64,000 nt of DNA from Microbacterium aurum (lineage in GTDB: Bacteria; Actinomycetota; Actinomycetes; Actinomycetales; Microbacteriaceae), in assembly GCF_016907815.1 (NCBI RefSeq), contig NZ_JAFBCQ010000001.1, positions 1,860,001 through 1,924,000 on the forward strand, given 5' to 3'. A model generated the notes under the pieces. The model was not told the DNA's origin, did not search any database, and saw only the letters and a list, made by a program, of their open reading frames with translations. A program made the translations under genes and the position numbers. How positions within the stretch are numbered: the stretch's first letter is position 1; every line of letters begins with the position of its first letter. Shown here one piece after another: positions 1 to 64,000 of the stretch.

Positions 1-334
1 TGTAGGTGCCCGCGATCAGCAGCAGGATGTTGGCGTGGTCGATGCGCTTGAGCACCGCCTTCGTCGTCGGCCCCCAGTCGAACCGGTGGTACAGCGCGGA
101 GTTGCCGAACAGCAGCAGCGAGGTCGCCATGAACACCGCGGCGGCCCACTTCGCTGCCGCGCCCTCGGCGACGACGATGAGCACGATCCCGGCGACGATC
201 GCAACGGGGAAAGTACCGGCGTGGATCCAGCCGCGCCAGGTCGGCCGCAGGTCGACCTGCGCGCTGACGGACGCGGCTTCGAGAAGGGGAAGCTGGGGCA
301 TCTCGGCGCCCTCGTCGTGCGTGGCTCGGGTCAC
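1..334 (-). CDS. Hemolysin III family membrane protein (partial, 3' end beyond window)
   Basis: Only the N-terminal 111 codons are inside the window. The frame reads from a GTG at 334 and holds hydrophobic segments followed by SALYHRFDWGP and later RIDHANILLLIAGTY, the conserved His/Asp-containing signatures of the hemolysin III (YqfA/TrhA, PAQR-related) integral membrane family. Members have about seven membrane helices; the bacterial role is uncertain (membrane energetics or lipid homeostasis), despite the name. An in-frame ATG lies at 301, but a TATGCT hexamer six bases upstream of GTG 334 favours a leaderless start there. It is divergent from the Z-prenyl synthase, the same pairing as Rv1085c-Rv1086 in M. 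tuberculosis. Family assignment is firm; function is not. Confidence 0.85.
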   Translation of the reverse strand, partial: MTRATHDEGAEMPQLPLLEAASVSAQVDLRPTWRGWIHAGTFPVAIVAGIVLIVVAEGAAAKWAAAVFMATSLLLFGNSALYHRFDWGPTTKAVLKRIDHANILLLIAGTY

Positions 335-340
335 GGCATG

Positions 341-346
341 AGCATA
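341..346 (-). promoter_or_regulatory. -10 element TATGCT for hemolysin III gene
   Basis: TATGCT read on the minus strand ends six bases before the GTG at 334, so transcription would begin at or next to the start codon (leaderless mRNA). No good -35 was seen; the expected place lies in the palindrome at 354-373. Confidence 0.5.
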
Positions 347-353
347 CGCCGGG

Positions 354-373
354 GTGCATGCCCGGGCATGCAC
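354..373. promoter_or_regulatory. Perfect 20-bp palindrome between divergent genes
   Basis: The palindrome is GTGCATGCCC followed by its exact reverse complement. It is bracketed by direct copies of CATACGCCG at 343-351 and 373-381. It sits upstream of the hemolysin III -10 and between the two divergent starts, so a dimeric repressor site is a reasonable guess. No regulator is identified. Confidence 0.4.
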
Positions 374-409
374 ATACGCCGTCCCGGATCGGCACGCGCG
401 TCGGCGCGA

Positions 410-415
410 TAGCGT
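410..415 (+). promoter_or_regulatory. -10 element TAGCGT for Z-prenyl synthase gene
   Basis: TAGCGT is followed by six bases and then the GTG at 422, which fits a leaderless transcript. There is no Shine-Dalgarno at usable distance. Confidence 0.5.
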
Positions 416-421
416 AGGGGC

Positions 422-1207
422 GTGACAGCGACCGGCGCGGGCGAGGGCAAGGGCTTCCTGTATCGCCTCTACAGCTCACGGCTGCGCCGCGCGCTGACCC
501 CCGAGACGGTGCCGCACCACGTCGCGATGATGATCGACGGCAACCGCCGCTGGGCGCGGCAGTACGGCTTCGCGACCGTCGCCGACGGGCACCGCGCCGG
601 CGCCGCCAAGATGCACGAGTTCCTGCGCTGGTGCGATGACCTCGGCATCCGCGTGGTCTCGCTGTATCTGCTGTCCACCGACAATCTGCGCAAGCGCGAT
701 TCGCAGGAGCTCGCCGACCTCATCGAGATCATCGCCGAGCTCGCCGACGAGCTCTCCCACGAGCCGGGCTGGCGCGTGCAGCACGTGGGCCGCGACGACA
801 TCCTGCCGCCCGACCTCGCGCGCGTGCTCCGGACCGCGGAGGACCGCACCGCGGGCAACACCGGCCTGCACGTCAACCTCGCCGTCGGCTACGGAGGACG
901 CGGTGAGATCGTCGATGCCGTGCGGAGCATCATCGCGCAGCACCAGCAGAGCGGCGGCTCGTTCGAGGACCTTGCCGCCAGCCTCACGCCCGAGCAGATC
1001 GGCGAGCACCTCTACACCGGCGGGCAGCCCGATCCCGACCTCGTCATCCGCACCTCGGGTGAGCAGCGGCTGAGCGACTTCCTGCTGTGGCAGTCGGCGC
1101 ACTCGGAGTTCTACTTCGTGGAGGCCCTCGGCCCCGACCTCCGCGAGGTGGACTTCCTGCGCGCGATCCGCGACTACGCGACGCGCGACCGCCGTTTCGG
1201 CGGCTGA
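422..1207 (+). CDS. uppS: Isoprenyl transferase (cis-prenyltransferase, UppS family)
   Basis: A 261-residue cis-prenyltransferase that condenses isopentenyl diphosphate onto an allylic primer. The active-site segment MMIDGNRRWAR places the catalytic Asp at residue 39, and the C-terminal RTSGEQRLSDFLLW and EFYF signatures of the family are present. Actinobacteria commonly have two such enzymes: a short-chain (Z)-farnesyl diphosphate synthase (Rv1086 type) and a long-chain one. The divergent hemolysin III neighbour is the Rv1085c-Rv1086 arrangement, so this copy is more likely the short-chain enzyme feeding polyprenyl phosphate synthesis; that is inference from synteny. The start is GTG with a leaderless-type -10 just upstream. 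Confidence 0.93.
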   Translation: MTATGAGEGKGFLYRLYSSRLRRALTPETVPHHVAMMIDGNRRWARQYGFATVADGHRAGAAKMHEFLRWCDDLGIRVVSLYLLSTDNLRKRDSQELADLIEIIAELADELSHEPGWRVQHVGRDDILPPDLARVLRTAEDRTAGNTGLHVNLAVGYGGRGEIVDAVRSIIAQHQQSGGSFEDLAASLTPEQIGEHLYTGGQPDPDLVIRTSGEQRLSDFLLWQSAHSEFYFVEALGPDLREVDFLRAIRDYATRDRRFGG

Positions 1208-1291
1208 TCGCGGCTTCGTCGCCCCTCGCTTCGCCACGGGCGGCGGGGCGTCGCCCTCCGCCGCCCTCCCTGATGCGCGCGGAGTGAAACA

Positions 1292-2464
1292 ATGGCAGGC
1301 GTGAGTGAACTGGAACCGCTGATCGAGACGTTCGACGCCGCCGCCGGATACCTCGACTGGGCGGCGTTCGGCCCGCTCTCTCCCGCGGTGCGCGCCGAGA
1401 TGAACGCCGACGCGGCGCTCCTCGGCACCGGTCGACGCACCGGCATCGACCTCGTCGCCTCCCGCGTGGACGAAGCCCGCGAGCTGGTCGCGACGGTCCT
1501 CGGCTGCGCCGCCGACGAGGTCGTCCTGCAGCCCTCGACGACCCACGGTCTCCTGCACGCGATGCAGGGCCTGACAGGGGCGGTGGTCGTGTCGGCGCAG
1601 GAGTTCCCCGCCCTGCGCATCACCGCGCGCCGCGCGCAGGACGCGCGGGGCCTGCTGACCGTGCGCGAGATCGACCCCGCCGACGGCATCGTCACCGTCG
1701 ACGCGGTCGCCGAAGCCCTCACCGACGACGTCACCGCCGTCGCGGTCAGCCTTGTCGACTTCCGCACCGGAGCCCTCGCCGACCTGTCGGGGCTGCGCGA
1801 GCTCATCGGCGATCGCCTGCTCATCGTCGACGCCGTGCAGGCCTTCGGCGTCGTGGATGTGGACTGGGCGGCCGCCGACGTCGTGTGCGGCAACGGGTAC
1901 AAGTGGCTGCGGGCCGGTCGCGGCACGGGATTCTCGCGCTTCTCGGACCGGGCGCGCGAGCGCATCGAGCCCGTGCTGTCGGGCATCTCCGGAATGCAGG
2001 GCGACGCGGCCACGACGGGCTTCCCGCCGCCGCTGCCGACGGCCGGCGCGTACTCGATCGCGCCGAGCGACCCGCTGGCCGCGTCGCGTCTCGCGGTGGC
2101 CGTGCGCGATGTGGTCGATGCCGGCATCCCCGCCGTCGCGGCGGAGCTGCGCGCGCGGGCACAGGACGTCATGAACCTCGCCGACCGCTACGGCGTTCCG
2201 GTGCTCACGCCTCGCGACCGGCACGCCGGCATCGTAACGCTGCTGCCGGATCCGCAGGACGCAGCTCCCCTCGCGGCGGCTCTCGCCAACCACGGGGTCA
2301 CGGTCACCGCCCGCGGCGCCACCATCCGGGTGTCGCCGCACATCGGCACCGGTGCCGACAGCCTGCAGCTGCTCGGCGACGCGCTAGCCCAGGTGGCGAC
2401 GACGCGCGTCGTCGTGATCGACGCGCCCACCGGCGAACTCGATCTCGGCGCTCTCGAAAGTTAA
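1292..2464 (+). CDS. Class V aminotransferase-fold PLP enzyme
   Basis: A 390-residue fold-type I PLP protein. LLIVDAVQAFGVVDVDW supplies the cofactor-binding Asp, and GNGYKWLRAGRGTGF supplies the Schiff-base Lys, as in the cysteine desulfurase/kynureninase/isopenicillin epimerase branch. It has no C-terminal catalytic Cys loop like that of the true desulfurase at 28918-30132, so sulfur transfer is not supported; substrate unknown. The ATG at 1292 has GGAG about seven bases upstream; an in-frame GTG at 1301 is possible. It stands alone between uppS and phoH on the same strand. Confidence 0.85.
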   Translation: MAGVSELEPLIETFDAAAGYLDWAAFGPLSPAVRAEMNADAALLGTGRRTGIDLVASRVDEARELVATVLGCAADEVVLQPSTTHGLLHAMQGLTGAVVVSAQEFPALRITARRAQDARGLLTVREIDPADGIVTVDAVAEALTDDVTAVAVSLVDFRTGALADLSGLRELIGDRLLIVDAVQAFGVVDVDWAAADVVCGNGYKWLRAGRGTGFSRFSDRARERIEPVLSGISGMQGDAATTGFPPPLPTAGAYSIAPSDPLAASRLAVAVRDVVDAGIPAVAAELRARAQDVMNLADRYGVPVLTPRDRHAGIVTLLPDPQDAAPLAAALANHGVTVTARGATIRVSPHIGTGADSLQLLGDALAQVATTRVVVIDAPTGELDLGALES

Positions 2465-2629
2465 CGTCCCCGTCATCTCCGCGCGGCGTGTCGCGGATGC
2501 TGCCGACCCCCGGGCGGACGTACGTTCATCACATCGGGCAAGGCGCCCGGTCGGGTCGGCCTTCCACTGACTCGTGGCTCACGGCCGACTCGAGATTTCC
2601 GGGTGAGACCCCCGGGGCGGGAGCGGGTT

Positions 2630-3985
2630 GTGACCACACGAGCACCACAGCAGCAGCGGCAGATCCAGCGGCACGACGCGGACTACGCCGATGAGGACCT
2701 CCGCACCTACGTGCTGGACACGTCGGTCCTGCTGAGCGATCCCCGGGCCTTCTTCCGGTTCGCGGAGCATTCCGTCGTCGTCCCGGTCGTGGTGGTGACC
2801 GAGCTCGAGGGCAAGCGGCACGACCCCGAGATCGGCTACTTCGCCCGTCAGGCGCTGCGCCACCTCGACGAGCTGCGCGTGGAGCACGGCCGCCTGGACT
2901 TCCCCGTGCCCGTCGGCGACGGCGGCACCCTGCGGGTCGAGCTCACCAACACCGACCCGACGGTCCTGCCCGCCGGCATGCGGCTGGGCGACAACGACAC
3001 GCGCATCCTCGCCGTCGCCATGCATCTCGCGCAGGAGGGGCAGGAGGTCACCGTCGTCTCCAAGGATCTGCCGATGCGCGTGAAGGCCGCATCCCTCGGC
3101 ATCCACGCGGAGGAATACCTCGCCGAGCAGGCCGTCGACAGCGGCTGGACGGGCATCGCCGAGATCGACGTGTCGGGCGACGAGATCAGCGATCTCTACG
3201 AGAGCGAGGTCGCCGCCGGTGAGGAGGTCAAGGGACTGCCCGTGAACACCGGCCTCGTCATCCACTCCGAGCGGGGGTCGGCCCTCGGGCGCGTCACCGG
3301 CGACGGCGAGTACCGCCTGGTCCGCGGCGACCGCGACGTGTTCGGGCTGCACGGCCGCTCGGCCGAGCAGCGCATCGCGATCGACCTGCTGCTGGACCCC
3401 GAGGTCGGCATCGTGTCCCTCGGCGGGCGCGCCGGCACTGGTAAGAGCGCGCTCGCGCTGTGCGCGGGTCTGGAAGCGGTGCTGGAGCGGCAGCAGCAGA
3501 AGAAGATCATCGTCTTCCGGCCGCTGTTCGCCGTCGGCGGGCAGGAGCTCGGCTACCTGCCCGGCGACCAGGCCGAGAAGATGAACCCGTGGGGTCAGGC
3601 GGTCTTCGACACCCTCGGGTCGGTCGTCTCGGGCAACGTCCTGGAGGAGGTCGTCGCCCGCGGACTGCTCGAGGTCCTGCCGCTCACCCACATCCGCGGC
3701 CGCTCGCTGCACGACGCGTTCGTGATCGTCGACGAGGCGCAGTCTCTCGAGCGCAACGTGCTGCTGACGGTACTCAGCCGCATGGGGCAGAACTCGCGCG
3801 TGGTCCTCACCCACGACGTCGGCCAGCGCGACAACCTGCGCGTCGGTCGCCACGACGGCATCGCGTCGGTCATCGAGACCCTCAAGGGCCACGGCCTGTT
3901 CGGGCATGTCACGCTCACGCGCTCCGAGCGCTCGGCGATCGCGGCGCTCGTGACCGACCTGCTGGAGCAGGGGGAGCTCGGCTGA
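2630..3985 (+). CDS. phoH2: PIN-PhoH fusion ATPase (PhoH2)
   Basis: The protein joins an N-terminal PIN ribonuclease domain to a C-terminal PhoH P-loop ATPase. PIN acidic residues are seen in [33 protein letters not shown] and [10 protein letters not shown]. The ATPase has Walker [11 protein letters not shown] near residue 265 and Walker [10 protein letters not shown]. PhoH2 proteins of mycobacteria unwind and cleave RNA in an ATP-dependent way (established for the family). An in-frame GTG also exists at 2603; 2630 is preferred because a GGGGCGGGAG run precedes it by about ten bases and the product then begins with the usual short basic tail. M. tuberculosis has the homologue (Rv1095) in the same chromosomal neighbourhood. 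Confidence 0.9.
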
Positions 3986-3989
3986 CCCG

Positions 3990-4023
3990 CTGTGGCCCCG
4001 GGGCGTCGGCCTCGGGGCCACAG
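3990..4023. terminator. Bidirectional hairpin between convergent phoH2 and response regulator
   Basis: CTGTGGCCCCG (3990-4000) pairs exactly with CGGGGCCACAG (4013-4023), an 11-bp stem with a 12-base loop, placed between two convergent genes. There is no T tract, as is common in high-GC actinobacteria. Confidence 0.65.
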
Positions 4024-4052
4024 CCCTCGCGGTTACTGCCTCGGGGTGGGGA

Positions 4053-4709
4053 CTACTCCCAGCGGTAGCCCTCGCCGCGCACCGTCACGATGTGGTCGGC
4101 GCCGAGCTTCGTGCGCAGATACCGGACGTACACGTCCACGACGTTGGATCCGGGATCGAAATCGAGCCCCCAGATGCGGCTCAGCAGCTCCTCGCGGGTG
4201 AGCACCGCGCCGGGGTGGCGCAGGAACTGCTCCGCGAGGGCGAACTCCCGTGCCGACAGGTCGATCTCGCGACCCGCGACGGTCGTGCGGCGGGCGAGGA
4301 TGTCGAGGGTCACCTCGCCCTGCGTCAGGATCATCGTGATGGCGCCGGTGCGCTCCCGCAGCCGCGACCGCACGCGGGCCATGAGCTCGGCGACCGAGAA
4401 CGGCTTCGGCACGTAGTCGCTGGCCCCGGCATCCAGCCCGTCGACGGCGTCGTGGGCCGAGCTGCGCGCCGTGAGCATGATGACCGGCAGCGTCTCGCCC
4501 GCGGCGCGGAGGTGGCGCAGCACGTCGAAGCCGTCCATCGTGGGCAGGCCCACATCGAGGATCATGAGGCCGATGTCGCCGGCGAGCGCGCGGTCCAGCG
4601 CAGCCTGGCCGTCGTCCGCGTCGACGGTGTCGAAGCCCTCGGCGCGCAGCGCCCGGGTCACGAGGGAGACGATGTGCGGTTCATCGTCGACGACGAGGAT
4701 GCGGGTCAT
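4053..4709 (-). CDS. OmpR-family two-component response regulator
   Basis: A 218-residue regulator. The receiver domain has the acidic pair in ILVVDDEPH, phospho-acceptor Asp52 in MILDVGLP and the Lys in YVPKPFS. The C-terminal winged helix has the OmpR/PhoB pattern (LTREELLSRIWG, VVDVYVRYLRTKL, TVRGEGYRWE). The ATG overlaps the TGA of the upstream kinase by four bases, so the two are translationally coupled. The signal and regulon are unknown. An upstream open extension to 4835 lies inside the kinase gene and is not used. Confidence 0.93.
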   Translation of the reverse strand: MTRILVVDDEPHIVSLVTRALRAEGFDTVDADDGQAALDRALAGDIGLMILDVGLPTMDGFDVLRHLRAAGETLPVIMLTARSSAHDAVDGLDAGASDYVPKPFSVAELMARVRSRLRERTGAITMILTQGEVTLDILARRTTVAGREIDLSAREFALAEQFLRHPGAVLTREELLSRIWGLDFDPGSNVVDVYVRYLRTKLGADHIVTVRGEGYRWE

Positions 4710-5683
4710 CCAGAGGCCTCTCGCTGCAGAACGACGTCGCCGGCACGCACCGGCGTCGGGAGGGTCGCTCGGGTGCCGATCGGGATCTCCACCGTGAACG
4801 TAGCACCGCCGCCGGGGGTGTCGGCGACGATGCACCGCCCGCCGTGCGATTTCGCGATGGCATCGACGATCGCGAGCCCCAATCCCGACCCGCCGACGGT
4901 GCGGCGGCCGACGCCGCGGTCGAAGCGGCGGAAGATGCGATGGCGCATCGCGGGAGGGATGCCGGGGCCGTGATCACGCACCCACAGTTGCGCTCCGGAG
5001 GGGTACACGGCGCTGCCGAGCTCGATGGGCGTGCCGGGAGCGGTGTACTTGGCGGCGTTGTCGGCGAGCTGCAGCCACGCCTGCAGCAGCCGATCGCGGT
5101 CGCCGCGGATGACGCCCTGCGCGGTCTGTTCCACGGCCCAGTCGTGCCCTGGGATCACGGCGACCATCTCGGCGATGCGCTGCGTGAGGCCCGTGAGCTC
5201 CACGTCGCCGATCGTCAGCTGGTCGGTTTCGACGGTGGCGAGCAGATCGATGTCGCCGATGAGGCGGGTCATGCGGTCGAGTTCGGCGATGCCGAGCGCC
5301 CGGATCGCGGCGACGTCCTCGGGGTCGGTGGGATTCATCACCTCGAGGTGGCCGCGCACGATCGTGATCGGGGTCTTCAGCTCGTGCCGCACGTCGTCGA
5401 GCAGGCGCCGGTGGGCGTCGAACGACCCCTCCGCGGTGTCGGCGGCGGGGACGTCGGCGAGCAGCGTCCACCCGACGACTCCGATGACGGCGAGCGTGAT
5501 CACGGCGGATGCCGCGAACACCGCCACTCCGGCCCACGACAGCGGAAACGCGGTCAACGCGTGCAGCACGAGCAGCGCCAGCGCGGTGACCGCGAACCCC
5601 GCCGCCACGACGGCGAGCAGGAGCACCAGCGTGCGCACGCGCCGCGCCGGAACGGCCCGTGTGGTGCTGGCGGTGCGGTTCAC
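4706..5683 (-). CDS. Sensor histidine kinase
   Basis: A 325-residue membrane kinase. Two predicted helices (about residues 18-41 and 51-75) enclose only a short extracellular loop and there is no clear HAMP domain, so it is probably an intramembrane-sensing type. The H-box is DDVRHELKTPI with the phospho-accepting His at residue 100. The ATPase shows the N box (LADNAAKYT), G1 (DHGPGIP) and G2 (GGSGLGLAIV). It pairs with the response regulator downstream. The GTG start is ten bases after the fumarase stop, so it can be read from the fumarase transcript. A GGAG is too close to that GTG to be an ideal ribosome site, so the exact start is less certain. Confidence 0.9.
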   Translation of the reverse strand: MNRTASTTRAVPARRVRTLVLLLAVVAAGFAVTALALLVLHALTAFPLSWAGVAVFAASAVITLAVIGVVGWTLLADVPAADTAEGSFDAHRRLLDDVRHELKTPITIVRGHLEVMNPTDPEDVAAIRALGIAELDRMTRLIGDIDLLATVETDQLTIGDVELTGLTQRIAEMVAVIPGHDWAVEQTAQGVIRGDRDRLLQAWLQLADNAAKYTAPGTPIELGSAVYPSGAQLWVRDHGPGIPPAMRHRIFRRFDRGVGRRTVGGSGLGLAIVDAIAKSHGGRCIVADTPGGGATFTVEIPIGTRATLPTPVRAGDVVLQREASG

Positions 5684-5693
5684 TCTCCGATTA

Positions 5694-7091
5694 TCAACCC
5701 GGGTGGGTCATCGACAGCAGATCGAGCTTCTCGTCGAGCTGCGCCTCGGTCAGCTCGCCCCGCTCGACGTAGCCGAGGTCGATGACCGCCTCGCGCACCG
5801 TGATGCCCTTCGCGACGGCGTGCTTGGCGATCTTCGCGGCCGCCTCGTAGCCGATGAGCTTGTTCAGCGGGGTCACGATCGACGGCGACATGCCGGCGAA
5901 CGCGGCGGCGCGCTCGGTGTTGGCGACGAGGCCGTCGATCGTCTTGTCGGCGAGCACCCGCATCGCGTTGGACAGGAGCCGGATGGACTCCAGCAGTGCG
6001 GTGCCCATGACGGGGATCGCGACGTTGAGCTCGAACGAGCCCGACGCGCCCGCCCAGGCGACGGTCGCGTCGTTGCCGATGACCCGCGCGCACACCATCA
6101 GGGTCGCCTCGGGGACGACCGGGTTCACCTTGCCGGGCATGATCGAGGACCCGGGCTGCAGGTCCGGGATGTGCAGTTCGCCGAGGCCGGTGTTGGGGCC
6201 CGAGCCCATCCAGCGCAGGTCGTTGTTGATCTTGGTGAGCGAGACGGCGATGGTGCGGAGGGCACCGGATGCCTCGACGAGACCGTCGCGGTTCGCCTGC
6301 GCCTCGAAGTGGTCCTTCGCCTCGGTGATCGGCAGCTCGGTCTCCGCGGCGAGCAGCTCGATCACCTTCTGCGGGAAGCCGAGCGGGGTGTTGATGCCGG
6401 TGCCGACGGCGGTGCCGCCGAGGGGAACCTCGCCGACGCGGGGGAGGACGGCCTGCACGCGCTCGATGCCGAGGCGGATCTGGCGGGCGTACCCGCCGAA
6501 CTCCTGGCCGAGGGTGACCGGCGTCGCGTCCATCAGGTGCGTGCGGCCGGACTTCACGGCATCCTTCCACAGCTCTGCCTTCGCCTCGAGGGCGACGGCG
6601 AGGTGGTCGAGCGCCGGAATGAGGTCGTCGATGAGGGCCTGCGTCACCGCGATGTGCACGGACGTGGGGAAGACATCGTTCGACGACTGCGACGCGTTGA
6701 CATGGTCGTTGGGGTGCACGGTGGCGCCGAGGTGCTGCGTCGCGAGGGTGGCGAGCACCTCGTTCATGTTCATGTTCGAGCTCGTGCCCGAGCCGGTCTG
6801 GTACGTGTCGACCGGGAAGTGCGCGTCGTAGCGGCCGGTGATGACCTCATCCGCCGCCCAGGCGATGGCGTCCGCGATCGCGCCGTCGAGCGTGCCGAGC
6901 TCCTTGTTGGCCAGGGCGGCGGCCTTCTTGATGCGGGCGAGCGCGGCGATCTGCGTCGACTCCAGGCCCGTGCCCGAGATGGGGAAGTTCTCGACGGCGC
7001 GCTGGGTCTGCGCGGCGTACAGCGCGTCCTTCGGGACGCGCACCTCTCCCATCGTGTCGTGCTCGATGCGGTAGTCGGCGGTGTCGGTCAT
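5694..7091 (-). CDS. fumC: Class II fumarate hydratase
   Basis: Interconverts fumarate and L-malate in the TCA cycle as a cytosolic homotetramer. The fumarase/aspartase signature [12 protein letters not shown] is intact, with [17 protein letters not shown] and [14 protein letters not shown] as further family blocks. At 465 residues the length is normal. The ATG at 7091 is chosen because GAGGA (7102-7106) is ten bases upstream; the in-frame GTG at 7100 would leave only one base. It follows the carbonic anhydrase by 55 bases and precedes the two-component kinase on the same strand. Class II fumarases have no iron-sulfur cluster and tolerate oxygen. Confidence 0.95.
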
Positions 7092-7146
7092 GGCGGTCAC
7101 GTCCTCGTTTCCTGGTGGCTGCGGGTGCAGTGCGGGTGTCGGCGGG

Positions 7147-7791
7147 TCAGGCGTCGAGCCCGACCATCACGTGGGGGATGGCCCGGCCCTCGCTCAGGCG
7201 GTAGTTGGCGCCCACGATGGCGAGGCGCCCGTCGGCGACAGCGTCGGAGATGAGCCGGGAGCTGGCCAGCACGTCCTCGATCGTGTTGCCGAGGTGCTCG
7301 ATGCCGACGTCCTCGGCATCGAGCGACCGCGGGTCGATGGCGTCGCTCGCGCGCAGGACGGTGCGGGCGGCGGGCACGATCTTGGCGATGAGGCGCCAGA
7401 TGTGCGGCGGGAGTTCGGGGGAGTCGATCGCCGTGGAGTCGATGGCGGCGCGCACGGCACCGCATTCGTCGTGGGCGAGGACGATGATCACCGACACGTC
7501 GAGCACCGCGACGGCGTACTCGAGGCTGGCGATCGCGGAGTCGGACGCCACCTGGCCGGCGTTGCGGACGACGAACAGGTCGCCGAGCCCCTGATCGAAG
7601 ATGATCTCCGCCGCCAGTCGCGAGTCGGAGCAGCCGAACAGCGCGGCGCGGGGGGTCTGCGTGTGTGCGAGCTCGGCGCGACGGTCGACGTCCTGACGCG
7701 GATGCCGGGGCGCGCCCGTCACGAAGCGCTCGTTGCCCTCGCGCATCTCGGCCCAGACGCTCGCGGGGGTGGGGCGCACGGCATCGGTCAT
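7147..7791 (-). CDS. Beta-carbonic anhydrase
   Basis: A 214-residue beta-class zinc carbonic anhydrase (CO2 to bicarbonate). The zinc ligands and catalytic dyad lie in [11 protein letters not shown] and in [13 protein letters not shown], and VVRNAGQ is also conserved. The role is to supply bicarbonate to carboxylases. Its ATG overlaps the TGA of the DUF4245 gene by four bases, so the two are coupled. The upstream open extension in this frame lies inside that neighbour and is not used. Confidence 0.93.
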
Positions 7792-8432
7792 CGGGTCTCC
7801 TCCCGCAGGTCGCGGATCTGGTCGGCGACACCCTCGGCCGCTGTCGCGGCCGTGTCGGCGTCGGTCGCGCCGTAGATCAGGACGACATCGCTCCCGGCAT
7901 CCGTCGAGATCGCATACGACACCGTGTCGGAACGTGCCGATGAGGCGATCGTGTATTCGTCCCACTCGATGCCGTCGATGTTCACCGTGCCGGTCGGCGC
8001 GAATCCGCCGAGGATGCGAGATGTCCACGCGTCGGCGTCGGCGTCGGCCGACTGCCCGATGCCCTGCGCGATGCGGATGTAGCCGGTCTTCGGTGCGTAC
8101 ACGACGCGCCACATGCTGCTGCCCTCCAGCCGCGCGGAGTTCGCGCGCCAGCTGTCCGGCACCGTCGGGACGAGGACGGGGTGGCCGATGGATGCCGACG
8201 CGCTCTCCGCCGCTGCGGCGACGTCGACCGGCTCCGGCTCGGGCAGGGATCCCCGGGGGACGCCGAAGTACACCACCGCGACGATCGCCACCGTCACCAG
8301 CAGAGCGGTCACGAAGTTGCGGAAGGTCTTGCTCTGGCGGTACGCCTGCGAGGACGCGGCCTTGCGGTCGGCGGTCTCCTGCGGGGTCTCGGGGCGACCG
8401 AGCTCGGCGACGACGCGCGGTGTCGTGGCCAT
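7788..8432 (-). CDS. DUF4245-type membrane-anchored protein
   Basis: A 214-residue protein with a basic cytoplasmic N-terminus, one membrane helix (about residues 39-57, FVTALLVTVAIVAVVYFG) and a soluble domain outside the membrane. Size, topology and position next to fumarase and exonuclease VII match the actinobacterial DUF4245 family (Rv1100 region in mycobacteria). The function is unknown. The ATG overlaps the last base of the xseB stop (TGATG) and its own stop overlaps the carbonic anhydrase start, so it is the middle gene of a coupled trio. Confidence 0.75.
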   Translation of the reverse strand: MATTPRVVAELGRPETPQETADRKAASSQAYRQSKTFRNFVTALLVTVAIVAVVYFGVPRGSLPEPEPVDVAAAAESASASIGHPVLVPTVPDSWRANSARLEGSSMWRVVYAPKTGYIRIAQGIGQSADADADAWTSRILGGFAPTGTVNIDGIEWDEYTIASSARSDTVSYAISTDAGSDVVLIYGATDADTAATAAEGVADQIRDLREETR

Positions 8433-8653
8433 CACGACGCCGTGTCCGTCGGCCGGGCGGCGTCGAGCAGACGCTTCGCGCCCAGCAGCCACTCCTCGCA
8501 GCGTGCCGCGAGGGCCTCGCCGCGGGTCCACAGCGTCAGCGAGTGCTCCAGGGTCGGGGCGCCCTGTTCGAGCTCGGCGACGACGCGCACGAGCTCGTCC
8601 CTGGCCTGCTCGAACGTGAGGTCCGCGACGTCGGCGGCGCTGTCGCTGGTCAT
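8432..8653 (-). CDS. xseB: Exodeoxyribonuclease VII small subunit
   Basis: A 73-residue, mostly helical protein with the typical LTFEQARDELVRVVAEL and LEQGAPTLEHSLTLW blocks of XseB, which binds XseA to form exonuclease VII. The ATG at 8653 is chosen because TAGAAT lies seven bases before it, giving a leaderless start; an ATG at 8662 would sit on that hexamer. The stop overlaps the next gene by one base. Confidence 0.9.
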   Translation of the reverse strand: MTSDSAADVADLTFEQARDELVRVVAELEQGAPTLEHSLTLWTRGEALAARCEEWLLGAKRLLDAARPTDTAS

Positions 8654-8660
8654 GGCGTCC

Positions 8661-8666
8661 ATTCTA
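8661..8666 (-). promoter_or_regulatory. -10 element TAGAAT for xseB
   Basis: TAGAAT on the minus strand, seven bases before the ATG at 8653. It also overlaps the alternative ATG at 8662, which argues against that start. Confidence 0.45.
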
Positions 8667-8722
8667 GGCGGGAGCGGTGACGGCCCCGCCGCGCGGCAAC
8701 GGCGACGTGACGTGCGCGCGCC

Positions 8723-10018
8723 TCACTGGTCGGCGTCGGCGCGGCCTTCGGCGACGGGACCTTCCGAACGGGCGGCGAAGGATCCCTCAGCGACGGTCAC
8801 CGTGACGGCGGCGCCGGCGGGCGCCTGCGCCGCGTCGCGCACGATGACGCCGTCGCCGACGTGGGCGATGGCGTAGCCGCGGGCGAGGGTCGCGCCGGGG
8901 GAGAGGGCGCGAAGCGACGCCCGCAGCTGCGCCGACTGGCGGTCCGCGGCATCCACCCGCCGAGTGACGATCTCGCGGCCGCGGGAGACCAGCGTCCACA
9001 TCTCGTGCGAGCGCGCCGTGAGCATCGACTCCGGGGTGCGCAGCACGGGGCGCGAGCGCAGCTGCTCCAGTTGGGCGATGTCGTGGGCGACGCGCTGGGT
9101 CAACCGGGTGCGCGCGCGGGCCCGCAGCTGCTGGACCAGCGCGCGCTGCTCGGCGACATCCGGGACCACGCGCTTGGCGGCATCCGTCGGCGTCGATGCG
9201 CGGAGGTCGGCGACGTCATCGAGGAGCGGGTGATCGTTCTCGTGGCCGATCGCGGAGACGATGGGGGTGAATGCCGCGGCCACCGCCCGCAGCAGTCGCT
9301 CGTCGCTGAACCCGAGGAGCGTCTGCGGGTCGCCGCCGCCGCGGGCGATGACGATCACGTCGACCTCGGGGGCGGCGTCGAGCACCTTCAGCGCGGCGAT
9401 CGTCTCGGGGACGCAGCGGTCGCCCTGCACGGCGGCGTGGATCGTGCGGAACCGCACCTGCGGCCAGCGCAGCTCGGCGTTGCGGTGCACGTCCTTCTCG
9501 GCGTCGCTGCGCTCGCCCGTGATGAGGCCGATGACGTGCGGCAGGAACGGCAATCGCTTCTTGCGCGCCGGATCGAAAAGGCCCTCGGCGCGCAGCTGCG
9601 CGCGCAGGCGCTCGAGACGCTCGAGCTGATCGCCGAGCCCGGTGTGCCGCATCGCGGAGACCGTGAAGGTGAAGTCGCCCGACTTCACGAAGTAGTCGCT
9701 CTTCACGCACGCGACGACCCGGTCGCCGAGCTTCAGATCGCGCATATCGGCGGGCAGCCGCTGCAGCGTCGAGGACCACAGGCGGAAGGAGATCATGGCG
9801 TCGCCGGACGCATCCTTGAGCCGTCCGAACACGTGCCCGCCGCGGAGGTTCCACGCCGTGATCTCGCCCTCGACCCAGACCGAGCCCCACCCGGAGATGA
9901 AGCCGCGGATCGTCTCGTTCAGCCGCGACACCGACGTCGGCGCGTCGGGGGAGGACTCGCGAGGATGCACCGAGTCCGGCGGCGGAGTCTGCCCCGGGGC
10001 GGGCTCGAACGAAGCCAT
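8723..10018 (-). CDS. xseA: Exodeoxyribonuclease VII large subunit
   Basis: A 431-residue catalytic subunit of exonuclease VII, which degrades single-stranded DNA from both ends. It has an N-terminal OB fold (WVEGEITAWNLRGGHVFGRLKD), then the catalytic domain with GLITGERSDAEKDV, VIVIARGGGDPQTLLGFSDE and VSAIGHENDHPLLD, followed by a helical tail. The ATG has a GGAAAGG site upstream. xseB starts 69 bases beyond its stop, with its own probable promoter between, so the pair may be separately as well as jointly transcribed. It is divergent from ispH. Confidence 0.95.
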   Translation of the reverse strand: MASFEPAPGQTPPPDSVHPRESSPDAPTSVSRLNETIRGFISGWGSVWVEGEITAWNLRGGHVFGRLKDASGDAMISFRLWSSTLQRLPADMRDLKLGDRVVACVKSDYFVKSGDFTFTVSAMRHTGLGDQLERLERLRAQLRAEGLFDPARKKRLPFLPHVIGLITGERSDAEKDVHRNAELRWPQVRFRTIHAAVQGDRCVPETIAALKVLDAAPEVDVIVIARGGGDPQTLLGFSDERLLRAVAAAFTPIVSAIGHENDHPLLDDVADLRASTPTDAAKRVVPDVAEQRALVQQLRARARTRLTQRVAHDIAQLEQLRSRPVLRTPESMLTARSHEMWTLVSRGREIVTRRVDAADRQSAQLRASLRALSPGATLARGYAIAHVGDGVIVRDAAQAPAGAAVTVTVAEGSFAARSEGPVAEGRADADQ

Positions 10019-10066
10019 CGACTGCCTTTCCGCCGCGCATGCGGCCGTCGCTCAGTGTGGGCTCTC

Positions 10067-10072
10067 TAGAAT
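10067..10072 (+). promoter_or_regulatory. -10 element TAGAAT for ispH
   Basis: TAGAAT followed by six bases and the GTG at 10079; a leaderless transcript is likely. Confidence 0.5.
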
Positions 10073-10078
10073 CGAGAG

Positions 10079-11140
10079 GTGACCAGCACCGCGATCCGTC
10101 TTCCGACGCCCCACATTCCCGGGCCGCGCGGACGGCTTCAGGATAACCCGGTGGCCGGCGCCAAGCGGGTGCTGCTGGCGTCGCCGCGCGGCTACTGCGC
10201 CGGCGTCGACCGCGCCGTCATCGCCGTCGAGAAGGCGCTCGAGCGCTATGGCGCCCCCGTCTACGTGCGCAAGCAGATCGTGCACAACATCCACGTCGTC
10301 ACCGAGCTCGAGGCTAAGGGGGCGATCTTCGTCGAGGAGGTCGACGAGGTCCCCAGCGGCGCGCACGTCGTCTTCAGCGCGCACGGCGTCTCTCCCGCGG
10401 TCGTGAACGCGGCATCCGATCGGGGTCTCCAGGCGATCGACGCGACCTGCCCGCTCGTGACGAAGGTGCACCGCGAGGCGGTGCGCTTCGCCCGCGACGA
10501 CTTCGAGATCCTGCTGATCGGCCACGACGGTCACGAGGAGGTCGAAGGCACCGCCGGAGAAGCGCCCGATCACGTCACCGTCGTCAACTCGCCCGACGAG
10601 GCCGACCGGGTCGAAGTGAAGGATCCGTCGAAGGTCGTGTGGCTCTCGCAGACGACGCTGTCCGTCGACGAGACCATGGAGACCGTGCGGCGGCTGCGCG
10701 AGCGGTTCCCCGAACTGCACGATCCGCCGTCGGACGACATCTGCTACGCGACGCAGAACCGCCAGGTCGCGATCAAGAAGGTCGCGAAGGATGCCGACCT
10801 CGTGATCGTCGTGGGATCGGCCAACTCGTCCAACTCCGTGCGGCTCGTCGAGGTGGCGCTGGAGTACGGCGCACAGGCCGCCTACCGCGTGGACTATGCG
10901 CACGAGATCCAGCAGTCGTGGCTCGACGGCGTGGTCACCGTGGGTGTGACGAGCGGCGCATCGGTTCCCGAGGTGCTCGTGCAGGAGGTGCTTGCTGAGC
11001 TCTCCGGCGCGGGGTACCGCGACGTCGAGGAGGTGCGCACCGCCGAGGAGGACCTCATGTTCTCGTTGCCGAAGGAGCTGCGCCAGGACTCCAGCGGTCG
11101 TCGCGACGAGCGCGCGCTGGGGGGACGGTCGCGCGCGTGA
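10079..11140 (+). CDS. ispH: 4-hydroxy-3-methylbut-2-enyl diphosphate reductase
   Basis: The last enzyme of the MEP pathway, making isopentenyl and dimethylallyl diphosphate by reductive dehydroxylation on an iron-sulfur cluster. Three cluster cysteines are seen in [12 protein letters not shown] (Cys40), [10 protein letters not shown] and [10 protein letters not shown]. The 353-residue length includes an N-terminal extension of about 28 residues before the conserved core, common in this family group. The GTG start is placed six bases after TAGAAT. Its TGA overlaps the GTG of the next gene by four bases. It supplies the isoprenoid units used by the Z-prenyl synthase at 422. Confidence 0.96.
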
Positions 11141-11805
11141 GCGAGCAGGCCCCCCAGCCGCGACCGGCACCCGGGACGCCCGGGGCGGATGAGCGCTCGG
11201 TGACGCCCGGTGCGGATGCCGCGGCCGCCCGACCGCACGGCGCCGCGGTCCCCGCGGCGAGCACGTCGCCGGCGGCGAGCACGCTGCCCGACCGGCCGCA
11301 GTACGGCGAGTACGCCACCCCCGAGCAGCAGCGCGCCGCGATCCGCGAGCCGTTGCCGCAGGTTCCCGCCCCCGTCGCGGCCCCGCCCGCGGCGCCGGCG
11401 CATCCGCCGGCGGCGCGTCCGACGACCGCGCCGGCGCGCCCGACGCGCCCCGCCGACCGCATCATCACGGTCGCGCTGCTCGCTTACGGTCTGGTGACCG
11501 TGCTGAGCGCCGTGCCGCAGCTGTGGCACTTCACCGACTTCGCGCAGACCTGGATGCAGGTCGCCGGTATCGACGAGACGTTCACCAACACCGCGCAGGG
11601 GGACCTCTGGGGACGCATCGGTGCGGTGGTGTTCGTCGTGGGGTGGGTCGCCACCGCCGTCACGGCCTGGCGTTCGCTCGTGGCACGCCGCCTCAGCTGG
11701 TGGATCCCGCTGGTCGGCGCGATCGTCACCTTCGTGATCGCGAGCATCTGCCTGACGGTCCCGCTGCTGGGAGACCCCGCCGTCGCGAGCCACTTCGGCG
11801 CATAG
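11137..11805 (+). CDS. DUF6264-like Pro/Ala-rich membrane protein
   Basis: A 222-residue protein with a long disordered Pro/Ala-rich N-terminal half (about 105 residues) and a C-terminal part with three predicted membrane helices ([48 protein letters not shown]). This layout resembles the DUF6264 proteins of Microbacteriaceae, a match from memory. The function is unknown. The GTG overlaps the ispH stop by four bases, so it is translated with ispH. Confidence 0.75.
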
Positions 11806-11903
11806 CGCCCGGCGCCGCGAGGCTCGGCATCCGCCCACCTGCGCCTGCGGGACCCGGGGCAACGCGGCCCGGCATCCGCTCCCGCTCGCGGCATGCGTGC
11901 CAC

Positions 11904-11948
11904 AAAACAGCATGCGCGCCCGAAACAATCGGGCGCGCATGCTGTTTT
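11904..11948. terminator. 20-bp perfect hairpin with A/T flanks, bidirectional terminator
   Basis: Left arm 11904-11923 and right arm 11929-11948 are exact complements with a five-base loop. The arm ends are AAAA and TTTT, so each strand carries a short U tract after a GC stem. It lies between the convergent DUF6264-like and fba genes. Confidence 0.85.
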
Positions 11949-11976
11949 CGACCGCGCGAACGCGCGGCGCGCGGAA

Positions 11977-13008
<1,032 letters not shown>

Positions 13009-13183
13009 TTCTGCTCCTGACGTTCTGCGGCGATTGCATGCCCAGCCTAGCGAAGCACGCCACCGGCCCGTGAGGGGGCCGCCGGACAAAACGCGCGCCC
13101 GGGCGGCTTGCCGACGTGGAAAGAAACGCGGTTCCTTCACGTCCGTGCCACCGGAATCCTGTTCGGCGGGGGCGGTCGCGGCC

Positions 13184-13189
13184 TAGGCT
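13184..13189 (+). promoter_or_regulatory. -10 element TAGGCT for glpX
   Basis: TAGGCT followed by six bases and the ATG at 13196; leaderless-type. Confidence 0.5.
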
Positions 13190-13195
13190 GGCGGC

Positions 13196-14185
13196 ATGGT
13201 GAGCCTGACCGCGGACATGAGTCCTCTGCACCCTGACCGCAACCTCGCACTCGAACTGGTGCGCGCGACCGAGGCGGCGGCGATCCGCTCGGTGCCCTAC
13301 ATCGGCCGCGGTCAGAAGGAACTCGCCGACGGTGCTGCCGTCGATGCGATGCGCGCCTTCCTCACGACGGTCAACTTCGACGGCGTCATCGTCATCGGGG
13401 AGGGGGAGAAGGACAACGCGCCCATGCTGTTCAACGGCGAGCACGTCGGCACCGGGCGCGGCCCGCAGTGCGACGTCGCCGTCGACCCCATCGACGGCAC
13501 CTCACTCACCGCGGAGGGGCGCAACAACGCCCTGTCCGTGCTCGCCGTCTCGGACCGGGGCTCGATGCTCGACGCATCGAGCGTGTTCTACATGGACAAG
13601 ATCGTCACCGGCCCCGCCGGCATCGGAGTCGTCGACATCCGCCTTCCCGTCGGGGAGAACATCCGCCGCCTCGCGAAGGCGCTGAGCAAGCCCGTCGAAG
13701 AGCTTGTCGTGTCGGTGCTGAACCGGCCGCGCCACTCCCGTCTCATCGACGAGATCCGCGAAGCCGGTGCCGGAACCCGCCTGATGAGCGACGGCGATGT
13801 CGCCGGCGGCATCAACGCAGCGCGGCACAATGCCCGCACCGACATGTGCATCGGGGTGGGGGGCAGTCCGGAAGGTGTCGCCACGGCGTGCGCGATCAAG
13901 GCGCTGGGCGGTCACATCCAGGGGCGGCTGTGGCCCCGGGACGACGACGAGAAGCAGCGCGGAATCGACGCCGGACTGCGCCTGGACGACTACGTCTACG
14001 AGGCCGACGAACTCGTCACCGGCAAGAACACGATCTTCGTCGCCACCGGTGTCACCAACGGCGAGCTCGTCGGGGGCGTGCGTCGCGACGGCGACTTCGT
14101 CTACACCGAGAGCGTGGTGCTGCGCGGCGCCTCGGGGACGCTGCGGCGCATCTCCTCCGAGCACCTCACCTCGAAATGGCTGTGA
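13196..14185 (+). CDS. glpX: Class II fructose-1,6-bisphosphatase
   Basis: A 329-residue GlpX-type phosphatase that removes the 1-phosphate of fructose 1,6-bisphosphate in gluconeogenesis. The metal and substrate blocks are VIGEGEKDNAPMLF, VDPIDGTSLTAEGRNN and GGSPEGVATACAIKALGG. Actinobacteria normally rely on this class for gluconeogenesis (M. tuberculosis Rv1099c). The ATG has a leaderless-type -10 and no Shine-Dalgarno; MSPLHPDRNLALELVRATE, eight codons in, is the conserved beginning. Confidence 0.95.
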   Translation: MVSLTADMSPLHPDRNLALELVRATEAAAIRSVPYIGRGQKELADGAAVDAMRAFLTTVNFDGVIVIGEGEKDNAPMLFNGEHVGTGRGPQCDVAVDPIDGTSLTAEGRNNALSVLAVSDRGSMLDASSVFYMDKIVTGPAGIGVVDIRLPVGENIRRLAKALSKPVEELVVSVLNRPRHSRLIDEIREAGAGTRLMSDGDVAGGINAARHNARTDMCIGVGGSPEGVATACAIKALGGHIQGRLWPRDDDEKQRGIDAGLRLDDYVYEADELVTGKNTIFVATGVTNGELVGGVRRDGDFVYTESVVLRGASGTLRRISSEHLTSKWL

Positions 14186-14275
14186 CCGGCTGACGCCTTT
14201 CCCGGGGTGCCTCCAGGGACAACGAGGGGTGCGTCTGGCAGAATATGAGGCGGTGTCACCGGCGACACGTTCGCA

Positions 14276-15745
14276 TCACGCAATCCGGGGGTCACAGTGT
14301 CCGCAGCATCGAGCAGTCCGAGAACAGGGCAGATCGCGGTTCCCGTCGACCCCGCGCGGCGACCGGACGTCCTGTTGCGCCGACGCCTGCCGGAAGGCCA
14401 TCAGATCAGTGCCTGGTGGATGATCGGTGCGTTCGTGGCCGTCTCCCTCTCCGTCATCGGCCTGCTGAACTTCTTCCCCGGCGGCTGAGAGGCGATCGCG
14501 CAGCGCGCCGACATCTGCCGCGATGCCTTCCACGAGTTCGGGAGCGACGAGTTTCCTCGGCGTCTTCTCGATGACAGCCGGGGCCGCGGTCGCCTCGAGC
14601 TTCGTGTCATCGATGCCGGGGAACCGTCTCGCGCTGACGAGCACGCGCGACTCCAGCGAACCGGCAAAGCGGTTGTAGCTGTCCACCGTCCGCTCGATCG
14701 CCCGCCGCAGGTCCTCGGCGTGCGACGCGAGCCCGCCGAGGCGCTGGTACAGCTCGCTGCCGAGGTCGAACAGCCGCCGCGCCTCGGTGGAGACGTCCTG
14801 CTGCGTCCAGGTGTAGGCGACGGTCTTCAGCACCGCCCAGAGGTTCACGGGCGAGGCGAGCGCCACGCGCCGCGAGAACGCGTAGTCGAGCAGACTGGGA
14901 TCCTCCTCGAGCGCGGCGGCCAGCAGCGACTCGCTGGGGATGAAGCAGACCACGAACTCCGGGCTGGAGTCCAATCCCGTCCAGTACCGCTTGCCGGCCA
15001 GCGCGTCGACGTGGGCGCGCACGGCTTTGACGTGCTTCTGCAGCAGCTGCGCGCGTCGGGCGCCCTGTTCCCCCTGGGCGGTGAACGGAATGGCGGATGC
15101 CTCGAGATACGCATCCAGGGGAACCTTCGCGTCGACGGCGAGCGCCTTGCCGCCAGGAAGGCGCACGACGAGGTCGGGGCGACCCGCCCCGGCATCCGAG
15201 GTCAGCGTGGACTGCGTGTCGAAGTCGACGTAGCGGGTGAGTCCTGCCGATTCCACGACCCGGCGCAGCTGCGTCTCGCCCCAGACGCCGCGCGTCGCGT
15301 TGGAGCGCAGCGCCCCGGCGAGCGACTCGGTGGTCGCGCGCAGCGCCTCGTCCGCCTCGTGGGAGCGACGCAGCTGCTCGGCGAGCGAGCCGTACTGGGT
15401 CTGTCGCTCGCGCTCGAGCTCGTCGACCTTGTGCTGCATCGACTGCAGCGACTCCTGGACCGGCGCCAGCGCCCGCAGGACGAGCTGCTCGCGGCGATCG
15501 CGCTCCTGCTGGGCGAGCTGCTCCGCACGCGACTGCGCGCCGAGCTCGCGGGTGAGGGAGCGCTGCTGCTCGAGCTGGTCGGCGAGCGAGCGCGCAGAGG
15601 CGTCGGCGGCGGCCACGCGCGCGACGAGGTCGGCGCGCTCACGCGCGGCGCGCTCGGACGCGCGGGCCGCGCCGGCGAACCAGCCGGCCAGCAGGCCGGC
15701 GAACAGGCTCGCGACGACGAGGGCGGTGACGATGACGGCATCCAT
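14276..15745 (-). CDS. rmuC: DNA recombination protein RmuC
   Basis: A 489-residue protein: an N-terminal membrane anchor (VIVTALVVASLFAGLLAGWFAG), a long coiled coil (about residues 30-150), then the RmuC nuclease-like domain (NATRGVWGETQL, GRPDLVVRLPGGKALAVDAKVPLDAYLEA). RmuC restrains rearrangement at inverted repeats. The conserved domain ends near the segment TPRKLVAPEL at about 14541-14570. The remaining 88 or so codons are unlike the family and are antisense to the small membrane protein, so the end is probably a run-on after loss of a stop. The ATG at 15745 gives the normal anchor. Confidence 0.88.
   Translation of the reverse strand: MDAVIVTALVVASLFAGLLAGWFAGAARASERAARERADLVARVAAADASARSLADQLEQQRSLTRELGAQSRAEQLAQQERDRREQLVLRALAPVQESLQSMQHKVDELERERQTQYGSLAEQLRRSHEADEALRATTESLAGALRSNATRGVWGETQLRRVVESAGLTRYVDFDTQSTLTSDAGAGRPDLVVRLPGGKALAVDAKVPLDAYLEASAIPFTAQGEQGARRAQLLQKHVKAVRAHVDALAGKRYWTGLDSSPEFVVCFIPSESLLAAALEEDPSLLDYAFSRRVALASPVNLWAVLKTVAYTWTQQDVSTEARRLFDLGSELYQRLGGLASHAEDLRRAIERTVDSYNRFAGSLESRVLVSARRFPGIDDTKLEATAAPAVIEKTPRKLVAPELVEGIAADVGALRDRLSAAGEEVQQADDGEGDGHERTDHPPGTDLMAFRQASAQQDVRSPRGVDGNRDLPCSRTARCCGHCDPRIA
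14297..14488 (+). CDS. Small membrane protein antisense to the rmuC 3' end
   Basis: A 63-residue protein with a polar N-terminus and one C-terminal membrane helix (WWMIGAFVAVSLSVIGLLNFF). I do not recognise a family. The start is GTG with a GGGG run about five bases upstream. The whole gene lies on the strand opposite the last part of rmuC, whose frame has lost its expected stop and runs through it. The clear hydrophobic helix on this strand, against a low-complexity basic/polar tail on the other, supports this as the genuine product. Confidence 0.55.
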   Translation: MSAASSSPRTGQIAVPVDPARRPDVLLRRRLPEGHQISAWWMIGAFVAVSLSVIGLLNFFPGG

Positions 15746-15812
15746 GATCACAGCGTGCCGCACCCTTCCGACATCGCGGCGCATGCGCCTGCGACACCGC
15801 CCAGACGGCGGG

Positions 15813-16409
15813 TCAGACGGCCGCCGTCACGGCCGGCGCAGCGGCCGGGATCTGCGGCACGCGCAGCCCCAGGAGCATGGCGAGCTCGACGACGTCCTGC
15901 GCGCCCGCGCGGTGCGCCGCGTCGATCATGATGTGCGCGCAGGCCAGGGCGTCGGCGGTGGCGTCGTGGTGGGCGAAGTCGAGGAAACCGGCGGCTGCTG
16001 CGACAAGGGGGAGCCGGTACGACGCGAGGTCGTACGTCTTCCGCGACACCTGCAAGCTGCACACGTAGCGGTATGGCGGGCACTCGGCATCCGTCACCTC
16101 GCACGCGCGACGCAGGACCGTCATGTCGAAACCGGCGTTGTGCGCCACGAGCACGTCGTCGCCGATGAAGGCGGTGAGGTCGGCCAGCTGCGTCGTCCAG
16201 TCGGCGGCGTCCACGACATCAGCGGGGCCGATGCCGTGGATGCCGATGTTCAGCTCGAAGAAGCGGTCGTGCCCGGCCGGTGGCTTGATGAGCCAGCCGG
16301 CGGTGGCGACCACGCGACCGTCGCGGACGCGGGTGAGGCCGACGGCGCACGCCGAGGCGCTGGAATTGTTGGCCGTCTCGAAGTCGATCGCGGTGAAGTC
16401 CAGGGCCAC
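15813..16409 (-). CDS. DEDDh 3'-5' exonuclease (DNA polymerase III epsilon-like)
   Basis: A 198-residue single-domain exonuclease. The catalytic acids are seen in FTAIDFETAN, VAHNAGFDMTVL and HHDATADALA, the ExoI-ExoII-ExoIIIe pattern of DEDDh enzymes. It is a stand-alone proofreading-type nuclease, not a full DnaQ with a clamp tail. GTG 16409 is preferred to GTG 16415 because GGAGG lies eight rather than two bases upstream. It precedes rmuC on the same strand by 67 bases, a plausible DNA-maintenance pair. Confidence 0.88.
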   Translation of the reverse strand: MALDFTAIDFETANNSSASACAVGLTRVRDGRVVATAGWLIKPPAGHDRFFELNIGIHGIGPADVVDAADWTTQLADLTAFIGDDVLVAHNAGFDMTVLRRACEVTDAECPPYRYVCSLQVSRKTYDLASYRLPLVAAAAGFLDFAHHDATADALACAHIMIDAAHRAGAQDVVELAMLLGLRVPQIPAAAPAVTAAV

Positions 16410-16675
16410 GCCCACAGCCTCCGTCGCCGGCGCGGTCGTCCGGCGGAGGCGCGCCGCGCCGTCTCGAACCTCGTCCCGGGGGAGCAGCGGTCGGCGACCC
16501 CGGTGGCCCGGCGACCCGGCGGCCCGGCGGCCGAGGCGGCCAGCCGGGTCTCGGGCGCTGTCCGTTCCGAAACAGGGCGAATCGGTCCAGACGAGGTCCT
16601 CGGGCGGCGTGTGTGCCGATCGACCCTGCTTTCGGAACGCCCTCCGGGGGCGAGGCGACGCGTAGGGTCGGGATC
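16410..16675. other. Gene-free divergent region with a long imperfect inverted repeat
   Basis: This stretch holds no supported gene. The first half is very GC-rich and repetitive (runs of GGCCCGGCG). The second half has an inverted repeat: GTTCCGAAACAGGG from 16564 and CCCTGCTTTCGGAAC ending at 16638. With one bulged base and a few mismatches the arms extend to about 22 bases each (16564-16585 and 16617-16638), spaced 31 bases apart. It could be an operator or a hairpin upstream of the methyltransferase. Confidence 0.5.
16663..16668 (+). promoter_or_regulatory. -10 element TAGGGT for methyltransferase gene
   Basis: TAGGGT followed by seven bases and the ATG at 16676; leaderless-type. Confidence 0.45.
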
Positions 16676-17415
16676 ATGGCGACGCGCGACGAGATGGCGA
16701 CCAGTTTCGGGGCGGCGGCCGGGGCATATGACGAGGGCCGGCCGGACTATCCCGCCGAGGCCGTGGCGTGGTTGCTCGAGCCGGCAGGTCGTCGCCCGCG
16801 CGTAGCCGATATCGGTGCGGGGACGGGCAAGCTCACGAAGGTCGTCGCGACGCTCGGCGCCGACGTGGTCGCGGTCGACCCGGATGCCGCGATGCTCGCG
16901 CGCCTGCGCGACGTGGTGCCGGGTGTGCAGACGCTGATCGGCGCCGCGGAGACCCTGAGCCTTCCCGACGAGAGCCTCGATGCCGCGGTACTGGGCCAGG
17001 CCTGGCACTGGGTCGATCCCGTCGCCGGGAGCGCGGAGATCGGTCGCGTGCTCCGCCCCGGCGGGGTGCTGGGGCTCATCTGGAACATCCGCGATGAATC
17101 GGTGCCGTGGGTGGCGCGGCTGACGGCGATCATGAAGGGCAGCCACGCGGAGCAGCTGCTGGCGGGCGATGGACCGGTCGTGGCGTCGCCTTCGGGCCGC
17201 TGGAGACGCGCACCTGGCGCTGGCAACGCCCGGTGACGCGGCAGACCCTGACGGCGATGGTGCACTCCCGGAGCTACATCATCACGGCATCCGCCGACGA
17301 GCGAGCGCGCATCGACCGCGAGATCGGCGCGCTGTTCGACGAGGTCGGCGCGGTCGGAGACCAGAGCGTAGCGCTGCCGTATGTCACGCACGCGTACCGG
17401 GCGCGGAGGCCGTAG
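16676..17415 (+). pseudogene. SAM-dependent methyltransferase, frameshifted
   Basis: The first part encodes a class I methyltransferase: SFGAAAGAYDEGRPDYP, motif I VADIGAGTGKLTK, VVAVDPDAAML, and later GQAWHWVDP and RVLRPGGVLGLIWN (the YcgJ/Methyltransf_11 type). The frame then runs into a short unrelated tail ending at 17236. The rest of the family continues in another frame: FGPLETRTWRWQRPVTRQTL, SRSYIITASADERARID, LPYVTHAYRARRP, with a stop at 17415. A single missing base near 17188-17192 explains both halves. It is either a recent inactivation or a sequencing error; decay is otherwise minimal. Confidence 0.8.
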
Positions 17416-17426
17416 TCGCAGCCACG

Positions 17427-17432
17427 TAGACT
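17427..17432 (+). promoter_or_regulatory. -10 element TAGACT for ychF
   Basis: TAGACT followed by eight bases and the GTG at 17441; the transcript would begin at or within two bases of the start codon. Confidence 0.45.
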
Positions 17433-17440
17433 GATATCCC

Positions 17441-18511
17441 GTGGCTCTTACCATCGGAATCGTGGGTCTTCCCAACGTCGGCAAGTCGACCCTGTTCAAC
17501 GCGCTGACCAAGAACGAGGTGCTCGCGGCGAACTATCCGTTCGCGACGATCGAGCCGAACGTCGGCGTCGTGAACCTGCCCGACGAGCGGCTGACCAAGC
17601 TCGCGGAGATCTTCCACTCCGATCGGATCCTCCCGGCTCCGGTCTCGTTCGTCGACATTGCCGGCATCGTGCGCGGCGCGAGCGAGGGCGAGGGGCTCGG
17701 CAACAAGTTCCTCGCGAACATCCGCGAGGCCGACGCGATCGCGCAGGTCGTGCGCGGCTTCGCCGATGACGACGTCGTGCACGTCGACGGCAAGGTCGAC
17801 CCGGCATCCGACATGGAGACCATCAACGCCGAGTTGCAGCTGGCCGACCTCGAGACGCTGGAGAAGGCGATCACGCGCTACGAGAAGGAGGTGCGCGGCC
17901 GCAAGCTCGACCCCTCGGTGCTCGCCACGGCCGAGGCGGCGCGTGACGCGCTGCAGCGGGGTGAGCTGCTCTCGGCATCCGGCCTCGATCTCGCGCCGAT
18001 CAAGGAGCTCGGCCTGCTCACGGCCAAGCCGTTCATCTTCGTCTTCAACGTCGACGAGGCGGTGCTGACGGATGCCGCGCGCAAGGCGGCGCTGGCGGAG
18101 CTCGTCGCCCCCGCGAAAGCCGTCTTCCTCGACGCGAAGATCGAGTCCGAGCTCATCGACCTCGATCCGGAGGATGCCGCGGAGTTGCTCGCCTCGACCG
18201 GTCAGGACGAGTCCGGGCTCGACCAGCTCGCCCGCATCGGGTTCGACACGCTGGGCCTGCAGACCTACCTCACCGCCGGGCCGAAGGAAGCGCGGGCGTG
18301 GACGATCGGGAAGGGCTGGAAGGCTCCCCAGGCGGCCGGCGTCATCCACACCGACTTCGAGAAGGGCTTCATCAAGGCCGAGGTCATCTCGTTCGACGAC
18401 CTCGTGGAGACTGGATCCGTCGCCGCGGCGCGCGCCGCCGGCAAGGCACGCCTGGAGGGCAAGGACTACATCATGCAGGACGGCGACGTGGTGGAGTTCC
18501 GCCACAGTTAG
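17441..18511 (+). CDS. ychF: Redox-regulated ATPase YchF (Obg family) with altered C-terminus
   Basis: A 356-residue YchF/OLA1 P-loop NTPase that binds ribosomes. P-loop GLPNVGKST (residues 9-17), switch region DIAGIVRGASEGEGLGNKF, then a coiled coil and a C-terminal TGS domain. Family members almost always end in FRFNV; this one ends GDVVEFRHS. The expected ending GDVVEFRFNV plus stop is found intact about 0.8 kb downstream at 19301-19333, beyond an HNH gene. The natural reading is that an element entered the 3' end and replaced the last few codons. The TGS domain is otherwise complete, so the protein is probably functional. Confidence 0.93.
   Translation: MALTIGIVGLPNVGKSTLFNALTKNEVLAANYPFATIEPNVGVVNLPDERLTKLAEIFHSDRILPAPVSFVDIAGIVRGASEGEGLGNKFLANIREADAIAQVVRGFADDDVVHVDGKVDPASDMETINAELQLADLETLEKAITRYEKEVRGRKLDPSVLATAEAARDALQRGELLSASGLDLAPIKELGLLTAKPFIFVFNVDEAVLTDAARKAALAELVAPAKAVFLDAKIESELIDLDPEDAAELLASTGQDESGLDQLARIGFDTLGLQTYLTAGPKEARAWTIGKGWKAPQAAGVIHTDFEKGFIKAEVISFDDLVETGSVAAARAAGKARLEGKDYIMQDGDVVEFRHS
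18479..18502 (+). repeat. Left copy of 24-bp ychF 3'-end repeat
   Basis: A 24-base segment encoding DGDVVEFR within ychF. It matches 19298-19321 at 23 of 24 positions (the mismatch is G/C at the twelfth base). The two copies bracket the HNH gene like element attachment or target-repair ends. Confidence 0.8.
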
Positions 18512-19321
18512 GTATCAGGAGATCCCGATAATGCAAGACATTCCGCGCCGACCTCCCGCTGATGTACGGCGGCAATTGCGGCGTGAAGTCGGCTTCGGCT
18601 GCCCCGTGGTCGGGTGCGGGAATCCCTACCTCGAGTATCACCACTTCGATCCACCCTGGCATGAAGGCCCGCATCACAATCCAGCCGGGATGCTCGCCCT
18701 TTGTGCGACTCACCACGCGAAGGCCGATGCTCTGACCGCCGAGCAATGTCGAGAGCTCAAGGCGAAGCCGCAATCTTCTACCGTGCGCGGTCGGTTCGAG
18801 TGGATGCGACGTGAGGTCGTCGCGATTGTGGGCGGCAATTACTATCACGAGACCCCTCACATGGTCGTCTTTCGTGGCGCGCCGCTGATCTGGTTTGAGC
18901 GCGATGAGGAGGGCTACCTTCTCCTCAGCATGCGGATGCTAACGACATCGCACGAGGGCCGCGCTCAACTCCTCGCGAATGACTGGGATATCGCGGGTGA
19001 CCCGTCAGATGTCGAGAGCCCGCCGAACGGGAGCTATCTTCGCGTGCGCTACCCGAACGGCGATGATGTTCAGGTCCAGTTTCGGCAGTGGGATTCGGCG
19101 GAGAGCCTGGCCCTCAAGCACCCGAGAATCCTCGTTCTTGGGGACGAGATTTCCTATCCGCTCGTGACCGTTGAGATTGCCATGGTCGTTGGCGGCACAG
19201 ACGTCCGGTTCGACGCGCGGTCGAGCGCAATCGGCGGACTAACCATGACCGGCAGCGTGATGAGTCGGTGCGGGGCGGGACTTGTGATCGGTTGATTGAC
19301 GGCGACGTCGTGGAGTTCCGC
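18503..19321 (+). mobile_element. Putative HNH homing element inserted in the ychF 3' end
   Basis: About 0.8 kb lies between two near-identical 24-bp pieces of the ychF 3' end. It has one gene, an HNH nuclease, no transposase or integrase, and no terminal inverted repeats that I can see. Base composition inside is visibly less GC-rich than the flanks. The left copy leaves ychF with a workable end; the right copy is the stranded original end. This fits a free-standing homing endonuclease gene or a small cassette that re-creates its host gene end. The mechanism is inference. Confidence 0.6.
18531..19295 (+). CDS. HNH endonuclease domain protein
   Basis: A 254-residue protein. The N-terminal 70 residues form a zinc-bound HNH motif: CPVVGC (Cys24, Cys29), YHHF (His37-38), HNPAGM (Asn50), LCATHH (Cys58, His61-62). 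The remaining 180 residues have a predicted beta-rich make-up with no family I recognise and may be the DNA-recognition part. The ATG has AGGAG nine bases upstream. Codon use is less G/C-ended than in neighbours. It starts 19 bases after the ychF stop and sits between two copies of the ychF end, so it is the best candidate for the activity that moved the element. Confidence 0.75.
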   Translation: MQDIPRRPPADVRRQLRREVGFGCPVVGCGNPYLEYHHFDPPWHEGPHHNPAGMLALCATHHAKADALTAEQCRELKAKPQSSTVRGRFEWMRREVVAIVGGNYYHETPHMVVFRGAPLIWFERDEEGYLLLSMRMLTTSHEGRAQLLANDWDIAGDPSDVESPPNGSYLRVRYPNGDDVQVQFRQWDSAESLALKHPRILVLGDEISYPLVTVEIAMVVGGTDVRFDARSSAIGGLTMTGSVMSRCGAGLVIG

Positions 19322-19333
19322 TTCAACGTGTAG
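19298..19333 (+). pseudogene. Orphaned original 3' end of ychF
   Basis: These bases encode DGDVVEFRFNV followed by TAG, the canonical YchF C-terminus, with no start codon of their own. The first 24 bases repeat 18479-18502. It is a displaced fragment left behind by the insertion. Confidence 0.75.
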
Positions 19334-19342
19334 CGCGGGTGC

Positions 19343-19348
19343 TACGAT
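19343..19348 (+). promoter_or_regulatory. -10 element TACGAT for antitoxin gene
   Basis: TACGAT followed by seven bases and the ATG at 19356; leaderless-type. Confidence 0.45.
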
Positions 19349-19355
19349 CGTGCTC

Positions 19356-19637
19356 ATGAGTGCAGGCGAGCCGCAGATCGAGAGCCTGTCGCAGCGCGAG
19401 TTGCGCAACGAGTCCGGGCGCGTGCTTCGGGAGGTGGGCGAGGGGCATTCGTTCGTGCTGACGAACCGCGGAATTCCCGTCGGCCGTATCGTCCCCCTCG
19501 ATGCGCCGAGCCCCACGTTGCCGATCGTTCGTCATGCGAAGCGCGTCGGTGGCTGGGCTGCGCTGAAGCCGGCGGGAGCCGAAAACGACCGCCCAATGAC
19601 TCAGATCATCGATGAGCTACGTGAGGACCGCGCGTGA
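19356..19637 (+). CDS. Type II antitoxin, Phd/YefM family
   Basis: A 93-residue antitoxin. The N-terminal DNA-binding region SLSQRELRNESGRVLREV and FVLTNRGIPVGRIVPL are typical of Phd/YefM proteins, which bind the toxin and repress their own operon. It overlaps the toxin gene by four bases (GTGA). The in-frame open stretch upstream belongs to the displaced ychF end. An autorepression operator is expected at the promoter but was not resolved. Confidence 0.85.
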   Translation: MSAGEPQIESLSQRELRNESGRVLREVGEGHSFVLTNRGIPVGRIVPLDAPSPTLPIVRHAKRVGGWAALKPAGAENDRPMTQIIDELREDRA

Positions 19638-20065
19638 GCGGTGTTCCGCTCGTCTATGCCGACACGTCTGCGCTCGGAGCGCTGCTCGTCCTGCAGCCGG
19701 AAACGCGAGCCCTGCTGGATTGGCTCGATCAGACGCGCGCCAGGCTCGTCTCAAGCGATCTGCTCGAAACCGAACTGCGTCGCATGGCAGTGCGGGAAGG
19801 GCGGGATCAAGCGAAGGTCAGCGCGATCCTCGATGGCGTGTCGCTCGCGGCGCTCGACCGAGCAACGTACCGATCCGCCGGGTTCTTGCCGATGCCGTAC
19901 CTACGCACCCTCGACGCCTTGCATCTCGAGGCGGCGATTCGCCTGGATGTCGACGCCATCCTCACGTACGACAAGCGGCTCGGCGACTCTGCGGGTGAGG
20001 TAGGGCTCGACGTGATCGCGCCCGGCCCGTTGGATACGGGCGTGGCCCGTCGGGGCGATGCATGA
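19634..20065 (+). CDS. VapC-type PIN-domain toxin
   Basis: A 143-residue PIN ribonuclease. The acidic active-site residues are seen in YADTSALGALL, LETELRRMA, RTLDALHLEAAI and ILTYDKRL. VapC toxins cut tRNA or rRNA and are held inactive by the partner antitoxin. The GTG overlaps the antitoxin stop and its own TGA overlaps the next ATG, so antitoxin, toxin and NUDIX genes are coupled. VapC is here paired with a Phd/YefM-type rather than a VapB antitoxin, a known mixed arrangement. Confidence 0.88.
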   Translation: MSGVPLVYADTSALGALLVLQPETRALLDWLDQTRARLVSSDLLETELRRMAVREGRDQAKVSAILDGVSLAALDRATYRSAGFLPMPYLRTLDALHLEAAIRLDVDAILTYDKRLGDSAGEVGLDVIAPGPLDTGVARRGDA

Positions 20066-20361
20066 GCGGCGGTCCGGAACGCAGGCCCGTTCGGAAGGTC
20101 GTCGGAGATGTCGTGCATGACGACCAGCTCCTTGTGTTCACGCACGACGGCGTGCCGCTCGACGTGGCGGGTGTTCAGGTGCCAGCGGGGACGATCGAGC
20201 AGAGCGAGACGCCGGCGGCTGCCGTCGTACGTGAGGTCCTGGAGGAGACCGGACTTGCCGTTCGCATCGTGCACGCACTCGGCGTTGAACGATACGACGT
20301 CTGGCCCTCGAAGCCGGAAGTGCACGAGAGGCACTTTCTCCAGTTCCGCGTCAACGTCTGA
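20062..20361 (+). CDS. NUDIX hydrolase, short and probably truncated
   Basis: Ninety-nine residues with a complete Nudix box: Gly43, Glu49, Arg57-Glu58, Glu61-Glu62 and Gly64 (GTIEQSETPAAAVVREVLEE then TGL). The fold normally needs 130-150 residues; here it stops soon after the box, and the following sequence looks decayed. The ATG overlaps the toxin stop by four bases. It may be a working minimal pyrophosphatase or the surviving front of a broken gene; I favour the latter. Confidence 0.65.
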   Translation: MSGGPERRPVRKVVGDVVHDDQLLVFTHDGVPLDVAGVQVPAGTIEQSETPAAAVVREVLEETGLAVRIVHALGVERYDVWPSKPEVHERHFLQFRVNV

Positions 20362-20440
20362 TGACCACGTCCACATCCTCCTCCTCAAGGTGAGAGGCTT
20401 GGACGCGTTCGACCCGGTCGGAGTCCCGCGACCCTGACCC

Positions 20441-20858
20441 TCGACGGTTCCCTACGCGCCGAGCGCGATCCGCAAGCCGCCGGGGATCAGCGACCGGAAC
20501 TACTTCGACCTCCTCGACTCGAGCGTGCACAATCCGAACGGCCTCGAGGCGATTTTGGGCAAGTTCCGCGTACCGGGAACCGCCAGCACATCGACGTCGC
20601 CGAGGGCCGGATCCCCCCGGCGACGCGTACGACGACTACGGCCGCGGCAATTGGGGCTTCAGCATCGCCCTCGGTGCGGATGCGTGGGTGTCGAAGGTGC
20701 TCGGACGGAAGCTGACCCTGTGCGGGACGCGGGACGACGTGAAAGCCGCGCTCGAGACGATCGACGTCTACGCCCGGCTGCGGCTCGGGTCCGAGTGCCT
20801 CGAGGCGTACGCGGCGGCGCGCCGCTGTTGCTTTCAGCGGCCCTGGCGCTTCTTGTAG
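20441..20858 (+). pseudogene. Decayed gene remnant of unknown family, at least two frameshifts
   Basis: Protein-like pieces follow one another in three frames: YAPSAIRKPPGISDRNYFDL and NPNGLEAILGKFR, then RQHIDVAEGRIPP, then YDDYGRGNWGFSIALGADAW, KLTLCGTRDDV and ETIDVYARLRLG, ending at TAG 20856-20858. The changes of frame fall near 20570-20590 and 20620-20630. I do not recognise the family. The tail overlaps the convergent LysR-like gene. With the truncated NUDIX gene it shows that this accessory stretch is eroding. Confidence 0.55.
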
Positions 20859-21181
20859 GGCTTCGGCTGACCTTTGACGATCGGCGCGCGGCCCGTGCCC
20901 TTCGAGGCCTTGGCCTTGCCGCCGCCGGTGGTGCGAGGCGGCGCGGATGCGGGCGAGTCCGCGATCCTCCGCCGTGCCTCGTCGAGCAGCAGCTCGCCCG
21001 CCGGTGTCAGCCGCCACGGGGAGGCATCCCGCCCGATCAGCGGGTGCCCGACCTCGTCTTCGAGCTTCTCGATCGAGGAGTGGATCGACGCCAGCGGCAC
21101 CCCCAGCGCCTGCGCCGCCCGCGGCGCGTGCATTCCGGCATCCACCACCGCGACGAACGCCGTCAGGTTCTTGATCTTCAC
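20834..21181 (-). CDS. Stand-alone LysR-type HTH protein with basic tail
   Basis: A 115-residue protein. Residues 1-75 are a LysR-type winged helix-turn-helix (LTAFVAVVDAG, ASIHSSIEKLEDEVGHPLIG, RLTPAGELLLDEARRR). There is no effector-binding domain; instead a Lys/Arg-rich tail (GGGKAKASKGTGR, KGQPKPYKKRQGR) could bind DNA non-specifically. The GTG start has GGAGG four bases upstream. Compact HTH proteins with a basic tail suggest a nucleoid-associated or local regulator role; target unknown. It is divergent from the hydrolase gene. Confidence 0.75.
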   Translation of the reverse strand: MKIKNLTAFVAVVDAGMHAPRAAQALGVPLASIHSSIEKLEDEVGHPLIGRDASPWRLTPAGELLLDEARRRIADSPASAPPRTTGGGKAKASKGTGRAPIVKGQPKPYKKRQGR

Positions 21182-21305
21182 GTCGCCTCCGCTCCGCTCG
21201 ACCGTATCGCGATCGGCGGGATGCTCACTGCCCGCCGCCCCCGCCGCCCCCGCCGCCCCCGCCGGGCTCCGAGCGACAGGGAAGGTCCACCTAAGATGGA
21301 GAACC

Positions 21306-21998
21306 GTGACAGCAACCGAGCGCCAGATCTTCGAACCCGACGGCCGCGCCGTCCCGTACCTCGACGAGGGCGCCGGCCCCGTGGTCGTCCTCCTGCCCGC
21401 CGCGGGCCTCGACTTCGCCTACCTCGGCACGTTGGGCAGCATCCTCGTGGAGGAGGACTTCCGCGTCATCCGCATCGGCACGCGAACCGCGCAGACGGAT
21501 GCCGTCACGCTGCACGACCTGGCCCAGGACGTCGTCGACGTGCTCACGGGGCTCGGCGTCGACGACGCGTGGGTCGGCGGGCACGCCTTCGGCGGCGCCG
21601 TCGCGCGGACCATCGCCCTCGACCATCACGACCGCGTGAACGGCGTGCTGCTGCTCGGCGTCGAGACCGGCGACGCCACCGCCGATGAGCTCACGGGCGA
21701 GCTCGCCGCCGTCTTCGGTGAGAGCTTCGCGCCGCAGGCCGAGCTCGCCGCCGTCCAGACCGCGGCGCTGGCCGCCACGCCGGCCGACGAGTGGGCGCCC
21801 ATCGCCGACGGCACGCCGGTGCTCGTCATCCAGGGCGCCGATGACCGTGTCACCCCCGCCGACAACGGTGCCGCGCTGCAAGCGACGGCGCCGGGTCTGG
21901 TGAGCGTCAAGGGCGTCGAGGGCGCGGGGCACTTCTTCGCACTCACGCACCCCGGCGAGACCTCCTGGTTCATCGAGGACTACCTCGACTGGGACTGA
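21306..21998 (+). CDS. Alpha/beta hydrolase-fold protein lacking the nucleophile Ser
   Basis: A 230-residue alpha/beta hydrolase fold: N-terminal strands with VVVLLPAAG, the nucleophile-elbow region WVGGHAFGGAVA, the acid loop VIQGADDRVTP and the His loop GAGHFFALTHPGE. The elbow, normally GHSxGG, is GHAFGG: Ala94 (codon GCC) replaces Ser, while Asp and His are kept. One base change (TCC to GCC) would explain it. The protein is probably not a serine hydrolase and may be a binding protein or use other chemistry. GTG start with GGAG four to five bases upstream. Confidence 0.82.
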   Translation: MTATERQIFEPDGRAVPYLDEGAGPVVVLLPAAGLDFAYLGTLGSILVEEDFRVIRIGTRTAQTDAVTLHDLAQDVVDVLTGLGVDDAWVGGHAFGGAVARTIALDHHDRVNGVLLLGVETGDATADELTGELAAVFGESFAPQAELAAVQTAALAATPADEWAPIADGTPVLVIQGADDRVTPADNGAALQATAPGLVSVKGVEGAGHFFALTHPGETSWFIEDYLDWD

Positions 21999-22006
21999 CC
22001 GACACG

Positions 22007-22052
22007 CAGACGGATGCCGCGGCGAGATCGATCTCGCCGCGGCATCCGTCTG
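22007..22052. terminator. 46-bp perfect palindrome between convergent genes
   Basis: Two 23-base arms are exact complements with no spacer, so as RNA it folds into a very stable hairpin. It lies between the convergent hydrolase and DJ-1 genes. It contains GGATGCCG in both orientations (22012-22019 and 22040-22047), the octamer over-represented in the window. Confidence 0.7.
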
Positions 22053-22065
22053 TCGGTCGCAGGTG

Positions 22066-22614
22066 TCAGGTCGTCTGACCGGCGTGCTCGCCCTCGGCGA
22101 TCTCCTCGACGACCTTCGCGTTGAACGCGGGCAGATCGTCGGGCGTGCGGCTCGAGACGAGCCCCTGGTCGACGACGACCTCCTCGTCGACCCACTCAGC
22201 CCCGGCGTTGACGAGGTCGGTCTTCAGGCTGGGGTAGCTCGTGAGCGTGCGCCCATCGACGACGTCGGCCTCGATCAGAAGCCACGCCGCGTGGCAGATG
22301 GCGCCGACCGGCTTGTGCTGCGCGAAGAAGTCGCGCGCGAACGCGACCGACGCCTCGTCCATCCGCAGATGATCGGCGTTCACGACGCCGCCCGGCAGCA
22401 CGAGCGCGTCGAAATCCGACGCGCTGGCGTGGCGCGAGGCGAGGTCCACCGACTGCGAATGCCCGTTCTTTCCCTCGATGCTTCCGGACTCGGGGGAGAC
22501 CAGGACCGCTGTGGCGCCGGCATCCGTCAGCGCCTTCCACGGCGAGGTCAGCTCACTGTCTTCGAAACCGTCGGTCGCGACGAACGCGACCTTCTTCCCT
22601 GTCAGAGTGCTCAT
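22066..22614 (-). CDS. DJ-1/PfpI family protein (type 1 glutamine amidotransferase-like)
   Basis: A 182-residue DJ-1/PfpI fold protein. VGAICHAAWLLIEADVV carries the nucleophilic Cys at the elbow with His next to it; DALVLPGGVVNADHLR and FVATDGFEDSELTSPW are the other conserved blocks. Relatives act as glyoxalase III/deglycase or stress chaperones; the closest role cannot be chosen from sequence. The ATG is seven bases after TAGCGT. It diverges from the Cys-rich peptide gene. Confidence 0.9.
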   Translation of the reverse strand: MSTLTGKKVAFVATDGFEDSELTSPWKALTDAGATAVLVSPESGSIEGKNGHSQSVDLASRHASASDFDALVLPGGVVNADHLRMDEASVAFARDFFAQHKPVGAICHAAWLLIEADVVDGRTLTSYPSLKTDLVNAGAEWVDEEVVVDQGLVSSRTPDDLPAFNAKVVEEIAEGEHAGQTT

Positions 22615-22621
22615 GACATCG

Positions 22622-22627
22622 ACGCTA
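22622..22627 (-). promoter_or_regulatory. -10 element TAGCGT for the DJ-1 gene
   Basis: TAGCGT on the minus strand, seven bases before the ATG at 22614; leaderless-type. Confidence 0.45.
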
Positions 22628-22667
22628 CGTCCCGGCCTGCCGCCGCGCCCGGGGGTTGACAGCGACG

Positions 22668-22673
22668 TATCAT
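22668..22673 (+). promoter_or_regulatory. -10 element TATCAT for the Cys-rich peptide gene
   Basis: TATCAT followed by six bases and the ATG at 22680. TTGACA lies at 22656-22661 but is only six bases away and cannot serve as its -35. Confidence 0.45.
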
Positions 22674-22679
22674 CGATTC

Positions 22680-22799
22680 ATGGCGACCTCGAACCTCCCC
22701 ACCCCGCAGCTCCAGCCCGTCAGCGATGACAAGAACCTGCTGACCGTCGTCGAGGACGGCGCGTCCTGCTGCGGCGGAGGATGCTGCGGCACGAACTGA
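22680..22799 (+). CDS. 39-residue Cys-rich small protein
   Basis: A very short frame from ATG to TGA. The first 27 residues are polar with a central KNLLTVVEDG; the end is SCCGGGCCGTN, two Cys pairs separated by three Gly. That pattern could bind a metal such as copper or zinc or an iron-sulfur cluster, or undergo thiol redox chemistry. A leaderless-type -10 sits at the right distance. Its neighbours are a DJ-1 protein and an AhpD-like protein, both thiol enzymes, which makes a redox or metal role reasonable. No family is recognised. Confidence 0.6.
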   Translation: MATSNLPTPQLQPVSDDKNLLTVVEDGASCCGGGCCGTN

Positions 22800-22809
22800 C
22801 CGCCTCGCC

Positions 22810-23415
22810 TCACGCCTCCGCGGCGGCGTCCGCCTCCGGTCCTCCGGCGGCGCGAAGCACGCGGCGCAGGTGCGGGTCGAGCCCGGCCAGGCCATCCTCC
22901 ACAGGAACGGCGAGCGCCTGCAGCGCGCGACTGAAGTAGTTGCGCGCGGCGGCCGCCAGGGTGATGTCGACGATCTGACGGTCGTCGAATCCCACGTCGC
23001 GCAGCGCCTGCGCCTCGGCGTCGGTCATGTCGCCGGGATCGGTCGACAGTCGGCGAGCGAAATCGAGGACGGCGTGGTCGGCCGCGCTGAGCGTCTCATC
23101 GTCCGCTCCCGTGACGATGTTCGCCAACTGGGTCTCGTCCACCGCCTCGGCACGCAGCGCCTTGCGTCCGTGGGCGAGCAGGCAGTGGGGTGAGCCGATC
23201 GCGGCGGCCGCGGCCAGCGTCGCCAGCTCGTAGGTGCGGATCCCGATCGAAGGCACGATCGCGTGGATCAGCGTCTCGAATGCCTGCAGCGCCTCCGGGT
23301 TCACGGCCATGGCACGCGTGTGACTGAAGACGAACCCGTCCGTCTCCAGGTCCTCGCGATAGAGGTCGGCAACGTAGCCGGCGGCAGCAGCGGGGTCCGG
23401 GGTCGTGATGATCAT
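22810..23415 (-). CDS. AhpD-like (carboxymuconolactone decarboxylase family) peroxidase-related protein
   Basis: A 201-residue all-helical protein of the CMD/AhpD superfamily. IGSPHCLLAHGRKAL contains the Cys-x3-His of the active site, but the partner Cys of the usual CxxC is Ser (SPHC), so a two-cysteine peroxidase cycle is unlikely. LSAADHAVLDFARRLSTDPG and VDITLAAAARNYFSR match the peroxidase-related subgroup. The ATG at 23415 has AAGGAG six bases upstream; the open frame beyond it is not used. Confidence 0.85.
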   Translation of the reverse strand: MIITTPDPAAAAGYVADLYREDLETDGFVFSHTRAMAVNPEALQAFETLIHAIVPSIGIRTYELATLAAAAAIGSPHCLLAHGRKALRAEAVDETQLANIVTGADDETLSAADHAVLDFARRLSTDPGDMTDAEAQALRDVGFDDRQIVDITLAAAARNYFSRALQALAVPVEDGLAGLDPHLRRVLRAAGGPEADAAAEA

Positions 23416-23503
23416 GACCGTCTCCTTCTCGCACCGCCGATGGTACGCCGGTGTCGTCGCTGAGAGGAGTGCGGGCAGTGCCCGCCGGATACATCGAGCC
23501 GCG

Positions 23504-24997
23504 TCAGTGCGCGGCGGGCATCCCCTCGGGGGCGTCGGCCGGCTTGCGGATGAGGAACGCGCTGATGAGCAGGGGGGTCCCGATGATCGCGGCCAGCAGG
23601 AACGCCGCGCGCGCCCCGGCCGCACCCGCGGCGGCATCCGCCGCACCGGAGTCCACGGCGGCCTGCGACACCGACGACATGACGGCGATGAGCACCGCGA
23701 TCCCCGCAGCCCCGGCGACCTGCTGCACCGTCGAGACCGTCGCGCTGCCGTAGGAGTAGTACTTCGGCTCGAGTGAGCCGAGGGATGCCGTGAACAGCGG
23801 CGTGAACGACATCGCCAGCCCGATCGAGAGCACCGTCTGCGTGACCACGAGGATCCACACCGGCGTCGACTCGGTCAGCGTCGTGAAGCCCCACAGGATC
23901 GCCAGCACGACGATCGTCCCCGGCAGTAGGAGCACACGCGTGCCCCAGCGGTCGTAGATGCGCCCGATCACGGGCCCCAGCAGTCCCATCGCCAGCGCAC
24001 CGGGCAGGACGACCAGACCCGACTCGCTCGCCGACAGTCCGACGGTGTTCTGCAGGTACAGCGGCAGGGCGGTGATGGTGCCGAAGAAGGCCATCGACAT
24101 GACGGCGAAGTGCGCGACCGACAGTGAGAAGTTGCCGGATCGGAAGATGCGGAGGTCCAGCAGCGCGTCGTCCTTGCGCTGCAGCGCGACCTGACGCCAC
24201 AGGAAGAGGCCCAGCGTCACGGCGCCGATCACGAGAGCCACCACGAGAGTGGTGGTGGCGGCGGTCGCCGCGGCCAGCGCGGCGGGGTCGGTGCCGTGGC
24301 CCCCGCCGCCGATCTGACTGAGACCGAACACCAGACCGCCGAAGCCGAGCGCCGACAGCACGACCGACAGCACATCGATGGGCGCGTGCGTCTGCTCGCC
24401 GATGTTCGGGATCCAGCGCACGCCCGCGATGAGTGCCGCAATGGCCACCGGCAGCACGATCGCGAAGATCCACCGCCACGTGAGGTTGTCGAGGACGAGC
24501 CCCGCCATCGTCGGCCCGATCGCCGGTGCGAGCGAGATGACGACGCTCACGCGCCCCATCATTCGGCCGCGGTGCTGAGCCGGCACGACGCTCATCAGCG
24601 TCGTCATGAGCAACGGCATGACGATCGCCGTGCCCGACGCCTGGATGACCCGGCCGACGAGCAGCACCTCGAACCCCGGAGCCAGAAGGGCGACGAGCGT
24701 TCCGGTCGAGAACAGCCCCATCGCCGCGCCGAAGATGGCGCGGGTCGTGAAGCGGCGCAGCAGGAAGCCGGTGGTCGGGATGACGACGGCCATCGTGAGC
24801 ATGAACGCCGTCGTCAGCCACTGCGCGGCGACAGCGGTGATGCCGAGGTCGTCGATGAGGTGCGGGATCGCGACGCCCATCGTCGTCTCGTTGAGAATCG
24901 CGACGAAAGCCGCCGCCAGCAGCAGCCACACGACGCGGTTCTGCGCCGGGGTGAGGATCGGGCCGGTGGTCGTCTTCACGGTGTCGGTCGCGGTCAT
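23504..24997 (-). CDS. MFS drug transporter, DHA2 (14-helix) family
   Basis: A 497-residue multidrug efflux type. About 14 hydrophobic segments; motif-C-like LAPAIGPTMAGLVLD and the loop blocks FGAAMGLFSTG and HRGRMMGRVS place it in the DHA2 (EmrB/QacA) group of proton-driven exporters. The ATG at 24997 has GAGGAG eight bases upstream. There is no TetR-type regulator beside it. The substrate is unknown. Confidence 0.92.
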   Translation of the reverse strand: MTATDTVKTTTGPILTPAQNRVVWLLLAAAFVAILNETTMGVAIPHLIDDLGITAVAAQWLTTAFMLTMAVVIPTTGFLLRRFTTRAIFGAAMGLFSTGTLVALLAPGFEVLLVGRVIQASGTAIVMPLLMTTLMSVVPAQHRGRMMGRVSVVISLAPAIGPTMAGLVLDNLTWRWIFAIVLPVAIAALIAGVRWIPNIGEQTHAPIDVLSVVLSALGFGGLVFGLSQIGGGGHGTDPAALAAATAATTTLVVALVIGAVTLGLFLWRQVALQRKDDALLDLRIFRSGNFSLSVAHFAVMSMAFFGTITALPLYLQNTVGLSASESGLVVLPGALAMGLLGPVIGRIYDRWGTRVLLLPGTIVVLAILWGFTTLTESTPVWILVVTQTVLSIGLAMSFTPLFTASLGSLEPKYYSYGSATVSTVQQVAGAAGIAVLIAVMSSVSQAAVDSGAADAAAGAAGARAAFLLAAIIGTPLLISAFLIRKPADAPEGMPAAH

Positions 24998-25117
24998 GGC
25001 GGTGTCTCCTCGAGTGTCGTGCAGGCAGCGGGAGCGCGCCGCGGTCAGCCGGGCGAACCTCAACGATAACCGCGCGGTGCGACATCGCATTCCCGCCTCC
25101 AGTTGCACCATCGGTCC

Positions 25118-25592
25118 ATGAAGACCCCGCCGCACCACACCCTCCTCCTCCGCGGGACCGTGAGCATCGTGATCGGCGTCGTCGTCGCGATCGCGGTCGC
25201 GCCCTGGAAGCCTCGTGAGCCTCAGCGCGGTCGGCATCGTGCTGATCCAGACCCGCGATGCCGACCCGGTGCGCGCCTCGGTGCTCGCGGGCCTCGCCGT
25301 CATCGCCGTCGCGTCGTCGTGGGCGCTCATCCAGGTGGACTACATGCTGCGCTACGCGCACCTGTTCTTCTCCCACCCCTCCGGCGGCATCGACTTCCAC
25401 CAGAACGAGGACCCGAGCTACGTCGACTTCGCCTACTTCTCGGTGGGGCTCGGCATGACCTATCAGGTCGCCGACACCGACGTCGGCTCGAGAGCGATCC
25501 GGCGCATCGTCATCGGGCAGACCATGCTGGCCTACCTGTTCGGCGCCGTCATCCTCGCCACCGTCATCAACCTCGTCGCGGGGCTCGGCTGA
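25118..25592 (+). pseudogene. DUF1345 membrane protein with internal deletion and frameshift
   Basis: The front (TLLLRGTVSIVIGVVVAIAVAP) is the first helix of a DUF1345 protein. The frame breaks near 25210 and the family resumes in another frame at 25215: SLSAVGIVLIQTR, SWALIQVDYMLRYAHLFF, GGIDFHQNEDPSYVDFAYF, AYLFGAVILATVINLVAG. DUF1345 proteins are about 210-220 residues; roughly 60 residues covering the second and third helices are missing. An internal deletion that also shifted the frame fits. The C-terminal half could still be translated from GTG 25215 but would lack its normal partners. Confidence 0.7.
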
Positions 25593-25635
25593 GGCGCGCG
25601 TGATGCGACCGGGCGGGGCTGTCGGCATCCGGTCG

Positions 25636-25641
25636 TAGGCT
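25636..25641 (+). promoter_or_regulatory. -10 element TAGGCT for ABC exporter gene
   Basis: TAGGCT followed by seven bases and the ATG at 25649; leaderless-type. Confidence 0.5.
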
Positions 25642-25648
25642 GGCGATC

Positions 25649-27694
25649 ATGGCAATGGGCGGAGGGGGCGGCGGTCCCGCCGGCCGCGGCGGCGCGGCCT
25701 TCCGCGGCGTCGACGAGGCGGCCCAGCGCCGGCTCAACGCGCAGGCGCCCGAGATCCCCGACCTCGGCGCGCGCGTCATGGCACTGTTCCGGCCGTACCT
25801 CGGCCGGATCGTCGTCACCGGCATCCTCGTCGTCGCCGGCGCGGCCATCGGGGTGATCCCGCCGCTGATCGTGCAGCGCATCTTCGACGACGCGCTGTTC
25901 CCGACCGCCGGCGGCGCGCCCGACCTCGGTCTGCTCGTCCGCCTCGTGGCCGCGATGATCGGGCTGTTCCTGCTGTCGGCGGTGCTCGGCGTCGCGCAGA
26001 CGTGGCTGACCGCCACCGTCGGCAACCGCGTCACGGGCGATCTGCGGGCGAAGCTGTTCGATCATCTGCAGGCGATGGAGCTCGGGTTCTTCACGCGGAC
26101 GAAGACCGGCGTCATCCAGTCGCGCCTCCAGAACGACGTCGGCGGCGTCTCGGGCGTGCTCACGAACACCGTCACGAGCATCCTCGGCAACGCCGTCACC
26201 GTCGTGTCCGCACTCGTCGCGATGATCCTCATCGACTGGCGGCTGACCCTCATCGCCGTGATCCTCATGCCGGTGCTCATCTTCGTGCAGCGACGCGTCG
26301 GTCAGGTGCGGGCGCGCATCGCGGGGCAGACGCAGGAGTCGCTGTCGGAGCTGACCAGCATCACCCAGGAGACGCTGTCGGTCAGCGGCATCCTGCTGTC
26401 GAAGGCGTTCAACCGGCAGCGCACCGAGTCGCAGCGCTATCGCGACGAGAACGTCAACCAGGTGCGGCTCCAGGTGCAGCGCGCCATGAGCGGCCAGGGG
26501 TTCTTCGCCGTCGTGCAGGTGCTCATGGCATCGGTGCCCGCGGTCATCTACCTCGTGTCGGGATACCTGATCGCCGGCGGCAGCGGCGCGATCACCGCCG
26601 GCACCGTCGTCGCGTTCACGACGGTGCAGGCACGGCTGCTGCAGCCGCTCATGGGGCTCATGCGCGTCGCCTTGGACCTCCAGACCTCGCGCGCCCTGTT
26701 CGCCCGCATCTTCGAGTACCTCGATCTCGTCCCCGCCATCAGCGATGCCCCCGACGCGATCGACGTCGCTCAGGCGCCGGGACCGGTCGGGCGGATCGAG
26801 TTCCGGGACGTCGTCTTCCGCTATCCCGACGCCGCCGCCGACGCACGCCCCACGCTGGGCGGGGTGTCGTTCGTCGCCGAACCCGGACAGCATGTCGCGT
26901 TCGTCGGTCCCTCCGGGGCGGGCAAGACGACGGTGCTCTACCTCGCACCGCGGTTCTACGAGGCCTCCGCCGGCAGCGTGCTGTTCAGCGGCGCCGACGT
27001 GCGGTCGCTGCGGCACGAATCGATCATCGACCACGTCGGCATCGTGTCGCAGGAGACCTACCTCTTCCACGCCACGATCCGCGAGAACCTGCGGTACGCC
27101 AAGCCCGATGCGACGGATGCCGAGGTGGAGGCCGCCTGCGTCGCCGCGAACATCCACCACATCATCACCGGGTTCGAGCACGGCTACGACACGATCGTGG
27201 GGGAGCGCGGCTACCGGCTCTCCGGCGGTGAGAAGCAGCGGATCGCGATCGCACGGGTGCTGCTGAAGGACCCGCCGGTGCTGCTGCTCGACGAGGCGAC
27301 GAGCGCGCTGGACACCGTGTCGGAGCGCGTCGTGCAGGAGGCGATCGACAGCGTCGCGCAGGGCCGGACCACGTTGTCGATCGCGCACCGGCTGTCCACG
27401 GTCATCGGCGCCGATGTCATCCACGTCATCGAAGCCGGCCGGATCGTGGAGTCCGGCACCCATGCCGAACTGCTCGCGCTCGGCGGCCTCTACGCCGAAC
27501 TGGCCGCCCAGCAGATGGCCGCCGCGCGCATCGAGGGTCTCGAAGAGGCTCAGCCCGCGGCGGACCTCCCGGACCGGCGCGCGGACCGGGCGCCGGCGGG
27601 CGCCGCGGGGGCCGACGCGGCGCGGCTCGTGGCAGATCCGACAGGCGCAGCCGACAGGGCGGTCGACGAGGCGGGGTGGCCGCCGCTGGAGTGA
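25649..27694 (+). CDS. ABC exporter half-transporter (membrane domain fused to ATPase)
   Basis: A 681-residue MsbA/BmrA-like protein with six membrane helices (about residues 45-330) and one nucleotide-binding domain: Walker A GPSGAGKTT, Q-loop IVSQETYLF, signature LSGGEKQR, Walker B VLLLDEATSALD, switch His in SIAHRLST. It must dimerise. The N-terminus has a glycine-rich start and the last 50 residues are an Ala/Asp-rich tail. It exports a lipid or drug; substrate unknown. No second half-transporter is adjacent, so a homodimer is expected. Confidence 0.93.
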   Translation: MAMGGGGGGPAGRGGAAFRGVDEAAQRRLNAQAPEIPDLGARVMALFRPYLGRIVVTGILVVAGAAIGVIPPLIVQRIFDDALFPTAGGAPDLGLLVRLVAAMIGLFLLSAVLGVAQTWLTATVGNRVTGDLRAKLFDHLQAMELGFFTRTKTGVIQSRLQNDVGGVSGVLTNTVTSILGNAVTVVSALVAMILIDWRLTLIAVILMPVLIFVQRRVGQVRARIAGQTQESLSELTSITQETLSVSGILLSKAFNRQRTESQRYRDENVNQVRLQVQRAMSGQGFFAVVQVLMASVPAVIYLVSGYLIAGGSGAITAGTVVAFTTVQARLLQPLMGLMRVALDLQTSRALFARIFEYLDLVPAISDAPDAIDVAQAPGPVGRIEFRDVVFRYPDAAADARPTLGGVSFVAEPGQHVAFVGPSGAGKTTVLYLAPRFYEASAGSVLFSGADVRSLRHESIIDHVGIVSQETYLFHATIRENLRYAKPDATDAEVEAACVAANIHHIITGFEHGYDTIVGERGYRLSGGEKQRIAIARVLLKDPPVLLLDEATSALDTVSERVVQEAIDSVAQGRTTLSIAHRLSTVIGADVIHVIEAGRIVESGTHAELLALGGLYAELAAQQMAAARIEGLEEAQPAADLPDRRADRAPAGAAGADAARLVADPTGAADRAVDEAGWPPLE

Positions 27695-27701
27695 CCGCGG
27701 C

Positions 27702-27902
27702 TCAGGCGGGCTCGGTGTCGTCCCAGTCCTCCGAGCCGACCGGGTCGGTCGGCGCGGGCGTCGGCTCGTTCTCCTCGACGATCTTCGGGGCCGGGCTGAC
27801 CAGCTCCTCCGTCGACTGCGAGGCGAGCTCGTCGATCTCCGCACGCAGCTCGGTCAGGTCGGGGCCGTGGGGTTCTTCGGGGATCGCGTGAGTGTCGCTC
27901 AT
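27702..27902 (-). CDS. Small acidic protein of unknown function
   Basis: Sixty-six residues, strongly acidic and Pro-rich, with a central helix (DLTELRAEIDELASQSTEEL) and an acidic end (GSEDWDDTEPA). No membrane segment or known domain. It converges with the ABC exporter seven bases from its stop and follows the glycosyltransferase by 44 bases on the same strand, so it may be the last gene of the NAD operon. Family not recognised. Confidence 0.55.
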   Translation of the reverse strand: MSDTHAIPEEPHGPDLTELRAEIDELASQSTEELVSPAPKIVEENEPTPAPTDPVGSEDWDDTEPA

Positions 27903-27946
27903 GCGCACACTCTCACGGCGCGATGCGGCGGCGCACCCGGGGGTTG

Positions 27947-28921
27947 TCACCACAGCACGGCGGCGCTACGCAGCGACTCCGTCGCATCATCGAGAGCGAT
28001 GTCCTCGGCATCCGCCCGCGTCGCGAGTTCGGCCACGAACGCGCCGAGCGCCCGCCGGTAGGCGTCGTCGGGGTGGCGCTGCGCGATCGCGACGAGGGGC
28101 GGCACATCCATGTCGAGGATGAGGCGCACGCGGGCGCGGACGGCGGCGCGATGGCCGGCGGCGTCGAGCACGGCGATTCCGGCACGCATCGCCTCGAGGT
28201 AGTCCGTCAGCACCGCGACGGAGTCCTTGTGCTGGGTGATGGACGAGCCGTCGGCGCGCTCGCGCCAGCGCACCACGACGTCGGGGATCACGTCGATCGC
28301 CCGCGCGGTCGTGTACAGGCGCTGCGCGACCACCTGGTCCTCGTAGAGCCTGCCCTCCGGAAAGCGGATGCCGGCGCGGCGCCACAGCTCGACGCGGCTC
28401 ACTTTGGACCACGCGACGATGTTCCCCGACACGTCGGGATGCTCGGCGAGTGAGACGCCGAGCCGTTCCGGTTCGGTCGCCGCCCGCACCCACGGCTGCA
28501 CGATCCCGGGGGTGTAGCCGCCGGTCTCGTCGGGCCGCAGCCGCACGTAGGCCCCCGCCACGATGTCGCTGCCGCTGCGGGTGAGCGTCGCGGTGAGCCG
28601 TCGCAGCGCGTCGGGGGTGAGCACGTCGTCGCCATCGAGGAACCCGACGAAGGGCGTCTCGACGAGATCGAGCGCGGCGTTGCGCGCCGCGCCCAGTCCG
28701 CGCGGGGTCGGGTGGGTGACAACGGTGAAGCGGGGGTCGGATGCCGCGGCCTGCGCGAACAGCGCCCCGGTGGCATCGGTCGACCCGTCGTCGACGAGGA
28801 TCGCCCGCCACGCGTCGAGGCTCTGTGCCTGCAGCGAGGCGAGAGCTTCGGCAGCGTAGGCGGCGACGTCGCGACCCGGAACGATGACGGTGACGATCGG
28901 GCCGGCGGGTGTCGGGCTCAC
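27947..28921 (-). CDS. GT-A glycosyltransferase family 2
   Basis: A 324-residue family 2 transferase: VTVIVPGRDVAAYAAEAL, ILVDDGSTDATG, GLGAARNAALDL, the metal-binding GFLDGDDVLTPDAL and a likely catalytic acid in LYEDQVVAQRL. It uses a nucleotide sugar to modify a cell-envelope or secreted acceptor, not predictable further. The GTG overlaps the cysteine desulfurase stop by four bases (GTGA), which ties it to the NAD operon although no link in function is evident. Confidence 0.88.
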   Translation of the reverse strand: MSPTPAGPIVTVIVPGRDVAAYAAEALASLQAQSLDAWRAILVDDGSTDATGALFAQAAASDPRFTVVTHPTPRGLGAARNAALDLVETPFVGFLDGDDVLTPDALRRLTATLTRSGSDIVAGAYVRLRPDETGGYTPGIVQPWVRAATEPERLGVSLAEHPDVSGNIVAWSKVSRVELWRRAGIRFPEGRLYEDQVVAQRLYTTARAIDVIPDVVVRWRERADGSSITQHKDSVAVLTDYLEAMRAGIAVLDAAGHRAAVRARVRLILDMDVPPLVAIAQRHPDDAYRRALGAFVAELATRADAEDIALDDATESLRSAAVLW

Positions 28922-30132
28922 GCGCCTGATCGTACCGCCGCGATGGCAGCGGCGACCGCGTCGGCGACAGCGGCGAGGTCCGCCGTGGCCGCGTCCCGGG
29001 CCTCACTCGGCATGCGGGGCGCGCCCGCGGCGCGGTGCGGTCCGGACCGTCCGAGGTCGTGACCGAACGTGAAGCGGACCGCGGTCTGCGCGACCTCGGG
29101 CGCGATGCCGAGCGCGAGCAGCACGTGCGAGGGCTCGTCGCTGCCGGCCGCGCACGCCGAGCCGCTGGAGCTGACGATGCCCCGGCGCTCCAGCTCGAGC
29201 AGCACCGCTTCGCCGCTCGTGCCGGCGAACGTGAAGCTCGCTGTTCCCGGCAGCCGGTGCACCGGGTGCCCCGTCAGGCGCGCGGAGGGGGCCCGTTCGA
29301 GCACCCGCGCGATGAACCCGTCGCGCAGCCGCGCCACGCGGTCGGCCGCGGCGGGGCGCTCGGCCTCGGCGAGTTCCAGCGCGGTGGCGATGGCGACGGC
29401 GCCGGCGACGTTCTCGGTGCCGCTGCGCCGGTCCCGTTCCTGACCGCCGCCGTGCAGGAGCGGCTCCAGCGGCAGGCGGCCGCGGACGGCGAGCACGCCG
29501 ATCCCCTGCGGCGCACCGACCTTGTGGCCGGCGATCGACAGGGCGTCGGCGCCGGTCCCCGACAGCGGCAGCCACCCCGCCGCCTGCACGGCGTCCAGGT
29601 GAAGAGGGACCGCCGCGGATGCCGTGCGCAGCGCCGCGGCGATGGCCGCGGCATCCTGCACCGTGCCGATCTCGTTGTTGGCGTAGCCGACGGTCACGAG
29701 CGCGGTGTCGGGCCGGAGCGCCGCCGCGATGTCGGCGGGGTCGACGCGACCGTCGGCGTCGACGCCGACGCGGGTGACCGCGAAGCCGTGCACGCGCTCG
29801 AGGTAGTCGCACGACGCGAGCACGGCCTCGTGCTCGATCGTCGTCGTGATGACGTGGACCGGCGCGCCCCGGTGCTGGGCCGCGCCGATGGCGAGGCCCT
29901 TGATCGCGAGGTTGTCCGCCTCGGTGCCGCCCGAGGTGAACACGATGTCGCCGGGGCGCATGCCGACGATGCGCGCGACCCGACGGCGGGCGTCGTCGAG
30001 GGCGGATGCCGCGGCCTCGCCCACGGTGTGATGGCTCGACGGGTTGCCGAAGCGGTCGGTGAGGAACGGCAGCATCGCCTCGAGGACCTCGGGGCGCACT
30101 GGCGTGGTCGCGGCGTGATCCAGGTAGCGCAT
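28918..30132 (-). CDS. Cysteine desulfurase (IscS/NifS type)
   Basis: A 404-residue PLP enzyme that removes sulfur from cysteine as a bound persulfide. The N-terminus MRYLDHAATTPVRPEV, the Schiff-base Lys in LSIAGHKVGAPQG and the catalytic Cys in SSSGSACAAGSDEPSHVL are all present. It follows nadC by seven bases. In Bacillus subtilis a NifS-like desulfurase (NadR/YrvO region) sits next to nadB-nadA-nadC; here too the likely job is to mature the [4Fe-4S] cluster of NadA. The C-terminal 45 residues are a low-complexity extension. Confidence 0.93.
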   Translation of the reverse strand: MRYLDHAATTPVRPEVLEAMLPFLTDRFGNPSSHHTVGEAAASALDDARRRVARIVGMRPGDIVFTSGGTEADNLAIKGLAIGAAQHRGAPVHVITTTIEHEAVLASCDYLERVHGFAVTRVGVDADGRVDPADIAAALRPDTALVTVGYANNEIGTVQDAAAIAAALRTASAAVPLHLDAVQAAGWLPLSGTGADALSIAGHKVGAPQGIGVLAVRGRLPLEPLLHGGGQERDRRSGTENVAGAVAIATALELAEAERPAAADRVARLRDGFIARVLERAPSARLTGHPVHRLPGTASFTFAGTSGEAVLLELERRGIVSSSGSACAAGSDEPSHVLLALGIAPEVAQTAVRFTFGHDLGRSGPHRAAGAPRMPSEARDAATADLAAVADAVAAAIAAVRSGA

Positions 30133-30139
30133 CGGCGGT

Positions 30140-31015
30140 TCAGCCCCGCAGCGCGATGCGTACGTCGAGGCCCAGGTCCAGCGCGCGGGCGGAGTGCGTG
30201 AGCGCCCCGACCGAGATGACGTCGACGCCCGTCTCGGCGATCGCGCGCACGGTCTCCAGGCTCACACCCCCGGACGCCTCCACCGTCGTGCGACCGGCGA
30301 TCAGCGCGACGCCCGCGCGGAGATCGGCGAGGGAGAAGTTGTCGAGCATGATGGTGCCGACCCCGCGCGGCCCGGTTCCTGCGGCGAGCACCGGCTCGAT
30401 CTGGTCGAGCCGGTCGACCTCCACCTCGACGTGCGCGGTGTGGGGGAGCGCGGCGATCGCGGCGCGCAGTGCGTCGGGAATGCTCTGCCCGTCCGCCGTG
30501 AGCACGGCGAGGTGGTTGTCCTTCGCCATGACCGCGTCCGACAGTGAGAACCGGTGGTTGTGGCCGCCGCCGCTGCGGACGGCATGCCGTTCGAGGGCGC
30601 GCAGGCCGGGCGTGGTCTTGCGGGTGTCGGCGATGCGCGCGCCGGTGCCCGCGACGGCGTCGACGTAGCGGCGGGTGAGGGTGGCGATGCCGCTCATCCG
30701 CTGCACGAAGTTGAGCCCGATCCGCTCCGCGGTCAGCACGCCGCGGGCGGGGCCCGTGACGCTCGCGAGCACGGCGCCGGCGGCGAACCCGTCACCGTCG
30801 GCGGCGTGCACCTCGACCGCGATGCGCGAGTCGGTCAGCGTGAAGGCGGCGGCGAAGACCTCGCCGCCGCTGAACACGCCGTCCTCGCGCGCGACGAGGT
30901 CGGCGGTGGCCGCGGCGTCCGCCGGGATGAGGGTCTGGCTCGTGAGGTCGCCCCAGGGGGCGTCTTCGTCGAGCGCGGCGCGCACGACCGTGTCGATGTG
31001 GCTGCGGCTCAGCAT
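30140..31015 (-). CDS. nadC: Nicotinate-nucleotide pyrophosphorylase (carboxylating)
   Basis: A 291-residue quinolinate phosphoribosyltransferase: quinolinate plus PRPP gives nicotinate mononucleotide. LNFVQRMSGIATLTRRYVD, IADTRKTTPGLRALERHAVR, GGGHNHRFSLSDAVMAKDNH and EVEVDRLDQ carry the substrate-binding Arg, His and Lys residues; VEASGGVSLETVRA closes the barrel. The ATG overlaps the nadB end by seven bases (ATGCTGA). Confidence 0.96.
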   Translation of the reverse strand: MLSRSHIDTVVRAALDEDAPWGDLTSQTLIPADAAATADLVAREDGVFSGGEVFAAAFTLTDSRIAVEVHAADGDGFAAGAVLASVTGPARGVLTAERIGLNFVQRMSGIATLTRRYVDAVAGTGARIADTRKTTPGLRALERHAVRSGGGHNHRFSLSDAVMAKDNHLAVLTADGQSIPDALRAAIAALPHTAHVEVEVDRLDQIEPVLAAGTGPRGVGTIMLDNFSLADLRAGVALIAGRTTVEASGGVSLETVRAIAETGVDVISVGALTHSARALDLGLDVRIALRG

Positions 31016-32748
31016 GCGGCCGACTCCTTCTGCGCGGCGGCGGTGATCGAACTCCACGGATCCGTGCGCTCCGCGGCCGTTTCCGGCCCTTCTGCGGGTG
31101 TGAGCGCACGAATCCGTGGAGTCTCGTCGCGCCGGACGTGTGCACCCACCGAGTCGGTACGCGCGAGGGCGGCGGCGACCAGGGCGGCGGCGACCTGCAG
31201 CAGGTTCTCGTCCTCGAACTCGGCCTCGGTCGCGGGGGTGCGCGGCTGCGCGCGCCAGGCATCGAGCACGGACGCGGCGTGCGCGAGGCCCGCGCCGTCG
31301 CGCACGAGCCCCGCCTCCTGCCACATGAGCTCCTGCAGCGCCCGTCGCGTGAACGCCGGCACGGGATCCGGCGCAGGCTGCCGGTGCGTGGCGGTCACAC
31401 CGGCACCCGGTGCCGGGTCGGCGGACGCAGTCGCGGCGGGAGCGGCGGGCGCGGGCGCGGCGGGGGCGGCTGCTCCGGGGGCGGCGGCCGCGGCCGGCCA
31501 GCTCGACCCGGCGGCGTCGGACGCGATCGCGTCGCCGGCGCGAGCGCCGAACACCGCGCCCTCCAGCAGCGAGTTCGACGCCAGCCGGTTGGCGCCGTGC
31601 ACACCGGTTCGGGCGACCTCGCCGACCGCGTACAGCCCGGGGATGTCCGTGCGCCCGTGCAGGTCGGTGTCGACGCCGCCCATCAGGTAGTGGGCGGCGG
31701 GCGTCACGGGGATGGGCTCGCGCGCCCAGTCGAGCCCTCGCGCGCGCACGGCGGCGTCGATCGTCGGAAAGCGCTGCGCGAGGAAGGATGCCGTCTGCTT
31801 GCGTGTCGGGCGCAGGCCGGTGGCGTCCAGGAGCACCGGTCGAGCACCCTGCCCCGCCATCGCCTCCGCGATCGCGCGGGCCACGACGTCGCGCGGCGCC
31901 AGCTCGGCGTCGGGGTGCACGTCGAGCATAAACCGGCGTCCCTGCTCGTCGCGGAGCACGGCGCCCTCGCCGCGCACGGCCTCGGACACCAAGAAGGCGT
32001 CGCCGTCGGCGAGCACCGTCGGGTGGAACTGGAAGAACTCCAGGTCCGACACCGTCGCCCCGGCGCGGAGCGCCGCGGCGATGCCGTCGCCGGTGGCGAC
32101 CGACGGGTTCGTCGTGTGCGCGTAGAGGCAGCCGGCGCCGCCGGTGGCGAGCACGACGGCATCCGCCTCGATCGCCGCGCGGCGCCGGTCGTCGACGAGC
32201 AGGTCGACCCCCGCGACCCGGCCGCCACGAAGGAGGAGGTCGACGAGGAACGCGTGCTCGATGATCTGCGCCCCGCTGGCGCGCACGCGCGCCACGAGCG
32301 CTTTCTCGATGACGCTGCCGGTCGCGTCGCCCCCGGCGTGCAGCACACGCGGATAGGAGTGAGCGGCCTCGAGCCCTTTGACATACGTGCCGTCGGCGGC
32401 GCGGTCGAACGCGACCCCGAGCGCGATGAGCTCCCGGATCCGTGTCGGCCCCTCGGTCACGAGAACCCGCACGGCGTCCGGGTCGCACAGACCCGCCCCC
32501 GCGATGAGGGTGTCGCGCTCGTGCGCGGCGGCGCTGTCGTCGTCGAACATGACCCCGGCGATCCCGCCCTGCGCGAATCGCGTGTTGGCGTGCTCGAGGA
32601 CGTCTTTCGTCACGACGGTGACCGCGCAGCCCGATGCCGCGGCATGCAGCGCCGCGGTGAGCCCGGCGATGCCGGAGCCCACGACGACGACCCGCGGCGA
32701 TGTCGGGTCGTCGCCGGGTTGCGCCCGCTCGAGGTCGCCGCGTGTCAC
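31009..32748 (-). CDS. nadB: L-aspartate oxidase
   Basis: A 579-residue flavoenzyme that oxidises L-aspartate to iminoaspartate. FAD motif VVVVGSGIAGLTAALHAAAS, then ANTRFAQGGIAGV, FHPTVL, APRDVVARAI, HYLMGGVDTDLHGRT and GANRLASNSLLEGAVFG. About 40 residues of Ala/Pro-rich low-complexity sequence (near 31400-31510) separate the FAD/capping domains from the C-terminal helical domain, making it longer than the usual 530-540. The GTG overlaps the nadA stop by four bases. Confidence 0.95.
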   Translation of the reverse strand: MTRGDLERAQPGDDPTSPRVVVVGSGIAGLTAALHAAASGCAVTVVTKDVLEHANTRFAQGGIAGVMFDDDSAAAHERDTLIAGAGLCDPDAVRVLVTEGPTRIRELIALGVAFDRAADGTYVKGLEAAHSYPRVLHAGGDATGSVIEKALVARVRASGAQIIEHAFLVDLLLRGGRVAGVDLLVDDRRRAAIEADAVVLATGGAGCLYAHTTNPSVATGDGIAAALRAGATVSDLEFFQFHPTVLADGDAFLVSEAVRGEGAVLRDEQGRRFMLDVHPDAELAPRDVVARAIAEAMAGQGARPVLLDATGLRPTRKQTASFLAQRFPTIDAAVRARGLDWAREPIPVTPAAHYLMGGVDTDLHGRTDIPGLYAVGEVARTGVHGANRLASNSLLEGAVFGARAGDAIASDAAGSSWPAAAAAPGAAAPAAPAPAAPAATASADPAPGAGVTATHRQPAPDPVPAFTRRALQELMWQEAGLVRDGAGLAHAASVLDAWRAQPRTPATEAEFEDENLLQVAAALVAAALARTDSVGAHVRRDETPRIRALTPAEGPETAAERTDPWSSITAAAQKESAAC

Positions 32749-34067
32749 GGCTTCGCCGCCAGCATCCGCTCGAGCGCGAGACGTGCCGGCTCGGCGACGT
32801 CGGCGGGCACCGTGATCCGGTTGACGACCTCGCCCGCGACGAGTCGCTCCAGCACCCAGGCGAGGTAGCCGGGGTGGATGCGGTACATCGTCGAGCACGG
32901 GCAGACGACCGGGTCGAGGCAGAAGATCTCGTGCTGCGGGAATTGCGCCGCGAGCCGCTGGACGAGGTTGATCTCGGTGCCGATGGCGAACGTCGTCGGC
33001 TCGGTCGCCGCGGCGATCGCCTTGCGGATGTAGTCGGTCGAGCCGGCCTCGTCGGCGGCATCGACGACCGCCATCGGGCACTCCGGGTGCACGATGACGC
33101 GGACGCCCGGGTGCTCGGCGCGGGCGCGCTCGATCTGCTCCACGGTGAACCGGCGGTGTACCGAGCAGAAGCCGTGCCAGAGGATGACGCGGGCGTCGGC
33201 GAGGTCCGCGGCGGACGACCCGCCGAGGGGCTTGCGCGGGTTCCACATCGACATCTGCTCGAGGGGGACGCCCATCGCCTTCGCGGTGTTGCGCCCCAGG
33301 TGCTGGTCGGGGAAGAACAGCACGCGGCGGCCGCGGGCGAACGCCCATTCCAGCACGGTGCGCGCGTTTGACGACGTGCAGACGATGCCGCCGTGCCGCC
33401 CGACGAAGCCCTTGATCGCGGCGGACGAGTTCATGTACGTGACGGGGATGACGGGGACGAGCCCGTCCGCGTCCGGGACCTCGAGCGGCCCGTAGAGGTC
33501 CGCCAGTTGCTCCCAGCACTCCTCGACGTCGTCGATCGAGGCCATGTCGGCCATCGAGCAGCCGGCGGCGAGGTTCGGCAGGATCACGGCCTGTTCGGGA
33601 CGCGAGAGCAGATCGGCGGTCTCGGCCATGAAGTGCACGCCGCTGAAGACGATCGCCTCCGCGTGCGGGTGCTCGAGCGCGGCGTTCGCGAGCTGGAACG
33701 AGTCGCCCACGTAGTCGGCGTGGGTGACGACCTCTTCGCGTTGATAGAAGTGGCCGAGCACCACGACCCGGTCGCCGAGCACCTCCTTGGCGGCGGTGAT
33801 GCGGGCGTGCAGCTCGGCCTCCGACGCCTCGCGGTACTCCGCCGGCAGCTCGCCCTGGCGGGGCGCGCCGGTGGGGATGACGTCACCCATCGACGAGCCG
33901 GGACCGTAGCCGGGCCGCGTGTCGAAGTCCCAGGGGCCGGCGGCGAGGTCGGTCGTGCAGGTCGCCGCGGTCGAGGCTCCGGAGACGATCGCGAGGATCG
34001 CGTGGTCGACGCTCGGGTCGACGGGCTCCGCGGGGCGCGGCTGCAGGGTGAGGGGCAGGGCGGTCAT
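32745..34067 (-). CDS. nadA: Quinolinate synthase
   Basis: A 440-residue [4Fe-4S] enzyme that condenses iminoaspartate with dihydroxyacetone phosphate. Substrate blocks: VVVLGHFYQREEVV, GDSFQLA, FSGVHFMAETADLL, PDQHLGRNTA. Probable cluster cysteines are in LAAGCSMADM, VHPECPM and VVCPCSTMYRIHPG. An N-terminal extension of about 90 residues before the core is common in actinobacterial NadA. The ATG overlaps the nrtR stop by four bases (ATGA). The cluster is oxygen-labile, which explains a desulfurase in the same operon. Confidence 0.96.
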   Translation of the reverse strand: MTALPLTLQPRPAEPVDPSVDHAILAIVSGASTAATCTTDLAAGPWDFDTRPGYGPGSSMGDVIPTGAPRQGELPAEYREASEAELHARITAAKEVLGDRVVVLGHFYQREEVVTHADYVGDSFQLANAALEHPHAEAIVFSGVHFMAETADLLSRPEQAVILPNLAAGCSMADMASIDDVEECWEQLADLYGPLEVPDADGLVPVIPVTYMNSSAAIKGFVGRHGGIVCTSSNARTVLEWAFARGRRVLFFPDQHLGRNTAKAMGVPLEQMSMWNPRKPLGGSSAADLADARVILWHGFCSVHRRFTVEQIERARAEHPGVRVIVHPECPMAVVDAADEAGSTDYIRKAIAAATEPTTFAIGTEINLVQRLAAQFPQHEIFCLDPVVCPCSTMYRIHPGYLAWVLERLVAGEVVNRITVPADVAEPARLALERMLAAKP

Positions 34068-34783
34068 GACAGCACCTCCGGGTGGGGTTCGGTCGGCAGT
34101 GGCCCGCGTTCGGCGAGCTCGACGTCGTGGTTGTAGCGGTACAGCCGCGCCGGACGGTGACTGCCGGTGCGGAACTGCTCGGTGGAGATGAGGGTGCCGG
34201 AGTTCTCGACCTGGCGCCGGAAGTTGGCGGGGTCGAGGTCGCGGCCGAGGATCGCCTCGTACACCTCGCGCAGGTCGGCGAGCGTGAACAGCTCCGGCAG
34301 CAGCCCGTGGGCGATGCGGCTGTAGCCGACCTTGTTGCGCAGGCGCCACAGCGCGTAGTCGACGATGTGGTTGTGATCGAAGGCGAGGGGCGGCAGCGTG
34401 GCCGCGTCGAACCACGCGACGTTCTCGGATGCCGGCGCCAGCAGCGGTCCCTCCCGCAACAGCGCCCAGTACACGATCGACACGACGCGCGTGGGGGAGC
34501 GGTGCACATCGCCGAACGCGTACAGCTGTTCGAGGTAGCTCGGCGCCAGTCCCGTCGTCTCGGCGAGGGTGCGGGATGCCGCGGTCTCCAGTTCTTCGGC
34601 GGTGTCCAGCCAGCCGCCGGGGAGCGCCCAGGCGCCCTCGTGCGGATCGCGGGTGCGCCGGACGAGGGGCAGGACGACACTGGCGCGGTCGCTGCCGGGG
34701 TCGCGGCGCAGGCTGAAGATCACGGTCGACACGGCGACGCGGATGTCGCCGGCGGCGGTGGGGGCTGCGTGTGTTTGAGTCAT
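34064..34783 (-). CDS. nrtR: NrtR-type NUDIX transcriptional regulator of NAD synthesis
   Basis: A 239-residue two-domain regulator. The NUDIX domain (about residues 12-140) has GGWLDTAEELETAASRTLAE: the box is degenerate (REUXEE replaced by RTLAET), as in NrtR repressors, which sense ADP-ribose or NAD products rather than hydrolyse. The C-terminal part (YSRIAHGLLPELFTLADLRE, DPANFRRQV) is the winged helix. It heads the NAD operon. The ATG at 34783 is preferred to the one at 34792, since GAGAGG lies 11 versus two bases upstream. Confidence 0.88.
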   Translation of the reverse strand: MTQTHAAPTAAGDIRVAVSTVIFSLRRDPGSDRASVVLPLVRRTRDPHEGAWALPGGWLDTAEELETAASRTLAETTGLAPSYLEQLYAFGDVHRSPTRVVSIVYWALLREGPLLAPASENVAWFDAATLPPLAFDHNHIVDYALWRLRNKVGYSRIAHGLLPELFTLADLREVYEAILGRDLDPANFRRQVENSGTLISTEQFRTGSHRPARLYRYNHDVELAERGPLPTEPHPEVLS

Positions 34784-34784
34784 A

Positions 34785-34817
34785 GTGACCATAACCTCTC
34801 GTCGATCTTATAGTCAC
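34785..34817. promoter_or_regulatory. Probable NrtR operator over the nrtR promoter
   Basis: GTGACCATAA (34785-34794) and TTATAGTCAC (34808-34817) form an inverted repeat matching at nine of ten positions, with a 13-base spacer. The right arm covers a minus-strand -10-like TATAAG (34807-34812), and the left arm covers the start region of nrtR. Binding there would block transcription of the whole NAD operon. Confidence 0.55.
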
Positions 34818-34865
34818 CTCGACCTGAAGGGCAAATCCCGCGTCGTGCCCGGCGCCGCCGCGCGA

Positions 34866-34871
34866 TATGCT
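34866..34871 (+). promoter_or_regulatory. -10 element TATGCT for the gcv operon
   Basis: TATGCT lies about 30 bases before the riboswitch, so the leader would be roughly 285 bases long. No clear -35 was seen. Confidence 0.4.
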
Positions 34872-34894
34872 GGCCCGACAACCGAACACAGGCC

Positions 34895-35115
34895 GCATGA
34901 CGAGTGCGGGAGAGCCCCGGCATCCGCCCCTGGTGGACCGGGCACCGAAGGAGCAAGCCTCCCCGCCAATCTCTCAGGTCCGCGTACCGCTCTCGTCCGG
35001 CCGCTCTGAAAAGCGATTTCGAGCGCAGCGGGACATCTTCCCGCCACGCTCACGATCCGCCGACGGTGAAAGCCCCACGGGGTGAAGCTCTCAGGCCCAT
35101 GACAGAGGGGGAGTT
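34895..35115 (+). promoter_or_regulatory. Tandem glycine riboswitch
   Basis: Two glycine aptamers in series. The first has GGGAGAGCCCC, CACCGAAGGAGCAAGCC and AATCTCTCAGG (about 34906-34978). The second is closed by CTCTG (35004-35008) with CAGAG (35103-35107) and contains GCCGACGGTGAAAGCCCC and GAAGCTCTCAGGCCCATGA. These are the consensus core strings of the family. It lies directly upstream of gcvT, the usual place for an ON switch that turns on glycine cleavage when glycine is plentiful. The second aptamer opens with CTCTGAAAAGCG rather than the common GGAGAG form. Confidence 0.95.
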
Positions 35116-35161
35116 CCCGGCTGCCGGTCCCGGCATCCGCCCGCCCGCGACGGGAGAACTC

Positions 35162-36280
35162 ATGTCCGCCACCCGCACCACCCCTCTGCACGAGCGCCAC
35201 GCCGCGCTCGGCGCGTCCTTCACCGACTTCGGCGGCTGGGACATGCCCGTCCGCTACACCTCCGACCTCGCCGAGCACCACGCGGTGCGGCAGGCGGCCG
35301 GCCTGTTCGACATCTCGCACATGGCCGAGTTCCTGGTGACCGGCGAGGGCGCGGGCACCTTCCTCGACCACGCGCTCGCGGGCCGGATCTCGACCATGAA
35401 GGCCGGCAAGGCGAAGTACTCGCTGCTGCTGACGGATGCCGGTGGCGTTCTCGACGACGTCATCGTCTACCGCCTCGCCGACGAGCGGTTCCTCGTGATC
35501 TCCAACGCCGGCAACCGCGAGGCAGTGGCCGCGGCGTTCGCGGAGCGCGTGCGCGGCCACGCCGCCGACGCCGCCGTCGAGGACGTTTCCGACGCGTACG
35601 CGCTCATCGCCGTGCAGGGACCCCGCGCCCTCGAGATCGTCGAGACCACCGCGGGCATCGCCGACGTCGCCCCGGCGCTCGCCGATCTCGGCTACTACGC
35701 CTGGTCGGGCGGCACATTCCAGGGGGAGCCGCTCTTCATCGCCCGCACCGGGTACACCGGCGAGGACGGCTTCGAGCTCATGATCCCGAACGCGCTCGCG
35801 CCGGCGCTGTGGGACGCGCTGCTGGTGGCCGGTACGCCGCTCGGGCTCGTTCCCGCCGGTCTCGCCGCCCGTGACACGCTCCGCCTCGAGGCGGGCATGC
35901 CGCTGCACGGACACGAGCTGTCGACCGACATCCTGCCGGCGCAGGCGGGTCTCGGCCGCGTCGTCGCGATGGACAAAGCGGACTTCATCGGCAAGGCGGC
36001 GTTGGCCGCGGCATCCGACGACCTGCCGGTGCTCGTCGGTCTCGTCGCCGACGGACGCCGCGCCGGCCGTGCCGGCTACGCCGTGCTCGATGCCGACAGC
36101 GGCGTGCCCGTCGGCGAGATCACGAGCGGCGCGCTCAGTCCCACCCTCGGCTACCCCATTGCGCTGGCGTTCGTCGCCCCGGCATCCGCCGCGGTGGGCA
36201 CCTCGCTCCTCATCGACGTGCGGGGAACCCGCATTTCCGCAACCGTGACCGCACTGCCTTTCTACCGGAGGACCGCATGA
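35162..36280 (+). CDS. gcvT: Glycine cleavage system T protein (aminomethyltransferase)
   Basis: A 372-residue folate-dependent enzyme that takes the aminomethyl group from the H protein lipoyl arm, releasing ammonia and forming methylene-tetrahydrofolate. [44 protein letters not shown] and [18 protein letters not shown] are family blocks. The ATG at 35162 has GGGAG five to seven bases upstream. The open frame extending upstream lies inside the riboswitch and is not coding. The stop overlaps gcvH by four bases. Confidence 0.96.
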
Positions 36281-36657
36281 CCGAGCTGACCGACCTCAAG
36301 TACACCGCCGAGCACGAGTGGGTCGCCCTGTCCGGCGACGTCGCCACCGTCGGCATCACCGACTACGCGGCCGACAAACTCGGCGACGTCGTCTACGTCG
36401 ACCTCCCGGCAGTCGGCACGACCGTCACCGCCGGCGCGGTCTGCGGTGAGATCGAGTCGACGAAGTCGGTGGGCGAGCTGTACGCGCCGCTCACCGGCGA
36501 GGTCGTCGAGATCAACGACGCCGTCGTCGACGACCCGTCGCAGGTCAACGCCGACGCGTTCGGCGCCTGGCTCGTGAAGATCCAGGTCGACCCCGCCGAC
36601 GTCGCCGCGCTTCTCGACCGCGCCGCCTACGTCGCGCTCACGGGCGGCGAGGCGTGA
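36277..36657 (+). CDS. gcvH: Glycine cleavage system H protein
   Basis: A 126-residue lipoyl carrier that shuttles the aminomethyl group between P, T and L proteins. The lipoylated residue is Lys63 in [19 protein letters not shown] overlap with gcvT and GTGA overlap with gcvP show a tightly coupled operon. No L protein (lipoamide dehydrogenase) gene is nearby; it is normally shared with other complexes. Confidence 0.97.
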
Positions 36658-39617
36658 CCGCGTTCGTCGACCGTCACATCGGCACCGACGCCGCGGCACG
36701 GTCCGCCATGCTCGGTGCGCTCGGCTACGACAGTGTCGAGGCGCTCGTGGAGCGGGCGGTCCCGGCATCCATCCACGCGGCGCCGATCGCCGATTCGGTG
36801 CTGCCGCCGGCGGCGACGGAGTCCGAGGCGCTCGCGGAGCTGCGGTCGCTCGCCGCCCTGAACCGCCCCGCCCGGCCCATGATCGGGCTCGGCTACTACG
36901 ACACGATCACGCCGTCGGTCATCGCGCGGAACGTCTTCGAGAATCCGTCCTGGTACACCGCCTACACGCCGTACCAGCCGGAGATCTCGCAGGGTCGCCT
37001 CGAGGCGCTCATCAACTTCCAGACGATGGTGACCGACCTGACCGGTCTCGCGACGGCGAACGCCTCGATGCTCGATGAGTCCACAGCCGTCGTCGAGGGG
37101 ATGCTGGTGGCGCGCCGCGCCTCGAAGTCGACGTCGAACGTCTTCCTCGTCGACGCCGACGCGCTGCCGCAGACCAAGGCGCTGCTCGCGCATCGCGCCG
37201 CCGCGCTCGGGATCGAGCTCGTCGAGACCGACTTCGCGGGGTCGGTCGTGGCGCCCGCGGCGGGGGCGCCCGCACCGGGCGTTGAGCCCGCGGCGGGGTC
37301 GGTCGCGGCGGGGGCGCCCGCACCGGTCGAGGTCTTCGGGGCGTTCATCCAGTACCCCGGCGCCACCGGGCGGGTCTGGGACCCGTCGGAGGCCATCGCC
37401 GCCGTGCAGGCCCAGGGCGGCCTCGCTGTCGTCGCGGCCGACCTGCTGGCCCTCACGCTCCTGCGGTCGCCGGGTTCACTGGGCGCCGACATCGCCGTCG
37501 GAACGACGCAGCGCTTCGGCGTGCCGCTCGGCTTCGGCGGGCCGCACGCCGGCTACATGGCCGTGCGGGCGGGTCTCGAGCGGCAGCTGCCGGGTCGGCT
37601 CGTGGGCGTGTCGCAGGATGCCGAGGGCAAGCCCGCCTATCGCCTGTCGCTGCAGACGCGGGAACAGCACATCCGCCGCGAGAAGGCCACGTCGAACATC
37701 TGCACCGCGCAGGTGCTGCTGGCGGTCATGGCGTCGATGTACGCGGTCTACCACGGCCCCGACGGACTCCGCCGCATCGCCGGGGACATCGCCGCAAAGG
37801 CTGCGCTGCTGCGCGACTGGATCGTGGACGCCGGGGGCCAGGTGCTGCACGAGGCGTTCTTCGACACGATCGTCGTTGCGGTGCCCGGGCGGGCCGAGGC
37901 GATCATCGCCGCGGCTCGTGAGCGCGGATTCCAGCTGTGGTTCCGCGACAGCGACTCGGTCGGGGTGTCGGTCGACGAGACGACGACCATCGGCGAGCTC
38001 GTCGCGGTCGCCCGCGCGCTCGGGGTTCCGGACGACGCGATGCGCGGTGTCCGGAGCATGGGTGAGGCGTTCGCGGTCCAGCCGCTCGTCGCGGCATCCG
38101 AGCCGAACATTCCCGACGGACTCCGTCGCGAGGACGAGTTCCTGACGCACCCGGTCTTCCACGTGCACCACTCCGAGACGGCGATGATGCGCTATCTCAA
38201 GCAGCTCGCCGACCGTGACTATGCGCTGGACCGCGGCATGATCCCGCTCGGGTCGTGCACGATGAAGCTCAACGCGGCGACCGAGATGGCGGCCGTGTCA
38301 TGGCCGGAGTTCTCCCGCGTGCACCCGTTCGCGCCCGCCGAGGACGTCGCCGGCTACCTCGTGCTGATCGAGCAGCTCGAGTCGTGGCTCGCCGAGATCA
38401 CCGGGTACGACGCGGTGTCGCTGCAGCCGAACGCCGGGTCGCAGGGCGAGCTCGCGGGCCTCCTCGCGATCCGCGGATACCACCACTCCCGCGGCGACGT
38501 GAAGCGCGATGTGTGCCTCATCCCGTCATCGGCGCACGGCACCAACGCGGCATCCGCGGTCCTCGCCGGCATGCGGGTGGTCGTCGTGGCATGCGACGAC
38601 GCGGGCAACGTCGACCTCGGCGACCTGCGCGCCAAGATCACGGCGCACGCCGATGCGCTCGCCGCCCTCATGATCACCTACCCGTCAACGCACGGCGTGT
38701 ACGAGCAGGACGTCGTGGACATCACGACCGCCGTGCATGAGGCGGGCGGCCAGGTCTACGTCGACGGGGCGAACATGAACGCCCTGGTCGGGTTCGCGCG
38801 CTTCGGCGACCTGGGGGGCGACGTGTCGCACCTCAACCTGCACAAGACGTTCGCGATCCCGCACGGCGGGGGCGGCCCCGGGGTGGGGCCGGTGGCGGCG
38901 AAGGCGCACCTCGCGCCGTTCCTGCCGTCGCACCCGCTCGCGCAGCGTGCGGAGCACGCGGGCGGGTACGTCTTCGACGGCGGGCCGATCTCGGCGGCGC
39001 CGTACGGGTCGGCATCCATCCTGCCGATCTCGTGGGCGTACATCCGGATGATGGGCGCGGCGGGTCTGCGCGAGGCGACGGGAGCCGCGGTCCTCGCGGC
39101 GAACTGCATCGCAACGCGGCTGCGCGAGCACTATCCCGTGCTCTATTCGGGCGAGGGCGGGCTCGTCGCGCACGAGTGCATCCTCGACCTGCGACCGCTG
39201 CGCGAGGAGACCGGGGTCACCGTCGACGACGTCGCGAAGCGGCTGATCGACTACGGCTTCCACGCGCCGACGATGTCGTTCCCGGTCGCGGGGACGCTCA
39301 TGGTCGAGCCGACGGAGTCGGAGGATCTCGGCGAGATCGAACGGTTCATCGAGGCGATGATCGCGATCCGTGCCGAGGCGTCGCGCGTGGGCGCGGGCGA
39401 GTGGGATGCCGCCGACAACCCGCTCGTGAACGCTCCGCACACGGCATCCTCGGTCATCGAGGGCGCGTGGGAGCATCCGTACTCGCGCGAGGAGGCCGTC
39501 TACCCCGTGCACACCCTGGTTCGCACGAAGTACTGGCCCCCCGTCCGCCGGATCGACAACGCCTACGGCGACCGCAACCTCGTCTGCGCCTGCCCGCCGC
39601 CGGAGGCCTTCGCCTAG
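36654..39617 (+). CDS. gcvP: Glycine dehydrogenase (decarboxylating), P protein
   Basis: A 987-residue single-chain P protein: two PLP-fold halves, the N-terminal one degenerate and the C-terminal one active. The PLP Lys is in [18 protein letters not shown]. It decarboxylates glycine and passes the aminomethyl group to GcvH. It is longer than the usual 950-970 because of an Ala/Pro/Gly-rich insert near residues 200-225, encoded by an imperfect direct repeat. The GTG start overlaps the gcvH stop by four bases. The TAG stop is followed by a hairpin-rich repeat region. Confidence 0.96.
37257..37326 (+). repeat. Imperfect direct repeat inside gcvP
   Basis: A 22-base unit (37257-37278) recurs exactly at 37305-37326, and GCGGGGTCGGTCG recurs at 37236-37248 and 37293-37305. 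The two blocks are offset by 48 and 57 bases, so a nine-base gap separates the copies. Both stay in frame and encode [14 protein letters not shown] and [12 protein letters not shown]. Confidence 0.75.
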
Positions 39618-39630
39618 GCCGGTGCGGCGC

Positions 39631-39677
39631 CCCCATTTCGCGAGAGAACAACGTTCCCCATTTCGCGAAAGAACAAC
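39631..39677 (+). repeat. Tandem 22-bp repeat after gcvP
   Basis: CCCCATTTCGCGAGAGAACA plus two bases (39631-39652) repeats with one mismatch at 39656-39677, a 25-base period. The second unit runs into the left arm of the large hairpin that follows, so it belongs to the same repeat family. Confidence 0.7.
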
Positions 39678-39728
39678 TGCGCGCCGAGGGAACGGGTGTT
39701 ACCCGTTCCCTCGGCCGCCAGTTGTTCT
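39670..39728. repeat. Large hairpin repeat, copy 1 (may also terminate gcvTHP)
   Basis: The outer stem AGAACAACTG with CAGTTGTTCT (10 bp) and the inner stem 39683-39697 with 39701-39715 (15 bp, perfect, three-base loop) are separated by a 3x3 internal loop. A related element occurs at 40886-40956. It lies just past the gcvP stop and supplies the last nine or so codons and the stop of the convergent AbiEi-like gene. Confidence 0.75.
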
Positions 39729-40751
39729 CTCGAACGCACGCGTGCTGTGCCCGCGTCGCTGGGCGCCGTCGAAGAGCAGCACGTCGTAGGGGCGTAGGAG
39801 GGCCATCAACGACCGCAGTGGTGCGTGCTGCACCGGGTAGAGCTGCGGTAGGCCGTGGCCCGCGAGGATGTTCTGCAGCGGCCAGACCTGGGCCACTTCG
39901 ATCCAGCCCCAGTGCGCGACGGCTTTCACTTCCTGTCGCAGCAGCCGGCGGTCGCGAGCACGCCGCTGGCGCAGCAGCAGGGCGGGGTCGCCGAAGCGTC
40001 CGTCGTACTTGAACTCGCCGTCGGGTTCGCCCAGAAGGCCGATCTCGGGCCACCACTGGTCGCCGCGATCCACGCTGCCGTCGGCGGCGATGAACGTGTG
40101 CTGGAGTTCCGGCGGAGGGAATCCGAGCCACTCCCGCGCGGCATCGCTGATCGATTCGAGGACGCTCTCCCGCGCGCTCGTCGCGCGGGTCAGAGACCAG
40201 CGCGCGGTGCGTCGACCGCGACTGCTGGACCGGCGTTCGTTGGCGTTGAGCAGTCCCTCGCGGGTGATCGCGGGATCGATCCGAAGCGCGGCATCGGCCG
40301 CGGCGAGCCCGAAGGCGCGGTGCCGGTACCTGGCGAGCGAGACCGCGGTCGCCGCGGGTGATGTGACGAGCACGCCGCCGATCGCGATGATCTCTGGCAG
40401 CGAAGTCGTGCGGTGAGTACGGATGCCGCTGGATTCCCTCGCGGCATCCGTCGATGACACCAACACGTGCACGGTGACCGGGTCGCCGATGACCGGCATG
40501 CCGAGCAATGCGGCGGCTGACTCGTGGGTGAAGATCGCGTCCGGATAGCACAGCGCCACGGCGTGGACCCGTGCCAGATATCGCGCCCACGGACGCAACG
40601 CCCGCCACGGGGCGGCGGGGGCGTACACGCCGCGACGGACGCGCACGACCTCGCCCTGCGCGAGAGCTCGTTCCGGATGCGGGAGGTCGTCCGGGCGCAG
40701 CAGCGAGATCGGCGACGACACGATCGTGATCGAGGGGAAGAGCGTCAGCAT
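39699..40751 (-). CDS. AbiEi-like antitoxin-domain protein with C-terminal DUF559-like region
   Basis: A 350-residue protein. The N-terminal half (LAQGEVVRVRRGVYAPAAPW, YPDAIFTHESAAALLGMP, HVLVSS) looks like the winged-helix AbiEi antitoxin domain of type IV abortive-infection systems. The C-terminal part (WPEIGLLGEPDGEFKYDGRF then RDRRLLRQE and HWGWIEV) resembles the DUF559/Vsr-like nuclease region often fused to it in Microbacteriaceae. No AbiEii toxin partner is adjacent. The ATG at 40751 gives the usual N-terminus. The end is encoded by a hairpin repeat, so the native C-terminus may have been replaced. Confidence 0.65.
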   Translation of the reverse strand: MLTLFPSITIVSSPISLLRPDDLPHPERALAQGEVVRVRRGVYAPAAPWRALRPWARYLARVHAVALCYPDAIFTHESAAALLGMPVIGDPVTVHVLVSSTDAARESSGIRTHRTTSLPEIIAIGGVLVTSPAATAVSLARYRHRAFGLAAADAALRIDPAITREGLLNANERRSSSRGRRTARWSLTRATSARESVLESISDAAREWLGFPPPELQHTFIAADGSVDRGDQWWPEIGLLGEPDGEFKYDGRFGDPALLLRQRRARDRRLLRQEVKAVAHWGWIEVAQVWPLQNILAGHGLPQLYPVQHAPLRSLMALLRPYDVLLFDGAQRRGHSTRAFERTTGGRGNG

Positions 40752-40885
40752 GGCGACACTGTGCCTCGTCGGCGCGGACGGCGGCGCCGTCTCCGCGGCA
40801 TCCGTGGACAACTCGCGCCCGTCGGCGCCTGTGGATAACCCCGCTCGCTCCGGCGTCCCGGCCCCCGCCCCCGCCACCGCCCCCC

Positions 40886-40956
40886 CGCGAGAGAACAACT
40901 GCACGCCGAGGGTGTGGGTGCTACCCGTTCTCTCGGCGCCCAGTTGTTCTCTCGCG
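40886..40956. repeat. Large hairpin repeat, copy 2
   Basis: The outer stem CGCGAGAGAACAACTG with CAGTTGTTCTCTCGCG is a perfect 16-bp pairing. The inner stem 40905-40919 with 40923-40937 pairs with three G-U and one mismatch. Layout and outer sequence match copy 1 at 39670-39728. It lies in the gene-free stretch 40752-41012 between the AbiEi-like gene start and the CPBP gene end; I saw nothing else there beyond a C-rich tract. Confidence 0.75.
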
Positions 40957-41012
40957 GAAAAGGGCGCGGCGCGGGCGGGCGCGGGCGCCCGGGCGCGACC
41001 GGATGCCGGGGC

Positions 41013-41855
41013 TCAGCTGAACAGGGTCGGCCACCACGCGGCGGCGAGCGGATAGCCGGCGAACGCGATGACGTCGATCAGGGTGTGGGCGATCACGAGC
41101 GGCATGACGCGGCCCCAGCGGTGGTACACCCAGCCGAACACGATGCCCATCGCGATGTTGCCCGCCAGGGAACCCCAGCCCTGGTACGCGTGGTACGCGC
41201 CGCGCAGGGCGGCCGTCGACAGGATGATCGCCCATGTGCCCCAGCCCAGGCGCCGCAGCCGGTCGAAGAGGTATCCGATGAAGATGACCTCCTCCGTCAG
41301 CCCGGCCCGCACCGCGGCCAGCAGCAGCAGCGGGACGGTCCACCACGACGGATCCAGCGGAGAGGCGTCGACCTGCACCGTGATTCCGAGCGCGCGGCCG
41401 GCGACGTACAGACCGAGCCCGGGGATGCCGATGACCGCCACCAGCAGCACGCCCCCGCCGAGATTCCGGCCGAAGGCGCGGAAATCGAGCCCGATCCGCC
41501 GGAACGCGGAGACGCCTGGCTCCCACAGCAGGTAGATCGCCAGCGCGATCGGCGCGAGGGCGAAGAACTGCGCGACGAACTGGTACAGCACATCCCAGAA
41601 CTGCTGCGCGTTCGCGCCCGGATTGAGCGATGTCGACTGGTCGCCGAGTGACTGCTCCCGGGTGAGGGCCTGCACGAGTGAGAGCACGGAGTACACCGCC
41701 GAGCGCCCCACCGACAGGGCGAGCACGATCGCGATCTCCCACCACAGGCGGGTCCGCGACGGACGCAGCAGAAATGCGGATGCCGAGTCAAGACCGGCCG
41801 GATCCGGCTGGCCGTCGGAGGCTCCCTGCGCGGTCACCTTGTCAGATTGCCACAT
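41013..41855 (-). CDS. CPBP family intramembrane metalloprotease
   Basis: About 280 residues with seven or eight membrane helices. The Abi/CAAX protease motifs are LTEEVIFIGYLFDRL (Glu-Glu pair), RGAYHAYQG (His) and VIAHTLIDV (His). Such proteins cleave within the membrane; bacterial members serve in bacteriocin self-immunity or peptide processing, but the substrate here is unknown. ATG 41855 is chosen; an in-frame GTG at 41864 is an alternative and neither has a strong ribosome site. It is divergent from the first oligopeptide transporter operon. Confidence 0.85.
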   Translation of the reverse strand: MWQSDKVTAQGASDGQPDPAGLDSASAFLLRPSRTRLWWEIAIVLALSVGRSAVYSVLSLVQALTREQSLGDQSTSLNPGANAQQFWDVLYQFVAQFFALAPIALAIYLLWEPGVSAFRRIGLDFRAFGRNLGGGVLLVAVIGIPGLGLYVAGRALGITVQVDASPLDPSWWTVPLLLLAAVRAGLTEEVIFIGYLFDRLRRLGWGTWAIILSTAALRGAYHAYQGWGSLAGNIAMGIVFGWVYHRWGRVMPLVIAHTLIDVIAFAGYPLAAAWWPTLFS

Positions 41856-41901
41856 TGCCGACACCGTGAGTTAAGGGTCTGTAACTTTTTCTGGGAGTGA
41901 T

Positions 41902-41930
41902 TTGTCACAGGCTGAACAGTTACTTAGTGT
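41902..41930 (+). promoter_or_regulatory. Promoter of oligopeptide operon 1
   Basis: TTGTCA (41902-41907), a 17-base spacer and TAGTGT (41925-41930). The predicted transcript starts near 41937, leaving about 60 bases of leader with an AGGAGG site. It is one of the few canonical two-box promoters in the window. Confidence 0.65.
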
Positions 41931-41996
41931 TTCCCTATCCGCACCCCAGCTCGCAGCACCGCTGTGGGTGCATCACCCTTGCACAGGAGGAACACC

Positions 41997-43661
41997 TTGA
42001 AGCGCACAAAGATCGCCCTCGCGGGCATCGCGCTGCTGGCCGCCGGAAGCCTCGCCCTCGCGGGCTGCTCCGGCAGCGGCAGCGGCACCCCGAGCGCATC
42101 GGGCGGCGGAAGCAGCACCGCCATCATCACGACGAACGGATCCGAGCCGCAGAACCCGCTCATCCCGACCAACACCAACGAGGTCGGCGGCGGCAAGATC
42201 CTCGACGAGATCTTCGCGGGCCTCGTCTACTACGACGCCAAGGGCGAGCCGCAGAACGACATGGCCGAGTCGATCACCACCGAGGACCCCCAGCACCTCA
42301 CGATCAAGCTCAAGGAAGGCCAGAAGTTCACTGACGGCACCGAGGTCAAGGCCGACAACTTCATCAAGGCCTGGAACTACGGCGCGCAGAGCGAGAACGC
42401 TCAGCTGTCGGGCTACTTCTTCGAGGACATCGAGGGCTTCCAGATCAACGACGGTCCGGATGGCGAGGCCGGCACCGATGACGACATCTACGGTGCCGTC
42501 GGCGACATGGAGGGCCTGCAGAAGGTCGACGACTACACGTTCACCGTTGCGCTGAACAAGCCGGCATCCGACTTCGCGCTACGCCTGGGCTACTCGGCGT
42601 TCTACCCGCTCCCGGACGTCGCGTTCGAGGACATGGACGCGTTCGGTCAGAACCCGATCGGCAACGGCCCGTACAAGCTCGCCGGCGATGACGCGTGGCA
42701 GCACGACGTGAAGATCTCGCTCGTGAAGAACGAGGACTACCAGGGTGGCCGCCAGGCCCAGAACGGTGGACTCGACATCATCTTCTACGCGACGCAGGAT
42801 GCCGCCTACGCCGACCTGCAGGGTGGCAACGTCGACGTGATCGACGCGATCCCGCCGGCAGCGCTCGCGACGTTCGAGTCGGAGCTCGGCGACCGAGCCG
42901 TCAACCAGCCGGCTGCGATCTTCCAGTCCTTCACCGTCCCGGAGCGCCTCGCGCACTTCTCGGGTGAAGAGGGTAAGCTGCGCCGCCAGGCGATCTCGAT
43001 GGCGATCAACCGCGAGGAGATCACCAAGGTCGTCTTCCAGGGCACCCGCACCCCCGCCAGCGACTTCACGTCGCCGGTCATCGCGGGCTGGTCCGACAGC
43101 CTGGCCGGTTCCGAGGTACTGGCCTACAACCCCGACGAGGCGAAGAAGCTGTGGGCCCAGGCCGACGCCATCTCGCCGTGGTCGGGCTCGTTCCAGATCG
43201 CGTACAACTCCGACGGCGGCCACCAGACGTGGGTCGACGCGGTGACCAACTCGATCAAGAACACGCTCGGCATCGACGCGTCCGGCGCCCCGTACGTCGA
43301 CTTCGCGTCGCTGCGCTCCGAGGTGACCGGTCGCACCATCCAGACGGCGTTCCGCACCGGATGGCAGGCGGACTACCCGGGTCTGTACAACTTCCTGGGC
43401 CCGCTGTACGCGACCAACGCCGGCTCGAACGACGGTGACTACTCGAACCCCGAGTTCGACGCGCTGCTGACGGCCGGCATCTCGTCCACCGACCCCGACG
43501 AGGCCAACGCCGACTTCCAGAAGGCGCAGGAGATCCTGCTGCAGGACCTCCCGGCGACCCCGCTGTGGTACTCGAACGTGACCGGTGGTTACGCCGAGGG
43601 CGTGCAGAACGTCGAGTTCGGCTGGAACTCGGTGCCGCTGTACTACCAGATCACCAAGTAA
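41997..43661 (+). CDS. Peptide ABC transporter substrate-binding lipoprotein (family 5), operon 1
   Basis: A 554-residue DppA/OppA-like protein. Signal peptide KRTKIALAGIALLAAGSLAL with lipobox LALAGC, so it is anchored by the lipidated Cys on the outer face of the membrane. It then has a Ser/Gly linker and the family 5 fold (PLIPTNTNEVGGGKILDEIF, NPIGNGPYKL, RQAISMAINREEI). The start is TTG at 41997: AGGAGG lies six to seven bases upstream and the signal peptide begins there; the upstream frame has no ribosome site. The product binds oligopeptides or a related ligand. Confidence 0.93.
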   Translation: MKRTKIALAGIALLAAGSLALAGCSGSGSGTPSASGGGSSTAIITTNGSEPQNPLIPTNTNEVGGGKILDEIFAGLVYYDAKGEPQNDMAESITTEDPQHLTIKLKEGQKFTDGTEVKADNFIKAWNYGAQSENAQLSGYFFEDIEGFQINDGPDGEAGTDDDIYGAVGDMEGLQKVDDYTFTVALNKPASDFALRLGYSAFYPLPDVAFEDMDAFGQNPIGNGPYKLAGDDAWQHDVKISLVKNEDYQGGRQAQNGGLDIIFYATQDAAYADLQGGNVDVIDAIPPAALATFESELGDRAVNQPAAIFQSFTVPERLAHFSGEEGKLRRQAISMAINREEITKVVFQGTRTPASDFTSPVIAGWSDSLAGSEVLAYNPDEAKKLWAQADAISPWSGSFQIAYNSDGGHQTWVDAVTNSIKNTLGIDASGAPYVDFASLRSEVTGRTIQTAFRTGWQADYPGLYNFLGPLYATNAGSNDGDYSNPEFDALLTAGISSTDPDEANADFQKAQEILLQDLPATPLWYSNVTGGYAEGVQNVEFGWNSVPLYYQITK

Positions 43662-43671
43662 TCCGATCGAC

Positions 43672-43706
43672 CCGCGAGGCGGTGACGACACGTCACCGCC
43701 TCGCGG
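43672..43706 (+). terminator. 16-bp hairpin after the binding-protein gene (attenuator-like)
   Basis: Left arm 43672-43687, loop ACA, right arm 43691-43706, perfect pairing, no T tract. It stands 11 bases after the binding-protein stop and 115 bases before the permease gene, the typical position for a partial terminator or 3' stabiliser that keeps binding protein in excess of the membrane parts. Confidence 0.75.
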
Positions 43707-43820
43707 TCTGTCCGCCCAGGTATCGCGCCGGAACCCGTAACACGGCACGATGCTCTTAGCGGGTGCGCCGGATGCGCCGATCGCCGTCCCGGACGCACCC
43801 CACATCTGGAGGGAGAGGGG

Positions 43821-44750
43821 ATGCCCGCATACATCCTCAGACGCCTGTTGCAGCTCATACCCGTGTTCTTCGGGGCAACGCTGCTCATCTACTTCATGGT
43901 CTTCGCTCTGCCCGGAGACCCCATCCTCGCCCTCTTCGGCGACAAGACTCCCAACCCGGCGGTCATCGCGCAGCTGCGCGCGCAGTACCACCTCGACGAG
44001 CCGTTCCTGGTGCAGTACTTCTACTACATCTCCGGCATCTTCCAGGGGAACCTCGGGGTGACCTTCTCGGGTCAGTCCGTCAACGACGTGCTCGCCCGCA
44101 CCCTCCCGGTGACCGGGCGCCTGGCCGTGATGGCGATCGCGATCGAGTTCGTGCTGTCGATCATCATCGGCACCGCCTCAGCCCTGCGCAAGGGCAAGGT
44201 CTTCGACAACACGATGCTCGTCATCGCGCTCATCTTCGTCGCGCTGCCGATCTTCGTCTTCGCCTTCCTCGCGCAGTACTTCCTCGCGATCCAGTGGGGC
44301 TGGTTCCGGCCCACGGTGGGCGCGCAGAACGACTGGGGTGACCTGTGGCTTCCGGCCATCGTGCTCGGGTTCAGCCTGTACGCCACGAGCATGCGCCTGA
44401 TGCGCAGCTCGGTGATCGACACGCTCAACCAGGACTGGGTGCGCACCGCATACAGCAAGGGTCTGTCGCGCTCGCGCGTCATCCCCGTGCACGTGCTGCG
44501 CAACTCGCTCATCCCGGTGATCACGAACTCCGCGACCAACTTCGGGGTGCTGCTGGTGGGAGCCACCGTCACGGAGGGCATCTTCAACGTGCCGGGCGTC
44601 GGCAAGACCCTGTTCGACGCGATTCTGAAGCACGAAGGACCCACGGTCGTGTCCTTCGTGACCGTCTTCGTCATCATCTACGTGCTCGTCAACCTGTTGG
44701 TCGACCTGCTCTACGGCCTGCTCGACCCGAGGATCCGCTATGTCAAGTGA
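43821..44750 (+). CDS. Peptide ABC transporter permease (DppB type), operon 1
   Basis: A 309-residue permease with six membrane helices. It has the N-terminal MPAYILRRLLQLIPVFFGAT signature and the EAA-like coupling loop DWVRTAYSKGLSRSRVIPVHVLRNSLIPVI. It pairs with the DppC-type permease whose ATG lies inside its last codons (11-base overlap). The ATG has a GGAGGGAGAGG site upstream. Confidence 0.94.
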   Translation: MPAYILRRLLQLIPVFFGATLLIYFMVFALPGDPILALFGDKTPNPAVIAQLRAQYHLDEPFLVQYFYYISGIFQGNLGVTFSGQSVNDVLARTLPVTGRLAVMAIAIEFVLSIIIGTASALRKGKVFDNTMLVIALIFVALPIFVFAFLAQYFLAIQWGWFRPTVGAQNDWGDLWLPAIVLGFSLYATSMRLMRSSVIDTLNQDWVRTAYSKGLSRSRVIPVHVLRNSLIPVITNSATNFGVLLVGATVTEGIFNVPGVGKTLFDAILKHEGPTVVSFVTVFVIIYVLVNLLVDLLYGLLDPRIRYVK

Positions 44751-45696
44751 TCGCAACGACCCCACGGGGGTGAACCACTACGTCGCACCGGTGGCGTCGA
44801 CGACCCTCGTCGTCGACGCCGTGAAGGTCGACGAGAAGCCCAGCAACCTGTGGAGCGACGCGTGGCATGACCTGCGCCGCCGTCCCACGTTCTGGATCAG
44901 CCTGCTCGTCGTCGCGATCGTGCTGCTGATGGCGATCTGGCCGACGCTGTTCACACAGGTGCCGCCCAACAACGACTGCCAGCTCGCGAACTCCAACGGT
45001 GGCCCCACCGATGGGCACCCGCTCGGCTTCACGTTCCTCGGCTGCGATGTCTGGTCCCGCATGGTCTGGGGTGCGCGCACGTCGCTCACGGTGGGTCTGC
45101 TCGCCACCCTCATCGGCACCGTCATCGGCCTCATCATGGGTGCGATCGCCGGCTTCTACGGCGGCTGGCTCGACTCGGTGCTCTCCCGCGTGGGCGACAT
45201 CTTCTTCTCGATCCCGTACATCCTGGCGGCAGTCGTGGTGATGAGCGTGTTCTCCACGAACCGCAACGTCTTCACCCTCGCCTTCGCGATCGGTGGGTTC
45301 GCCTGGGCGTCGACGGCGCGCGTCGTGCGCGCAGAGGTGCTGCGCGTGCGCCAGTCCGACTTCGTCACGGCATCCCGCGCCCTCGGGCAGTCGCGGTTCA
45401 TGACGCTCGTCACCCACGTCGTCCCCAACGCGATCGCACCCCTGCTGGTCATCACGACCATCAGCCTGGCGGCGTCGATCGTCGCCGAGGCGACCCTGTC
45501 GTTCCTCGGCGTGGGCCTCGGCAGCGACGTCATGTCGTGGGGCAATGACATCAGCCAGGCGCAGCAGTCGCTGCGCGTGGCGCCGATGGCGCTCATCTAC
45601 CCGTCGATCATCCTGACGGTGACGGTGCTGGCATTCATCCTTCTGGGCGAGCTCATCCGCGACGCCCTCGACCCGAGAGCGAGGGCACGCCGATGA
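44740..45696 (+). CDS. Peptide ABC transporter permease (DppC type), operon 1
   Basis: A 318-residue permease with an N-terminal cytoplasmic tail, a first helix (FWISLLVVAIVLLMAIWPTLF), a short extracytoplasmic OppC-N segment, then five helices with the coupling loop DFVTASRALGQSRFMTLVTHVVPN. It ends RDALDPRARARR. It is coupled to genes on both sides (11- and 4-base overlaps). Confidence 0.94.
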   Translation: MSSDRNDPTGVNHYVAPVASTTLVVDAVKVDEKPSNLWSDAWHDLRRRPTFWISLLVVAIVLLMAIWPTLFTQVPPNNDCQLANSNGGPTDGHPLGFTFLGCDVWSRMVWGARTSLTVGLLATLIGTVIGLIMGAIAGFYGGWLDSVLSRVGDIFFSIPYILAAVVVMSVFSTNRNVFTLAFAIGGFAWASTARVVRAEVLRVRQSDFVTASRALGQSRFMTLVTHVVPNAIAPLLVITTISLAASIVAEATLSFLGVGLGSDVMSWGNDISQAQQSLRVAPMALIYPSIILTVTVLAFILLGELIRDALDPRARARR

Positions 45697-47363
45697 GCGA
45701 TGCGACCCGTGCGCCGCTGCTGAGCCTGCGCGATGTGCGTGTGGCGTTCGACTCCCAGTCGGGCACCCGCGAGGTGCTGCACGGCATCAGCTTCGACATC
45801 TTTCCGGGCGAGACCGTCGCCATCGTGGGGGAGTCGGGCTCGGGCAAGTCGACGACGGCCTCGGCCGTCGTGAGCCTCCTGCCCGGCACCGGGCATGTCA
45901 CTTCCGGCAGCATCACGCTGGACGGTGCCGAGCTGACCGAGTACTCGCGCTCCCAGATGGAGTACGTGCGGGGACGCGAGATCGGCTATGTGCCGCAGGA
46001 CCCGATGTCGAACCTCAACCCGGTCTGGTCGATCGGCTTCCAGGTCAAAGAAGCCGTGCGCGCCAACGGCATCGCCTCCGGCAAGCGTGAGGTCGAAGCC
46101 CGCGCGATCGAGGTGCTGAAGCAGGCCGGCCTGGCCGACGCCGAGAAGCGGATGCACCAGTATCCGCACCAGTTCTCCGGCGGCATGCGCCAGCGCGCCC
46201 TCATCGGCATCGGCCTCGCGGCCGACCCCAAGCTGCTGATCGCCGACGAGCCGACCTCGGCCCTCGACGTCACCGTGCAGCGGGTGATCCTCGACCACAT
46301 GGCGAAGCTCACGCGCGAGAAGGGCACCTCGGTGCTGCTGATCACGCACGACCTGGGCCTGGCGGCCGAGCGCGCCGAGCGGATCATCGTCATGAAGGAC
46401 GGCGAGATCGTCGAGTCCGGCCCGAGCCGGCTGATCCTCGAGAATCCGCAGCATCCCTACACGCAGCGTCTCGTGTCGGCGGCGCCCTCCATCGCCTCCC
46501 AGCGCATCCAGGCGGTCGTGGAGGACCGCGGCGTGCAGACCATCGATGACGTCGCCGACGCCGCGCCGACGTTGCGCGTGCGCGACCTGACCAAGGACTA
46601 CAAGATCCGCCAGGGCGCGTTCCGCAGCGAGCCTTTCCGGGCCGTGGATGCCGTGTCGTTCGAGATCCCGCGAGGCAAGACGCTCGCGCTGGTGGGGGAG
46701 TCCGGGTCGGGCAAGTCGACCGTCGCGAAGATGGTGCTGAAGCTGGAGGACCCGACGTCGGGGTCCATCGAGGTCGACGGCGTCGACGTCGCGGGGCTGT
46801 CCCGCAAGCGGACGTTCGACCTGCGCCGCCGCATGCAGCCGGTCTTCCAGGATCCGTACGGGTCGCTGGACCCGATGCGCAACATCGGCAACACCATCGC
46901 CGAGCCCCTCGACATCCACAAGGTGGGCGACACGGCATCGCGCCGCCAGCGGGTGCGGGAGCTTCTCGATCAGGTGTCGCTGCCGCAGAGCCTCGCCTCG
47001 CGCTACGCGAATGAACTCTCCGGCGGTCAGCGTCAGCGTGTCGCCATCGCGCGCGCCCTGGCGCTGAAACCCGACATCGTCATCCTCGACGAGGCGGTCT
47101 CGGCGCTCGACGTGCTCGTGCAGGACCAGATCCTGAAGCTGCTCGCCGACCTGCAGTCCGAGCTCGGGCTGACGTACCTGTTCATCACCCACGACCTCGC
47201 CGTCGTCCGGGTCGCCGCGGATCTCGTGTGCGTCATGGAGCGCGGCCGTGTCGTCGAGCAGGGGACCGTCGACGAGATCTTCGCGAACCCCGCCGAGGAG
47301 TACACGCGCCGGCTGCTGGATGCGATTCCGGGAGCGTCGATCCCCCTGGGCGGCGTGAGCTGA
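45693..47363 (+). CDS. Peptide ABC transporter ATPase, fused DppD-DppF, operon 1
   Basis: A 556-residue protein with two complete ABC domains. Domain 1: Walker A VGESGSGKSTTAS, signature FSGGMRQRALIG, Walker B LLIADEPTSALDVT. Domain 2: Walker A VGESGSGKSTVAK, signature LSGGQRQRVAIARAL, Walker B IVILDEAVSALDVL (Ala replaces Pro after the catalytic Glu). Each carries an oligopeptide-transporter C-terminal extension. It replaces separate D and F subunits. ATGA overlap with the permease gene. Confidence 0.94.
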   Translation: MSDATRAPLLSLRDVRVAFDSQSGTREVLHGISFDIFPGETVAIVGESGSGKSTTASAVVSLLPGTGHVTSGSITLDGAELTEYSRSQMEYVRGREIGYVPQDPMSNLNPVWSIGFQVKEAVRANGIASGKREVEARAIEVLKQAGLADAEKRMHQYPHQFSGGMRQRALIGIGLAADPKLLIADEPTSALDVTVQRVILDHMAKLTREKGTSVLLITHDLGLAAERAERIIVMKDGEIVESGPSRLILENPQHPYTQRLVSAAPSIASQRIQAVVEDRGVQTIDDVADAAPTLRVRDLTKDYKIRQGAFRSEPFRAVDAVSFEIPRGKTLALVGESGSGKSTVAKMVLKLEDPTSGSIEVDGVDVAGLSRKRTFDLRRRMQPVFQDPYGSLDPMRNIGNTIAEPLDIHKVGDTASRRQRVRELLDQVSLPQSLASRYANELSGGQRQRVAIARALALKPDIVILDEAVSALDVLVQDQILKLLADLQSELGLTYLFITHDLAVVRVAADLVCVMERGRVVEQGTVDEIFANPAEEYTRRLLDAIPGASIPLGGVS

Positions 47364-47458
47364 TCGGGCGGATCCCGGGACCCGGACGCGCTCCGGGCCC
47401 CGGACCCCACGGGGCCGGGCGCGTCTACCGCGCCTGGTCGGGGACGGTCACGCTGATC

Positions 47459-47974
47459 GTGGCGGGTGTCGTCGCGATCGTCCTGCTCGGCGATGCGGTG
47501 CTGCGCGCGGGCTGGGGCGAGATGCTGCTGCTGGCGCCCTGGGTGCTGCTGGCGGTCTGGACGGTCTACACCGTGATGTACGCCTCCATGATCCAGACGG
47601 ATGCAGGCGGCGCCACCGTGCAGAACTTCCTCCGCCGCACGCGCGTTCCCTGGGGTGCCGTCAGCGACATCCGCCTGCACTATCAGGTGGTGTTCGTGCT
47701 GCACTCCGGCGCGCAGGTCAAGGCGTTCGGCGGCCCGGTGGCGGGGCGTCCCGCCCGGGTGGCACCGGGTCGCGACGCTCCGCGCCGCGAGCCGCCCGCG
47801 CTGCGCGAGCTGTCTGAGATCCGCGAGCAGTGGGATGCCGCGGCAGACGCCGGAGCACCGGCCGCCGCCTCGGCGGCGCCGACGAAGACGTGGGATGTGG
47901 CCGCGATCGCGGCGTTCGCCGCGCTCGTCGCATGGGCGGTGATCGCATTGCTGATCACCGGGGGACCGGCGTGA
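47459..47974 (+). CDS. PH-domain-like small membrane protein, start codon unclear
   Basis: Two N-terminal membrane helices (LIVAGVVAIVLLGDAVLRAG and LLLAPWVLLAVWTVYTVMY) precede a PH-like segment (VQNFLRRTRVPWGAVSDIRL, QVVFVLHSGAQVKAFGGP) and a last helix (AIAAFAALVAWAVIALLI). Protein-like sequence in this frame begins earlier, at about 47423 (RVYRAWSGTVTLI). The only normal start codons are GTG 47228, deep inside the upstream ATPase gene, and GTG 47459, which cuts into the first helix. The boundary given is the latter; a CTG near 47360 or a mutated start is possible. The function is unknown. Confidence 0.6.
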   Translation: MAGVVAIVLLGDAVLRAGWGEMLLLAPWVLLAVWTVYTVMYASMIQTDAGGATVQNFLRRTRVPWGAVSDIRLHYQVVFVLHSGAQVKAFGGPVAGRPARVAPGRDAPRREPPALRELSEIREQWDAAADAGAPAAASAAPTKTWDVAAIAAFAALVAWAVIALLITGGPA

Positions 47975-48011
47975 TCGCTGTGCATACTCCGGCATCCTTA
48001 TCGGAGTCATT

Positions 48012-48039
48012 TTGCGAGCGCGTCACGAAATGTTACGGT
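48012..48039 (+). promoter_or_regulatory. Candidate promoter of oligopeptide operon 2
   Basis: TTGCGA (48012-48017), 16-base spacer, TACGGT (48034-48039). The leader to the first permease would be about 167 bases and contains a GC hairpin (48127-48147: CCGGCGCC, loop CACCA, GGCGCCGG) and a mini-ORF. Confidence 0.5.
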
Positions 48040-48168
48040 CCTGCAAAGACTGATGTCGGCTCACGATCACAGCCGATCCCAGAGTTAGGGTCGATTCACC
48101 GGGTTCACATTCCGGGGATCATCGAACCGGCGCCCACCAGGCGCCGGACGCTGGACGAGGAAGTGGTC

Positions 48169-48216
48169 ATGCTGAGTTCGACCGCCGCTGCAGGAAACCC
48201 GGGCGGGCGCCTGTGA
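48169..48216 (+). CDS. 15-codon leader ORF coupled to operon 2
   Basis: ATG to TGA encoding MLSSTAAAGNPGGRL, preceded by GAGGAAG eight bases upstream. Its stop overlaps the GTG of the permease gene by two bases (GTGA), and that GTG lacks a good ribosome site of its own. Translation of this mini-ORF would therefore deliver ribosomes to the permease start. It is too short for a family match. Confidence 0.45.
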   Translation: MLSSTAAAGNPGGRL

Positions 48217-49196
48217 CCGTCTACATCTTCCGGCGATTCGTCAACTACGCCATCCTGAGTCTCATCGCCACGTGCATGGCGTATGTGCTTGCAAGTGTCG
48301 TGCTGGACCCTGCCGCGCGGTTCTACGGCATGAACCCTCGCCCGCCGCAGTCGTCGATCGACGCATCGCTGGACGCGATGGGCGTGAACCCTGCTGTCCC
48401 CGTTCTCGTGCGCCTCTGGCACTGGCTGGTGGACTTGTTCACGCAGTTCTCCCTCGGGACCACCGTCGGCGGTGCGCAGGTGACCGCCGAGATCGCCGCG
48501 CGATCGGGGGCCAGCCTGCGTCTCTTGCTGATCGGCTCGATCATCGGAGCGATCCTCGGGGTTCTCCTGGGTGTCTGGGGAGCGGTACGGCAGTACCGTC
48601 TGAGCGATCAGATCGTGACGTATGCCTCGTACGTCGTGTTCGCGACGCCGACGTTCGTGATCGGTGTGCTGCTGATGATCCTCGCGACGCAGCTGAACAA
48701 CCTCGCCGGGGTGCAGCTGATCAACTTCACCGGCGAGTACACCGCCGGCATCAGCGGGAGCTGGTGGGATCTCGCGGTGGACCGAGCGGTCCACCTGCTG
48801 CTGCCGACGATCGCTCTCGTCCTCATCAGCGCCGCGTCGTTCTCGCGCTATCAGCGCAGCGTCATGCTCGACGTCCTGGGCGCCGACTACATCCGCACCG
48901 CGCGTGCGAAGGGTCTCCCGCGCACCAAGGCGCTCTTCCGCCACGGCGTCCGGCTCGCTCTCATCCCGATGTCGACGTTCTTCGCCTACAGCTTTGGCAC
49001 GCTCATCGCCGGCTCCGCAATGCTCGAGATCGTCTTCAGTTGGCGGGGGATGGGCCAGTTCCAGATCGAGGCGATCGTGAAGAACGACATCAACGCCGTG
49101 GCCGGCACCGCGCTCTTCGTCGCGGTGCTCTACCTGATCTCGTCGACGCTCTCCGAAGTGCTCTACGCCGCACTCGACCCGAGAGTGAGGAGCTGA
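48213..49196 (+). CDS. Peptide ABC transporter permease (DppB type), operon 2
   Basis: A 327-residue permease with six helices. N-terminus YIFRRFVNYAILSLIATCM, coupling loop DYIRTARAKGLPRTKALFRHGVRLALIP and end LSEVLYAALDPRVRS. It is only loosely like the operon 1 permease, so the two systems are not a recent duplication. The GTG start depends on coupling to the leader ORF. One base separates its stop from the next ATG. Confidence 0.92.
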   Translation: MTVYIFRRFVNYAILSLIATCMAYVLASVVLDPAARFYGMNPRPPQSSIDASLDAMGVNPAVPVLVRLWHWLVDLFTQFSLGTTVGGAQVTAEIAARSGASLRLLLIGSIIGAILGVLLGVWGAVRQYRLSDQIVTYASYVVFATPTFVIGVLLMILATQLNNLAGVQLINFTGEYTAGISGSWWDLAVDRAVHLLLPTIALVLISAASFSRYQRSVMLDVLGADYIRTARAKGLPRTKALFRHGVRLALIPMSTFFAYSFGTLIAGSAMLEIVFSWRGMGQFQIEAIVKNDINAVAGTALFVAVLYLISSTLSEVLYAALDPRVRS

Positions 49197-49197
49197 C

Positions 49198-50124
49198 ATG
49201 TCGGTGATGCAGGAGACCGCCCTCGCGGCGCCGCTCGACCCGGGCAAGGAGGTGACCGCGACGCGCAAGCCGCTCTCACGCAGCGGTCTGGTGTGGCTGC
49301 GCCTGAAGCGCATGCCGCGGTTCTGGATCGGGATCACGGTGGTCGTATTCATCGTGCTGTGGGCCTTCATCGGCCCCTTCCTCTACCCGTACGGGATCAC
49401 GGACCGCGACCCGCTGAACATGGGCATGGGCCCGACGCTGCTGCACTGGTTCGGGACGAACTCGATCGGGCAGGACATCTACGCGCAGACCCTCTCGGGT
49501 TTGCAGAAGTCGCTCGTGATCGGATTCGTCGCGGGACCTGCGGCGACCCTCATCGCCGCGATCGTCGGATCGACAGCTGGCTACCTCGGCGGCTGGGTCG
49601 ACCGCGTCATCCAGTGGTTCATCCTGCTGCTGCTCGTGATTCCCGCCTTCTTCCTTTTCATCCTGCTGAGCCCGCTGATCAAGGGGCTCTCCTGGGTGGT
49701 GCTGATGTTCTACATCGCCCTGTTCAGCTGGATGATCATGGCGCAGGTCGTGCGCAGCCAGACCCGCTCCCTGCGCAACCGGGACTTCGTGCGTGCGGCG
49801 CGCTACATGGGGATGCCGACGCGCACCATCCTCGGCCGCCACATCATCCCGAACATGGCCTCCCTCCTCATCATCGACGCGACGCTTGGCGTGGTGTCGG
49901 CAATCATGTCGGAGACCGCCCTCAGCTACTTCGGATTCGGCATCCAGAAACCCGACGTGTCGCTCGGCACGCTTCTGGCAGACGGCACGGCGGCGGCCGT
50001 GACGAGGCCGTGGCTGTTCGTCTTCCCCGCGATGGTGCTCATCGTCCTGCTGTTCGCGATCAGCCTTGTCGGTGACGCGCTGCGCGACGCCATCGACCCG
50101 ACCTCTGGAATGAACCGTGACTGA
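49198..50124 (+). CDS. Peptide ABC transporter permease (DppC type), operon 2
   Basis: A 308-residue permease. OppC-type N-terminal helix (FWIGITVVVFIVLWAFIGPF), then FGTNSIGQDIYAQTLSGLQK and the coupling loop DFVRAARYMGMPTRTILGRHIIPN; it ends SLVGDALRDAIDPTSG. The ATG has GAGGAG five bases upstream, inside the preceding gene. The next gene starts within its last eight bases. Confidence 0.93.
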   Translation: MSVMQETALAAPLDPGKEVTATRKPLSRSGLVWLRLKRMPRFWIGITVVVFIVLWAFIGPFLYPYGITDRDPLNMGMGPTLLHWFGTNSIGQDIYAQTLSGLQKSLVIGFVAGPAATLIAAIVGSTAGYLGGWVDRVIQWFILLLLVIPAFFLFILLSPLIKGLSWVVLMFYIALFSWMIMAQVVRSQTRSLRNRDFVRAARYMGMPTRTILGRHIIPNMASLLIIDATLGVVSAIMSETALSYFGFGIQKPDVSLGTLLADGTAAAVTRPWLFVFPAMVLIVLLFAISLVGDALRDAIDPTSGMNRD

Positions 50125-52252
50125 CGCCCTGATCACCAGCCCCGTTCATCGTCGCCCCGCCGGCGCGCCGCTACTGTCCGTACGTGATCTGAGCGTGACC
50201 TTCCCGCAGCGCGACGGTGCCCCTGTGCAAGCGGTGCGGGGCATCTCCTATGACGTGCATCCCGGTGAATTCCTCGGGATTGTCGGAGAGTCCGGATCAG
50301 GGAAGTCGGTCTCGTCGCTCGCGGTCATGGGGCTGCTGCCCTCGACCGCCGAGATCACCGGCGCGATCGAGTTCGAGGGACAATCCCTCCTCGGCATGGA
50401 CGACGCGAAGCTCTCCCGCATCCGGGGCAAGGGATTGGCGATGGTGTTCCAGGACCCGCTGTCGGCGCTGACTCCGGTGTACACCGTCGGAGACCAGATC
50501 AGCGAGGCGCTGCGCCTCCACGACAGCAGACTGTCGGTGCACGCGGCAGCCGCACGTGCCGTCGAGCTGCTGAAGACTGTCGGCATCCCGGACGCCGAGC
50601 GTCGCGCGAAGGCCTTCCCCCACGAGTACTCCGGAGGCATGCGCCAGCGCGCGATGATCGCGATGGCGATCGCGAACGACCCCAAGGTGATTCTCGCCGA
50701 CGAGCCGACGACGGCCCTGGACGTGACCATCCAGGCACAGATCCTCGAGGTGCTCGAGAAGGCGAAGGAGATCACCGGCGCCGCCGTCGTGCTGATCACT
50801 CACGATCTCGGGGTCGTCGCGGGCCACGCCGACCGCGTGGGCGTCATGTATGCCGGCAAGCTCGTTGAGCTCGGAACCACGGACGAAGTGTTCGCAGCCC
50901 CGCAGATGCCGTACACGATCGGGCTTCTCCGGTCGGTGCCCAACATGCTCACGGCGGGAACGCAGCGGCTCGTGCCGCTGGAGGGACGCCCGCCATCCCT
51001 CGCGAGTTTGCCGCAGGGCTGCCCCTTCGCCGCCCGCTGCCCGATCGCGGTCGACGAGTGCCGCGAGATCGAGCCCTCGCTCTTGGCCTACGATCCCGGC
51101 GCTCCTGATCACGTCGCCGCGTGCATTCGGGCGGGCGAGATCGTCCGCGCCGAGCTCCGTCGAGCCGAGGTCTTTCCTCGTCCGGAGCCCCTCCCCGCCG
51201 AGGAGCGCGCGGAGACCGACAGCGCCCCCGTGGTGGAGGTGACCGATCTGAAGCGGCACTTCCCGCTCATGCGCGGCTCCGTGTTCGCTCGGCGCGTCGG
51301 CACGGTGCGCGCCGTGGACGGCGTCTCCTTCGCTCTGCGCCCTGCTCGCACGCTCGGACTCGTGGGCGAATCGGGCTGCGGCAAGACGACGACGATTCTC
51401 GAGATCATGGAGATGGCGGCGCCCCAGTCGGGCTCGATCGTCATCGAGGGCACCGATGTCGCGTCGGCGTCGAAGAAGCAGATCGCCGCTCTCCGCCGCG
51501 ACGTGCAGATCGTCTTCCAAGACCCCATGGGTGCCATCGACCCTCGACTGCCCATTGGCGAAGTGATCACCGAACCGCTCTGGGTGCAGGGTGTCCCGAA
51601 GGCCGAGCGCGACGCGCGCGTGACGGAACTGCTGGAACTGGTCGGTCTCGACCCCGCCATGGCGGACCGCTACCCGCACGAGTTCTCGGGTGGTCAGCGC
51701 CAACGCATCGGCATCGCACGCGCCCTGTCGACCAACCCGGCCGTGCTCATCCTTGACGAACCGGTTTCCGCGCTCGACGTGTCGATCCAAGCCGGCGTGA
51801 TCAATCTGCTCGAGGATCTCAAGGACCGCCTCGGCTTGTCCTACCTGTTCGTCGCGCACGATTTGGCCGTCGTGCGTCAGATCGCCGACGACGTCGCGGT
51901 GATGTATCTCGGTGCGATCGTCGAGCAGGGCCCCATCGCCGAAGTGTTCAATCAGCCGCGGCATCCGTACACCAAGGCTCTGATCTCTGCGGCGCCGATC
52001 CCCGATCCGAGGATTGAGCGCGAGCGCACGCGGATCCTGCTCAATGGTGACCTGCCGAGTCCGACACAGGAGATCACGGGATGCCGGTTCCGCACGCGGT
52101 GCCCCCTGTACGCGCTGCTCGACGAATCGTCGCAGCGACTCTGTCGCGAGTCGGACCCCTCGCTCACGCCCCACGGCCGGGCGCGTGTTGCGTGCCACCA
52201 CGTGGACCGTTCCGCGATGGTCGAGCAGGCGGCGCTAGCTGCTGTGTCATGA
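50117..52252 (+). CDS. Peptide ABC transporter ATPase, fused DppD-DppF, operon 2
   Basis: A 711-residue protein with two ABC domains joined by a linker of roughly 60 residues. Domain 1: GESGSGKSVSS, YSGGMRQRAMIAMAI, ILADEPTTALDVTIQ; domain 2: GESGCGKTTTILE, FSGGQRQRIGIARAL, LILDEPVSALDVSIQ. Both domains end in the oligopeptide extension with Cys clusters (GCPFAARCPIAVDEC and GCRFRTRCPLYALLDE), which in some relatives bind an iron-sulfur cluster. GTG start with an eight-base overlap. Confidence 0.94.
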   Translation: MTDALITSPVHRRPAGAPLLSVRDLSVTFPQRDGAPVQAVRGISYDVHPGEFLGIVGESGSGKSVSSLAVMGLLPSTAEITGAIEFEGQSLLGMDDAKLSRIRGKGLAMVFQDPLSALTPVYTVGDQISEALRLHDSRLSVHAAAARAVELLKTVGIPDAERRAKAFPHEYSGGMRQRAMIAMAIANDPKVILADEPTTALDVTIQAQILEVLEKAKEITGAAVVLITHDLGVVAGHADRVGVMYAGKLVELGTTDEVFAAPQMPYTIGLLRSVPNMLTAGTQRLVPLEGRPPSLASLPQGCPFAARCPIAVDECREIEPSLLAYDPGAPDHVAACIRAGEIVRAELRRAEVFPRPEPLPAEERAETDSAPVVEVTDLKRHFPLMRGSVFARRVGTVRAVDGVSFALRPARTLGLVGESGCGKTTTILEIMEMAAPQSGSIVIEGTDVASASKKQIAALRRDVQIVFQDPMGAIDPRLPIGEVITEPLWVQGVPKAERDARVTELLELVGLDPAMADRYPHEFSGGQRQRIGIARALSTNPAVLILDEPVSALDVSIQAGVINLLEDLKDRLGLSYLFVAHDLAVVRQIADDVAVMYLGAIVEQGPIAEVFNQPRHPYTKALISAAPIPDPRIERERTRILLNGDLPSPTQEITGCRFRTRCPLYALLDESSQRLCRESDPSLTPHGRARVACHHVDRSAMVEQAALAAVS

Positions 52253-52318
52253 CAGACCCCCTCGACGGCGGCACCATGTCGTCGAGGTCCCCAGAAGGAA
52301 TACGAGAGGAATGATCAC

Positions 52319-54010
52319 ATGAGGACACGGAGTGCGAAGTCGCTCGGCGCTCTCGCGATGCTCAGCGCCGCGGCGTTGCTCATCGCTGGCTGCGCCGCCG
52401 GCAACACGGCACCCAGTGATGGCGGGAGTGGCACACCGGCCGCTGAACTCCCGACGGTCGACTGGGATGCGGCGGATGCCGCCGACGTTCAGGACGGCGG
52501 CACGCTGAACCTCGCGGTCAACGCGTTGCCCGTCAACTACAACAACCTGCAGATCGACGGCAACGACGTCGACACCAACACGATCCTGTCAGCGACGCAG
52601 GGTGGCCCTATCGGGATCAACACCGACGGTGAGCCCTTCGTCAACCAGAACTACGCGTCTTCGGTCGAGCTGATCAGCGATTCGCCGCAGGTCGTGGAGA
52701 TGAAGCTGAACCCGAACGCGGTGTGGGAGGATGGCACGCCCATCACCGTGAAGGACTGGCAGGCCACTGTCCAGGTCATGAGCGGCAAGGACGAGGCCTA
52801 TCAGGTCGTCTCGACCACGGGTTACGACCAGATCGCCTCGGTCGAGCAGGGCACCGACGAATTCGACGTGAAGATCACGTTCGACTCGGTGTTCGCTGAC
52901 TGGCAGTCGATCCTCGGTACTGTCCTGCCAGCGTCGGTGACCGAGAGCGCCGACGCGTTCAACACCGGCTTCACGTCGAAGCCGATGCCCTCGGTCGGGC
53001 CGTACGTCATCTCGAACATCGACCAGACGGGCCAGGTCGTGACGCTCACGCCCAACCCGAAGTGGTGGGGCGACAAGCCGAAGCTCGACACGATCCTCTT
53101 CAAGGTCGTGAGCCAGGACCAGCAGGGCTCCTCGTTCGCCAACAAGGAGATCGATGCGCTGGAGATCTCGGCCAACGCCGACCTCTACGCGACCGCGAAG
53201 TCGCGTGACGACGCCGAGCTGCAGGCCACCAACGGTCTCACCTGGACGCACGTGACGATGAATGCCAAGGAGGGCCCGCTCTCCGACGTCAACGTTCGCA
53301 AGGCCGTCGCGTCGATCGTCAACCGCGAGCAGATCGCGGCCGCCGCGAACACGCCGGTCGGCGTCCCCGCGGTGACACAGGGTGACTACATCTTCATGAA
53401 CGGCCAAGCCGGCTATGAGGACAAGGCATACCCCCACGACCTGACCGCCGCCGAGGGCTTCCTGAAGGATGCCGGATACACGAAGGACGGCGACAGCTGG
53501 ACGAAGGACGGCGAGCAGCTCAAGCTCACGATCACCGTCCCGGCCGACACCGCCACCAACATTCAGCGCTCCGAGCAGGTTCAGGCCGACCTCGGTGACT
53601 TCGGCATTCCCGTGGAGCTCACGACAGTTCCTGCTGCGCAGTACTTCAGCGACTACGTGATCCCCGGCAACTTCGAGATGGTCAGCTTCTCGTGGCAGGG
53701 TACGGCGTTCCCGATCTCGTCGTCGGAGGCGCTGTTCTACCCGCTGGACTCCGGTCAGAACTTCACCGGCACGACCGACGACTCGCTCGGCGATCTGTGG
53801 ACGAAGGCCAACGCGGAGCTTGACCCCGACAAGCGCATCGAGATCGCGAACCAGATCAACGAGGCCATCTGGGCCTACGTTCCGATGTTCCCGATCGCGC
53901 CGCTTCCCGAGGTGTGGGCAGTCAAGAAGGGCCTCGTCAACTACGGCGCCACGATGTTCGGCGTGTCGTCGACCGTCGACTGGACCATCGTCGGCTGGGC
54001 GAAGTCCTAA
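52319..54010 (+). CDS. Peptide ABC transporter substrate-binding lipoprotein (family 5), operon 2
   Basis: A 563-residue binding protein. Signal peptide RTRSAKSLGALAMLSAAALL with lipobox LIAGC. The fold is family 5 (GGTLNLAVNALPVNYNNLQ, SVGPYVISN, NVRKAVASIVNREQIA). Here the binding protein is the last gene, the reverse of operon 1. A weak hairpin (CCTCGACG with CGTCGAGG, 52259-52287) precedes it and a GAGAGGA site lies eight bases before the ATG. The ligand is unknown, and the low resemblance to the operon 1 protein argues for a different one. Confidence 0.93.
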   Translation: MRTRSAKSLGALAMLSAAALLIAGCAAGNTAPSDGGSGTPAAELPTVDWDAADAADVQDGGTLNLAVNALPVNYNNLQIDGNDVDTNTILSATQGGPIGINTDGEPFVNQNYASSVELISDSPQVVEMKLNPNAVWEDGTPITVKDWQATVQVMSGKDEAYQVVSTTGYDQIASVEQGTDEFDVKITFDSVFADWQSILGTVLPASVTESADAFNTGFTSKPMPSVGPYVISNIDQTGQVVTLTPNPKWWGDKPKLDTILFKVVSQDQQGSSFANKEIDALEISANADLYATAKSRDDAELQATNGLTWTHVTMNAKEGPLSDVNVRKAVASIVNREQIAAAANTPVGVPAVTQGDYIFMNGQAGYEDKAYPHDLTAAEGFLKDAGYTKDGDSWTKDGEQLKLTITVPADTATNIQRSEQVQADLGDFGIPVELTTVPAAQYFSDYVIPGNFEMVSFSWQGTAFPISSSEALFYPLDSGQNFTGTTDDSLGDLWTKANAELDPDKRIEIANQINEAIWAYVPMFPIAPLPEVWAVKKGLVNYGATMFGVSSTVDWTIVGWAKS

Positions 54011-54036
54011 TCCACTGACGGTACACATCGTCACGT

Positions 54037-54070
54037 GAGGGGGCGGGTTCCGTAGGGAGCCCGCCCCTTT
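54037..54070 (+). terminator. Rho-independent-like terminator of operon 2
   Basis: GGGGCGGG pairs with CCCGCCCC, extended inward by TTCC with GGAG to a GTAG loop and outward by a G-U and an A-T pair, about 14 bp in all, followed by TTT. It begins some 25 bases after the binding-protein stop. Confidence 0.85.
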
Positions 54071-54128
54071 CGCGACCTTACGGATCCTGGGGGCTCACGG
54101 GCGAATTGCGTGCCCCGTAACAAGGCCA

Positions 54129-54157
54129 TTGCCTCGCCATCGTCGTCGATCTACACT
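54129..54157 (+). promoter_or_regulatory. Two-box promoter of the small-peptide unit
   Basis: TTGCCT (54129-54134), exactly 17 bases, TACACT (54152-54157). The predicted start is near 54164, about 25 bases before the small ORF. Confidence 0.6.
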
Positions 54158-54188
54158 CGCAAACCGATCAGAGAAGTGAGGTGTGACG

Positions 54189-54317
54189 ATGTTTCATGCG
54201 TTTGCTGGAATTGCCTGGTTGGCCGGGTGCTTCGACATTCGTACGTACTGGTCCTGCGCTGCGGCGGCGTTGCCGCCGGCCGGCGGAGGAGGGGGCATTC
54301 GATACTCGCTCTATTGA
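54189..54317 (+). CDS. 42-residue orphan peptide gene
   Basis: ATG to TGA. The sequence opens hydrophobic (MFHAFAGIAWLAGCFDIRTY), has Cys at 14 and 23, then an Ala run, PPAGGGGG and the aromatic end IRYSLY. WLAGC looks like a lipobox but the front lacks basic residues, so lipoprotein export is doubtful. GAGG lies seven bases before the ATG. A two-box promoter upstream and a perfect 15-bp hairpin downstream make it a complete unit of its own with a transcript of about 205 bases. It could be a peptide, a leader or a dual-function small RNA; nothing similar is known to me. Confidence 0.55.
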   Translation: MFHAFAGIAWLAGCFDIRTYWSCAAAALPPAGGGGGIRYSLY

Positions 54318-54337
54318 GCAAACCTAGAGAACGCCTG

Positions 54338-54371
54338 GTGAGGGGCGGGGCCTGCGGGCCCCGCCCCTCAC
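54338..54371 (+). terminator. Perfect 15-bp hairpin terminator after the small-peptide gene
   Basis: Arms 54338-54352 and 54357-54371 pair without mismatch around a TGCG loop. No T tract follows. It separates the peptide unit from typA. Confidence 0.8.
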
Positions 54372-54376
54372 TGCGG

Positions 54377-54382
54377 TATCCT
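54377..54382 (+). promoter_or_regulatory. -10 candidate TATCCT for typA
   Basis: TATCCT starts six bases past the preceding hairpin, with a start site near 54389 and about 62 bases of leader. No convincing -35 was seen because the hairpin occupies that position. Confidence 0.35.
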
Positions 54383-54450
54383 GGAACGTCGGCCCCTTCG
54401 GCAAGCCCGGGCCGTCTCACCGACTTTCCCCACTCTTCGTTAGGCACTTC

Positions 54451-56364
<1,914 letters not shown>

Positions 56365-56388
56365 CCGCCGGGTCGCCGCCGGGGTGTG

Positions 56389-56751
56389 TCAGGCGCGGAG
56401 GATCTTCTCCATCGCCTTGCCCCTGGCGACCTCGTCGACGAGCTTGTCGAGGTAGCGCAGCTTCTGCATGAACGGGTCGTCGATCTCCTCGACCCGCACC
56501 CCGCAGATGACCCCGGTGATGAGCCCCGCGTGGGGGTTGAGCGTCGCGTCGTCGAAGAACTCGACGAACGTCGAGCCGTCGCGAACGTGACGGGCGATGT
56601 CGGCGTCGTCGAACCCGGTGAGCCAGCGGATGACCTCGTCGACCTCGGCCTTCGTGCGTCCCTTGCGCTCGACCTTCTGGATGTACAGCGGGTAGACCGA
56701 CGCGAAGGTGAGGGCGCGGATGCGCTTCTGCGCGAGCTCGCTGGTGTCCAT
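56389..56751 (-). CDS. DUF2200 family protein
   Basis: A 120-residue soluble helical protein with conserved MDTSELAQKRIRALTFASVY, KVERKGRTKAEVDEVIRWLT, NPHAGLITGVICGVRVEEI and MQKLRYLDKLVDEVARGK. These are the hallmarks of DUF2200, widespread in bacteria with no known role. The ATG is seven bases after TACCCT, so the gene is probably leaderless and diverges from azlC. It converges with typA. Confidence 0.85.
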   Translation of the reverse strand: MDTSELAQKRIRALTFASVYPLYIQKVERKGRTKAEVDEVIRWLTGFDDADIARHVRDGSTFVEFFDDATLNPHAGLITGVICGVRVEEIDDPFMQKLRYLDKLVDEVARGKAMEKILRA

Positions 56752-56758
56752 GCCTGCC

Positions 56759-56764
56759 AGGGTA
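56759..56764 (-). promoter_or_regulatory. -10 element TACCCT for the DUF2200 gene
   Basis: TACCCT on the minus strand, seven bases before the ATG at 56751. Only 11 bases separate it from the azlC -10 on the other strand, so the two promoters overlap back to back. Confidence 0.45.
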
Positions 56765-56775
56765 CGCCAGCCCAG

Positions 56776-56781
56776 TAGGCT
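56776..56781 (+). promoter_or_regulatory. -10 element TAGGCT for azlC
   Basis: TAGGCT followed by seven bases and the GTG at 56789; leaderless-type. Confidence 0.5.
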
Positions 56782-56788
56782 CGGGCGG

Positions 56789-57550
56789 GTGAGTACGGAT
56801 GCCGCCGCGGACGCCTCGCGTCGCGCGTGGCGCGAAGGGCTCGGCGTCGCCCTCGCCACGAGCGCCTACGGGATCTCGTTCGGGGCGCTCGCCACGGCAT
56901 CCGGTCTGGATATCTGGCAGACCTGCGTGCTCAGCCTCGTGATGTTCACCGGCGGATCGCAGTTCGCGTTCATCGGGGTGATCGGCGCCGGGGGAGTCGC
57001 GGCGGCCCCGGCCGCGATCGCCTCGGCGGGCCTGCTGGGCATCCGCAACGTCGCGTACGGACTGCGCATGGCGCCGGTCGTCGGCGTCGACCGCCTGCGC
57101 CGACTGATCGCGCCGCACTTCACGATCGACGAATCCACCGCCGTCGCGCTGGCGCACACCGAGCCGCGCGCCCGCCGGGTCGGCTTCTGGGTGACCGGGA
57201 TCGGCATCTACGTCGGCTGGAACCTCACGACGCTCCTCGGTGCGCTCCTCGGCGATGTGCTCGGCGACCCCCGCGCGTACGGACTGGATGCGGCGGCCGC
57301 CGCGGCCTTCCTCGCCCTGCTCTGGCCCCGGCTGCGGCAGCGGCAGGCGATCGCGGTCGGTATCGCGGCGGCGGTCGTCGCGACGGTGTTGACGCCGGTG
57401 CTCATGCCGGGTATGCCGGTGCTCGTCGCGGCGGTCGTCGCGATCGTCGTGGGATGGACGAACTGGCTCGGCGCGTCTGCGACGCCCGCGCCCGTCCTCG
57501 GCGAGGCGCCCGCCCCGCGGCGGCCCGAGGGACCGGGGCAGGGGACGTGA
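56789..57550 (+). CDS. azlC: Branched-chain amino acid exporter large subunit (AzlC family)
   Basis: A 253-residue membrane protein. The N-terminal block WREGLGVALATSAYGISFGAL, MFTGGSQFAFIGV and GLLGIRNVAYGLRM are the AzlC/YgaZ signatures, with seven or eight helices. With AzlD it exports branched-chain amino acids or analogues (as BrnF-BrnE in Corynebacterium). The GTG at 56789 is placed after a leaderless-type -10. The stop overlaps azlD by four bases. Confidence 0.92.
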   Translation: MSTDAAADASRRAWREGLGVALATSAYGISFGALATASGLDIWQTCVLSLVMFTGGSQFAFIGVIGAGGVAAAPAAIASAGLLGIRNVAYGLRMAPVVGVDRLRRLIAPHFTIDESTAVALAHTEPRARRVGFWVTGIGIYVGWNLTTLLGALLGDVLGDPRAYGLDAAAAAAFLALLWPRLRQRQAIAVGIAAAVVATVLTPVLMPGMPVLVAAVVAIVVGWTNWLGASATPAPVLGEAPAPRRPEGPGQGT

Positions 57551-57861
57551 CCCTCTGGACCGCCGTGTTGGCCGCGGCGCTGCTGTGCTTCGCGCTGAAG
57601 GCCGTCGGCTACCTCATCCCGCCCCGATGGTTCGAGGCGCCGGCGCCGTCGCGCATCGTCGACCTGCTCACGGTGGCGCTCCTCGGCGCCCTCGTGGCGG
57701 TGCAGACGCTCGGCGTCGGTCAGCAGATCGTGCTCGACGCGCGGGTGCCCGCCCTCGTCGTGGCGGCCGGGCTCCTCATCGTGCGGGCGCCGTTCCTCGT
57801 CGTCGTGGTCGCCGCCGCGCTCGTCGCAGCCCTGTTGCGGCTCTGGGGACTCGCCGCGTGA
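57547..57861 (+). CDS. azlD: Branched-chain amino acid exporter small subunit (AzlD family)
   Basis: A 104-residue protein with four short helices (WTAVLAAALLCFALKAVGYL, IVDLLTVALLGALVAVQTLG, VPALVVAAGLLIVRAPFLVV, VAALLRLWGL), the size and layout of AzlD/BrnE. GTGA overlap with azlC; the two subunits work together. Confidence 0.9.
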   Translation: MTLWTAVLAAALLCFALKAVGYLIPPRWFEAPAPSRIVDLLTVALLGALVAVQTLGVGQQIVLDARVPALVVAAGLLIVRAPFLVVVVAAALVAALLRLWGLAA

Positions 57862-57948
57862 TCGCCGCGGGCCCGTTCGAAAAGCGCCACGGGCTGTGAA
57901 TCCGGCATCCGGATCGCCATTCCCGGCTCTCCAACGGATGCCGCCGCG

Positions 57949-57954
57949 TAGACT
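57949..57954 (+). promoter_or_regulatory. -10 element TAGACT for the DUF6113-like gene
   Basis: TAGACT followed by six bases and the GTG at 57961; leaderless-type. Confidence 0.5.
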
Positions 57955-57960
57955 CCCGGC

Positions 57961-58392
57961 GTGGGTATCGCGCGCATCGGCACGTGGGTCGTGTCCGTCG
58001 TCATCGGGCTCGTCTACGGCGTCGCCGGCACCATCGGGCAGGCGGCCATGTGGGGTGCGCTGCCGGTGGGCCTCATCGTGGCGATCGTCGGCACCGGTGC
58101 GCTGCTTCTCGCCGTGCGACTGCTGACGCTCGACCGCTGGTCCGCCCTCGCGGCGGGAATGGGTGCCATGATCGCGACGCTCGTCTTCTCCGGGCGCGGC
58201 CCGGGCGGATCGGTCGTGGTGCCCGCGCCGGCGGAGGGCACGATCTCGACCGGCGTCATCTGGACCATCGCCGTCCCGATCCTCACCGCTCTCGTCGTCG
58301 CCTGGCCGTCCCTGCGGTCGAGCGGGTCCTCCCCGGCATCCGACCGGGCCGTGCCGGCGGCGCCGGACGCCGAGGCCGGCACCACGAACTAG
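57961..58392 (+). CDS. Small multi-pass membrane protein (DUF6113-like)
   Basis: A 143-residue protein with about four helices ([74 protein letters not shown]) and a polar Ser/Ala-rich tail. Size and its place just upstream of the ferredoxin recall the actinobacterial DUF6113 family; that is a memory-based match. The function is unknown. Ten bases separate it from fdxA, which has its own -10. Confidence 0.7.
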
Positions 58393-58395
58393 ACT
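58390..58395 (+). promoter_or_regulatory. -10 element TAGACT for fdxA
   Basis: TAGACT overlaps the stop codon of the upstream gene and is followed by seven bases and the GTG at 58403; leaderless-type. Confidence 0.5.
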
Positions 58396-58402
58396 CGAAG
58401 GC

Positions 58403-58723
58403 GTGACATATGTGATCGCCTTGCCGTGCGTGGATGTGAAGGACCGTGCCTGCATCGACGAGTGTCCCGTCGACTGCATCTACGAAGGCGAGCGCTCGCT
58501 GTACATCCACCCCGACGAATGCGTCGACTGCGGTGCCTGCGAGCCGGTCTGCCCCGTCGAGGCGATCTACTACGAGGACGACCTGCCCGACGAGTGGCAG
58601 GACTACTACACCGCGAACGTGGAGTTCTTCGAGGACATCGGCTCGCCCGGCGGCGCTGCCAAGGTCGGCGTGATCCCGAAGGACCACCCCATCATCGCCG
58701 CGCTCCCGCCCCAGGAGCACTGA
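58403..58723 (+). CDS. fdxA: 7Fe ferredoxin (3Fe-4S/4Fe-4S)
   Basis: A 106-residue soluble electron carrier, nearly identical in layout to actinobacterial FdxA/FdxC. Cysteines 9, 17, 21, 25, 40, 43, 46 and 50 lie in [18 protein letters not shown] and [13 protein letters not shown]. One cluster is expected to be 3Fe-4S and the other 4Fe-4S. It ends [17 protein letters not shown]. It precedes dapC by five bases, as in most actinobacteria. Confidence 0.96.
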
Positions 58724-58728
58724 CCTTC

Positions 58729-59835
58729 GTGGCCGTCCGCGACCTCGACGACTACCCCTGGGACGCCGTCGCCCCATACGCGCGCCGCGCCGCCGCACAC
58801 CCCGGGGGTGCCGTCGACCTGTCGATCGGGTCGCCCGTGGACGCGACCCCCGCCGTCGTCGCCGACGCGCTGCGCGCGGCCACCGACGCGCACGCGTACC
58901 CGCAGACGGTCGGCACCCCGGCCCTGCGCGAAGCCATCGCGGCCTGGTACGACCGCCGGCGCGGCGTGCCCGGACTGGGAGTCGGCGAGGTGCTGCCCAC
59001 GGTCGGCTCCAAAGAACTCGTCGCCCTGCTGCCGTTGCTGCTGGACATCGGCGCGGGCGACGTCGTCGTGCACCCGCGCGCGGCCTATCCCACCTACGAA
59101 GTGGGCGCGAAGCTCGTCGGCGCGACGCCGTTCGCCTCGGATGACCCCGCCGAATGGCCCGACGGCACACGCCTGGTCTGGCTCAACACGCCCGGAAACC
59201 CCGACGGTCGCGTCCTGGATATCGCCGAGTTGCGGGCCGCCGTGGCCCGCGCGCGGGAGCTCGGCGCCGTGATCGCCAGCGACGAGTGCTACGCCGAGCT
59301 CGGCTGGGAGGGACCGTGGGCGGGGGAGCGCGTCCCCAGCATCCTCGATCCCCGCGTCGTCGGCGACGACCGCTCGGGTGTGCTGTCGGTCTACTCCCTC
59401 AGCAAGCAGTCGAACCTCGCCGGCTACCGCGCGGCGTTCCTCGCGGGGGATGCCGGGATCGTCGCCGCGCTGGTGACGGCACGCAAGCACCTGGGGCTCA
59501 TGCTGCCGGCTCCGGTCCAGGCCGCGATGACGGTGGCCCTCGCCGACGACGCGCACGTCGCGGAGCAGCGTGAGCGGTATCGGGCGCGCCGTGCCGTGCT
59601 CAAGCCGGCACTGGAAGCGGCGGGCTTTCGCATCGACCACTCCGAAGGCGGCCTGTACCTGTGGGCCACCGAAGGCGTCGACGCGTGGGAGAGCATGGCA
59701 AGGCTCGCCGACCTCGGCATCCTCGCCGGCCCCGGGCACTTCTACGGCACGCACTTCCCGCAGCACGTGCGCTTCTCGCTCACCGCGACCGACGAGCGCA
59801 TCGCGGCGGCGGCGCAACGCCTGACGCAGTCGTAG
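58729..59835 (+). CDS. dapC: Succinyldiaminopimelate transaminase
   Basis: A 368-residue fold-type I aminotransferase that makes N-succinyl-L,L-diaminopimelate from the keto acid with glutamate. LVWLNTPGNPDGRVLD, IASDECYAELGWEG, the PLP Lys in VYSLSKQSNLAGYRAAFLAG and FYGTHFPQHVRFSLT are typical of the actinobacterial enzyme. The pairing with ferredoxin upstream and dapD nearby supports DapC over other aminotransferases. GTG start, AGGAG 11 bases upstream inside the fdxA end. Confidence 0.93.
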   Translation: MAVRDLDDYPWDAVAPYARRAAAHPGGAVDLSIGSPVDATPAVVADALRAATDAHAYPQTVGTPALREAIAAWYDRRRGVPGLGVGEVLPTVGSKELVALLPLLLDIGAGDVVVHPRAAYPTYEVGAKLVGATPFASDDPAEWPDGTRLVWLNTPGNPDGRVLDIAELRAAVARARELGAVIASDECYAELGWEGPWAGERVPSILDPRVVGDDRSGVLSVYSLSKQSNLAGYRAAFLAGDAGIVAALVTARKHLGLMLPAPVQAAMTVALADDAHVAEQRERYRARRAVLKPALEAAGFRIDHSEGGLYLWATEGVDAWESMARLADLGILAGPGHFYGTHFPQHVRFSLTATDERIAAAAQRLTQS

Positions 59836-59895
59836 GTTTCCTCCTACGCATCCGCCGATCCTTTGCCGTGGATCTGAGTAGGCCCGCACGGCCAG

Positions 59896-59901
59896 TAGGC
59901 T
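59896..59901 (+). promoter_or_regulatory. -10 candidate TAGGCT for citrate synthase gene
   Basis: TAGGCT lies 34 bases before the GTG at 59936; the leader includes AGGAGG four bases before the start, so unlike many genes here this one is not leaderless. A small hairpin (CGTAGG with CCTACG, 59831-59848) ends dapC just upstream. Confidence 0.4.
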
Positions 59902-59935
59902 GTAAAGGATCCCCCAACGACCGCAAGGAGGCTTC

Positions 59936-61228
59936 GTGAGCGACGTGGGAAACCCCCCGAAGGCCACGGTCACCGTCGGTGACAGAACCGCAGAACTGCC
60001 GATCCTGACCGGCACCGAGGGCGTCCCCAGCGTCGACTTCTCGACGTTCACGAAGCAGACCGGGCACACCTCGCTCGACTACGGCTTCGTCAACACGGCG
60101 GCGACGAAGTCGGCCATCACCTACATCGACGGAGATCAGGGCATCCTCCGCTACCGCGGCTACCCGATCGAACAGCTCGCCAAGCACAGCACGTACCTCG
60201 AGGTCGCGTGGCTGCTGCTGTACGGCGAACTGCCGACGGCTGATCAGCTCTCCAAGTGGGACGACGAGATCCGCCACCACACGCTCCTGCACGAAGACCT
60301 CAAGCGCTTCTTCTCCTCGCTGCCGCACACGGCGCACCCCATGTCGGTGCTGTCGGCGGCCACGGCGGCGCTCTCGACCTACTACGAGGGCCAGTCCGAC
60401 CCGGACAACCCCGAGCACGTCGAGCTCAACACGATCCGCCTGCTGGCCAAGCTCCCGGTGATCGCGGCGTACGCGCACAAGAAGTCGATCGGCCAGGCCT
60501 TCCTGTACCCGGACAACTCGCTGAGCTTCGTCGACAACTTCCTCAAGCTCAACTTCGGCAACCTCGCCGAGGTCTACGAGGTCAATCCCGTCACCTCGCG
60601 CGCGCTGGAGCGGCTGCTCATCCTGCACGAGGACCACGAGCAGAACGCCTCGACCTCGACCGTGCGCCTCGTCGGATCGACCGGCGCCAACCAGTTCTCG
60701 TCGATCTCCGCCGGCATCAACGCTCTGTACGGCCCGCTGCACGGCGGCGCCAACGAAGCGGTGCTCGACATGCTGGCGCGCATCCGCGACTCCGGCGAGA
60801 GCGTTGAGCGTTTCGTCGAGCGCGTCAAGAACAAGGAGGACGGTGTCAAGCTCATGGGCTTCGGGCACCGCGTCTACAAGAACTACGACCCGCGCGCGAA
60901 GCTCGTGAAGGAGTCCGCTGACGAGGTGCTCGCCGAGCTCGGCGTGCATGACCCGCTGCTGGATCTCGCGAAGGAGCTCGAGGAGATCGCCCTCAGCGAC
61001 GACTACTTCAAGGAGCGCCGGCTCTACCCGAACGTCGACTTCTACACGGGCGTCATCTACAAGGCGATGGGCTTCCCGACGCGCATGTTCACGCCGCTGT
61101 TCGCGATCGGGCGTCTGCCCGGCTGGCTCGCGCACTGGACCGAGATGCAGAACGACCCGCAGACCAAGATCGGCCGCCCGCAGCAGCTCTACATCGGCGC
61201 GGGCGAGCGCAACTACCCCGGCATCTGA
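59936..61228 (+). CDS. gltA: Citrate synthase (type II, TCA cycle)
   Basis: A 430-residue citrate synthase condensing acetyl-CoA with oxaloacetate. The catalytic His/Asp motifs are seen in GPLHGGANEAVLDML, LMGFGHRVYKNYDPRAK and YPNVDFYTGVIYKAMGFP; the N-terminal beta domain (TVGDRTAELPILTGTEG) marks the NADH-sensitive-type hexameric family. The GTG at 59936 has AGGAGG four bases upstream. With fumarase at 5.7-7.1 kb it is the second TCA enzyme in the window. Confidence 0.97.
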   Translation: MSDVGNPPKATVTVGDRTAELPILTGTEGVPSVDFSTFTKQTGHTSLDYGFVNTAATKSAITYIDGDQGILRYRGYPIEQLAKHSTYLEVAWLLLYGELPTADQLSKWDDEIRHHTLLHEDLKRFFSSLPHTAHPMSVLSAATAALSTYYEGQSDPDNPEHVELNTIRLLAKLPVIAAYAHKKSIGQAFLYPDNSLSFVDNFLKLNFGNLAEVYEVNPVTSRALERLLILHEDHEQNASTSTVRLVGSTGANQFSSISAGINALYGPLHGGANEAVLDMLARIRDSGESVERFVERVKNKEDGVKLMGFGHRVYKNYDPRAKLVKESADEVLAELGVHDPLLDLAKELEEIALSDDYFKERRLYPNVDFYTGVIYKAMGFPTRMFTPLFAIGRLPGWLAHWTEMQNDPQTKIGRPQQLYIGAGERNYPGI

Positions 61229-61249
61229 CCCGACTGCCAAGATCGAGGG

Positions 61250-62326
61250 ATGACCCCTGATCTGCTGAGCGGTCCGCGCGGGCGTCGCCTGTGTCTGCAA
61301 CTGGCGTGCGAGGTATCCGACACCGTGCGCCGCCTGCTGCACGAGCTCGCGTACAACGCCGACGTCGCGGCCGGAGCCGCGGTCGTGCTGTTCGGCTGGA
61401 ACGACGACGGCTCGACGTTCGAGACGCGCGGGCAGGTCGAGACGTCGGCGACGACGGCCGCGCTGGCCGACGCGATCCGCGCGGTGGGAGCTTTCACGCC
61501 GACCACCGACGACCTGTACGCGGCGATGCTGCGCGCCGTCGACAGCGCGCGGTACTGGCAGGAGCCCGACGGTGAAGACACCATCGCGGCGGATGCCGCC
61601 GTGTGCGCATCGCTGGCCGCGATCGCCGGGGCGGTTGCCGCGCTCCCCGAGACCGCGTGGTGGAGTCGCGATCGCACGGCGGAGCAGTGGGCCGTCGAGT
61701 TCGATCCGAGCGGGAACGGCGCGCCGTTCGATGCGGCTCCCGACGGCGCGCAGAAGTGGCGCGAGAACACCGTCGCAGAAGAGGCACACGCTCGCGCCGA
61801 GCGCCCGTCGGATGTCACGGCGAACTACAGCGGCACGTGGTGGTCACACCCGTGGGGCTGTCCGCACACGACCGGCGCTCTGCCGACGGGGGTTCCCGCC
61901 GGCATCCCGTTCGTCGAGGACGGCCTCGGCTGGACCCACGCGGTCGCGGTGCCGGTACGCGGCGCAGGCCGGACGTTCGAGATCCGCACCGCCCACGATT
62001 GGGCCGAGCTGTGTCGGCGTTTCCCGCTCGGGGTCACGGCCGGCCGCCGCCACGACTGGTACCGCGTCACCGGTCGCGACGGCCGGTGGCTGCTGCCCGA
62101 CTGGACGCGCGTCGCACAGGAGTGGGACGCCGTGCACCTCACGGGCCTCGCCTACCTGACCGCCGCGACGCGCGAGATCGAGGTGGATGCCGAGTACTCG
62201 AGCGTCATCGGTGGGTGGGGCCCCGACGAGACCTACTGGCTCACCGGCCTCGTGCGCGAGGTCGAAGGCCCGCGCGTGCACTGGCAGGCGCATGCCCCGG
62301 AAGGACCGTGGGACCGGGCACCCTGA
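61250..62326 (+). CDS. Conserved-looking protein of unknown function
   Basis: A 358-residue soluble protein, Trp-rich (for example SGTWWSHPWGCPHT, YWLTGLVREVEGPRVHW), with no membrane segment or signal peptide. The N-terminal third is helical and Ala-rich; the C-terminal part, from about residue 190, is rich in strands and contains RTAHDWAELCRRFPLGVTAG and RDGRWLLPDWTRVAQEWDAVH, which looks like a ligand-binding or toxin-immunity-type fold but matches nothing I can name. The ATG at 61250 directly follows GAGGG, so spacing is unusual; a leaderless start is possible. It converges with the PPK2 gene. Confidence 0.7.
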   Translation: MTPDLLSGPRGRRLCLQLACEVSDTVRRLLHELAYNADVAAGAAVVLFGWNDDGSTFETRGQVETSATTAALADAIRAVGAFTPTTDDLYAAMLRAVDSARYWQEPDGEDTIAADAAVCASLAAIAGAVAALPETAWWSRDRTAEQWAVEFDPSGNGAPFDAAPDGAQKWRENTVAEEAHARAERPSDVTANYSGTWWSHPWGCPHTTGALPTGVPAGIPFVEDGLGWTHAVAVPVRGAGRTFEIRTAHDWAELCRRFPLGVTAGRRHDWYRVTGRDGRWLLPDWTRVAQEWDAVHLTGLAYLTAATREIEVDAEYSSVIGGWGPDETYWLTGLVREVEGPRVHWQAHAPEGPWDRAP

Positions 62327-62332
62327 CCCGGA

Positions 62333-63148
62333 TCACTCCGCCGCGGCGTCATCCGGGAGAATGGTCGCGACGTAGTCGGGCACGTAGTTCTGCAGTTCGC
62401 GCGGAGGGCGTTCGTATCCGCCCGACGGCGGGCGCGGCGGGATCACGATCGGGGCGCGCTCGACATGCTCGTAGGGAATCTGAGACAGCAGGTGATGGAT
62501 CATGTTGATCCGCCCGCGGCGCTTGTCGTCGTTGTCGACCTCGAACCAGCGTGCCTCGGGGATGTCGGTGTGCACGACCATCGTGTCCTTCGCGCGCGAA
62601 TAGTCCTCCCACTTGGTGATCGACAGGACGTCGTTGGGGGAGAGCTTCCACCGCCGCAGCGGATCGTCGTTGCGTGAGCGGAACCGTTTCTCCTGCTCCA
62701 CATCGGACACGCTGAACCAGTACTTCAGGAGCAGGACGCCGTCTTCGACCAGCATCCGCTCGAAGATCGGCGCCTGGTGGAGGAACCGGTGGTACTCGAT
62801 GTTGGTGCAGTAGCCCATGACGTGCTCGACGCCCGCGCGGTTGTACCAGGAGCGATCCATCAGCACGATCTCGCCGGCGGCCGGCAGATGCGGCACGTAG
62901 CGCTGGAAGTACCACTGGGTCTTCTCGCGTTCGGTCGGTGTCGGGAGGGCGACGACCCGCGTGACGCGGGGATTGAGGTACTGCGAGACGCGGCTGATGG
63001 TCGAGCCCTTGCCCGCGGCATCGCGCCCTTCGAAGATGACGACGACACGGGCGCCGCTTGCCTGCACCCAGGCCTGCATATCGACGAGCCGGGCTTGCAG
63101 GGCCTTCAGCTCCTTCTCGTACACCTTCTTCGGCATCCGCTCGCTCAT
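62333..63148 (-). CDS. ppk2: Polyphosphate kinase 2
   Basis: A 271-residue PPK2-family enzyme that uses polyphosphate to phosphorylate nucleotides (or the reverse). Walker A VVIFEGRDAAGKGSTI, the lid YLNPRVTRVVALPTPTEREK and Walker B VLMDRSWYNRAGVEHVMG are complete, followed by DPLRRWKLSPND. The start at ATG 63148 lies six bases after TACGCT; the longer frame upstream reaches into the dapD end and is not used. One-domain PPK2s of this size are usually class I or III. Confidence 0.93.
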   Translation of the reverse strand: MSERMPKKVYEKELKALQARLVDMQAWVQASGARVVVIFEGRDAAGKGSTISRVSQYLNPRVTRVVALPTPTEREKTQWYFQRYVPHLPAAGEIVLMDRSWYNRAGVEHVMGYCTNIEYHRFLHQAPIFERMLVEDGVLLLKYWFSVSDVEQEKRFRSRNDDPLRRWKLSPNDVLSITKWEDYSRAKDTMVVHTDIPEARWFEVDNDDKRRGRINMIHHLLSQIPYEHVERAPIVIPPRPPSGGYERPPRELQNYVPDYVATILPDDAAAE

Positions 63149-63154
63149 GTGTCG

Positions 63155-63160
63155 AGCGTA
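63155..63160 (-). promoter_or_regulatory. -10 element TACGCT for ppk2
   Basis: TACGCT on the minus strand, six bases before the ATG at 63148; leaderless-type. Confidence 0.5.
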
Positions 63161-63167
63161 GTGGTGC

Positions 63168-64000
63168 TCAGGCGTGCAGCGCCTCGTTGAGCGTGACGCC
63201 CTTACCCTCGCGGCGCACGGCCTCGATCGCACCCGACAGCGAGTTACGGCGGAACAGGATGCCGTTCTGACCCGACAGCTGTGCGCCCTTGACGACGGGG
63301 CGGGTGCCGTCGTGCAGCGGCGCCTCGTTCGCGAGCACGATCTTCGACCCGGCCGTGACGTACAGGCCCGCCTCCACGATGCAGTCGTCGCCGAGCGAGA
63401 TGCCGATGCCGGCGTTCGCTCCGAGGAGCGTCCGCGCGCCGATCGACACGCGGTGCGTGCCGCCGCCCGAGAGCGTCCCCATGATGGATGCGCCGCCGCC
63501 GATGTCCGACCCGTCGCCGACCGTGACGCCCTGCGAGATGCGACCCTCGACCATCGAGGCGCCGAGCGTGCCGGCGTTGAAGTTCACGAAACCCTCGTGC
63601 ATGACCGTCGTTCCGGGCGCCAGGTGTGCGCCGAGCCGCACGCGCGAGGCATCGGCGATGCGCACGCCGGCGGGGGTGACGTAGTCCGTCAGGCGCGGGA
63701 ACTTGTCGATGCCCTGGGTCTGGATGCCGGCGCGCTGCAGCGCCGGACGCAGGCGTGCCGCCGCCTCGGGGTGGACGGGCCCGGCCGTCGTCCATGCGAC
63801 GTTCGGCAGATGGGAGAAGATGCCCGTGAGGTCGAGCTCGTTCGGCGCGACCAGCAGATGCGACAGGGCGTGCAGACGCAGGTAGGCGTCGCTCGTGCTG
63901 CTCGGGGCGGCATCGAGGTCGATCTCGACCACGACGACCTCGACCGTGACCTCGCGGCGCTCGTCGGGCCCGGCGAACGGCTCCAAGGCCGAGGTGTCGG
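63168..64000 (-). CDS. dapD: Tetrahydrodipicolinate N-succinyltransferase (partial, 5' end beyond window)
   Basis: The frame is open to the window edge, so the N-terminus is missing; about 277 of an expected 315-325 residues are seen. The C-terminal part is a left-handed beta-helix of hexapeptide repeats ([53 protein letters not shown]). The N-terminal domain contains [20 protein letters not shown], typical of the actinobacterial DapD. It makes N-succinyl-2-amino-6-ketopimelate, the substrate of DapC, whose gene lies 3.3 kb away on the other strand. Confidence 0.93.

Follow-up and report, generated by a model that had tools for sequence, protein, structure and literature searches.

Tandem gene cassettes at the 3' end of ychF in Microbacterium, with an HNH-like gene as likely cargo

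The ychF Locus of Microbacterium aurum

The window analyzed here is a stretch of 64,000 nucleotides from Microbacterium aurum, in which ychF is followed on the same strand by a series of small genes and ychF-end repeats (Table 1). Translation of 17441-18511 bears out the initial annotation, according to which YchF ends in EFRHS; the canonical ending GDVVEFRFNV and its stop codon, reported to lie downstream, are read in the repeat copy at 19298-19321. This copy and the one at 18479-18502 are identical at 23 of 24 bases, the single mismatch noted before, and a canonical ychF-end probe has one match in the window against 0.00 expected in shuffled sequences. The window's open reading frames include no sizeable gene between the two repeats besides the HNH gene, and the cassette is, as had been stated, less GC-rich (61.5% G+C) than the window (70.0%). 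No recombinase gene is found in the window cassettes, in agreement with the earlier remark that the element lacks a transposase or integrase. With the site model described below, the first site scores 32.6 bits over 18459-18502, and the second 34.8 bits. The 1,001-bp locus query has a single match in the 3.41-Mb genome, and an Rfam search of the junction found no RNA family. In this reading, the last ychF codons (E-F-R-H-S-stop) are supplied by the inserted HNH cassette, and the second site is presumed to be the former right half of ychF.

Table 1. Features of the ychF locus in the window.
Feature	Position	Strand	Evidence
ychF	17441..18511	+	GTG start; TIGR00092, 430 bits; translation ends GDVVEFRHS-stop
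First recombination site, attL-like	18459..18526	+	ychF left half, crossover triplet GGT 18490-18492, right half GGAGTTCCGCCACAGTTAGGTAT
HNH cassette	18493..19311	+	819 bp counted GT to GT; repeat spacing 819; empty site in G018
HNH-like protein gene, cargo (best reading)	18531..19295	+	254 aa; phrog_6544 over nearly whole length
Second site	19298..19334	+	ychF-end copy with FRFNV ending; triplet CGT 19309-19311; 23/24 repeat
Phd/YefM-type antitoxin gene, next cassette	19356..19637	+	TIGR01552, 28.5 bits; directly 3' of ychF in G018
PIN/VapC-type toxin gene	19634..20065	+	PF01850, 44.6 bits
Nudix-domain ORF, 99 aa, C-terminus ..LQFRVNV-stop	20062..20361	+	PF00293, 44.1 bits
Possible third site, degenerate, uncertain	20342..20362	+	site model 11.6 bits only, E 0.009

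A comparison with relatives lacking the HNH gene had been suggested in the initial annotation, and a second Microbacterium genome (G018) answers to it: the HNH gene is absent, there is a single ychF end, of the FRFNV type, and ychF runs directly into the Phd-VapC pair that in the window comes 3' of the HNH gene. Window positions 17421-18502 align with the G018 ychF up to position 2032 (87% identity), and positions 19298-20029 align from position 2009 onward (76% identity). Since these two alignments overlap at 2009-2032, exactly the 24-bp repeat, the HNH unit is an 819-bp insertion lying exactly between two site copies. This empty site and the repeats uphold the earlier idea of a unit that targets the ychF 3' end site-specifically and supplies a new in-frame ending.

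The HNH-like Protein and Its Relatives

The 254-residue product matches the PHROG family phrog_6544 over residues 4-253. Its matches to HNH families are weak (PHROG HNH families, E 5.6e-6 at best; Pfam HNH_2 at E 0.82, below the cut-off), and the gene is therefore termed HNH-like. PADLOC returned no match for this protein. A protein search yields 562 relatives, 120 of them among the matches listed. Any match is found in 11 of 295 Microbacterium genomes; three are full-length, namely the window's own and two at 40-43% identity, the remaining eight being weak, and among the three the window's copy alone adjoins ychF. No ychF is present in the 44 fetched loci of HNH relatives (39 distinct), of which 2 come from the 295 Microbacterium genomes, and 33 and 9 from further searches. 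A single one of these 44 loci, a 4.9-kb contig of Kocuria carniphila, has strong matches to the site model, of 33.5 and 16.0 bits; they flank the HNH gene, and ychF is not on the contig.

When 82 Microbacterium regions, 20 regions of other genera and the Nocardia stretch described below were searched, the HNH protein was found in the window only, and many of the HNH-free regions have other cassettes at the ychF site. Matches to the protein occur in two phage records and four plasmid records; for the copy on an Arthrobacter plasmid (66.5%), the site model found no site. In Aliivibrio (L029), an HNH relative is placed between repeats resembling integron attC sites. The most fitting reading of the HNH gene is that of a passenger, and its product is perhaps a defence or toxin-like nuclease, similar to the restriction and toxin-antitoxin cargo found elsewhere.

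Recombination Sites and Their Distribution

Of 119 Microbacterium genomes, all but one (118) contain a match to the last 123 bases of ychF. Second, short copies of the ychF end lie downstream in G005, G048, G118, and G034, and G005 harbors five further copies spaced by small genes, four of which pass the site model. To sample the genus, about 9 kb downstream of ychF was taken from 60 genomes picked for assembly quality, regardless of sites (the four genomes above are outside this sample), and 20 further stretches were added from genomes with a strict site match. The site model is a 60-base profile that started from 34 strict sites and was refined by iteration over plus-strand matches; being iterated on the same loci, it is not independent of those scanned. 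These 82 loci comprise 58 of the 60, 4 others, the window, and 19 strict-match stretches (two having been merged). At 14 bits or more, the model gives 178 matches on the ychF strand and none on the other strand, in shuffled sequences, or in reversed sequences, roughly 80 of the 178 being ychF ends themselves; at 8 bits, the corresponding counts are 197, 4, 3, and 1. Plain core scans discriminate worse: an 18-base core yields 42 extra matches on the ychF strand, 7 on the other and 9 in shuffled sequences, and a 17-base core 58, 14, and 7, respectively.

Parsing leaves 88 usable array sites, from 39 loci, and 76 usable ychF ends. Of the 60 loci chosen blind to sites (two of them scanned separately from the 82-locus set), 16 have one or more extra sites, and the longest run counts 12 sites over 17 kb, in G147 (L237). 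The existence of tandem cassette arrays anchored at the ychF 3' end is thereby well supported at the sequence level.

A strict pattern, CGKAACYCGGTGGAGTTCCGSTTYAAC, with at most one mismatch, detects 35 sites in 28 of 295 Microbacterium genomes, and none in the reversed control. In 26 of these 28 genomes (all but G174 and G150), ychF was placed, and the strict sites follow it in the downstream direction and on its strand, at distances of up to ~22.5 kb. With two mismatches, 3 of 396 genomes of a phylum sample match: one Microbacterium and two from another family of the same class (L224, L225), both of which possess ychF and a further site. In the family sample, an exact core match is found in 114 of 199 genomes, ychF itself included. 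Thirteen genomes from 12 other genera of the family have at least two core matches on one contig within 10 kb, and all 13 display sites of at least 14 bits besides ychF. Of this set, which is outside the 82 loci, L319 exhibits one convergent site pair; at L307 (G706), ychF is found further upstream, in L361. Beyond Microbacterium, genomes with extra sites thus include these 13, Nocardia farcinica, and the two of another family. In viral contigs, an exact half-site pattern detects seven stretches. Scores of 14.9 to 15.3 bits and the common motif TACCGTAACCCGGTGGAGTTCGG characterize five of these, which are taken for chance or coding matches; as they fall just above the cut-off, 14 bits is unsafe for preselected sequence.

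Content and Mobility of the Cassettes

Neighbouring sites enclose 83 intervals, with a median length of 1,180 bp (range 120 to 18,148), and 60 of them do not exceed 2 kb. Heuristic gene calls place one predicted gene in 34 of the 83, oriented like the sites in 24 cases and opposite to them in 10. The cargo scan covered 118 of 148 predicted proteins, from 19 arrays. Among the best 25 of 110 Pfam families, HTH_3 (8), HigB-like toxins (5), and glyoxalases (5) rank at the top, followed by RibD_C, short-chain dehydrogenases, acetyltransferases, TetR, and HTH_19 (3 each); Phage_integrase and Resolvase are absent from these best 25. The best 25 PADLOC families for the same 118 proteins are restriction-modification models, and L230 and L232 carry a type I restriction system in the first interval 3' of ychF.

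Several cassettes recur at different positions. The first cassette of L229, 3.8 kb in length, returns as the third of L237 (97.7% over 3,777 bp), the second cassette of L231 is the eighth of L237 (96.7%), the second of L087 is the first of L245 (91.6%), and L234 contains one cassette twice, as a tandem duplicate (99.9%). Pairwise alignments of at least 150 bp and at least 75% identity number 647, mostly a matter of the general resemblance between chromosomes: in 609 neither partner has a site where the alignment starts, and in 18 only one has. In 19 alignments, both partners start at a site and in the same register, and in one (L239/L244) they do so out of register. In Nocardia farcinica NCTC11134 (L384), ychF also ends EFRHS and is followed by four sites above 20 bits. 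Over 1,321 bp (bases 13713-15033), this stretch has 99.77% identity with the array of Microbacterium G038, the remaining matches between the two arrays being at 69-85% identity, and the transfer of this cassette between Nocardia and Microbacterium is apparently recent.

The sequences thus show arrays of head-to-tail cassettes, each of them closed by a site akin to the end of ychF, with all sites pointing one way, and the same cassettes are seen in different order and in different genera with their ends at sites. The last half-dozen codons of ychF are supplied by the cassette as EFRFNV, EFRFNN, EFRFSN, or EFRHS, and ychF therefore stays open.

Structure of the Site and Position of the Crossover

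The cassette common to L384 and G038 delimits the crossover. Its left ends agree only from GGTGGAG onward, and its right ends agree through CGGAACTCGGT, then differ (C versus G), with clear divergence after GAGT. The crossover is therefore placed in the GGT of ..CGGAACTC-GGTG-GAGTTCCG, in the middle of this inverted repeat; its right side depends on one base, and the interval becomes GGTGGAGT if this is a point mutation. The 88 array sites have the consensus ..gt...tc.gtg.cG.aAc.cGGTGGAGTTCCGcTTcAAC. Their mean folding z-scores are -1.00 and -1.04 on the two strands, against +0.15 and +0.51 for the ychF ends. The right half-site GGAGTTCCGYCACAGTTAGGYAT is common to the HNH cassette, G081, G720, L121, and L241. 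The serine recombinase of G083 had been considered as a further clue to the crossover and was dropped, its locus having two possible right ends.

Serine integrases normally join attB to attP and use a 2-bp exchange core. The GGT triplet fits such a core, a circumstantial argument, and the joined cassette ends look like attL- or attR-type hybrids, not plain attP.

Recombinases Associated with the Site

A virus contig (L365), an actinophage from our reading of its ORFs, encodes a large serine recombinase (PF00239 and PF07508) that starts 26 bp from a 19.6-bit site. The three best further matches of this enzyme among the fetched loci are L295 of G825, L073 of G081, and L288 of G720, all of which had been fetched for a ychF-end match. 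In G081, a serine recombinase lies directly 3' of a ychF ending in EFRHS and starts 44 bases after the GTGGAG start. In G720, an element of ~12.8 kb has the EFRHS end of ychF as its left end and the serine recombinase at its far end, ~18 bases from a right-end site with a native FRFNN half. In G825, the recombinase is beside a site, and the contig ends before ychF. One element end only is observed for G081, G825, and L365; the G720 element, with two ends at the site and a recombinase, has the make-up of a serine integrase element as far as sequence tells. Relatives of the serine recombinase occur in 46 of 197 genomes, and in the 32 in which ychF was placed, they are beside it in one, the best match G081, which counts against the involvement of this class.

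The array genome G004 yields one partial resolvase match (25.6 bits) and five tyrosine recombinase matches, and a search for the tyrosine class in G043, the array of which exceeds 14 kb, yields two proteins above the cut-off, presumed to be Xer. From the window, G043, and G004 together, the cassette enzyme acts in trans or is gone. More generally, no resident tyrosine or serine recombinase common to array genomes was found, an absence that is weak in part, given the crude ORF extraction in some of the searches and the minus-strand loci left in their original orientation.

Taken together, the HNH gene is probably cargo in an integron-like array anchored at ychF, whose recombinase-less cassettes would be moved in trans by serine recombinases targeting ychF. 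The cassettes would travel as small circles encoding no recombinase, and the large serine recombinases of ychF-targeting integrative elements would insert them, the HNH cassette having the half-site GGAGTTCCGYCACAGTTAGGYAT in common with those elements. GT would be the 2-bp exchange core fixing the orientation, and an incoming cassette would restore the last codons of ychF, with the HNH protein riding along as a passenger. Both the identity of the recombinase and a live movement of the cassettes are what we infer here from sequence.

Alternative Explanations

It was first proposed that the HNH protein is itself the targeting enzyme, a free-standing homing endonuclease whose gene would be copied in by repair once it has cleaved an uninterrupted ychF end. 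Occupied and empty sites do both exist and the target is conserved, as homing would have it; the relatives of the HNH protein, however, are not tied to ychF in any of the 44 loci in which such neighbours were looked for, one of the three full-length matches in the 295 Microbacterium genomes (the window's) is beside it, and other cassettes occupy the site without an HNH gene. Homing also leaves unexplained the cassettes found in different order with common ends. Self-homing by the HNH protein was thus rejected on the missing ychF link among its relatives and the arrays devoid of it, and we regard it as very improbable. Still less credit, indeed next to none, can be given to a chance duplication of the ychF end, or a gene gain by homologous recombination, without site-specific mobility. 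Such an event is simple and the window alone displays one repeat, but copies of the same cassette, with common ends, stand at different positions and in more than one genus, and one cassette occurs with 99.8% identity in two taxonomic orders.

A more serious competitor retains the same arrays and has their cassettes moved by phage-type tyrosine integrases targeting the ychF 3' end; we hold it to be unlikely, though far ahead of the others. Of 198 genomes searched, 23 are positive, and an integrase of one clade adjoins ychF in G085, from which the query was taken, as do its two closest relatives in that search, in G070 (91%) and G082 (64%); partial repeats of the ychF end, at a distance of 5 to 13 kb, close the elements. 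Moreover, the Streptomyces satellite phage MulchRoom has a 42-bp copy encoding MQDGDVVEFRFNV followed by a stop codon near its tyrosine integrase gene, and L365 contains a 67% relative, its frame broken in two, adjoining a site. Against this, what the element repeats of G085, G070, and G082 have in common is confined to (GT)TCCGCTTCAAC and the sequence to its right, so that the crossover of these elements lies to the right of the cassettes' GGT, the other 20 positive genomes have relatives of at most 52% identity only, and in G043 the tyrosine recombinases above the cut-off are limited to the presumed Xer pair. The integrase P0123 has no match at 1e-30 in named phages and one distant match in plasmids, and Phage_integrase has none within 100 kb of ychF in 5 genomes. 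Recombinase queries against 102 regions match in L132, L143, and L155 only, the matched protein of L143 being phage-type; the ORF extraction was crude and these absences are weak, the catalytic motif being present in only 27 of the 60 tyrosine queries and the rest maybe wrongly extracted. An Xer-dependent system resembling dif modules would account for the Xer pair being the sole tyrosine recombinases above the cut-off in the array genome G043, and single-gene and toxin-antitoxin modules do resemble dif modules. The cassette sites, however, are unlike the dif consensus, and their direct orientation (178 to 0, with the one convergent pair of L319 outside that set) departs from the alternation of dif modules, which renders this system slightly less plausible even than homing.

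Relation to Known Systems

Moved by serine recombinases or not, the ychF arrays resemble integrons in their small head-to-tail cassettes of one site orientation, their fixed anchor, the recurrence of cassettes in different order, and a cargo of toxin-antitoxin and other small genes; tandem cassettes of the same orientation in shuffled order, the hallmark used for integrons, are what is found. They differ in being anchored at the coding end of a housekeeping gene and in having a serine recombinase as candidate enzyme. An integron integrase gene (intI) beside the ychF anchor was not found in 5 genomes (+/-100 kb) or in the 102 regions, where absences are weak. The attC consensus is RYYYAAC..GTTRRRY, whereas the outer motifs of the ychF-array site are GTTG..CAAC; identity with attC was rejected on this motif polarity and on the modest folding of the 88 array sites.

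Integrons are regarded as the main bacterial cassette-capture system. The chances seem to us evenly balanced that the ychF arrays constitute a second, integron-independent actinobacterial platform, in which each cassette restores the ychF anchor, serine recombinases capture and shuffle the cassettes, and cassettes cross orders. Such a parallel system would be present in about a quarter of the sampled Microbacterium loci, with a cargo similar to that of integrons. If true, genes would flow through a large phylum by a route missing from current lists, the differing C-termini of YchF would be accounted for, the borders of many orphan genes would become visible, and a testable chemistry for small-circle capture would be at hand.

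In dif modules, sites are in alternating orientation; the 82 loci have 178 direct and no inverted sites. The dif (pdif) modules of Acinetobacter are also devoid of a recombinase, carry one or a few genes, often toxin-antitoxin pairs, and are reshuffled between sites, but these are XerC/XerD sites on plasmids, whereas the sites of the ychF arrays are on the chromosome, as direct repeats akin to the end of ychF. CIMEs and tandem accretion at ICE or SCC sites likewise involve recombinase-less att-bounded elements accumulating at a gene's 3' end, and the HNH cassette is bounded by att-like sites and has the half-site GGAGTTCCGYCACAGTTAGGYAT in common with serine-recombinase elements. The ychF units are, in contrast, mostly of 2 kb or less (60/83), form runs of up to 11 (L237), and are shared between genera. 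Large serine integrase elements are approached by G720, with its left end in ychF, its native right half and its adjacent recombinase; the cassettes differ from them in encoding no integrase and in having hybrid-like joined ends instead of attP.

The earlier assertion that no described system targets ychF is too strong. A pneumococcal prophage attB lies just upstream of ychF (PMC6375853, PMC8637289); this is the opposite end of the gene, and the sequence is unrelated to the cassette site. A search of open-licence papers, in which absence is a weak argument, found no description of ychF-anchored cassette arrays. In the main text of the MulchRoom paper (PMC10690885), attP, attB, and ychF are mentioned 0 times. 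The phage (OQ784832.1) is akin to the elements discussed here through its 42-bp ychF 3' end near a tyrosine integrase gene, and differs in being a 14.8-kb phage satellite.

Integrases and other recombinases at the ychF end

A single clade of tyrosine integrases adjoins the 3' end of ychF in three loci (L143, L132 and one in genome G082), where the elements that carry them span approximately 5 to 13 kb and terminate, at the far end, in partial repeats of the ychF end. The Streptomyces satellite phage MulchRoom harbors a ychF-end copy located ~68 bp from the start of its tyrosine integrase gene. This copy is likely the phage attP, which implies integration of MulchRoom at the Streptomyces ychF.

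Other recombinases are found as well. In virus contig L365, a cassette-type site (a relative of the ychF 3' end) is flanked by a tyrosine integrase, whose frame is broken in two, on one side and by a large serine recombinase on the other. An element of ~6-7 kb lies behind ychF, at its end, in genome G083 (L155); it contains a small serine recombinase and a 594-residue protein with a marginal Phage_integrase match. In two Microbacterium genomes (L232 and L230), type I restriction-modification systems occupy the first array interval behind ychF.

Coordinates of the features discussed
Feature	Location	Position	Remark
Tyrosine integrase beside ychF	G082:C4	342764-343837
ychF-end copy, 42 bp	MulchRoom (L383, OQ784832.1)	7338-7379	encodes MQDGDVVEFRFNV and stop
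Single cassette-type site with flanking recombinases	Virus contig L365	4001-6561
Convergent site pair	L319	3976-3995
HNH relative	Aliivibrio (L029)	2332-3510	between repeats
HNH gene	Arthrobacter plasmid pA2H1 (L382)	4708-5472	66.5% identical

HNH relatives and unusual sites

The repeats around the Aliivibrio HNH relative resemble the attC sites of Vibrio integrons, and the same protein family may thus travel in true integrons. Plasmid pA2H1 is small and typed as mobilizable; no ychF-type site was found on it.

The convergent pair of L319 holds the sole inverted strong site among the ychF-associated loci seen. Five virus contigs (L376, L377, L379, L380, L381) have TACCGTAACCCGGTGGAGTTCGG in common; the site model gives these stretches 14.9-15.3 bits, against a cut-off of 14. 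Directly after several ychF or cassette ends (L119, L120, L134, L142, L175), a motif like CCCGGTCGTTGAGCGAGCG is observed, which looks like a REP-type repeat.
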